Shown here piece by piece: positions 1-26,930 of a stretch of DNA of 26,930 bases. The stretch is taken from positions 1-26,930 of the IMG/VR virus record IMGVR_UViG_3300022602_000349, one strand, 5' to 3'. Every line of letters starts with the position of its first letter. The first letter of the stretch is position 1. A program made the position numbers and the translations under genes. Source of the DNA: a virus. Below the pieces are notes generated by a model. That model saw only the letters and a list, made by a program, of their open reading frames with translations, made no database searches and was not told the origin of the DNA.

Positions 1-46
1 CATCGTAGTGTTCATAAAAATCAGAGTTACAAACATTATACAATTA

Positions 47-637
47 CTAAGGTTTAATATCGTGTGCGGCAGATAGTAGATGCTCTAAGCTTCGTTGTCT
101 ATGTACTAAGTGATGAAAAAATGCTAGGGTATTAGCGGCATCAACATCTGCTCTGTGTGCTGTGCCTTTGAAGTGCAGTTTGAACGCACCCATAGCACTG
201 GCTAATCCACCGCTGGGCTTTTTGTTCTTGGCAAACATTAGCAAGGTATAAAAGGTTTTAACGTCAACCCAACGTCGACCAAAGTGTGGAAAGTCTACAC
301 ACTTGTTACTGAATTCTGCAAGCAGCTCAACACTATCACCACCACCCCAAGTAACAGGATTGACAAAACAGTTATGCTCTTTGATAAGTTCGCCTAGCTC
401 ACGGGCTACAGTTTCGTGACTAACACTATTAGCACGTATATCACTATCTGTGATACCAGTTAAGCCTATGATGAAATCGCTGATTGGCTCACCTGGATCG
501 ATGTACCACTTTTTGGTCAAGTAGTTTTCAAAGCGATCATCTGCCTTGCCGATGGCGATACCAACCTGAATGATCTTACCACTCGGTTGGTTAAGTTCTA
601 GGTCTAAGGCTAGGTACTTCTGTGTACGTTCAATCAC
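47..637 (-). CDS. DEDD-family 3'-5' exonuclease
   Basis: A 196-residue protein that probably removes nucleotides from 3' ends of DNA or RNA in the cytoplasm. The N-terminus holds the Exo I motif (ALDLELNQPSGKIIQVG, residues about 9-25, with the acidic DLE pair). A middle segment with WGGGDSVELL fits Exo II, and the C-terminal AHRADVDAANT fits Exo III of the DEDDh type (His four residues before the next key Asp). Its length matches compact stand-alone proofreading or RNase T-like enzymes. The start is GTG at 637, 14 nt after the stop of the zinc-ribbon gene, with only a weak GAAAG ribosome site. It probably shares that gene's promoter at 1004-1032. The fold is clear; the substrate (DNA repair, RNA decay) is not. 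Confidence 0.8.
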   Translation of the reverse strand: MIERTQKYLALDLELNQPSGKIIQVGIAIGKADDRFENYLTKKWYIDPGEPISDFIIGLTGITDSDIRANSVSHETVARELGELIKEHNCFVNPVTWGGGDSVELLAEFSNKCVDFPHFGRRWVDVKTFYTLLMFAKNKKPSGGLASAMGAFKLHFKGTAHRADVDAANTLAFFHHLVHRQRSLEHLLSAAHDIKP

Positions 638-651
638 TGCTTACTTTCTAA

Positions 652-972
652 TTAATGTATATTGGGGTTGAATACTATGTAGAGAATTCCAAGGATCATA
701 CTCCACATGAATAAATCTTGTAAGAAGTTCATAAAACACTTCCAACGATATTCTTTAGCTAAACGTGCATGATCCCATTTACTAGGATCGTAAGTGCCGT
801 GGTAGACAAATAATTCTCCAGGTGGCTTACCTGAACTAGATTGGCGTTGATTTGATGACTGTTGATCCAACATTTTCTTCTGTTGTTCAAGTATTTTACA
901 CTGATTGCAAATAGAACCTAGGTAGCCATTCCATGGTTGCCAACATTTCATGCATCTTTGTGTGTAGGTCAT
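652..972 (-). CDS. Small zinc-ribbon protein with C-terminal membrane segment
   Basis: A 106-residue protein of unknown function. Near the N-terminus are two CxxC pairs (C7-C10 and C22-C25), spaced as in a zinc ribbon. A Gln-rich hydrophilic linker follows, then one hydrophobic segment at about residues 86-103 (FMWSMILGILYIVF). It would sit in the inner membrane, tail-anchored, with the ribbon in the cytoplasm. It is the first gene after a consensus sigma70 promoter, which suggests early expression and perhaps a role in host takeover; that role is inference from position only. ATG start, preceded by AAAGAAAG. No named family is recognised. Confidence 0.7.
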   Translation of the reverse strand: MTYTQRCMKCWQPWNGYLGSICNQCKILEQQKKMLDQQSSNQRQSSSGKPPGELFVYHGTYDPSKWDHARLAKEYRWKCFMNFLQDLFMWSMILGILYIVFNPNIH

Positions 973-1003
973 TTTGTGCTTTCTTTATTAACTAAACAAC
1001 TGC

Positions 1004-1032
1004 ATTATACAATTATTTTGCCAAAATGTCAA
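1004..1032 (-). promoter_or_regulatory. Sigma70-type promoter, full consensus
   Basis: On the minus strand: TTGACA (1032-1027), a 17-nt spacer, TATAAT (1009-1004). Both hexamers are exact consensus. The predicted start near 997 leaves a leader of about 25 nt before the zinc-ribbon gene at 972. The -35 box lies over the stop of the upstream exonuclease gene. This should be read by unmodified host RNA polymerase, so the two genes below it are likely early. Confidence 0.85.
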
Positions 1033-2051
1033 CCATTTATTAAATGATACAGGGTAACTGCCTGCGCTGGATAACCTGCTACCATCCATTCTGCCATGTT
1101 AGTGGCATTTTCACTTAATTTAACTAGGTCGTATTTGCCACAGAATTTTAAGAACTGTGCGCCAATCATCGGACGATTAAGTGGAATAGCATTATCTTTG
1201 ATAGTAGTTTCTATCATCTTTTTGTATTCATCTGGTTGTGCTGTTAAGTCTACAAGTTTAACATTACGTTGATAATCATCTAATACACGATGTTCTTCGC
1301 CATTATGATCAGTCCAACGCTGTAGCATCAAGTTATTCCAAGCATAACCTTGACGATCTTTATCTGCGTATGCTTCTTCTAGGCCAACTTTGTTCTTGGT
1401 GCCTTTAGTGCGCACACCAGGGTAAGCACTAAAGATGTTATCTGTAGGATCACCACGCATACACTTTTCAAATAGTATGAACTTAGGATCTGGAATTTTC
1501 TTAGGCTCTTTAGTTTTCTTGTCAATAACTAACTTGCCTTTTTTATCAAAGATACCTTGTAAGGTATGTAACTCGTCGCTGATACCGTTATATTGAACAA
1601 CGTTATCACTTAGTAGTTGATAGAAGTCTGTGTCACTTGATACAATAGTATGATGATCAGTGGGGTGTGTTTGAATCCACCCAGCAATTAAGTCATCAGC
1701 TTCTAGGTTTTCATGACGTAGTACAGTACAGTTAGTCTTTTCACTTAAGAAAGTTTTAAGACTATCAAAGGCATCCCAAAACAATTGCTCTTCTTCTTGC
1801 TCTGCTTCAGTCTTGGCTGCACGTGCCACAGCGCGATTAGCTTTATACGGAGTATAAAAATCTTTACGCCAGCTACGACCTTCTAAACAAACAATAACGT
1901 GATCTGCTTTTTGATCGCGCCATGCTTTGTTAATACTTGCTAAGGTCACGTGTATAGCAAAACCTAACTTATCCCAAGTATCGGCCTGTCTATGTGCGCT
2001 GTGTCTAGCACGGAAAAATGTATTTGCTGCATCTACGATTAAGTATCTCAT
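1029..2051 (-). CDS. FEN-type 5'-3' exonuclease (T4 RNase H-like)
   Basis: A 340-residue nuclease of the FEN/PIN superfamily, the type that removes RNA primers from Okazaki fragments in T4-like phages. Visible signature: MRYLIVDAANTFFRAR with Asp7, YKANR (69-73), the acidic cluster ENLEADDLIAGW (E117, D119, D120) and SSDTDFYQLL (from 138). A basic C-terminal half fits the H3TH DNA-binding part. It sits with the polymerase, clamp and DEDD exonuclease in the wider window, consistent with replication. ATG at 2051 has no ribosome site; the promoter at 2058-2086 predicts transcription starting at this A, so the mRNA may be leaderless. Family call is secure; identity with T4 rnh is likely but not proven. 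Confidence 0.88.
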   Translation of the reverse strand: MRYLIVDAANTFFRARHSAHRQADTWDKLGFAIHVTLASINKAWRDQKADHVIVCLEGRSWRKDFYTPYKANRAVARAAKTEAEQEEEQLFWDAFDSLKTFLSEKTNCTVLRHENLEADDLIAGWIQTHPTDHHTIVSSDTDFYQLLSDNVVQYNGISDELHTLQGIFDKKGKLVIDKKTKEPKKIPDPKFILFEKCMRGDPTDNIFSAYPGVRTKGTKNKVGLEEAYADKDRQGYAWNNLMLQRWTDHNGEEHRVLDDYQRNVKLVDLTAQPDEYKKMIETTIKDNAIPLNRPMIGAQFLKFCGKYDLVKLSENATNMAEWMVAGYPAQAVTLYHLING

Positions 2052-2057
2052 AGAACT

Positions 2058-2086
2058 ATTGTACTTTCTTATATCGGGTTTGTCAA
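2058..2086 (-). promoter_or_regulatory. Sigma70-type promoter predicting a leaderless mRNA
   Basis: On the minus strand: TTGACA (2086-2081), 17-nt spacer, TACAAT (2063-2058). Six bases separate the -10 box from the ATG at 2051, so the usual start point seven bases downstream is the A of the start codon. The promoter overlaps the end of the SGNH-like gene. Confidence 0.75.
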
Positions 2087-2758
2087 GAGATTATATAACA
2101 TATCTGCCCATGTTGCGTGGGCGTCTGGACCAAAATGGAAACTATTTTCTTTTATAGGTTTAAAATTCCACGCAGATAGCAGTTTATAATAGGATTGATT
2201 ATGATCGTATGGTTGGAAATAATGCCCATGCCAGTCCAACTGCTCACATGGAGTTAGTCCGCTATAGGTATTGAAGAATATATGACGAATATTTTTAGAA
2301 TTTAAGTATTCGTGTAATGCCATAATTTCTTTTTGTGCTTGCTCACAGTGTATTTGCGGATTAAGTCTGTCAACTGCCCATTCTTTATAACGTTGTTTAA
2401 CTGCTGGTGGGAATGGGTCAGTTATAAGATACGCACTAAATTGATATACTTCGCCATCAACAACTACTTCTTCTCGTTCCCAAGTTGCCCAACCTATTAC
2501 TACCAGGTCTGGGGTATTGTTCTTTAAGTATTGATATGTTGTGCGTAAGATGCGGGTATTACTACTGCCACTTTCGGCATCGCATACTAATTCTGCATTG
2601 AATTTATTAGCTAATATTTGACCGTAGCTGACTGCTAGATTATCCGGATGTGGACGACGACCTAATTCTCGATATCGGGGATCGTCATCAGCAAAACAGA
2701 ATGTATTAACTGCTTCTGCGCCTGCTGAATGACTATCTCCATTAACATATACTATCAA
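2069..2758 (-). CDS. SGNH/GDSL hydrolase-like protein
   Basis: A 229-residue protein with the block I motif of SGNH hydrolases near its start (NGDSHSAGAE, Ser at residue 9), a SGSSNTR segment (about 63-69) resembling block II, and a C-terminal FGPDAHATW (D212, H214) in the place of the catalytic Asp-His block. These enzymes hydrolyse esters, for example acetyl groups on sugars. In phages the fold occurs in structural and host-surface-active proteins, but the target here is unknown. The start is TTG at 2758, overlapping the stop of the coiled-coil gene as TTGA; no ATG lies closer to the GDSH motif. The fold is likely, activity unproven. Confidence 0.6.
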   Translation of the reverse strand: MIVYVNGDSHSAGAEAVNTFCFADDDPRYRELGRRPHPDNLAVSYGQILANKFNAELVCDAESGSSNTRILRTTYQYLKNNTPDLVVIGWATWEREEVVVDGEVYQFSAYLITDPFPPAVKQRYKEWAVDRLNPQIHCEQAQKEIMALHEYLNSKNIRHIFFNTYSGLTPCEQLDWHGHYFQPYDHNQSYYKLLSAWNFKPIKENSFHFGPDAHATWADMLYNLLTNPI

Positions 2759-3222
2759 CTGATTTCCGTTCTGCCATTACCTAGATCACGTCGATTATCG
2801 CGACGATTACTTGGATCAGCCATTTCTTGTTCATATGTTTCTGCTACTACATTACGACATACAGCACGGAACCAATTGTCTACAATGTCTTGATCATTTT
2901 TGCCTTGATAACCAGCTTTGACTAATCGTGCTACAAAGATATCATTCCAATCTAGTTCAAATGCGCCAGCACCTGGGTCCTCTGGATCAATATCTACGCT
3001 TAATACTGTTACATATGGTTCGTTATTGGCAGTAGCAAGAGCTTTGGGAGATTGTTTAGCGGCCTGTTCTTCGGCTTTCTTAGCTTCTTTTTTAGCTTTA
3101 GCTTCTGCACGTTTAGCAGCCGCTTCTAATCGTTTCTGTACAGCTTCTGCTTCTGCGGCAAGTCTTAGACGTTCTTCTTCCTCACGCTTTGCTCGGCCTG
3201 TTAGTTTATCGAATAAACCCAT
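2755..3222 (-). CDS. Coiled-coil protein with conserved C-terminal domain, unknown function
   Basis: A 155-residue protein in two parts. Residues about 10-60 are a highly charged Ala/Glu/Lys/Arg helix, almost certainly a coiled coil. Residues about 68-140 form a compact acidic domain (VDIDPEDPGAGAFELDWNDIFVARL, then QDIVDNWFRAVCRNVV). I recognise similar ELDWND...VCRNVV proteins from marine T4-like phages but know no function. ATG start with an AAGGA ribosome site in the gap after metK. Its downstream neighbour begins inside its stop codon (TTGA), so the two are translationally coupled. Its composition would suit an assembly or scaffold-type protein; that is a guess. Confidence 0.75.
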   Translation of the reverse strand: MGLFDKLTGRAKREEEERLRLAAEAEAVQKRLEAAAKRAEAKAKKEAKKAEEQAAKQSPKALATANNEPYVTVLSVDIDPEDPGAGAFELDWNDIFVARLVKAGYQGKNDQDIVDNWFRAVCRNVVAETYEQEMADPSNRRDNRRDLGNGRTEIS

Positions 3223-3225
3223 AAT

Positions 3226-4341
3226 TTAATCCTTAAGTGAATCTACTAGGTCCAACTGTTCCCAAGGTAATTGTTCTTTACCAAAGTGTCCGTAGTTAGT
3301 AGTACTACTGTATATTGGACGGAACAGCGCAAATCTATTTATAATACCACGCGGTGTTAGGTCAATATTCTTGTTGATCCAAGCAGTTAACCATGCATCA
3401 TCACCATAGTCGTTAGTATTAACATACACACTCATAGGCTGTTCTATGCCAATAGCATAGCTAATCTGTACAGTTGCCTGTTTGGCGTGTCCACTTGCTA
3501 CAATGTTCTTAGCCAAGTACCTAGCCATATAAGCAGCCGACCTGTCCACCTTAGTGGGGTCTTTACCACTAAAAGCACCACCGCCATGAGGGCAACTACC
3601 ACCGTAAGTGTCCACGATAATTTTACGACCGGTAAGTCCTGTATCACCATCGGGACCGCCAATGACAAAACGACCAGTAGGATTGATAAGAAACTCAGTA
3701 TTAACATCGATTAACTCCGAAGGAATAACTTGACGAATGTATTCTTCAACTACTTTGCGTACGATTTCGATCTCAACCGTTTCGCTATGCTGTGTTGAGC
3801 ATACAATTTTAGCAATACGGTTGATAGTGCCATCATCATTGTATTCAACAGTTACTTGACTTTTAGCATCTGGACCTAACCATTCTTGTCCACCTTTGCG
3901 TTGGCGACTAAGTTCTTCTACTATCTTATGACTGTAGTAAATTGCTGGTGGCATATAGTTAGGAGTTTCATTTGTAGCATAGCCAAACATCAGGCCTTGA
4001 TCACCTGCGCCAAAATTGTCAGTGCCAAGAGCAATATCAGCACTCTGGCCATGTAGTAGGTTAGTAATCTCCACTGTTCGCCAATCGAATCCGGACTGTT
4101 CATATCCGATGTTCTTGATAATCTTGCGTACTGTACTTTCGACTTCTTCTGGGTGTAGGATAACATTTTTATATTCTCCAGCTAGAACAACACGGTTTGT
4201 TGTAACTAAAGTTTCACAAGCACAGCGTACACTTGCATCTTCACTAGACATTGCTAAATCTAAAATTGCATCACTGATAGCGTCTGCTACCTTATCTGGA
4301 TGTCCTTCACTGACACTTTCACTTGTAAATAGATAACTCAA
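3226..4341 (-). CDS. metK: S-adenosylmethionine synthetase (methionine adenosyltransferase)
   Basis: Makes SAM from methionine and ATP in the cytosol. Family signatures are complete: LFTSESVSEGHPDKVADAI at the N-terminus, GAGDQGLMFGYATNET, GPDGDTGLTGRK, and GGAFSGKDPTKVDRSAAY (the ATP phosphate-binding region). The length (371 residues) is slightly short of bacterial enzymes of about 380-400 but no domain is missing. I choose TTG at 4341 rather than the in-frame TTG at 4353: it gives the family-typical start M-SYLFTSES, lies just after GGGGAAG, and overlaps the stop of the small membrane gene as TTGA. It follows queE, which uses SAM, by one gene, so the operon may link cofactor supply to base synthesis. 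Confidence 0.95.
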   Translation of the reverse strand: MSYLFTSESVSEGHPDKVADAISDAILDLAMSSEDASVRCACETLVTTNRVVLAGEYKNVILHPEEVESTVRKIIKNIGYEQSGFDWRTVEITNLLHGQSADIALGTDNFGAGDQGLMFGYATNETPNYMPPAIYYSHKIVEELSRQRKGGQEWLGPDAKSQVTVEYNDDGTINRIAKIVCSTQHSETVEIEIVRKVVEEYIRQVIPSELIDVNTEFLINPTGRFVIGGPDGDTGLTGRKIIVDTYGGSCPHGGGAFSGKDPTKVDRSAAYMARYLAKNIVASGHAKQATVQISYAIGIEQPMSVYVNTNDYGDDAWLTAWINKNIDLTPRGIINRFALFRPIYSSTTNYGHFGKEQLPWEQLDLVDSLKD

Positions 4342-4511
4342 ATTCTTCCCCAATTAATTTTTAACCAAACTCTTTCTAAGGCATATTGCCATACTGCTAA
4401 AACAGCATGTATAGCTACTGCATCGCCTAAACCTGTCCAATAAGCAGTAATTAATAACGCCGTAACACGATAACTTAAGGTGCGAACAATAGTTCTACTG
4501 TGTGACTCCAT
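4338..4511 (-). CDS. DUF2061-like small membrane protein (57 residues)
   Basis: A short gene filling the gap between queE and metK. The product begins MESHSRTIVRTLSYRVTALL and ends ALERVWLKINWGRI. That matches the plan I know of DUF2061 proteins: SHSRT...K/R...SWR at the start, one or two hydrophobic helices (here about residues 17-44), and a closing ER.W..I.WG. It would sit in the inner membrane; function unknown. The ATG at 4511 overlaps the queE stop (TAATG), and its TGA overlaps the metK start (TTGA), so it is tightly coupled on both sides. These overlaps and the family pattern together make it real despite its size. Confidence 0.85.
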   Translation of the reverse strand: MESHSRTIVRTLSYRVTALLITAYWTGLGDAVAIHAVLAVWQYALERVWLKINWGRI

Positions 4512-5368
4512 TACTTACCCCAACTGTTGCCCCAAAGATCAACGTGTAATCTTGGGCTGTAATAGTATCCACGACGCATAGCTTCGTCTGCTACGTTAAA
4601 TTTATTACCATCATACACTGATACAACACCGCCTACTGGCATTATGTATATAACACCTGTAAAACCTGCACGTCTATATTCTGATACTGCACGATCGACT
4701 TCATCAAAGTCACTGGGTTTTTCGACTACAAATTTAAGATACGTAGTACCAAATTCTTCATAACTGCACACAATTTCTGGCTTGATAGTATCATCCCACT
4801 TCTCACCACTGGCACTTAGTTTAGCACTAACGCTAAATGTAACTTCTCTGTCACCTTCTAATTGTAATGCGTCTAGGGTAATTCTAAAGTCTTCACTTAA
4901 CTCTTGAGTGCCATTAGTTTCAAATGTAATATTGCGTATATCCTGCATACTAGGGTGTTCAAACAGCTCACCATAAGCACGTTGCCAACCCAGTAATGGC
5001 TCACCACCTGTGATTACTAAATGTACATCATTGCCATTGGCCTGCATCCACTTATTATTAGGAGTTAGGGCTAACATCTTTTCAACTACTTCACTTGTAT
5101 CATATGTTGGGCTTAGATGTTTAAACTTAGGATGCCAACTTGCGTAGCTATCACAGCCTGTGTCAACTAAGGGCAAGTCTTCGTAACGATTGTATAGTTC
5201 TACAGTTTTAGCAACTGCATCTGCTTCTGTACTGCAAGTTCCACGTGCCATACCAAAGCCACTACACTGGAAGTTACAGCCAAATGTACGTAAAAAAACA
5301 CTAGGAACGCCTACAAAACGTCCTTCACCTTGCGCACTGTAAAATATTTCACTAACTTTTAATTTCAT
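4511..5368 (-). CDS. queE: 7-carboxy-7-deazaguanine synthase (radical SAM)
   Basis: Converts 6-carboxytetrahydropterin to 7-carboxy-7-deazaguanine (CDG), third step of the pathway from GTP. It shows the queE start KVSEIFYSAQGEGRFVGVPSVFLRTFGCNFQC, the SAM-binding ITGGEPLL (residues 119-126) and FETNGT. The usual contiguous CxxxCxxC is split: C31 and C35 are in place, then about 35 extra residues intervene before GCDSYASW, whose C72 fits the third cluster cysteine (canonical C..CDTKYAW). C45 is a second candidate. 285 residues is longer than the usual 210-230, mainly from this insert. ATG at 5368 with a sigma70 promoter directly upstream. First gene of an operon with the DUF2061-like gene and metK. 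Function confident; cluster ligand assignment inferred. Confidence 0.92.
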   Translation of the reverse strand: MKLKVSEIFYSAQGEGRFVGVPSVFLRTFGCNFQCSGFGMARGTCSTEADAVAKTVELYNRYEDLPLVDTGCDSYASWHPKFKHLSPTYDTSEVVEKMLALTPNNKWMQANGNDVHLVITGGEPLLGWQRAYGELFEHPSMQDIRNITFETNGTQELSEDFRITLDALQLEGDREVTFSVSAKLSASGEKWDDTIKPEIVCSYEEFGTTYLKFVVEKPSDFDEVDRAVSEYRRAGFTGVIYIMPVGGVVSVYDGNKFNVADEAMRRGYYYSPRLHVDLWGNSWGK

Positions 5369-5393
5369 AATATATCTCTAGGTAATAACAACA

Positions 5394-5423
5394 ATTATAA
5401 CACGTCATAAATGTACTTGTCAA
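5394..5423 (-). promoter_or_regulatory. Sigma70-type promoter for queE
   Basis: On the minus strand: TTGACA (5423-5418), 18-nt spacer, TATAAT (5399-5394). The predicted start near 5387 leaves a leader of about 19 nt before the queE ATG at 5368. The -35 lies in the last codons of the GT-like gene upstream. Confidence 0.75.
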
Positions 5424-6480
5424 ATTGTTCAAATGCAGTTATCATATGTTTATTTAGGTTAAAGAAATTTAATTTGTTATGATTTGCAATAGCTTCTAGT
5501 TCGTCTGCATTGGCTGTCCAGTCAAACGAATCCAATTGATTAATCAAGTTAACAATAGCATCAAATCTATCCGATGCATTTGTGATAGCATCGTATGATT
5601 CGTCCCATAATGTATTATAAGTTTTAAATCCGAATTTATGTAATTCTTGAATAAATCCATAATTTGCCGCAACAATGAATGGCACTCCTAACATCAATGG
5701 TTTAGTTATTTTTTCAGTGATGTGGATGTCACATTCATCCCAAAGTATATTTTCAACAACTAACATAAAGTTTGAATTATTATAAAGTTCTACAGGAATA
5801 GATTTGCTAATACTGTAGTACTCTGAATTTGAATTCAATATATCAAACTGCTGATAACTATCATATTTGGGTAATGCATATTTTATATCACCTATAGGAT
5901 ATTTGCCTAAGGTATCGCCTGCGTATTGTAGTACAAAATTCTTATTATTAACTTGTGATACGACTTTGTTAACTAATAGGTCTCTTAATTCACGTTTAAC
6001 GCCTATTAAACTGCAAAAATTAAACATTCTATCAGCAGTAAAATCTCGAGTACTATCAATAAAAGAAGCTACATTCCTAGTAGAGGTCATTACAGCGGCT
6101 TGTTCTAATAGAAACCATGGCCACACAATCGGTAAACAATTAATTTTATCTGCATCTATTTTTTCAAATTTTGAATCACTAAAAAAAATATATTTTTTAT
6201 CATTAGGATAAGGACCATGAGGACCAAATTCCTTTAATTGGAATATAAATGATCCTTCCATACCTGCATTTACAATAACCGTCGGATGGTTGGTGGTTAA
6301 GATATTGCGTCTATTTGTAAAATCAACTACTGGAATAGCATCTGGGTCAGTGGATATTTCAATTTGACGATCTAATGTAGCAGGATCACCTGTTTCATGT
6401 AAAAACTTGTACTGTTGGTATGAATTGTATGCCCAAATAAAATTATTAAACAAACTGTTACCAGAATTAATTTTAAGCAT
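5395..6480 (-). CDS. Glycosyltransferase-like protein (GT10/exostosin-like C-terminus)
   Basis: About 361 residues. The C-terminal third carries the stretch NFMLVVENILWDECDIHITEK-ITKPLMLGVPFIVAANYGFI, then LHKFGFKTYNTLWDESYDAI. This resembles the nucleotide-sugar binding part of fucosyltransferase/exostosin-like GT-B enzymes (ExxxTEK, G-P-I/F, GF.t....DESYD). A related C-terminus occurs in the gene at 23857-25068. The likely role is sugar transfer to a surface polymer, a virion protein or DNA; acceptor and donor cannot be read. Start chosen at the ATG at 6480, which overlaps the stop of the phosphoribosyltransferase (TAATG). The N-terminal two thirds are not recognised. Confidence 0.6.
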   Translation of the reverse strand: MLKINSGNSLFNNFIWAYNSYQQYKFLHETGDPATLDRQIEISTDPDAIPVVDFTNRRNILTTNHPTVIVNAGMEGSFIFQLKEFGPHGPYPNDKKYIFFSDSKFEKIDADKINCLPIVWPWFLLEQAAVMTSTRNVASFIDSTRDFTADRMFNFCSLIGVKRELRDLLVNKVVSQVNNKNFVLQYAGDTLGKYPIGDIKYALPKYDSYQQFDILNSNSEYYSISKSIPVELYNNSNFMLVVENILWDECDIHITEKITKPLMLGVPFIVAANYGFIQELHKFGFKTYNTLWDESYDAITNASDRFDAIVNLINQLDSFDWTANADELEAIANHNKLNFFNLNKHMITAFEQFDKYIYDVL

Positions 6481-7013
6481 TATGCTTCCCAGGGATAAAC
6501 AATCCAAACATCATCTTCTGCTTTGTTGATAGTTTCGGCACAGTAGTTAACCTGGTGACTAAAGTTACTTGATAAGTTGTCGATTAGAACAGCAAAGCGA
6601 ACGTTGTTACCCCAAACAGTATCCCACCATGGATCGTTTGGCAGACATGAACTTTGCCAATCTTGAATAATCCAATCTAGTGTGGCACCTGTATCGTTAA
6701 TATCATCAACGATTAATATATTTTTTTTGTTTTTTGGTAACCATTCACCATCTGGTTGCGGATTATAACCAAACGCATCTTCACTCATCCATAGGTTACT
6801 TTCTGAACCTTCTACATGATCACGTAGATTAACTTTAAGTGTATGCATTGGGATATCTAACATATTACTCATAATCACTGCTGGTACTAAGCCGCCGCGG
6901 GTAAGTCCTACAATATAGTCTGGACGCCATGCGTCTTTATACATTTGTAGGCTAATCTTATTCACCATTTGATGGATATCTTCGTAACCGTAGTATTGTT
7001 TCTTAATAGACAT
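6480..7013 (-). CDS. Purine-type phosphoribosyltransferase
   Basis: A 177-residue type I phosphoribosyltransferase. The PRPP-binding loop is clear (ILIVDDINDTGATLDW, residues about 99-114), as is the N-terminal IVGLTRGGLVPAVIMSNML (34-52), typical of hypoxanthine/xanthine-guanine enzymes, which turn a free purine base and PRPP into a nucleotide. In a phage that edits guanine in its DNA, one attractive role is to salvage the guanine released by DpdA-type base exchange; that link is inference. The base-specificity region around residues 60-92 (HVEGSESNLWMSEDAFGYNP) looks divergent, so the substrate is open. It overlaps the upstream hypothetical by 11 nt. Confidence 0.82.
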   Translation of the reverse strand: MSIKKQYYGYEDIHQMVNKISLQMYKDAWRPDYIVGLTRGGLVPAVIMSNMLDIPMHTLKVNLRDHVEGSESNLWMSEDAFGYNPQPDGEWLPKNKKNILIVDDINDTGATLDWIIQDWQSSCLPNDPWWDTVWGNNVRFAVLIDNLSSNFSHQVNYCAETINKAEDDVWIVYPWEA

Positions 7014-7335
7014 ATTTTTCTACTTCCTTTATATTATGACTAACAACGATGTCAGTCCATTTCATTAGTAACATTAATGCCACGCTGGCATCTTCTGCAC
7101 GAAATCTAATTAAGTATTCGCCACCGCCTGCCATTCTATGACTCCAACGTCCTTGTCCATAGCGTATTGTTGGCACTATGACTACTTGGCCTCTGGGATT
7201 ATGTGTGTAGTGAGAATTACTTTCATCTATGGTCCCGCCTACTTCTTGCCACCAAGCTAAGAACTCACTACCTAGTTCATTTACTACTACAGTGACTTCG
7301 TAGTTGATGGTAACACCGGGCGGTAGCCTAATCAA
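7003..7335 (-). CDS. Hypothetical protein, 110 residues
   Basis: No family recognised. The predicted product is an alpha/beta-type soluble protein with a Trp-rich middle (SEFLAWWQEVGG), a basic segment (RYGQGRWSHRMAGGGEYLIRF) and no membrane segment or signal peptide. Start at TTG 7335, overlapping the stop of the upstream gene as TTGA, the same junction type seen at metK and at 2758. It lies in a run of four small overlapping genes between folE and the phosphoribosyltransferase. The overlaps on both ends support it as a real gene. Confidence 0.65.
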   Translation of the reverse strand: MIRLPPGVTINYEVTVVVNELGSEFLAWWQEVGGTIDESNSHYTHNPRGQVVIVPTIRYGQGRWSHRMAGGGEYLIRFRAEDASVALMLLMKWTDIVVSHNIKEVEKYVY

Positions 7336-7664
7336 CGTAGATATTCCATACTAACAATCTTGCCCAACGATTCAGCTAGGTCGGCATCGTCGCTGATAAC
7401 ATATCGGTTAATACCTTCTGTATCACGCTTTTCATCATAGCGATTAGTTTCAACAATCATACCTCCATTGGCACCAAACACTTTGAATGTGATAACACTA
7501 CGATCGTCATAATTGTGTTCTACTCTGCGCATAACTTTACCAATGCCTGTTTTACCATTGCGACTGAGCTTTGGGCTGTCGTCTAGCATAATACTTTGAT
7601 TTTCATCACGACTGCGAGCTCGGTTATAACAACGTTGAATCCAACTATCAAACCATTTCATCAT
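7332..7664 (-). CDS. Hypothetical protein, 110 residues
   Basis: No family recognised. Basic N-terminal half (SWIQRCYNRARSRDENQ), then a probable beta-rich middle (RRVEHNYDDRSVITFKVFGANGGMIVETNRYD) and an acidic C-terminus (SDDADLAESLGKIVSMEYLR). No membrane segment. ATG at 7664 overlaps the stop of the CDGSH-like gene (TAATG); a second ATG follows immediately. Its TGA overlaps the TTG of the next gene. The beta pattern would suit a small nucleic-acid binding or structural protein, but nothing shows this. Confidence 0.65.
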   Translation of the reverse strand: MMKWFDSWIQRCYNRARSRDENQSIMLDDSPKLSRNGKTGIGKVMRRVEHNYDDRSVITFKVFGANGGMIVETNRYDEKRDTEGINRYVISDDADLAESLGKIVSMEYLR

Positions 7665-7861
7665 TAACCCCCTTGATCACTGACATTATGTTCACTGTCA
7701 ATGTCATCTTTGTTCTCGTTTAAGAATTCATCTAGGGCAATTGCTTCTTGTATCTTAGCCCATTGTTCTGGAGTATAACTGTGACTACCGTCGCAATCAC
7801 CACTACGACTGCGACCACATCCACATGTACCTTGTTTCATGGTTTCTACTGATGGTGTCAT
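7664..7861 (-). CDS. Small CDGSH-like Cys/His protein
   Basis: A 65-residue protein with TCGCGRSRSGDCDGSHSYT at residues about 12-30. The pattern C-x-C-x2-S...C-D-G-S-H is that of CDGSH proteins, which bind a labile 2Fe-2S cluster by three Cys and one His. Here the loop between the Ser and the third Cys is one residue shorter than the standard and lacks the usual Pro, so cluster binding is plausible but not certain; zinc is an alternative. The C-terminal half is an acidic helix. It overlaps both neighbours (ATGA upstream, TAATG downstream). Confidence 0.65.
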   Translation of the reverse strand: MTPSVETMKQGTCGCGRSRSGDCDGSHSYTPEQWAKIQEAIALDEFLNENKDDIDSEHNVSDQGG

Positions 7862-8094
7862 TTCTTTTCCTTAATATCTCTAAGTGTATTAGCGCGATGA
7901 CGCCAAAATTTAACATCTTCTAACAGACTTTCGCTTAGGTTTTTGTAGCGAATAAGATCTTTACGTACCTGTTCATCTATCTGTTCGTAGGCTTTTTGGC
8001 GGTCCTTGTCCTTACGATCATTGTAGATGTTAAGCCCAAAGAATATTCCAAAGATTAGTCCTACACCAAACCATACTACATCAGCGCCTATCAT
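7858..8094 (-). CDS. Small single-span membrane protein with coiled-coil tail
   Basis: A 78-residue protein with a hydrophobic N-terminal helix (DVVWFGVGLIFGIFFGLNIY, about residues 5-24) followed by a strongly charged helix (NDRKDKDRQKAYEQ... to the end). It should be anchored in the inner membrane with the charged part in the cytoplasm. Phage proteins of this plan include spanin-like and lysis accessory proteins, but there is no holin or endolysin nearby, so no role is assigned. Its ATG overlaps the stop of the displaced folE tail at 8091-8129 (ATGA), a trace of its former position directly after folE. Confidence 0.7.
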   Translation of the reverse strand: MIGADVVWFGVGLIFGIFFGLNIYNDRKDKDRQKAYEQIDEQVRKDLIRYKNLSESLLEDVKFWRHRANTLRDIKEKK

Positions 8095-8129
8095 CTTGGA
8101 GCAAACTCCTGTTGAAGTTTAATGTTCAT
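8091..8129 (-). pseudogene. Displaced 3' end of folE, now a 12-codon minicistron
   Basis: Reading down from 8126, codons encode N-I-K-L-Q-Q-E-F-A-P-R-stop. The first five match the FolE sequence at its present C-terminus (N-I-K-L-Q-S-R-N-G-K). This looks like the original end of folE, separated from it by the HNH insertion. An in-frame ATG at 8129 with AAAGGA upstream (8136-8140 region) turns the remnant into a possible 12-residue minicistron. Its TGA overlaps the ATG of the next gene, so it could keep that gene translationally coupled. The remnant is seen directly; translation is inferred. Confidence 0.7.
8112..8126. repeat. 15-bp direct repeat, left copy
   Basis: TTGAAGTTTAATGTT on the plus strand, identical to 8810-8824. 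On the minus strand it encodes N-I-K-L-Q in the displaced folE tail. Confidence 0.9.
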
Positions 8130-8169
8130 TTTAATCCTTTATATTGGGTTTTATCACAACACCCATTTT

Positions 8170-8177
8170 AATAAATA
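8170..8177 (+). promoter_or_regulatory. Candidate late promoter for the HNH gene
   Basis: AATAAATA on the plus strand, matching the NATAAATA form of the T4-type late promoter. The predicted start near 8183 gives a leader of about 29 nt. TAGGA at about 8200 serves as ribosome site for the ATG at 8212. The region is AT-rich, so a chance match is possible. Confidence 0.45.
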
Positions 8178-8211
8178 ATATTAAGTTTAGCATAGTATTA
8201 GGAATACGTCA

Positions 8212-8820
8212 ATGTTTTTAGATAACAAATATACTAAAATTTATTATAAAATAATTAATCGATCTATTGAGCGGAACCATATCAAAGCACGTCATGATGA
8301 CTTTCAAACTCATCACATTATTCCTCGTTGTTTTGGTGGCACCAATGAAACTAACAATCTTGCTATTCTTACTTACAAAGAGCATAGAATATGTCATAGA
8401 TTATTAATAGGTATGACTACTGGTACAAATAAACATAAGATGATGTATGCTTACAAGCTGTTTAATAAACATTATGATATATCCCATCTTCCTTCTCCAC
8501 AAATATATTGTAACGCAGAATCCTATACTAAGATGTCAAATACAAGAAAGTCTAAAGGATCTTACAAACGTGGAAAAGATAATATCTTTTCTACCCCAGA
8601 AATCATTGAGCAAGTTAGGCAGCGAATGATTATAGACAATCCAATGAAGCGGCCCGATCAACGATTAAGAATGCGTTTAAACAATAACAATCCTAATGTT
8701 CGTCCTATAGTAGTTGAGGGAATAACCTTTCCTACTATAGGAGCTGCGTCACGTCACTTTAACACTACGCCATACTTGCTTAAAAAACAATTTACTTACC
8801 ATTTCTTGATTGAAGTTTAA
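8212..8820 (+). CDS. HNH homing endonuclease
   Basis: A 202-residue free-standing homing endonuclease that would cut DNA in genomes lacking the insertion. The HNH core is at residues 34-62: HHIIPRCFGGTNETNNLAIL, then KEHRICHRLL. The C-terminus (GITFPTIGAASRHFNTTPYLLKKQF, about 170-194) resembles the IENR1/NUMOD repeats that bind the target site. The N-terminal YYKIINRSIERN is typical of phage HNH proteins of this kind. It is one of only two plus-strand genes here, is AT-richer than its neighbours by eye, and its last codons (I-E-V-stop) lie inside the 15-bp repeat. It overlaps the convergent folE by 29 bp. The likely target is the folE 3' end of related phages. Confidence 0.88.
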   Translation: MFLDNKYTKIYYKIINRSIERNHIKARHDDFQTHHIIPRCFGGTNETNNLAILTYKEHRICHRLLIGMTTGTNKHKMMYAYKLFNKHYDISHLPSPQIYCNAESYTKMSNTRKSKGSYKRGKDNIFSTPEIIEQVRQRMIIDNPMKRPDQRLRMRLNNNNPNVRPIVVEGITFPTIGAASRHFNTTPYLLKKQFTYHFLIEV

Positions 8821-9484
8821 TGTTATCAAAGAACTCTTTTTTAGTGCTAGGATCATCTCTAAACGCACCCGTTAATACTGTGGTTTGAGTTAGGCTGGAA
8901 TGTGCCATGATGCCACGATTGATGCAGCAACCATGTTCTGCCTCTAAGTAAACAGCTACGTTATCTGATCCAGTCGCCTTAGCAATTTCTCTCGTGATAT
9001 CATTTGCAAGCTCTTCTTGTAAAGTACCACGGCGAGCACACCATTGAGCAATTCTAGTGTATTTAGATAGACCGATAAGTTTGTTAGCGGCAATAATTCC
9101 AATGTAAGCGACTCCTGCGACAGGCTGATGGTGGTGTGAGCACATACTACGTAACTCGCTACGAACCACAAGCATACCTTCGTATCTATCTTCGCTATCA
9201 TTTGGAAAAGCTGTTGCGTCTGGTGCTGGTTCATATCTACCTGCCATAATTTCGTTAAAGTACATTTTAGCCAGTCTGCGTGCTGTGCCGTGACTGTTAG
9301 GATCTGTTTCGCGATCAATTAAAAGTGTATCAAGCACAGTTTCAAATGCTTCTGTTGCTTCATCAATTAATTGTTCTTTGCCTGCGTCTGTGATGTATTC
9401 TGAGATGTTGTCGCCTGCCCAGAATCGTTTGTTGTTTGCTTTTAGATTGTTGCGAAGTTGTTCGCTAAATTTATATTTTGACAT
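8792..9484 (-). CDS. folE: GTP cyclohydrolase I
   Basis: Converts GTP to dihydroneopterin triphosphate, the first step of 7-deazaguanine (and folate) synthesis. Zinc ligands are visible: C115 and H118 in SMCSHHHQP and C186 or C187 in EAEHGCCINRG. The core VVRSELRSMCSHHHQPVAG, AANKLIGLSKYTRI and TVLTGAFRDD are all family hallmarks. I start it at ATG 9484 (MSKYKFSEQ, 230 residues) behind CGGAG, not at 9517, which has no ribosome site. The C-terminal five residues (SRNGK) appear to be supplied by the HNH insertion; they lie beyond the catalytic core, so activity is probably kept. A sigma70-type promoter lies upstream. Confidence 0.95.
   Translation of the reverse strand: MSKYKFSEQLRNNLKANNKRFWAGDNISEYITDAGKEQLIDEATEAFETVLDTLLIDRETDPNSHGTARRLAKMYFNEIMAGRYEPAPDATAFPNDSEDRYEGMLVVRSELRSMCSHHHQPVAGVAYIGIIAANKLIGLSKYTRIAQWCARRGTLQEELANDITREIAKATGSDNVAVYLEAEHGCCINRGIMAHSSLTQTTVLTGAFRDDPSTKKEFFDNIKLQSRNGK
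8810..8824. repeat. 15-bp direct repeat, right copy
   Basis: TTGAAGTTTAATGTT, identical to 8112-8126. On the minus strand it encodes N221-Q225 of FolE; on the plus strand it contains the stop codon of the HNH gene (8818-8820). Confidence 0.9.
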
Positions 9485-9527
9485 TGTGTCTCCGATGTTA
9501 AGCCAGTGGATTGGCAATTGATAATTA

Positions 9528-9556
9528 ATACTACATGATTATTTAGGCGGTGTCAA
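9528..9556 (-). promoter_or_regulatory. Sigma70-type promoter for folE
   Basis: On the minus strand: TTGACA (9556-9551), 17-nt spacer, TAGTAT (9533-9528). Start near 9521, leader of about 37 nt to the ATG at 9484. The spacer contains CCTAAATA, a sequence also found in the clamp promoter spacer. Confidence 0.65.
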
Positions 9557-10116
9557 ACTATTTGATAATTTATTATCATAACAACTAGGTCATTATGACC
9601 AAAATTGCCTGCACCGTGCCATAGGTCGTGCGACCAAGTTAAGGTATCGCCTGCGGACCAATGGCTAATAACTTGGTCATCAAACTGTAGTACTTGCCCG
9701 TTGGCCCAATCTTGCATTAGGACTATGGATCTGCGTACCTTGTGTATATCTTCAGGCGGTACATTGTTGGTATGTATGTAGTAGGTATAGGTATCTAAAT
9801 GCCAAGGTAGGATACGTCCAGCACCTAACTTTAAGAAGTTATAGTTATGTGTATGTCCAGGCAGTTGATCAAATATATCTCGGGGATCAAAGTCTAACCT
9901 AGTAACATAACTTTGGTAATGTTTGGTACAGGCCTTTTCAATACCCCAACTATTATATAAGGCTTCTTGTTCGAGTTTTAACTGTGTAGCAGGACTATCC
10001 CAAGGATCCTCGGGATTAACTTGATCGTAGGAATAAAGTTCAGTCCATGCAAACTCTATTTGATGGTAGTCCCAAATAACAGGTATTTTACTCTTAGTCA
10101 GGTAATTGGTTATCAT
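9553..10116 (-). CDS. 2-oxoglutarate/Fe(II) oxygenase-like protein
   Basis: A 187-residue protein with the double-stranded beta-helix iron-binding pattern: WHLDT (H106-x-D108) and a distal WHGAGNFG (H167). The segment between contains RRSIVLMQDWANGQVLQFDDQVISHWSAGDTLTW, typical of aspartyl/asparaginyl-hydroxylase-like members. The 2-oxoglutarate-binding Arg after the distal His is not obvious (residues 174-187 lack Arg), so substrate binding may differ. It starts at ATG 10116 inside the last 23 nt of the PLP-enzyme gene and has no clear ribosome site, suggesting coupled translation. With the PLP enzyme and glycosyltransferase it forms a three-gene cassette between queD and folE; substrate unknown. 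Confidence 0.65.
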   Translation of the reverse strand: MITNYLTKSKIPVIWDYHQIEFAWTELYSYDQVNPEDPWDSPATQLKLEQEALYNSWGIEKACTKHYQSYVTRLDFDPRDIFDQLPGHTHNYNFLKLGAGRILPWHLDTYTYYIHTNNVPPEDIHKVRRSIVLMQDWANGQVLQFDDQVISHWSAGDTLTWSHDLWHGAGNFGHNDLVVMIINYQIV

Positions 10117-10999
10117 ATAAGTATTTAGACAAACTTAATCTGTTGGTCTTTGTACCACGGTTATATTCTGGGTACATATTGTTATAATCTAAGCCAAAAA
10201 TCACACATTTACTAGGAGTTACGCCCAATAAACTGCATAAATTAGTCTGTTGTTGTTCAAACCTGGTATAGATAGTGTCTGGTGTATAATTTTTAAATAT
10301 TTCTAATCCTACAGCACAGCCTAGTCGATTAACATACTGCGTTTTGTGACTGACTAATAGACTATCATCGTCATCAAAACGTGTAAATCTAATACCAATA
10401 CGTAGGTGTGCTACGGGTAAAAATTTGCTTAGACTAAAGGTTAGATCTGTTATAGCCGGATGTGTAAAGTCAAAAGAGATATCCTTGCATATACCAAAAT
10501 AAGCACAGTCGACTAACACAGGTACACCTAATGCCAGACATTGATCTAACACCGCCTGCATTCGAGGATGCTCACCGCCTAGATCACTAAATGGTAAACT
10601 GATAACTACAGCATCATTTTCACTAATTACCGCATCATCGATAAACTTCCAGTCTGGAAAGTAGTTACGCCACGAGGCCTGATGATACATATACTCACCT
10701 TTAAAGCAACGAAATCTACGTGTGCGATTCTTTAGGTAAAACTTATCAAATGCTTCTGTGGTACCGTTACTGTATGCGGCAATGGGAAACTCTTCTAGCC
10801 CTTGTACATTATTCAATTGGCCAGATAAGATCCATTTACGATATTCATTAACAAACTCTGTGTGTATGTTACGATCTAACAAACAATTAGTCGCTAACAT
10901 AGACTGCCCGATGGCTTGTACAAAACCTATAGCATTAGGATCAACTACGGCTTCTGCTCCACCATAGGGTAGATGTTTAAGATTAGGTAAGGCAGCCAT
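10094..10999 (-). CDS. PLP-dependent aminotransferase-like enzyme (fold type I)
   Basis: A 301-residue protein, shorter than usual aminotransferases (about 360-400). The active-site order fits fold type I: YSNGTTEAF (77-84, phosphate loop), ISLPFSDLGG (133-142), VLVDCAYFG (161-169, D164 for the pyridine nitrogen and Y167), and TFSLSKFLPVAHLRIG (187-202) with K192 as the Schiff-base lysine and R200. A C-terminal NRLSLSKYL has an Arg for the substrate carboxylate. It would transfer an amino group or act on an amino acid; substrate unknown. ATG at 10999 overlaps the stop of the glycosyltransferase (TAATG). The small-domain regions look reduced. Confidence 0.75.
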   Translation of the reverse strand: MAALPNLKHLPYGGAEAVVDPNAIGFVQAIGQSMLATNCLLDRNIHTEFVNEYRKWILSGQLNNVQGLEEFPIAAYSNGTTEAFDKFYLKNRTRRFRCFKGEYMYHQASWRNYFPDWKFIDDAVISENDAVVISLPFSDLGGEHPRMQAVLDQCLALGVPVLVDCAYFGICKDISFDFTHPAITDLTFSLSKFLPVAHLRIGIRFTRFDDDDSLLVSHKTQYVNRLGCAVGLEIFKNYTPDTIYTRFEQQQTNLCSLLGVTPSKCVIFGLDYNNMYPEYNRGTKTNRLSLSKYLYDNQLPD

Positions 11000-12093
11000 T
11001 ACTTAATATTCTCTAATAGTTTAGTAGCACTAAAGAAATAGTGATGTAAGCCTCGAGCCTGTTGATGAATAAATTTAGCATATTCATCATAGTTAGACAT
11101 AAACTCACGAATGTGTGCTATCAGCTGTTGTTTGTGATGTAGATAACTGCTATAACTTTCAGTCCACTCGCTTGGATACTTCCATATCTCAGCATACATT
11201 TCTTTATAACTTAGTCGATCTGGTACCATTGGGATAGCATCAGTTAAGCTACCTTCATACATGCTAATACCTAGTGTTTCTTGTAGGTTAGCACTGAATA
11301 CCATCTTAGCTTCACCTAGTAGAGTATGATAGCCTTCTTTAGTTAGGTTTTGTTCTTGACAAATAATCCATTCATATTCTGGCATAGAATTGGCAAGGTC
11401 TTTGAAGATTTCAACCTGCTTCTCTGGTGCTATACGATGCGGAAACAAGATTAAATCACGCTTTGTAGTCTTATAAGGTGTAATAGTTTCTGGCATATAT
11501 TCCATAGGCCAACCACTACGCACTACTTTCTTGGACTCTGTTAATTCCATCATGTCTTCATATTTCCACTGTGGATCTTCAGGACTTCTTCCATTGTGTA
11601 ATAGATTAGTGTAGAACAGATCAATGTGAAAGTCTGTGGCAAAGTAGTTATGGTCAATGGCATGATAGAATGATTTCTCAGCATGTCTAACCCAAGGAAC
11701 ATCACCAATAAGACGTCCTAAGAAGTCCTGTGGATCATAACTACCAGCATGCCATAATGCATGTATAGTTACTTTAATACCCAGTAGTTCAGACATATAC
11801 CTAAGGTTGATAATTCCAGGATGCCAAGCATCAGTAAATATAAAGTGATCTCCTGACTTAACCCTGCCTTCTGTGAAGAGTCTTGCCATTCGTTCAACCT
11901 GAACAGCCTTGTAGATATTAGTACCACCAAAATTGAGGAAAGCACCAGGAGTAGTGGCACTAGGTATATCAGTCGGGCCCGCAATAACATAGACTTCATG
12001 GCCATGCTCCTCGAGTAACTTAGGTACATGAGTCTTCCACTGACCCGTGTACCTTGTCTCGACTGCTTCTAGATCAACTAGATATACAGTCAT
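10999..12093 (-). CDS. GT-B glycosyltransferase (GT4-like)
   Basis: A 364-residue retaining-type glycosyltransferase. The N-terminal domain starts MTVYLVDLEAVETRYTGQW with a HGHEVYVIAGP strand. The C-terminal domain has LILFPHRIAPEKQVEIFKDL, EYEWIICQ, AKMVFSANLQETLGISMYEG and AIPMVPDR. The E...E pair in ETLGISMYEG is the nucleotide-sugar site of GT4-type enzymes. Start at ATG 12093, two bases after the stop of the 76-residue gene (TAAGATG); the longer reading frame begins inside that gene. The acceptor could be modified DNA, a virion protein or a host glycan; its position in the deazaguanine region makes DNA worth testing. Confidence 0.8.
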   Translation of the reverse strand: MTVYLVDLEAVETRYTGQWKTHVPKLLEEHGHEVYVIAGPTDIPSATTPGAFLNFGGTNIYKAVQVERMARLFTEGRVKSGDHFIFTDAWHPGIINLRYMSELLGIKVTIHALWHAGSYDPQDFLGRLIGDVPWVRHAEKSFYHAIDHNYFATDFHIDLFYTNLLHNGRSPEDPQWKYEDMMELTESKKVVRSGWPMEYMPETITPYKTTKRDLILFPHRIAPEKQVEIFKDLANSMPEYEWIICQEQNLTKEGYHTLLGEAKMVFSANLQETLGISMYEGSLTDAIPMVPDRLSYKEMYAEIWKYPSEWTESYSSYLHHKQQLIAHIREFMSNYDEYAKFIHQQARGLHHYFFSATKLLENIK

Positions 12094-12094
12094 C

Positions 12095-12325
12095 TTATCG
12101 ACGCCCTTGTGGAGCCCCTGTTTGGCCTTGACGTTGACGCCATTGTTCACGACGTTTACGCTTTTCTTGCCATTCACGATAAGCTGGTGACTTATACAAG
12201 TCAGCTTCATCGTACTTGATCATGTGGAAACGACAGTAGTTTAACCATGCATCTAAGTCGTTGTAAATTTTTGATACTTCTGGGCTCATACGTAGGTATT
12301 TGTTAAGCCATGCTGGATTTGCCAC
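12095..12325 (-). CDS. Small basic hypothetical protein (76 residues, GTG start)
   Basis: No family recognised. The product begins MANPAWLNKYLRMSPEVSKIYNDLDAWLNYCRFHMIKYDEADLY and ends in a very basic helix (REWQEKRKRREQWRQRQG). The basic tail suggests nucleic-acid binding. I choose the GTG at 12325 because AAGGAG lies about eight bases upstream (12333-12338); the longer frame runs into queD without a ribosome site. It sits directly between the QueD-like gene and the glycosyltransferase. Confidence 0.7.
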   Translation of the reverse strand: MANPAWLNKYLRMSPEVSKIYNDLDAWLNYCRFHMIKYDEADLYKSPAYREWQEKRKRREQWRQRQGQTGAPQGRR

Positions 12326-12336
12326 AATAAATCTCC

Positions 12337-12786
12337 TTAAATAGTGACAGTTTGGTGAGGACGAGTACAGTTGTACTCGGTGTAACACCCATTTTCGCCA
12401 TCTTCACTTACTTCAATGTGAACATCGCGATTGGGATACTTTTGTGCAATCTGCACATATAAATCATCTGCAATCATCTCGCATGATTTATAATTTAATT
12501 CTAATACGGAACCTTGACCCACATACAGGCTTTCAAGCCATCGTTTGAACTGGATGAACTCGATGTCCCTGTCATCGTGCCACACATCAATTGACACCCG
12601 GAAATGGAACATATGACGGTGAGGATTAGCAAGGAACGATACATCATATTCATCTCCAGTTTTAAGTTGAGGGTCTGTAGCGGCTGCAGGATAGCAATGA
12701 ATACCTTCTTTTTGAAAGGTAACCCAAATCTTTTTCTTAGCCGCAGTTATAATTCTATTTACTTGTTCACGTTCTGCTTGAATCAT
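12337..12786 (-). CDS. queD: QueD-like 6-carboxytetrahydropterin synthase homologue
   Basis: A 149-residue tunnelling-fold protein. Zinc histidines fit the QueD/PTPS pattern: GIHCYPAA (H30) and PHRHMFHFRVSI (H56, H58), the latter in the place of canonical LHGHNY. IEFIQFKRWLESLY corresponds to the D-F-x-x-L-K segment, and IEVSEDGENGCYTEY to the C-terminal VKETxxxGCIYRGE of E. coli QueD. The catalytic Cys four residues before HGH is absent (Leu here), so either C31 replaces it or the reaction differs. ATG at 12786 overlaps the upstream stop (ATGA). Presence with folE, queE and a DpdA-type gene supports a QueD role, turning dihydroneopterin triphosphate into CPH4. A diverged relative with another substrate remains possible. 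Confidence 0.72.
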   Translation of the reverse strand: MIQAEREQVNRIITAAKKKIWVTFQKEGIHCYPAAATDPQLKTGDEYDVSFLANPHRHMFHFRVSIDVWHDDRDIEFIQFKRWLESLYVGQGSVLELNYKSCEMIADDLYVQIAQKYPNRDVHIEVSEDGENGCYTEYNCTRPHQTVTI

Positions 12787-12977
12787 TCTGCACAACCATT
12801 TTCTTCTGACCATAGCTCATCATTGCGAGCAAGTTGGTCTGGGGTTAATAAACACTCTGTTAGAATAAAACGTTTACTCATATATGGAAGTTTTTCTAAT
12901 TCAGTAGCTATAGTTACTCTAGCCTGTAGATTAGCTAGACGCTTGCTTTCTACCCATTCTTTATATAATTTAATCAT
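12783..12977 (-). CDS. Hypothetical protein, 64 residues
   Basis: No family recognised. Mostly helical and charged (KLYKEWVESKRLANLQARVTIATELEKL), then a segment MSKRFILTECLLTPDQLARNDELW. No membrane segment. Both ends overlap neighbours by ATGA (12974-12977 and 12783-12786), which supports it as a real coupled gene between the 185-residue protein and QueD. Confidence 0.65.
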   Translation of the reverse strand: MIKLYKEWVESKRLANLQARVTIATELEKLPYMSKRFILTECLLTPDQLARNDELWSEENGCAE

Positions 12978-13531
12978 TTAATAATCTCATCTTTACCATA
13001 TTGATCCCAATCGGTAAAGGTTTCTCTAGTGGTTAATGAATTTAATGTATGACACCACACACCTGGATTGGTTGCATTGAAGTCTACATCGTCTAGCTTA
13101 ATTGTAGCATTATAACCTAGATGTTGTAAATAGGGCAATTTAACCGAAATCTGCGGAATAAATCTACGTTTCTCAATTAATCCACCTTCTACTAATCCTG
13201 CTACATCCTTTACATCTAAATCTAAGGTACACCAGAAACCTGCTTCTAAGCATACATGGATCATATCTTCCCAAGGGCGCCAAACACCAACATTGTTAAC
13301 GTCACCGTTGGCATCAAAACTTTGATTAGCACCAAAGTAAATGTGTTTAATCTGATTAGGTGTTAATTGACATTTAGCATTGTAATCGTTGATTATTGCT
13401 AAGATTTCATCAGCCTCGTGTATTCCTACAACAAATAACGTAGGCATTCCGTAAGCGGGAGTCCGCTCGATTTCTTCACCTACAAAGAATGTTATTGCTT
13501 CTGCTGTGCCTGTGGTGTATTCACGTTTCAT
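12974..13531 (-). CDS. Conserved phage protein of unknown function (185 residues)
   Basis: A soluble protein beginning MKREYTTGTAEAITFFVGEEIERTPAYGMPTLFVVG and ending FTDWDQYGKDEIIK, with conserved-looking blocks HIYFGANQSF, WRPWEDMIHVCLEAGFWCTLDL, EGGLIEKRRFIPQISVKLPY and KLDDVDFNATNPGVWCH. I recognise very similar proteins from marine T4-like phages, where no function is known to me. Its place between the DpdA-type and QueD-like genes makes a link to base modification possible, but only by association. ATG at 13531 with AAGG upstream. Confidence 0.75.
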   Translation of the reverse strand: MKREYTTGTAEAITFFVGEEIERTPAYGMPTLFVVGIHEADEILAIINDYNAKCQLTPNQIKHIYFGANQSFDANGDVNNVGVWRPWEDMIHVCLEAGFWCTLDLDVKDVAGLVEGGLIEKRRFIPQISVKLPYLQHLGYNATIKLDDVDFNATNPGVWCHTLNSLTTRETFTDWDQYGKDEIIK

Positions 13532-13535
13532 TTAA

Positions 13536-13742
13536 TTACCTTAAGATATCGAGGATTGGGTCTGCTAACTTAACTTTAAGTTCCTCAATTTGACGTTTAA
13601 TGAATAGTTTTTCTTGTTTCATTTTACCTAAATGAGCATCGTCTAAGTAGTTAGTATAACCTCTTTTGATGCTTTCGTCAAGTTTATGGTGATGTTTTTC
13701 TAGTTCAGCAAGTTTATATTCTAGTGTTACACGATTACACAT
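13536..13742 (-). CDS. YdcH/DUF465-like small helical protein
   Basis: A 68-residue helical hairpin. The pattern LEKHHHKLDESIKRG ... DDAHLGKMKQEKLFIKRQIEEL fits the DUF465/YdcH family (HxxLDxxI, then LKKEKLxLKDxI). Function of the family is unknown. The ATG at 13742 overlaps the stop of the DpdA-type gene (TAATG), so both are made from one message. Confidence 0.65.
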   Translation of the reverse strand: MCNRVTLEYKLAELEKHHHKLDESIKRGYTNYLDDAHLGKMKQEKLFIKRQIEELKVKLADPILDILR

Positions 13743-15307
13743 TATTCATCTCCTAGGTCTGCTTCTAAGTTATCTAATGTTGCTTCATCAAATCCACTAT
13801 CGTCGATATGATGTTCTTCTGGTTCTTCTAGATCAAACAAATTATTAAAAGTAGTGTTTGGGTTGACAGTTTTCTTACCTGTCGCGCCACGTGTGCCAAT
13901 AATCTGCATCCAGAATTTATTATTTTCTACAATAATCTGTTCAGCTGTTGCGCGATCGGGAGCAGCAAATATACTATCTACTACGTCTTTAAAGTATACA
14001 CGATTAAATGTTTCCTGAACTAACATATGAGGTGTTACGCCTTGATCATATTGTCTATTAGCTTCTTGTACACTGTTAATATGACTCCAAACGTTATGAC
14101 CCATTTGAATAGCATAACTAAAACTATCCCACGATGTTTTACCTTCTTTACCTATTTTGTTTAGATCGCCTGGCGCATAATAGCATACATCATTAATTTG
14201 AATACGATTACTTACTGGACTATCTGTAAAATTAGCAAACTTGCCGTCTTGTAGGACTGCATCACTAAACTTACGTTGATCTAATGCATATTTCTTATCA
14301 TCTACGCTAGGCACCATACGATATACCCATTTCTTACGATCAACAATTTCTGTTTGGATATAAATTTGCCCGTTAGCAGAAGCCAGGAATGGGCTTGCGC
14401 AATCAAAGGATATAGTAAATGCTGGGTTGACATATTTTCTTACAGCACGTTGAATATCAGTTAGCAAACAAGCCCATTCTAGCTTACTTGTACCCAAGAA
14501 GTGCATCCAATCATGAATACCTTCTTGTAGTAAATTGTCATAGCGCATGGCTACTAGACGTTTTAACACTAGATGAACATCACACATGTTCTGTCCACCC
14601 ATAGCCCAACCATTAAAATGCTTGCCTGGATATTGCTTAGGATCACAGTACTTCTTCATGCGATCATACCAATCGTCTGCATCAGCATGTGTTTCGCCCT
14701 GAAGAACGTTTAAGAACTTACAGTTACCGTTACGATTGTTAATAAACCAATCATTGTTTATGTAAGTGCCTTGTACAGCTTCTTCGTAGGTATTAATACC
14801 TGTGGCTTTACGACCTGCTGGACTACGAGCTACCCAAGCTGGAATATCCAAACACATACCATAATCCATATATGCGTCCATCCAAGTTAATACTAATTCA
14901 CGTTTCTTTTGTGCTTTAGGACAGTTTGGATCTTTCCAATCACCTTCCCAAACACCTTTACCGATTTGGAACCCACCCGAGTCACCTAAGATAAAGCTAC
15001 GCGAACGATCTCTATTACGCACCATATCTTCTTTTGGACTGTGCTTGTTAACATCTAGCTCTGCATGGCCTGCTGAATATAAGCTCCAATGATATGGAAA
15101 GTATGCGGCATCTGGATTAAGCCAGTTTAGGCCTTCGATGCCATTTTCAAAGTTAGCTGGTACGCGAGTACTTTCAACATAGGTATTACCATTAGCATCC
15201 GGAAAACGTTGTTTTCCTACGTAAGTGGCATAGAATCCACTCAATGCTGGTAGGAATACAGCATAATCTTTCTGTTTTAGGGTTAAATTATCAATCTCGT
15301 GTGTCAT
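13742..15307 (-). CDS. dpdA: DpdA-type DNA-guanine transglycosylase (TGT-like)
   Basis: A 521-residue enzyme of the tRNA-guanine transglycosylase superfamily, of the large phage type that exchanges guanine in DNA for a 7-deazaguanine. Blocks in order: FILGDSGGFQIGKG (nucleophile candidate D109 in DSGGFQ), CLDIPAWVA (152-160), KFLNVLQGETH (197-207), FNGWAMGGQN (231-240), WMHFLGTSKLEWA (267-279) and FTISFDCASPF (297-307, D302 as second Asp). These follow the TGT barrel order. The CxCxxC zinc site of bacterial Tgt is not visible, and the protein is about 140 residues longer than Tgt, as in DpdA. folE, queD and queE in the window support the DNA role over tRNA. ATG at 15307. Confidence 0.88.
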   Translation of the reverse strand: MTHEIDNLTLKQKDYAVFLPALSGFYATYVGKQRFPDANGNTYVESTRVPANFENGIEGLNWLNPDAAYFPYHWSLYSAGHAELDVNKHSPKEDMVRNRDRSRSFILGDSGGFQIGKGVWEGDWKDPNCPKAQKKRELVLTWMDAYMDYGMCLDIPAWVARSPAGRKATGINTYEEAVQGTYINNDWFINNRNGNCKFLNVLQGETHADADDWYDRMKKYCDPKQYPGKHFNGWAMGGQNMCDVHLVLKRLVAMRYDNLLQEGIHDWMHFLGTSKLEWACLLTDIQRAVRKYVNPAFTISFDCASPFLASANGQIYIQTEIVDRKKWVYRMVPSVDDKKYALDQRKFSDAVLQDGKFANFTDSPVSNRIQINDVCYYAPGDLNKIGKEGKTSWDSFSYAIQMGHNVWSHINSVQEANRQYDQGVTPHMLVQETFNRVYFKDVVDSIFAAPDRATAEQIIVENNKFWMQIIGTRGATGKKTVNPNTTFNNLFDLEEPEEHHIDDSGFDEATLDNLEADLGDE

Positions 15308-15464
15308 TTTTTAATATCTCATATGTTGTATATACTGCGTAACGTTCTGCTACGTCTGGGTTTAGTTCTAAAAAGCGATTAAACCATTCCCACTGTTCTA
15401 GTTTTTCTGCTACTAATACTGTATTACGATAGGGATTGACCTTTTCGATTCCAGTTACACTCAC
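15291..15464 (-). CDS. Hypothetical protein, 57 residues (GTG start)
   Basis: A short gene filling the gap upstream of the DpdA-type gene. It starts at GTG 15464, overlapping the upstream TGA as GTGA, and its own TGA lies 17 nt inside the transglycosylase gene. The product (MSVTGIEKVNPYRNTVLVAE ... WEWFNRFLELNPDVAERY ... TYEILKNDTRD) is hydrophilic and helical with normal composition. I recall related WEWFNRFLE.NP...A-type small proteins in marine phages, without function. No dedicated ribosome site, so coupling to the upstream gene is assumed. Confidence 0.65.
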   Translation of the reverse strand: MSVTGIEKVNPYRNTVLVAEKLEQWEWFNRFLELNPDVAERYAVYTTYEILKNDTRD

Positions 15465-15796
15465 TCTTGTTCTTCCTTGGTAAGAATATCCATCACCTGA
15501 AACTTCTCGTAGGCATCTTTAAGCCCAGGATGTTTTTCCATGCGTTCTTTAAGTGTAGCTTCTTCTCGCTGTTTTTCTATAGCCCAACGAATAGCACTAT
15601 CAGCATCCCAGCTTAGACCAACAGTTACACCTTGACTCATCAGTTGCCAACTACTACCGTCATAGACTTCTACTGATTGATTAGTGGGATTGTATCTTAA
15701 CTGCCCAACATTCAGCATACCATTATTGTAAATGTTTGGAGGATAGTTTCCTGTTACTGTTACATAGGCACTATTTGTTGCTAGGTTCTTAATCAT
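15461..15796 (-). CDS. Small virion-like protein with YDGSSW motif
   Basis: A 111-residue protein. Residues about 29-54 read VGQLRYNPTNQSVEVYDGSSWQLM, a beta motif common in phage fibre and surface proteins that display short repeated folds. The C-terminal half is a charged helix (AIRWAIEKQREEATLKERMEKHPGLKDAYEKFQ). I recognise similar proteins from cyanophages and their relatives. It may be a structural or chaperone-like protein, but this is unproven. ATG at 15796 overlaps the sulfotransferase-like gene by 8 nt. Confidence 0.65.
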   Translation of the reverse strand: MIKNLATNSAYVTVTGNYPPNIYNNGMLNVGQLRYNPTNQSVEVYDGSSWQLMSQGVTVGLSWDADSAIRWAIEKQREEATLKERMEKHPGLKDAYEKFQVMDILTKEEQE

Positions 15797-16349
15797 AAAA
15801 TTTTATACCATTAATTAACGCATAATCTTCTGCGTATACTTCTTTAATTCTATCCACTAATTTAGTATCTTTTTCTAATAACCCATTTAGGAACTTAGAT
15901 AACATTGCATGCTGTGTACTACTGTCTGCATCAACGTCAACTATATTTAGATCAATACCTTGCGTAGACAAATATTTTTGTAGTTTTTCAGCAACGCCAT
16001 GAACTCCAGCAAAGTAAACACATGATTCTTTTGGAACTGAATTAATAAAGTATACTTGTTTTTCAGTATGATCGTCAAAAATCATTCGATCAAAAACCAA
16101 TGTTGTAGTTAACCTATTCCATTCACTGATAGTAAGCTCGGGTGGATAACCTGTACTACACAGATACTGTGCCATACCGCTGACCCAACGTTTAACCGGA
16201 TCACGCAATAACACAATAACTTTCTTATTGGCTAGGTCAGTGGTTAGGAAATTATCAATTCCCCAATTATTAGCCAGCAATAGTTTACCAACGTAACTAC
16301 TAGAGTTCTTAGGGATAGGAATGTAGCGAACATCTTGACAGCTAAACAT
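15789..16349 (-). CDS. Sulfotransferase-like protein, possibly frameshifted at its 5' end
   Basis: A 186-residue protein with both PAPS-binding signatures of sulfotransferases: YIPIPKNSSSYVGKLL (9-24, 5'-phosphosulfate loop) and VIVLLRDPVKRWVSGMAQYL (44-63, 3'-phosphate site). It would move sulfate from PAPS to an unknown acceptor, perhaps a glycan. The start at ATG 16349 is suspect: the purine run GGGGGA ends right at the codon, too close for a ribosome site. A different frame opens at ATG 16402 in TAATG overlap with the clamp stop. One extra G in the run at 16351-16355 would join the two (see the separate entry). The region holding the catalytic His is not identified. Confidence 0.72.
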   Translation of the reverse strand: MFSCQDVRYIPIPKNSSSYVGKLLLANNWGIDNFLTTDLANKKVIVLLRDPVKRWVSGMAQYLCSTGYPPELTISEWNRLTTTLVFDRMIFDDHTEKQVYFINSVPKESCVYFAGVHGVAEKLQKYLSTQGIDLNIVDVDADSSTQHAMLSKFLNGLLEKDTKLVDRIKEVYAEDYALINGIKFYD

Positions 16350-16402
16350 TCCCCCGGAATAAACCCTCTAGAAGTATATTGATTAAACCAATAGTCAAAC
16401 AT
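16350..16402 (-). other. Possible 5' exon-like start of the sulfotransferase gene, out of frame
   Basis: From ATG 16402 (TAATG with the clamp stop) the frame reads MFDYWFNQYTSRGFIPG, then leaves the sulfotransferase frame at a GGGGG run (16351-16355) and ends at 16244 after 52 codons with an implausible hydrophobic tail. With six G in place of five it would continue as ...FIPGG-MFSCQDVRYIPIPKN. This may be a sequencing or assembly error, a true mutation or a programmed frameshift. Confidence 0.5.
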
Positions 16403-17139
16403 TACTTGCTTTGTGCTGGTAACAAGTAGTTGAATGTTGACAATCCTGTGTCTACACTAATTTGTAGTACACCATCGTTACTTAATCGGAATGTTTTATC
16501 ACCACTTAGACCTAAGATACTAATCACAGCCGCTACTGGAAATGCCAGTGGTTTAGACAATGCACCAGTAATACCTGATTGGAATACAAAGTTGCCTGCG
16601 TGACTGCTATGATCACCGAAGAATAATTTTAAATCTGTGCCTTCTGTTTTGGCAATAAATGTAACTTCATCGCTGTTAGCACTGGCCATGAATTTCAAAC
16701 GTTGTACGTTAGCTGCAGTTGGTTCAAACTCTACATCCCAGCTTAGTTGTTTACGTGAAATAACGCTTTTAACCTTATCTGAAATGATTTCTTGACTCAT
16801 AAAGCGATAGTCGTTTTTAAAATCGCCTGCGGCATTTTCAAAATGTAGGCCTGATGGAACTGTTGCTCCGTCTTTGTCTTGTTGTGTGTTTAGGGTAATT
16901 TGTGCATTTTCTTTGTATTCTGGAATACCTAAGATTGTGTTTAGTTTGCCTAGATTAGGCATACCAAATGTACCAACAAATTCTGGCACTGGGTTGTTTA
17001 CTTTTGCCTGTACAATAACACTACGATCCTCAGCAATTGCTTCAATGGTTGTGTCACTGGCTGTGCCTGTTACTTTAACTAGGTCAATAATGCCCAGGCC
17101 ATAAGTGTTTTTAACGATGTCTAATAGATGGTCTCTCAT
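16402..17139 (-). CDS. Sliding clamp, DNA polymerase processivity factor (gp45-like)
   Basis: A 245-residue protein with the size and strand pattern of the T4 gp45 clamp family, a ring that holds the polymerase on DNA and, in T4, also activates late transcription. The N-terminal region (MRDHLLDIVKNTYGLGIIDLVKV), VGTFGMPNLGKLNTILGIPEY and the C-terminal IGLS-like ILGLSGDKTFRLSNDGVLQISVDTGLSTFNYLLPAQ match what I know of marine-phage gp45 proteins. It lies one gene after the polymerase, has its own sigma70-type promoter and a strong AAGGAG site before ATG 17139. High confidence in the family. Confidence 0.88.
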   Translation of the reverse strand: MRDHLLDIVKNTYGLGIIDLVKVTGTASDTTIEAIAEDRSVIVQAKVNNPVPEFVGTFGMPNLGKLNTILGIPEYKENAQITLNTQQDKDGATVPSGLHFENAAGDFKNDYRFMSQEIISDKVKSVISRKQLSWDVEFEPTAANVQRLKFMASANSDEVTFIAKTEGTDLKLFFGDHSSHAGNFVFQSGITGALSKPLAFPVAAVISILGLSGDKTFRLSNDGVLQISVDTGLSTFNYLLPAQSK

Positions 17140-17160
17140 TTACTTCTCCTTTGATAGTAT

Positions 17161-17189
17161 ATTGTATATGATGTATTTAGGTTTTACAA
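17161..17189 (-). promoter_or_regulatory. Sigma70-type promoter for the clamp gene
   Basis: On the minus strand: TTGTAA (17189-17184), 17-nt spacer, TACAAT (17166-17161). Start near 17154, leader of about 15 nt carrying AAGGAG. The spacer has CCTAAATA as in the folE promoter. Confidence 0.6.
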
Positions 17190-18125
17190 TTATTTCGGTA
17201 ATATTTTTCCAAGTGCTTGATGTGCTTTTGTAGTAGTCAATTCACCTGGCTTTTTAATTTCTGCCCAACTAATATATGGAAAATCCCAATTCTTAGTTTC
17301 TCCGTCCTCTAAAGCTAATACTTCGTAGCCTAATTGGTCACAGATTTTTTGAATTACGCGAGCAGAACCGTAATTCATCTTTGCTTTTTCTGCTACTTCT
17401 GCTGATCCTACCAGATCGCAGTTGTTGTAACTAAACACAACACTGCCGCCGGCTCTAAGTAATGGCAACCACTGTGTTAGGTATGTTTCTATTTCTGATA
17501 GTGAACAATACTCAAGCAAATTCCAACATAATATAAATCCAAATTGTCCAACAGGCAACATAGGTATATCTGTATTATTATATAAACGTAATCTACTCTG
17601 ATATAGTTGCGGATATTCGCTGATTATATCCTGTGCTATTTCTGGAGTTTCTGTAGTTAGATATAATGGGTCACTGATAATCATACAGTCTACCCATTCT
17701 TTAGCTTTGGCATTATAGTGTAGTCCTGGATAATGCCAGTCACAATACTGTCTGATTCTAACTTTAATAACGTTTAACAATTTGTCATTCATACAGGGAA
17801 ATAATACTTCTTCTTTCTCTGCAAAGTTAGCCTGATACTCAGCATTATTAAACTGTTGATCTGCTACTATATCAATTTGATCATTAACAGCCGCAATTAA
17901 TTGTTCTAACTCTGTAACAATTTGTTGATGCGCTAGATTTACTGATTGATACTGACTAATAAGTTGATCAATTCGATCATCAAATCCAGAATTAAAATTA
18001 TTAATCTGAACCATTTTTAAATTAACTGATTTAGTATCTATAAATTCAGCAAGACCCTCTGGTAATGCTGATAACTGCATTTGTAGTGCATTTCTAAATG
18101 TTAATAATTCACTAACTAAGGTCAT
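17190..18125 (-). CDS. SAM-dependent methyltransferase-like protein with N-terminal coiled coil
   Basis: A 311-residue protein. Residues about 1-110 are helical with heptad character (LISQYQSVNLAHQQIVTELEQLIAAVNDQIDIV). The C-terminal part resembles a Rossmann methyltransferase: DCMIISDPLYL, FGFILCWNLLEYCSLSEIETYL (about 198-219), LLRAGGSVVFSYNNCD and a final W-containing segment. The glycine-rich SAM loop is not obvious, so binding is inferred from the motif IV to VI-like region only. It could methylate a small molecule or sugar; no target can be read. ATG at 18125 follows the polymerase stop by three bases. Confidence 0.6.
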   Translation of the reverse strand: MTLVSELLTFRNALQMQLSALPEGLAEFIDTKSVNLKMVQINNFNSGFDDRIDQLISQYQSVNLAHQQIVTELEQLIAAVNDQIDIVADQQFNNAEYQANFAEKEEVLFPCMNDKLLNVIKVRIRQYCDWHYPGLHYNAKAKEWVDCMIISDPLYLTTETPEIAQDIISEYPQLYQSRLRLYNNTDIPMLPVGQFGFILCWNLLEYCSLSEIETYLTQWLPLLRAGGSVVFSYNNCDLVGSAEVAEKAKMNYGSARVIQKICDQLGYEVLALEDGETKNWDFPYISWAEIKKPGELTTTKAHQALGKILPK

Positions 18126-18128
18126 ATT

Positions 18129-20792
18129 TTATCCAAAACTAAACAAATCATCAAAGGTCGTTTTAATATCAGTGTGAGCTGGGATATCCCATTCTAGCAC
18201 ACCTAATAGGTTTTCTACCTTTTGGTCTACAATAGTAGTTTCCATCAATCCATCATCAAATGGCAAATCCTTAAACCACTGTGGAATATGCGCTTCATCT
18301 GTAGGATAACCAACTGAAGTATAGCCCAAGGGATTATCTTTAAGTTTACACACGATAGTTTTCATGCCATCAACGATACTTGTTGAATAGTTGTCACTGT
18401 GCATACGTTTTAGGTTATTCCAATTCATAGCTGCACGCACGTGTCCTGGCATATTGGCCTTGCCTAGACGTGCTTCTTCTGCTGAATACTTGGTTAGGTT
18501 GTTTACACGTTTAGGTGTACCTTTTTCCCAAGCTGGGCGTTCTTGGAATGCAATCTTAAAATCTCGCACTTTTTCAAAGATATGCTCTTTAGGACTACCA
18601 GTTAAGGTATCCATTAAGATATCACTTAGGAAATCCTGTACTACCTTAGGAGTGTCACTGCGTTTTAAGTCTAGGCCCATGGCTTTTACTTTGCCTGGCT
18701 TATCATTTACGTCTAGGCGTTTGCCCTCTAGATCATAGATCAGCACAGCATAGCGTTTTTTCTTAATAAACAGACCCTTACTTGCTACAACTTCACGTCC
18801 GCCTTTGATAACAGCACCCATCTCTCTAGGGCAATGGAAACTACGTTCCATCATTGCCGGAAAACTTTCGTTAACTTGATCTGAGATATTGTCATAGAGT
18901 TGCACAGCAATGTCTTTATTCCATTCCATCTTGCCTTCTTCTACGTCTTTCTTAACCGCAGGCCAAGCACTAAAATAGCATGAGTCAGTGTCACCGTAGA
19001 TAATAGCTTCGCCAGTGTGATCATACTTGCCTGTGATACATTCGTTAATAAAAGCATCCATGTGTTTGGCAATAGTACGACCTGTAAGCGTAGTTGATTG
19101 CCCGATACGTTTATCAAAGAATCGACAGCCTGGATTTAATAGTGCGCCATATAGACTGTTTAAGTTAATCTTTTTAACTAATTGTCGTTTGTCCCAGAAC
19201 GCAATTTCTTCCGGGTCAGTGGCTTCTTTCTTCTTGGCCTGCAGTTCTTTACGTTCAGCATACCAACGTTTGAGCAAACTAGGTACAATAGCTTCTTTTT
19301 CAAAACTAAAAATAGTACCATTAGCACTTAAGATCCAAGGTTGATTGCTATTGAATATCATATCCCATACTTCTTTAGCAGTATGCGAAGTCAATCCAGC
19401 ATTACCTTCCCAATCAATGGTAACTTCTACTCCGGGTTTGCCTTCCATAACTGCAGTATACTCTAATGTACCAAACATGTTTTCCCATGCATCAGCAAAA
19501 CTACTACCAGCATCCATTTTTTGTTTGATGTAGTGATCAGTCATGATAGGACGCAGTTGTCCTACAATAGTTTCTGGACCCATATTCAGTGCGCGAATAG
19601 CACTTGGGTATAGTGAATTAATATCTACTGAACCAATGTATTCGTGCATGCCTTTTTTAGGATGTGCTACATACGCACCTGCGGCCTGTGTGTCTCCTTG
19701 ACTGTCACGGCCTGAACGATTCATTACTACTAAGCCCTGTTGATGTGCTTGGTTAATAATAGCCTGTTCAGTAACTGCTACCGCACCCATTGTGGTTTGT
19801 AGTAACACGGTGTTATCATGTGCAAGTTCGTTGGCTAGGTCCAAGAAGCGTAGTTTCTTATCTAATTTACCCAACAACATAGTATCTTGACGGTTGTAGT
19901 CAATAAACTTAGGAAAGTCTTTGTTGTACAGTTGATCTAATGTACCTTCATAGGCAACTTTACGTTCATCTAACTCATATTCACCAATGGCATCTAACGC
20001 ATAACTATGACGTTCTTCATAGGTGTACTTACGATATAGTTGCATATAGTCTAGATGCACACGACCAATTAGGTCAAATGTAATGTTAGTGGCACCAAAG
20101 CGTTCAAAGTCACGTTGTTTGGGATATTGACCCCATAAACACATACGGCGTGTGTCATCTTTGCTTAGGACACGTGTAATACGTCCGATGGTATAAGGGA
20201 TATCGTAGCCCTCACTGTTCCAACCGCTTAATACATCTGCATCATCTATTAGGTTAAGGAATGTATCTAACATGTCTGCTTCACGTTCAAACATAAAACA
20301 GTTATCATATTGGTCACATATTTCCTGTGCAGTTTCCCAGGTATAACCTTTTGGCGGAATAACTAATGTAACTAATTTGTCTAACCAATCTAGATATACT
20401 GAAATAGCAGTGATTGGATTAAATGGATCACTTGTTGGCGCATAACCGCGCTGCGGATCAAAGTCCACCTCAATATCCCAAAATGCTGTTTGTAATTTAG
20501 GACTGTTAGCACCTAGATAGTTGTCTTCTAGACAACGAAATACGGGATTAATATCACTTTCCCAAATGCGTTTATCGTTGTTAATGCGCAGTTCTTTATG
20601 AAATTCTTTACCGATGCGTGTGCTGAATCTGCTTACGGGTGTGTCGTAGATAGTACGATGTTTGCCTTTGGGGTCATCATAATAAAACACATAATTTGCT
20701 GGAAATTCTTTGTACTCTCTGGTACCATTGTTGCGTTCAACAATATGGATACGATCCTTGGCACGATCGTATAGTGCGTCTACATAACTCAT
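18129..20792 (-). CDS. Family B DNA polymerase with 3'-5' exonuclease (gp43-like)
   Basis: The replicative polymerase, 887 residues, close to T4 gp43 (about 900). Exonuclease domain: Exo I FWDIEVDFD (D106, E108), Exo II LSGWNSEGYDIPYT (N192, D197) and Exo III FIDYNRQDTMLL (Y299, D303). Polymerase domain: motif A VDINSLYPS (389-397), motif B KKINLNSLYG (540-549) and motif C YGDTDS (599-604). All catalytic acids are present. ATG at 20792 with AGGAG. A small hairpin with an 8-nt loop sits just before the ribosome site and recalls the T4 translational operator. A sigma70-type promoter lies at 20855-20883. Confidence 0.97.
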   Translation of the reverse strand: MSYVDALYDRAKDRIHIVERNNGTREYKEFPANYVFYYDDPKGKHRTIYDTPVSRFSTRIGKEFHKELRINNDKRIWESDINPVFRCLEDNYLGANSPKLQTAFWDIEVDFDPQRGYAPTSDPFNPITAISVYLDWLDKLVTLVIPPKGYTWETAQEICDQYDNCFMFEREADMLDTFLNLIDDADVLSGWNSEGYDIPYTIGRITRVLSKDDTRRMCLWGQYPKQRDFERFGATNITFDLIGRVHLDYMQLYRKYTYEERHSYALDAIGEYELDERKVAYEGTLDQLYNKDFPKFIDYNRQDTMLLGKLDKKLRFLDLANELAHDNTVLLQTTMGAVAVTEQAIINQAHQQGLVVMNRSGRDSQGDTQAAGAYVAHPKKGMHEYIGSVDINSLYPSAIRALNMGPETIVGQLRPIMTDHYIKQKMDAGSSFADAWENMFGTLEYTAVMEGKPGVEVTIDWEGNAGLTSHTAKEVWDMIFNSNQPWILSANGTIFSFEKEAIVPSLLKRWYAERKELQAKKKEATDPEEIAFWDKRQLVKKINLNSLYGALLNPGCRFFDKRIGQSTTLTGRTIAKHMDAFINECITGKYDHTGEAIIYGDTDSCYFSAWPAVKKDVEEGKMEWNKDIAVQLYDNISDQVNESFPAMMERSFHCPREMGAVIKGGREVVASKGLFIKKKRYAVLIYDLEGKRLDVNDKPGKVKAMGLDLKRSDTPKVVQDFLSDILMDTLTGSPKEHIFEKVRDFKIAFQERPAWEKGTPKRVNNLTKYSAEEARLGKANMPGHVRAAMNWNNLKRMHSDNYSTSIVDGMKTIVCKLKDNPLGYTSVGYPTDEAHIPQWFKDLPFDDGLMETTIVDQKVENLLGVLEWDIPAHTDIKTTFDDLFSFG

Positions 20793-20801
20793 AACTCTCC
20801 T

Positions 20802-20817
20802 GCCATTTATAGCTGGC
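20802..20817 (-). promoter_or_regulatory. Candidate translational operator hairpin before the polymerase gene
   Basis: On the minus strand GCCA-GCTATAAA-TGGC forms a 4-bp stem with an 8-nt loop, directly followed by AGGAG and the ATG. T4-type polymerases repress their own mRNA by binding a hairpin with an 8-nt loop at the same position. A 4-bp stem is weak, so this is a suggestion. Confidence 0.35.
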
Positions 20818-20854
20818 TAACTTTTCTACATGTACGTAAGTGTACGACTCTTTT

Positions 20855-20883
20855 ATTATACTTAGTTTAACGACGTTAGCCAA
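20855..20883 (-). promoter_or_regulatory. Sigma70-type promoter for the polymerase gene
   Basis: On the minus strand: TTGGCT (20883-20878), 17-nt spacer, TATAAT (20860-20855). Start near 20848, giving a leader of about 56 nt, the longest of the sigma70-type leaders here, with room for a control element. Confidence 0.55.
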
Positions 20884-21455
20884 TGGCTTATTTCGTCAAA
20901 CACTATTTGGTTTCCGTGATCATCTAAATGGTTTATCAATCCAGGATGTTTACTAAATGTTTGATTAATGTTGTATACACATGGTATATCATACCGAATA
21001 CCGTTGGCATTGTTGACCATATGAAATTGGTTTAGTTCTGGATATTCGCCTAGAATGTTTAGAATTTCTGTGCATAATAATCTAGAAATATCATTATAGT
21101 AGTCTAGTTCAAAATATCGTTCAAAATAACCTACAGCTATCTTAGCATCTGGTTCTGTACGATCCTTAAGATCACTGTAGATTAAATCTGCATCTTTATG
21201 TAACGGATCATTACTGTGAATAGGATGTGTATTGCAGTGTACTCTATTAGGGCTTGCGTGGCTGATAATTACTGCGTCATACCTAGTGAAATTAATTGAT
21301 TTGATCTGTTGTAAGATCTTGTATTCACTTACTGCGGCCTGTGCTATGTTGGTAACAGTGTGCTGTCTGGCCAGCAAGTTAGGCCATCCTAATTGATCGG
21401 GATATTTAACCTGCCAATTAGCAGCAAAACTGTCACCACATACAGCTATTTTCAT
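20862..21455 (-). CDS. SGNH-hydrolase-like protein
   Basis: A 197-residue protein beginning MKIAVCGDSFAANW, the GDS block I of SGNH hydrolases (Ser at residue 9). QAAVSEYKILQQIK fits block II, and YDAVIISHASPNRV the third strand with its polar block. A C-terminal HPGLINHLDDHGNQIV supplies His candidates. It is one of two such proteins here; the other is at 2069-2758. Ester hydrolysis is likely by family but the substrate is unknown. ATG at 21455 overlaps the dsbA-like stop (TAATG). Confidence 0.55.
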   Translation of the reverse strand: MKIAVCGDSFAANWQVKYPDQLGWPNLLARQHTVTNIAQAAVSEYKILQQIKSINFTRYDAVIISHASPNRVHCNTHPIHSNDPLHKDADLIYSDLKDRTEPDAKIAVGYFERYFELDYYNDISRLLCTEILNILGEYPELNQFHMVNNANGIRYDIPCVYNINQTFSKHPGLINHLDDHGNQIVFDEISHWLTSLN

Positions 21456-21715
21456 TAAAGCGTGCGGCCAACAGTTTCTAAGATGTCTGTAAGTTCTTCG
21501 TGATCAGCATTGGTATCTGTAAATTTACTTTTTTGTGCGATCTTAATGGCTTTTTTAAGGATAGCAGGTTTGATTTCTAGTTCTTCTGCTACTGCTTTGA
21601 TAGTATCGCTTAAGCCCGCATTTAAATCTTCAACTTCTTGCATTACTTGAATGCCTTCGTTTACTAACTGTGTTAATTTAGCTTTTTGCTCGCCTGAAAA
21701 CATACGTGATGCCAT
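21455..21715 (-). CDS. dsbA: DsbA-like double-stranded DNA-binding protein
   Basis: An 86-residue helical protein (MASRMFSGEQKAKLTQLVNEGIQVMQEVEDLNAGLSDTIKAVAEELEIKPAILKKAIKIAQ). This layout, with a long helix and the SDTIKAVAEELxIKPxxLKKA block, matches the T4 DsbA family as I know it from marine T4-like phages. T4 DsbA binds DNA near late promoters and affects late transcription. It has an early-type promoter and AAGGA before ATG 21715, fitting a regulator made before late genes. Confidence 0.75.
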   Translation of the reverse strand: MASRMFSGEQKAKLTQLVNEGIQVMQEVEDLNAGLSDTIKAVAEELEIKPAILKKAIKIAQKSKFTDTNADHEELTDILETVGRTL

Positions 21716-21740
21716 AGTTCATTCCTTTGTGTAAAAATAT

Positions 21741-21769
21741 ATTATATGTGATTAAGTTGACTTAGTCAA
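21741..21769 (-). promoter_or_regulatory. Sigma70-type promoter for the dsbA-like gene
   Basis: On the minus strand: TTGACT (21769-21764), 17-nt spacer, TATAAT (21746-21741). Start near 21734; leader of about 19 nt carries AAAGGA. Confidence 0.75.
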
Positions 21770-21774
21770 GTCTT

Positions 21775-22464
21775 TTATGATAATGCAGCAATTATCTCCG
21801 AGGCTGGTGTAGTAGTCCATCTAAAGTTAATTGTAGTGCGTCTGTTTGAGCGATACCCTGGCGGTCGTTCAACTGAATGTATAGCGTGTACATCAAATAA
21901 CCAAGTTTCACCTTCATTTAATTTGCATGATACATCTCGTTCAATTTTGTCTATATCGGGCATAGTAAATGCTGCTATCTGATGTGGCTCAATAACTTTC
22001 CAAAACCATGTAGTTTCAATGTTATCACCCACTGATGTGATCAGTGTAAAGGTCGTATCTCTACTATTGGGATTTCCTGTGTCTTGGTGGGGAAACATAT
22101 AGTCCCCATCGGACATTGTCTGTATTCGAACATATGGTGGCACTGGCATATTTCTAATCTTTGCAGGCAATCGATTAAATATTTCTTCTTCTAATGCCTG
22201 ATGCATCTGGTGAATTTTAAAATTAAATAATTCCTGGCCAGCAAAGTGGTCAACCATCTTTTTCTTAAGTTGCCAATAGAGATCAACTGTATCTTGACAT
22301 TCAGGCAATAATAGATATTTGTGATTTAATTCCGAGGGTTCATTTTCGCTATACTCAGAAGTTACTGTCTGCAAATGCTCGTACTCAGCTGATAAAATTA
22401 AGTTTATCTGTTCGGTTATACTTGGAGTTAGGATATCTAACTCAGTTAGCATACAATATTTCAT
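21775..22464 (-). CDS. 2OG/Fe(II) oxygenase-like protein, paralogue B
   Basis: A 229-residue protein, second of a tandem pair. Iron site: FPHQD (H126-x-D128) and AIHSVERP (H196), followed by RSNRRTTINFRW whose Arg (208/209) suits 2-oxoglutarate. The segment GDNIETTWFWKV and GETWLFDVHAIH fit the aspartyl/asparaginyl hydroxylase-like subgroup. By eye about half of its residues match paralogue A, with the metal site and KIRNMPVPPY block conserved. ATG at 22464 overlaps the stop of A (ATGA). Substrate unknown: a protein side chain, base or sugar are all possible. Confidence 0.72.
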   Translation of the reverse strand: MKYCMLTELDILTPSITEQINLILSAEYEHLQTVTSEYSENEPSELNHKYLLLPECQDTVDLYWQLKKKMVDHFAGQELFNFKIHQMHQALEEEIFNRLPAKIRNMPVPPYVRIQTMSDGDYMFPHQDTGNPNSRDTTFTLITSVGDNIETTWFWKVIEPHQIAAFTMPDIDKIERDVSCKLNEGETWLFDVHAIHSVERPPGYRSNRRTTINFRWTTTPASEIIAALS

Positions 22465-23132
22465 AGTAATGCGTGCATGACTTCGGTGATGGTTGTGTTA
22501 CTCCATCTAAAGTTAATACATACACGATTCCTCTCACGGAATCCTAAGGGACGCTCAACTGAATGAATTTCGTTGATGTTAAACAGCCAAGTTTCACCGT
22601 CAGACAACTTAGCAGATGACACACGTTCCATTTTGTCCATGTCAGGCAATGTTCTAATAGCGATATGATGCGGTTCTGTTTGACGCCAAAACCATGTAGT
22701 TTCAATGTTATCTCCCACAGATGTAATCAATGTTGTGGGCATAGGAGCACTATCAACATGTGGGAATAGGTAATCTCCGTCAGTCATAGTCTGTAGACGT
22801 ATGTATGGAGGCACGGGCATGTTTCTAATCTTTTCTGGTAAACGACTAAAGATTTCATCTTCGAGGTCTTTGTGCATCTGATGGATCCTAAAATCCATTG
22901 CAACATGGTCCTTATAGTAGGCAACTATCTTTGCTTTGTAACTGGCATATAGTGCATGTTCTTCTGGATCATCTGTTAGGAATCGATATCTGTGATTAAT
23001 ATCCGAAGTGCTGGTGTCGTTATATTCTGCTGTTAGTGTTAGTAAATGTGATTCTGTTGTTAGTATTGCATTTATTTGTTCGCTGATGCTAGGGGTTAAT
23101 ATATCTAGGTCAGTGAGTAAGCAATATTTCAT
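22461..23132 (-). CDS. 2OG/Fe(II) oxygenase-like protein, paralogue A
   Basis: A 223-residue protein with FPHVD (H125-x-D127), EIHSVERP (H190) and RNRVCINFRW (R201/R203), the complete iron/2-oxoglutarate pattern. It shares the start MKYC(L/M)LT(D/E)LDILTPSI and the block KIRNMPVPPY with paralogue B, so the pair arose by tandem duplication. It is shorter by six residues, partly in the loop after HxD. ATG at 23132 lacks a strong ribosome site. Upstream is the divergent region with the inverted repeat and a GCTAAATA element, so its promoter may be coordinated with the plus-strand gene. Confidence 0.72.
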   Translation of the reverse strand: MKYCLLTDLDILTPSISEQINAILTTESHLLTLTAEYNDTSTSDINHRYRFLTDDPEEHALYASYKAKIVAYYKDHVAMDFRIHQMHKDLEDEIFSRLPEKIRNMPVPPYIRLQTMTDGDYLFPHVDSAPMPTTLITSVGDNIETTWFWRQTEPHHIAIRTLPDMDKMERVSSAKLSDGETWLFNINEIHSVERPLGFRERNRVCINFRWSNTTITEVMHALL

Positions 23133-23159
23133 ATCATATAGTCCGATTAAGTATGAAAA

Positions 23160-23167
23160 TATTTAGC
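23160..23167 (-). promoter_or_regulatory. Candidate late-type promoter toward the oxygenase pair
   Basis: GCTAAATA on the minus strand, followed by TTTTCATAC exactly as on the other arm. It differs from TATAAATA at its first two bases, so it may be a weak late promoter. Predicted start near 23154, about 22 nt before ATG 23132. Confidence 0.4.
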
Positions 23168-23182
23168 CAGCAGGGTAGGCTA

Positions 23183-23190
23183 TATAAATA
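23183..23190 (+). promoter_or_regulatory. T4-type late promoter
   Basis: TATAAATA on the plus strand, exact late consensus, about 24 nt before the GTG at 23214. The leader holds AAGGG at a fitting distance from the start codon. Confidence 0.7.
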
Positions 23191-23213
23191 TTTTCATACC
23201 ACAAGGGCATTAT

Positions 23214-23870
23214 GTGATACTCTATTACAATCCAGATGTTACAATCACTAATATAAAAATTATAGGATATAAATGTGCTACCTATCCTAATGATTTTAAA
23301 TATCAAATGTCAACTGACACTGTAACACCCCCAATTGATATCATTGAACCTGCTGAGTTTTATTCTACTGACGTTAAGGAATTTGCAACTACAGCATTTA
23401 TTGTCTGTGTTTTTAAAAACCTTACTGAACGAAAAAACCTAATAGACTATATTAAACTGCATAATCTAAATAAATGTAGTTTTATACATAAATCATCTTG
23501 CATTAACCTAGAAACTATTACAGTCGGTCCTGGTACGTTTATAATGCAATATTGTGTTATTGCACACGAAGCCGCGATCGGCGAAGATTGTTTAATTACA
23601 CCATATACACTGATTAGCCACAGGGTTAAATTAGGTAACAGTGTCAATGTCTGTCCTAATAGTTTAATAAATGGCAGTGTAACAGTGGGTGATTACACCT
23701 ACATTGGATCTAGATCGACTCTACGGGATAATGTAAATATTGCGGCTAATACTTATGTTGGTATGATGTCATCTGTAAGCAAAGACATTGATGTTATAGG
23801 AACTTACGTTGGATCGCCATGCCGCAAGATTAATGACCAAACTGTATTTGATCATTTTAATTTTGTTTAA
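23214..23870 (+). CDS. Hexapeptide-repeat acyltransferase (NeuD/PglD-like)
   Basis: A 218-residue protein. The N-terminal part (residues 1-90) resembles the small Rossmann-like domain of NeuD/PglD sugar acyltransferases. From about residue 100 it turns into left-handed beta-helix repeats: INLETITVGPGTFI, CVIAHEAAIGEDCLI, ISHRVKLGNSVNV, LINGSVTVGDYTYIGSRSTLRDNVNIAANTYVGMMSSV, ending GTYVGSPCRKI. These enzymes acetylate amino sugars or sialic acids; the catalytic His may be in IAHEA or ISHRV. Start is GTG at 23214. It is one of two plus-strand genes, overlaps the convergent GT-like gene by 14 bp and has its own late promoter, so it may be a separately acquired cassette. Confidence 0.8.
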   Translation: MILYYNPDVTITNIKIIGYKCATYPNDFKYQMSTDTVTPPIDIIEPAEFYSTDVKEFATTAFIVCVFKNLTERKNLIDYIKLHNLNKCSFIHKSSCINLETITVGPGTFIMQYCVIAHEAAIGEDCLITPYTLISHRVKLGNSVNVCPNSLINGSVTVGDYTYIGSRSTLRDNVNIAANTYVGMMSSVSKDIDVIGTYVGSPCRKINDQTVFDHFNFV

Positions 23871-25068
23871 TTAATTCTAGAATACTAGATTCAAGTCCAG
23901 AAGTTAATATAGTTTCTGCAACCTGTTTGAATTCATTGACAAAATACTGTTGATTGTGTTTGAATCTATCAGCATGTGTATGCCATAGTCGGCTGGTTAG
24001 TTCTACATCTACTAATAAATGTCTATTCAATTCAATAGCCTCTGATAATCGCAATGCGTGATCAGTAATAGTATCATAACTGTGATCAATCACATCATCA
24101 AATACATCAAATCCCAGTAATCGCAGTTGTTCTACTGTGCCACTGCTGGAAATAAAAATAGGAAAATTTGCTCCTAAGATAGTATTAACATACTTGTCGT
24201 TTAAAAATTCAGATGGTTCAAAAAATGTTGTATCAGTAACAATATCAATAAATGTATGTTGGTACAGTGGTGCCAGTACTTGATTATAGTTATTCAAATA
24301 ATCCTTATAGTATGGTAAATTTAGAAGTTTACTATGATCAAACTTAGTGATACCTTTACGAATTTCAGATTTAACATGATTGTGTACTGTATCAAAACAC
24401 CAATCTAAAAAACACCCTACGGTAGGGTCATTATTCCATCCAATGCAACTTACATAGCCATACTGATCTAAGTCGCTGGCTAACAGATATGTGACAGCCG
24501 CAGTTCTATGAGGTCTATTAACATTGTTTAGACAAATAAAAGTTTTAGCATCTGGGGATTTAGTTGTAACTACAGGCGAATTGGTATATTGTGATGCTTT
24601 GTGACCTAAGGTACCTAGGCCTAGACCTTTGAATATTAAATTGTTAGGTAGTGCAATTTGACTAATTTCTCTAGACAGATTTGCTACCAGACTGCAAAAC
24701 AAGATAGTTTTGTTAGGATTCTGTTCAGCCGTGCTAACAAAATTTAATACTGTGTCACTAACTAAAAATGGAATAGTATATTGATTGTTTGGAGTAAACT
24801 TAACATATCGTAGAAAATTGTTATGGTATAAGTGATCAGTATTAATGACGATTATATATTGTTCGTTGAGATTGGAAATATAATCTGCACATTTCAATTT
24901 AGAATGTTCTGACACTATAACTTTATAGTTAGAAATTTGATATTGGTCAAGTAATCTAACCACTTGTTCAGACATCCACCTAGGGCTAAACGGTAAATTA
25001 GTTAGCCAATTTGTTGCTTGGGTAGCATCTAGTAACTCAGTCTCTTCCCACCATACTACATTTTTCAT
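23857..25068 (-). CDS. Glycosyltransferase-like protein (exostosin/GT10-like C-terminus)
   Basis: A 403-residue protein. The middle has KTFICLNNVNRPHRTAAVTYLL, typical of exostosin-like or fucosyltransferase-like GT-B proteins. The C-terminal third (about 275-335) reads FIDIVTDTTFFEPSEFLNDKYVNTILGANFPIFISSSGTVEQLRLLGFDVFDDVIDHSYDTI. The block GxxFPIFISS..G..E.LR.LGFD.F....D.SYD parallels GVPFIVAAN.GF.QEL..FGFKTYN...DESYD in the gene at 5395-6480. It probably transfers sugar to a surface glycan. It lies with the acyltransferase and desaturase, all of which could alter host or virion surface molecules. ATG at 25068 overlaps the desaturase stop (ATGA). Confidence 0.6.
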   Translation of the reverse strand: MKNVVWWEETELLDATQATNWLTNLPFSPRWMSEQVVRLLDQYQISNYKVIVSEHSKLKCADYISNLNEQYIIVINTDHLYHNNFLRYVKFTPNNQYTIPFLVSDTVLNFVSTAEQNPNKTILFCSLVANLSREISQIALPNNLIFKGLGLGTLGHKASQYTNSPVVTTKSPDAKTFICLNNVNRPHRTAAVTYLLASDLDQYGYVSCIGWNNDPTVGCFLDWCFDTVHNHVKSEIRKGITKFDHSKLLNLPYYKDYLNNYNQVLAPLYQHTFIDIVTDTTFFEPSEFLNDKYVNTILGANFPIFISSSGTVEQLRLLGFDVFDDVIDHSYDTITDHALRLSEAIELNRHLLVDVELTSRLWHTHADRFKHNQQYFVNEFKQVAETILTSGLESSILELIKQN

Positions 25069-25838
25069 TTATCAACTACTGAAGTCGCAAACACATGTTT
25101 GATTAACCAAGCCGAAACATCAATCTCGTTACTCTTTACTTTGTGTGTGTAAAGCCAAGGTCTGGCATGATGATTATTATGCAAACCTATACCCGAAAAC
25201 AATGCCAGTGCATTGATATAAGAATTATTTGTAGTATTATCATTAGTATTAAAATTTCGATATCCAACTTTGTGTACTACTACATCAATACAAGAACCCA
25301 ATTGCAACGACAAGCACACTGGTAGTATAATTGCATAGAATGACAATTTAACGCTTAATAGTAAACAGACAGCCACAAAACTGTAATACAGTACATAATG
25401 ATATTTGTTCATAAACACATAAAATTTAGAATTAGTCAATTCTGGTGCAGTCATTGGTTCAGGAATATACGTTGCTTTTATTATACCGTAGCCCAACCAG
25501 GTTAAAAATGGATGATTTGCAGATTGCAGATTATCGTACGGTGTTTCTGTATATTTGTGATGTCGGCGATGCCCTAATACAAAATGTATAGTGGATCCCA
25601 TATTTGCTAACATTCCGCAAAGGAACAAAAACATTTCAGTTGGTTTAGAACAGGTAAAACTTCGATGGGTAAAGTATCTATGCAGTGCGATATCATGCCC
25701 TATTACAGCGTAGAAAAAATATGCAATTAATGTAATTAAGAGATACTTAGGATCCCATAAGAAATACAACCCTATTACTGATAAGATTGCAAAAACTGAT
25801 ATCTTTAATCTAATTATATTGTTGATTATATTGTCCAT
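25065..25838 (-). CDS. Fatty-acid desaturase (acyl-CoA/delta-9 type)
   Basis: A 257-residue membrane di-iron enzyme that puts a double bond into fatty acyl chains. All three histidine boxes are present: HRYFTH (53-58), HRRHH (90-94) and HNNHH (220-224). Hydrophobic segments lie at about 12-27, 32-47, 71-88 and 147-180. The size and box spacing fit bacterial DesC-type enzymes. In a phage this would change host membrane lipids during infection. ATG at 25838 is only five bases after a TATAAATA late promoter, which predicts a leaderless message. No alternative ATG is close. Confidence 0.9.
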   Translation of the reverse strand: MDNIINNIIRLKISVFAILSVIGLYFLWDPKYLLITLIAYFFYAVIGHDIALHRYFTHRSFTCSKPTEMFLFLCGMLANMGSTIHFVLGHRRHHKYTETPYDNLQSANHPFLTWLGYGIIKATYIPEPMTAPELTNSKFYVFMNKYHYVLYYSFVAVCLLLSVKLSFYAIILPVCLSLQLGSCIDVVVHKVGYRNFNTNDNTTNNSYINALALFSGIGLHNNHHARPWLYTHKVKSNEIDVSAWLIKHVFATSVVDK

Positions 25839-25843
25839 ACAGA

Positions 25844-25851
25844 TATTTATA
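25844..25851 (-). promoter_or_regulatory. T4-type late promoter predicting a leaderless mRNA
   Basis: TATAAATA on the minus strand (25851-25844), exact late consensus, followed by TCTGT and then ATG at 25838. With the late start point about six bases after the last A, transcription would begin at the start codon. Confidence 0.65.
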
Positions 25852-25925
25852 ATTGCTGGTACTACGCAAAATAAAATTAATTGACTTTAGTAAGCAGGTT
25901 GATTGCAGGAATTCTACTGCACGTA

Positions 25926-26546
25926 TTAGCAGTTCCAACGACGGCGTGCTTTACAAATTGCTTTATCTGGAGTCTTAGCACAGCTGATGTTATGCATCTT
26001 CATTTGACCTTTACTACGTGAGCAATAGCTCTTACGGCGTTTGCTGGCTTTGCTGCCTTTCTTTAGTTTGCTAGGTTTAGTAGTAACGGCTGTTTTTAAT
26101 TTGCTACCAGGATGTTCACGGCGATAAGCATTAACAGCTTTCTTACTCATGCCGTCTGTTTTGTCTTTCTTGTTGACCTTTTGCCAATCTTCATTTACTG
26201 GCTCTTGTGTCACAGCAAATACATATAGCTCGTCATCAGTTAAAGATTCTAAGTCTTCCCAAACAACTTCACTATCAACATTGTTCTTAGCGGCAATGTG
26301 CTCAACCATTGTTTCGATCATGTCAAACTCTTGATCTAGTTCTTCGTTAATGCCTGCTTTTTTCTTTTTAGCAATAGCAATAGCGGCCTGTTGTGCAGCA
26401 TTAGCGGCTTCATCTACGCTTTCATTTGGCACACAGTTGTTAACACGAACGCCACCTTTGATCTTAGTGCCTTCTTTGTGTTTGCCTTTCCAGCATTTTG
26501 CATCTAAGCGTTGTTTTACTTCGGCTAAAAATTCATTTGCTCTCAT
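25926..26546 (-). CDS. MRANEF-type phage protein with basic Cys-containing C-terminus (DUF5872-like)
   Basis: A 206-residue protein from ATG 26546 (MRANEFLAEVKQRL), which overlaps the upstream stop (ATGA) behind AGGAAAG. Middle: an acidic helical stretch (ELDQEFDMIETMVEHIAAKN...WEDLESLTDDELYVF). The C-terminus is strongly basic with spaced cysteines (KLKKGSKASKRRKSYCSRSKGQMK ... KARRRWNC), a pattern I know from marine phage proteins of the DUF5872 kind. A virion or prohead protein with a DNA-facing basic tail is a fair guess. The shared MRA(N/S)EF start with its neighbour suggests a common targeting or cleavage tag. Confidence 0.7.
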   Translation of the reverse strand: MRANEFLAEVKQRLDAKCWKGKHKEGTKIKGGVRVNNCVPNESVDEAANAAQQAAIAIAKKKKAGINEELDQEFDMIETMVEHIAAKNNVDSEVVWEDLESLTDDELYVFAVTQEPVNEDWQKVNKKDKTDGMSKKAVNAYRREHPGSKLKTAVTTKPSKLKKGSKASKRRKSYCSRSKGQMKMHNISCAKTPDKAICKARRRWNC

Positions 26547-26737
26547 TTTTTCTTTCCTGATTTCATATTGGCACACCAATGTGCCATGCGTTGCTTTTCG
26601 CCTGTACTATGTGCGGCTATACTACGTAATTTACTCACTGACTGTTTACAATTAACACCACTGCGTTTGGCCAGACCTTTACGTCCTGGCTTCTTACCAT
26701 CAGCAAAGTTTTCTATAATAAATTCACTGGCTCTCAT
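26543..26737 (-). CDS. MRASEF-type small basic protein
   Basis: A 64-residue protein: MRASEFIIENFADGKKPGRKGLAKRSG, then CKQSVSKLRSIAAHSTGEKQRMAHWCANMKSGKKK. Very basic with two Cys. I recognise GRKGLAKR...C+Q.VSKLRSIA...GEKQRMAHWCANMK from marine T4-like phages; function unknown. It shares its first residues with the next gene. Both ends overlap neighbours by ATGA. Confidence 0.75.
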   Translation of the reverse strand: MRASEFIIENFADGKKPGRKGLAKRSGVNCKQSVSKLRSIAAHSTGEKQRMAHWCANMKSGKKK

Positions 26738-26930
26738 TCTGATTCTGTGTTGGGCAATAATACTGGATCTGCTGATAAGTATTCTGGGAATTGTTTATCA
26801 AATTCACGCATGATGATACCAGCTACTTCATGTGCTTCATTTTCGATTGGGCTACCTGTGTGCCAACTGGTTGAATCTAATCGATGTTCTTCACCTTGTA
26901 CATAGTGTGTCATTTCGTGCGCTAAGGTAC
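26734..26930 (-). CDS. Zincin metallopeptidase, C-terminal part (cut by window edge)
   Basis: The frame is open from the window end to TGA at 26734, giving 64 residues that begin TLAHEMTHYVQGEEHRLD. HEMTH is the HExxH zinc motif of zincins, and the later SPIENEAHEVAGIIM offers a Glu third ligand. It ends FDKQFPEYLSADPVLLPNTESE. The substrate is unknown; a role in virion maturation or cell-wall attack is possible. Its stop overlaps the start of the MRASEF gene (ATGA). The start lies outside the window. Confidence 0.72.
   Translation of the reverse strand, partial: TLAHEMTHYVQGEEHRLDSTSWHTGSPIENEAHEVAGIIMREFDKQFPEYLSADPVLLPNTESE

Follow-up and report, generated by a model that had tools for sequence, protein, structure and literature searches.

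Deazaguanine swapping and DNA glucosylation have so far been known as separate shields of phage DNA. For the phage Dpd system, composed of FolE, QueD, QueE, QueC, and DpdA, the modifications dPreQ0, dPreQ1, dG+, and dADG are reported in the accessible portions of two studies (PMC6884629; PMC11945000), and the main text of the former contains no word starting with "glycosyl" or "sugar". A bacterial Dpd system is likewise described (PMC10273834, in its accessible part). Sugar transfer in phages is represented by the T4 glucosyltransferases, the substrate of which is modified cytosine according to the available part of PMC13390438, and the placing of a sugar on a 7-deazaguanine nucleotide by QTMAN, acting on queuosine of tRNA (PMC12518689, available part). 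For phage PA5oct, a deazaguanine system but no glycosyltransferase of the kind discussed here is named in the accessible portion of PMC7824862. In the literature searched, no glycosyltransferase was reported to be tied to DpdA, which holds for the available portions of PMC6884629, PMC6892783, PMC11945000, PMC12783734, PMC7824862, PMC13282480, PMC12707154, PMC13390438, and PMC10273834; such absence is weak evidence. The family in question is thus far little noticed.

The window, i.e., the whole analysed stretch of 26,930 nucleotides, contains a locus which resembles the phage Dpd system in its early enzymes and a DpdA-like transglycosylase. Loci of this kind differ from that system in that a glycosyltransferase (GT) and a QueD-like paralogue (QDP) are conserved, whereas QueC and QueF are mostly absent. 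All genes named in the following for the window lie on the minus strand. The GT gene (10999-12093, 364 aa) has base 10999 in common with the gene of a PLP enzyme (10094-10999, 301 aa), which in turn overlaps by 23 bases with that of a 2OG oxygenase (9553-10116, 187 aa). The alignment of the GT family begins at the ATG of 10999-12093, and the frame stays open to 12210. The first-pass annotation had placed these three overlapping genes between queD and folE, and their position and overlaps were confirmed. With regard to the flanks, FolE (GTP cyclohydrolase I, 8792-9484) was borne out by Pfam GTP_cyclohydroI (E 7e-39) and PHROG (E 5e-44), but the gene called queD (12337-12786; phrog_17812, function unknown) encodes QDP instead of canonical QueD. 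A small ORF of 97 aa (12095-12388) lies between QDP and GT. Further members are orf185 (12974-13531), a conserved partner of GT with unknown function, the DpdA-like base transglycosylase (13742-15307), a phosphoribosyltransferase (6480-7013; Pribosyltran E 1.5e-13), and QueE, the radical SAM CDG synthase (4511-5368; PHROG QueE-like E 9e-55). The window is itself an incomplete fragment. Taken alone, the GT, PLP, and 2OG proteins of the window gave no significant match in Pfam, PHROG, or NCBIfam; the class names originally assigned to them are supported through relatives, by Glycos_transf_1 and Aminotran_1_2, and by an HxD...H pattern for the 2OG protein.

Among the GT relatives, 13 of 34 matched Pfam Glycos_transf_1 (E <=0.1, best 5e-5), which the window GT itself did not match. 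The structure model of GT (pLDDT 89.4, pTM 0.87) features a GT-B fold close to that of BshA (Foldseek E 9e-9), with VIA Z values of 23-24 over ~300 residues at ~10-12% identity for both BshA and sucrose-phosphate synthase. Residues E280, R220, and K225 are kept in all 55 aligned sequences and E272 in 50, the other 5 having Asp. The EX7E pair (E272/E280) together with the Arg/Lys of the diphosphate site marks retaining GT4 enzymes, and the modelled protein is predicted to be a GT4-type retaining glycosyltransferase with a GT-B fold. BshA and other retaining GT4 enzymes share fold and EX7E with it. The T4 alpha- and beta-glucosyltransferases are comparable in that a phage transfers sugar, likely as a DNA shield, but they use modified cytosine; an assignment of GT to them was rejected, as no such Pfam model was among the 10 families matched by the 34 relatives (E 0.1). 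QTMAN and QTGAL, the queuosine galactosyltransferase, differ by placing their sugars on the cyclopentene hydroxyls of queuosine in tRNA, and the QTMAN-type N-terminal Pfam domain was likewise not among these 10 families, by which this candidate was discarded as well. When PDB sequences were searched with profiles from the alignments of GT, PLP, and QDP and from two of DpdA, nothing usable was retrieved.

The genomic neighbourhood of this family was surveyed in the best 80 of 599 and the best 80 of 592 confirmed viral relatives. All 160 of these best-ranked GT loci contained deazaguanine genes (DpdA, QueE, FolE, or QDP) and 159 contained two or more, many of the loci being from kindred phages and the 160 hence not 160 independent cases. 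After removal of near-duplicates, deazaguanine genes were present in 116 of 116 loci, with two or more in 115. From the side of dpdA, 80 window-type loci were fetched, and GT, QDP, and orf185 were found in each of the 47 whose downstream sequence extends over 4 kb or more, which belong to closely related phages. A tblastn search of 50,697 phage records with the window GT matched 19, thereof 15 at a coverage of at least 80%, and the GT of X1 as query retrieved 16 records, i.e., PA5oct-like phages (11), ACP17 (2), Phosso, X1, and BUCT-ZZ01. Full-length relatives among the 50,697 records were limited to these PA5oct-like phages, Phosso, ACP17, X1, and BUCT-ZZ01, all of them with deazaguanine genes. 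GT adjoins dpdA in 11 of 11 PA5oct-like records. The order is DpdA-GT-QDP in PA5oct, DpdA (of another subfamily)-GT-QDP-QueE in ACP17, GT-DpdA-QDP-QueE in X1, DpdA-QDP-GT in BUCT-ZZ01, and QDP-GT-FolE-QueE in Phosso, where a dpdA homologue lies ~170 kb off. Altogether, the GT family is paired with two DpdA subfamilies. A distant GT (26.7% identical, with 65% of the query covered) occurs in four phage records; in PhiXhv-15, the one inspected, it adjoins genes annotated for sugar metabolism, and no annotated Que or FolE gene is present in the surrounding 14.7 kb. In a tree of 24 GT rows, this distant PhiXhv GT is not separable from the family, with long branches, and the BUCT-ZZ01 GT groups, as a second subfamily, with GTs from two of the PLP loci.

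In a scan of prokaryote genomes, 16 of 17 GT loci had a DpdA homologue no more than ~5 kb away, and integrases were present in some. The bacterial dpd island similarly features DpdA in mobile DNA, but in the bacterial GT loci the partners of DpdA are GT together with a YhhQ-like gene, or QDP. PADLOC models gave no match to 10 proteins, three bacterial DpdA homologues included, apart from a weak one for GT. The proposed check of whether the trio travels with dpdA was thus answered differently for its members: GT does so in nearly every context, while PLP and 2OG do not need dpdA. That the GT family is almost always found near the guanine-swapping enzyme suggests that many phages sugar the modified base. 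A role of GT in glycans of the cell envelope or virion, its tie to dpdA being one of neighbourhood only, would fit the other glycan-like genes of the window, the epimerase or UDP-glucose dehydrogenase often occupying the slot after GT, and the glycosyltransferase clusters of jumbo cyanophages, which are thought to serve outer polysaccharides (PMC7824862, accessible portion). As the linkage nevertheless holds in phages unrelated to one another, in differing gene orders, with either DpdA subfamily, and in bacterial loci, such a role is deemed very improbable. Still, GT could in some loci be a passenger beside QDP or DpdA as the actual partner.

The DpdA assignment itself depends on the motif DSGGFQ and on D302, both invariant in 8 of 8 homologues, which constitute the active-site motif of TGT with a second invariant Asp. 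Furthermore, the window protein aligns with a TGT-like group from X1, ACP17, and BUCT (hhalign probability 96%, E 5e-9), including a record annotated as queuine tRNA-ribosyltransferase. Since the DpdA homologues have no match in Pfam, PHROG, or PDB sequence profiles, the predicted activity rests on motif and profile similarity, and the product is addressed as a putative DpdA-like transglycosylase. Regarding the pathway, QueC exceeded the cut-off in one of 20 GT records by a weak match of two joined pieces, with weak QueC-like matches below the cut-off in three more. QueF exceeded it in none of the 20, and a weak QueF-like match in ACP17 falls within its folE. True QueD was above the cut-off in 14 of 20 records of another, overlapping set. 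Most GT records examined appear to lack QueC and QueF and possess true QueD besides QDP.

QDP was present in 75 GT loci of the first sample (best 80 of 599) and 77 of the second (best 80 of 592), with a median gap of ~235 bp. Its alignment retains three His residues but lacks the Cys and the Asp-His of QueD, which are present in phage QueD. There was no PTPS profile match, and the comparison with phage QueD (hhalign probability 73%, E 3e-5, C-terminal half) indicates distant kinship only, so that QDP was rejected as canonical QueD. In the same two samples, orf185 occurred in 70 and 59 of the 80 loci, respectively, and homologues exist in PA5oct and ACP17. Its confident model (pLDDT 88.6) gave no clear match to solved structures, the ACP17 homologue being the only clear structural match. 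A degenerate QueE was set aside for orf185, as four QueE entries (VIA Z 5.2-6.5) tied with STAS domains (Z 5-7), a range which may mean just a common arrangement, and the profile comparison gave 0.3%. A homologue of the small ORF accompanies 75 of 80 close GT loci among the best-ranked relatives. The phosphoribosyltransferase near QueE has homologues in 56 of 80 (best 80 of 599) and 50 of 80 (best 80 of 592) GT loci, and that of BUCT-ZZ01 is annotated as xanthine-guanine PRT; the enzyme may recycle the guanine released by DpdA.

Gene association, predicted fold, active-site residues, and the pattern of QueC, QueF, and QueD are results of the analysis, and GT is on this basis likely a working part of deazaguanine DNA modification, glycosylating a CDG-derived base, probably after insertion by DpdA, with PLP and 2OG as accessories. 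FolE, canonical QueD encoded elsewhere, and QueE would provide 7-carboxy-7-deazaguanine (CDG), which QDP and perhaps orf185 would process or deliver. DpdA would then exchange guanine in DNA for the CDG-derived base, and the GT4-type enzyme would transfer a sugar with its configuration retained, the inserted base being the most likely target. The product would be a bulky glycosylated deazaguanine shielding the phage DNA. Within this scheme, we infer the acceptor, the sugar, the sequence of reactions, and what QDP does. The only obvious handle of CDG is its carboxylate, an unusual acceptor, which counts against glycosylation of CDG. The sugar may be linked in an unusual way, to this carboxylate as an acyl glycoside or, should QDP decarboxylate CDG beforehand, to carbon 7 of the deazaguanine ring as a C-glycoside. 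In this regard, Cui et al. are said to have predicted a CDG decarboxylase (DpdL) in 2023.

Alternatively, GT might modify the deazaguanine base or nucleoside while it is still free, with DpdA inserting the ready glycosylated base. Several structural neighbours with a GT4 fold use small-molecule acceptors, e.g., BshA with malate, and in Sulfitobacter, Shimia, Azospirillum, and Pelagibacterium, GT is immediately preceded by a gene for a Vut_1/YhhQ-like transporter. However, DpdA would need room for a large base, and T4 DNA glucosyltransferases add glucose post-replication (PMC13216743, available part); this order of steps is regarded as unlikely. A conserved GT family in which both shields are joined would predict a new modified nucleotide in phages already cultured and studied (PA5oct, Paride, MIJ3, and ACP17), directly checkable by mass spectrometry. 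It would, moreover, assign a function to "hypothetical" proteins encoded on hundreds of viral contigs, account for a QueD-like protein beside true QueD, and draw attention to mobile elements of bacteria which may carry out the same kind of DNA modification. A still wider generalization, namely that DNA hypermodification includes a widespread class so far unrecognised, in which glycosylated 7-deazaguanine, made by GT and QDP as a two-gene extension of the CDG pathway, replaces guanine in diverse large phages and integrase-bearing elements of Alphaproteobacteria, is put forward tentatively and falls narrowly on the doubtful side.

The two genes beside GT behave differently. Among the relatives of the PLP protein, 16 of 30 matched Aminotran_1_2 (best E 2e-5), which the window protein itself did not match, and K192 in an S-L-S-K motif is invariant in all 30, by which the PLP gene product is predicted from sequence to be a short fold-type-I aminotransferase-like enzyme. 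For the 2OG protein, the HxD...H pattern was read by eye, the family profile search giving only PhyH at E 0.58. The first-pass annotation had envisaged a series in which the three enzymes oxidise, aminate, and glycosylate a base or make a special sugar. This would suit the overlapping, co-directional genes, the occurrence of a GT-family gene in 21 of 47 PLP loci and of any deazaguanine gene in 23 of 47, and a DegT-like aminotransferase, another short PLP gene, in 44 of 80 close GT loci, immediately following GT in 31 of the 146 that were scored for this. However, a PLP homologue was detected in just 2 of 46 GT-bearing records and in 1 of 160 GT loci (best 80 of 599 and best 80 of 592 relatives). 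The remaining PLP loci have neither a GT-family nor a deazaguanine gene within the sequence covered, and dpdA was found in 21 of 45 PLP records and not in the other 24, which may be fragments. On the ground of co-occurrence, the trio is hence not supported as one general pathway, even though about half of the PLP genes occupy a deazaguanine slot, and the series as such is hardly probable. The opposite outcome envisaged, a trio located mainly beside glycan or tail-fibre genes in phages without dpdA, was not encountered in that form because the exact trio exists only in the window and two other contigs. In those two, identity with the window amounts to 99-100% for PLP, 2OG, and FolE and to 86% for GT, as if PLP and 2OG had come in apart from GT.

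A 2OG gene lies at most 150 bp from the PLP gene in 18 of 47 PLP loci, one of them (L133) by a weak match, and in 12 of 31 non-redundant ones, and the pair also occurs elsewhere without deazaguanine genes. The 2OG gene is accordingly judged to pair with the PLP gene rather than with GT. Judging from these neighbourhoods, PLP and 2OG look like an accessory pair that settled where the gene content between GT and FolE varies. In seven PLP loci selected outside deazaguanine clusters, with names assigned by eye, an amidinotransferase-like and a radical-SAM-like gene follow PLP in L121 and L129, an amidinotransferase-like gene is near PLP in L115, and ATP-pyrophosphatase-like neighbours occur in L113 and L117.

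On the minus strand of the window, a 26,930-base fragment of a viral contig, the glycosyltransferase gene (GT, 12093-10999) shares one base with the gene of a short PLP enzyme (PLP, 10999-10094), which in turn is contiguous with the oxygenase-like gene 2OG (10116-9553) through a 23-base overlap. These coordinates bear out the three contiguous or overlapping genes that the first-pass annotation had placed between folE and 'queD', the latter being a QueD-like paralogue (QDP, 12337-12786, minus strand). A gene resembling dpdA, whose putative base transglycosylase swaps guanine in DNA for deazaguanine, is located at 13742-15307 and QueE at 4511-5368. The window proteins of the trio have no significant match in Pfam, PHROG or NCBIfam.

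The idea that this trio travels with dpdA held for GT, and for PLP in about half of the cases. Two scans of viral contigs were analysed, one for relatives of the window GT (best 80 of at least 599) and one with a diverse GT profile led by phage ACP17 (best 80 of 592), the two sets having no contig-level sequence in common. HMMs built from proteins of the window and of named phages detected a gene for DpdA, QueE, FolE or QDP in all 160 of these best loci and at least two such genes in 159; after removal of near-duplicates, the counts were 116/116 and 115/116, respectively. Among 50,697 phage records, tblastn with the window GT matched 19, with 15 covering at least 80% of the query, and the GTs of X1 and BUCT-ZZ01 matched 16 and 5 records, confined to PA5oct-like phages, ACP17, Phosso, X1 and BUCT-ZZ01. 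The locus was read in one PA5oct-like record and in the four other phages, and gene orders around GT vary among them: DpdA-GT-QDP with QueE three genes on in PA5oct; QueD, FolE, a homologue of the conserved partner gene orf185, a different DpdA, GT, QDP and QueE in ACP17; FolE, other genes, GT, DpdA, QDP and QueE in X1; QueE, XGPRT, QueD, FolE, a second GT4, DpdA, QDP and GT in BUCT-ZZ01; and QDP, GT, FolE and QueE in Phosso, with a dpdA homologue ~170 kb distant. In the other ten PA5oct-like records, dpdA adjoins GT by match coordinates. The DpdA proteins form two subfamilies, joined by profile comparison only (probability 96%). Seen from the side of dpdA, 80 window-type loci were obtained and all 47 with at least 4 kb downstream contain GT, QDP and orf185, which is weaker evidence because these loci are close relatives. 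In the parts of the literature on phage deazaguanine systems available to us, dPreQ0, dPreQ1, dG+ and dADG are described and the system of PA5oct is noted (PMC7824862), and no glycosyltransferase is tied to DpdA.

A scan of a genome collection covering 84,980 species yielded 17 prokaryotic GT loci, 16 of which feature a DpdA homologue within ~5 kb of GT, the seventeenth being a 4.6-kb contig carrying FolE. Part of these loci resemble phage contigs, and others are alphaproteobacterial. Relatives of a tyrosine integrase (Pfam tested on one) occur in nine of the 17. A Vut_1/YhhQ-like gene lies directly upstream of GT in five loci from Sulfitobacter, Shimia, Azospirillum and Pelagibacterium; the two tested scored 31.9 bits (Azospirillum) and 25.4 bits (Sulfitobacter) at a Pfam cut-off of 27.2. 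The Magnetospirillum order is GT-QDP-DpdA, with a PTPS gene above cut-off in L338. The bacterial contigs L332, L333, L334, L336, L337 and L338-L343 combine the GT-DpdA pair with a YhhQ-like gene or QDP, and the bacterial GT-DpdA contigs, nine with an integrase relative, are possible carriers of a glycosylated deazaguanine system.

As a travelling unit, the trio is not the rule. A PLP homologue was present in two of 46 GT records (picked mainly by length from more than 160) and in one locus of the two best-80 sets. The PLP scan returned 47 loci, and the enzyme resides in a deazaguanine cluster about half the time, since deazaguanine genes are present in 23 of these loci and a member of the GT family in 21, and dpdA occurs anywhere in the record in 21/45 (two contigs with the window's trio excluded). 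The scan for 2OG gave two contigs, 99% identical across the gene; in 18/47 PLP loci (12/31 non-redundant, one a weak hit), a more divergent 2OG relative is located at most 150 bp from PLP, so PLP and 2OG are coupled more to one another than to GT. The window shares the exact trio with two other contigs, whose identity to the window is 99-100% in PLP, 2OG and FolE, 86% in GT, 89-91% in DpdA and 91% in QDP, as would be expected had the PLP/2OG pair arrived by recent recombination. Along window positions 8792-12093, the identity of L009 and L089 to the window rises abruptly, being 86% in GT and 99-100% in PLP, 2OG and FolE, and this break at the GT/PLP border points to recent recombination.

Relatives of PLP feature an aminotransferase profile and an invariant lysine, and their length of ~300 aa suggests that they lack most of the C-terminal domain. 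Seven PLP loci outside deazaguanine clusters were read; in L121 and L129, the next gene appears by eye amidinotransferase-like, followed by a radical-SAM-like one, and we would guess at a role in small amino-acid-derived molecules.

The model of GT shows a GT-B fold (pLDDT 89.4) with GT4-like retaining enzymes, e.g., BshA and sucrose-phosphate synthase, as best structural matches. Its conserved residues fit such an enzyme: R220, K225 and E280 are kept in 55/55 sequences and E272, forming the EX7E motif with E280, in 50/55 (Asp in five), while E9, R14, Y15 and T16 of the N-terminal domain are invariant. Nucleotide-sugar genes recur nearby, namely an epimerase (9/80 close and 37/80 distant loci, i.e., from the window-GT and the ACP17-led set), a UDP-glucose dehydrogenase-like gene (19/80 and 7/80) and a short DegT-like aminotransferase (44/80 and 3/80); the window slot has none of these three. 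The aminotransferase (~195 aa; e.g., L029 11092-11676, L151 13804-14406) directly follows GT in 31/146 loci scored (Pfam tested on one). A second GT4 family near DpdA (L141 4364-5707, L332 12254-13381; ~32% identity) is common to Synechococcus phage BUCT-ZZ01 and the Sulfitobacter/Shimia loci and possibly adds a second sugar.

Concerning the acceptor, QueC exceeded the cut-off in one of 20 GT records (two joined weak pieces; sub-cut-off matches in three more) and QueF in none of the 20 searched, absence counts that are soft because many GT records are fragments. Of the six records lacking this GT, the same search detected both QueC and QueF in Vibrio phage 2.275.O and part of a QueC in D479. 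Canonical QueD exceeded the cut-off in 14/20 GT records of an overlapping set, which makes QDP an additional protein of QueD-like type; it retains three histidines and a C-terminal glutamate, but neither the Cys nor the Asp-His that QueD has. QDP also occurs near FolE in phages that yielded no member of this GT family, such as phiST, RHph_I1_18, Ahp1 and D479, three of them with a DpdA-like gene nearby as judged by eye. With QueC and QueF nearly absent and a true QueD besides QDP, the base that GT would modify is likely 7-carboxy-7-deazaguanine (CDG) or a derivative. What the data show is the predicted fold and active site of GT and its association with deazaguanine genes; as to substrate, sugar, order of steps and the step of QDP, we infer that FolE, QueD and QueE would form CDG, which QDP and perhaps orf185 would process or carry, that DpdA would insert the CDG-derived base into DNA, and that GT would add a sugar to it. 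In the boldest reading, QDP would decarboxylate CDG, leaving GT with a ring that offers no handle, so that a C-glycoside could form.

Several further genes accompany these. A phosphoribosyltransferase (window 6480-7013, L141 2447-2908, L002 11330-11764; annotated XGPRT in BUCT-ZZ01) is conserved in the deazaguanine cluster of 56/80 close and 50/80 distant GT loci and could convert guanine released by DpdA to GMP, feeding FolE. The product of orf185 (window 12974-13531, minus strand; PA5oct EST35_0364; ACP17 locus L004 7323-7721), a highly conserved partner of dpdA, QDP and GT, gave a confident model with no clear solved relative. Metabolic-type genes recognized by eye at window positions 21775-23132, 25065-25838, 2069-2758, 20862-21455 and 15789-16349 comprise two 2OG-like genes similar to each other, the product of the first having no match in a Pfam scan, a desaturase-like, two GDSL-like and a sulfotransferase-like gene. 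In QueE of the window, PA5oct, X1 and BUCT-ZZ01, the third cluster cysteine is apparently shifted at least ~45 residues downstream by an insertion, as judged by eye from the alignment.
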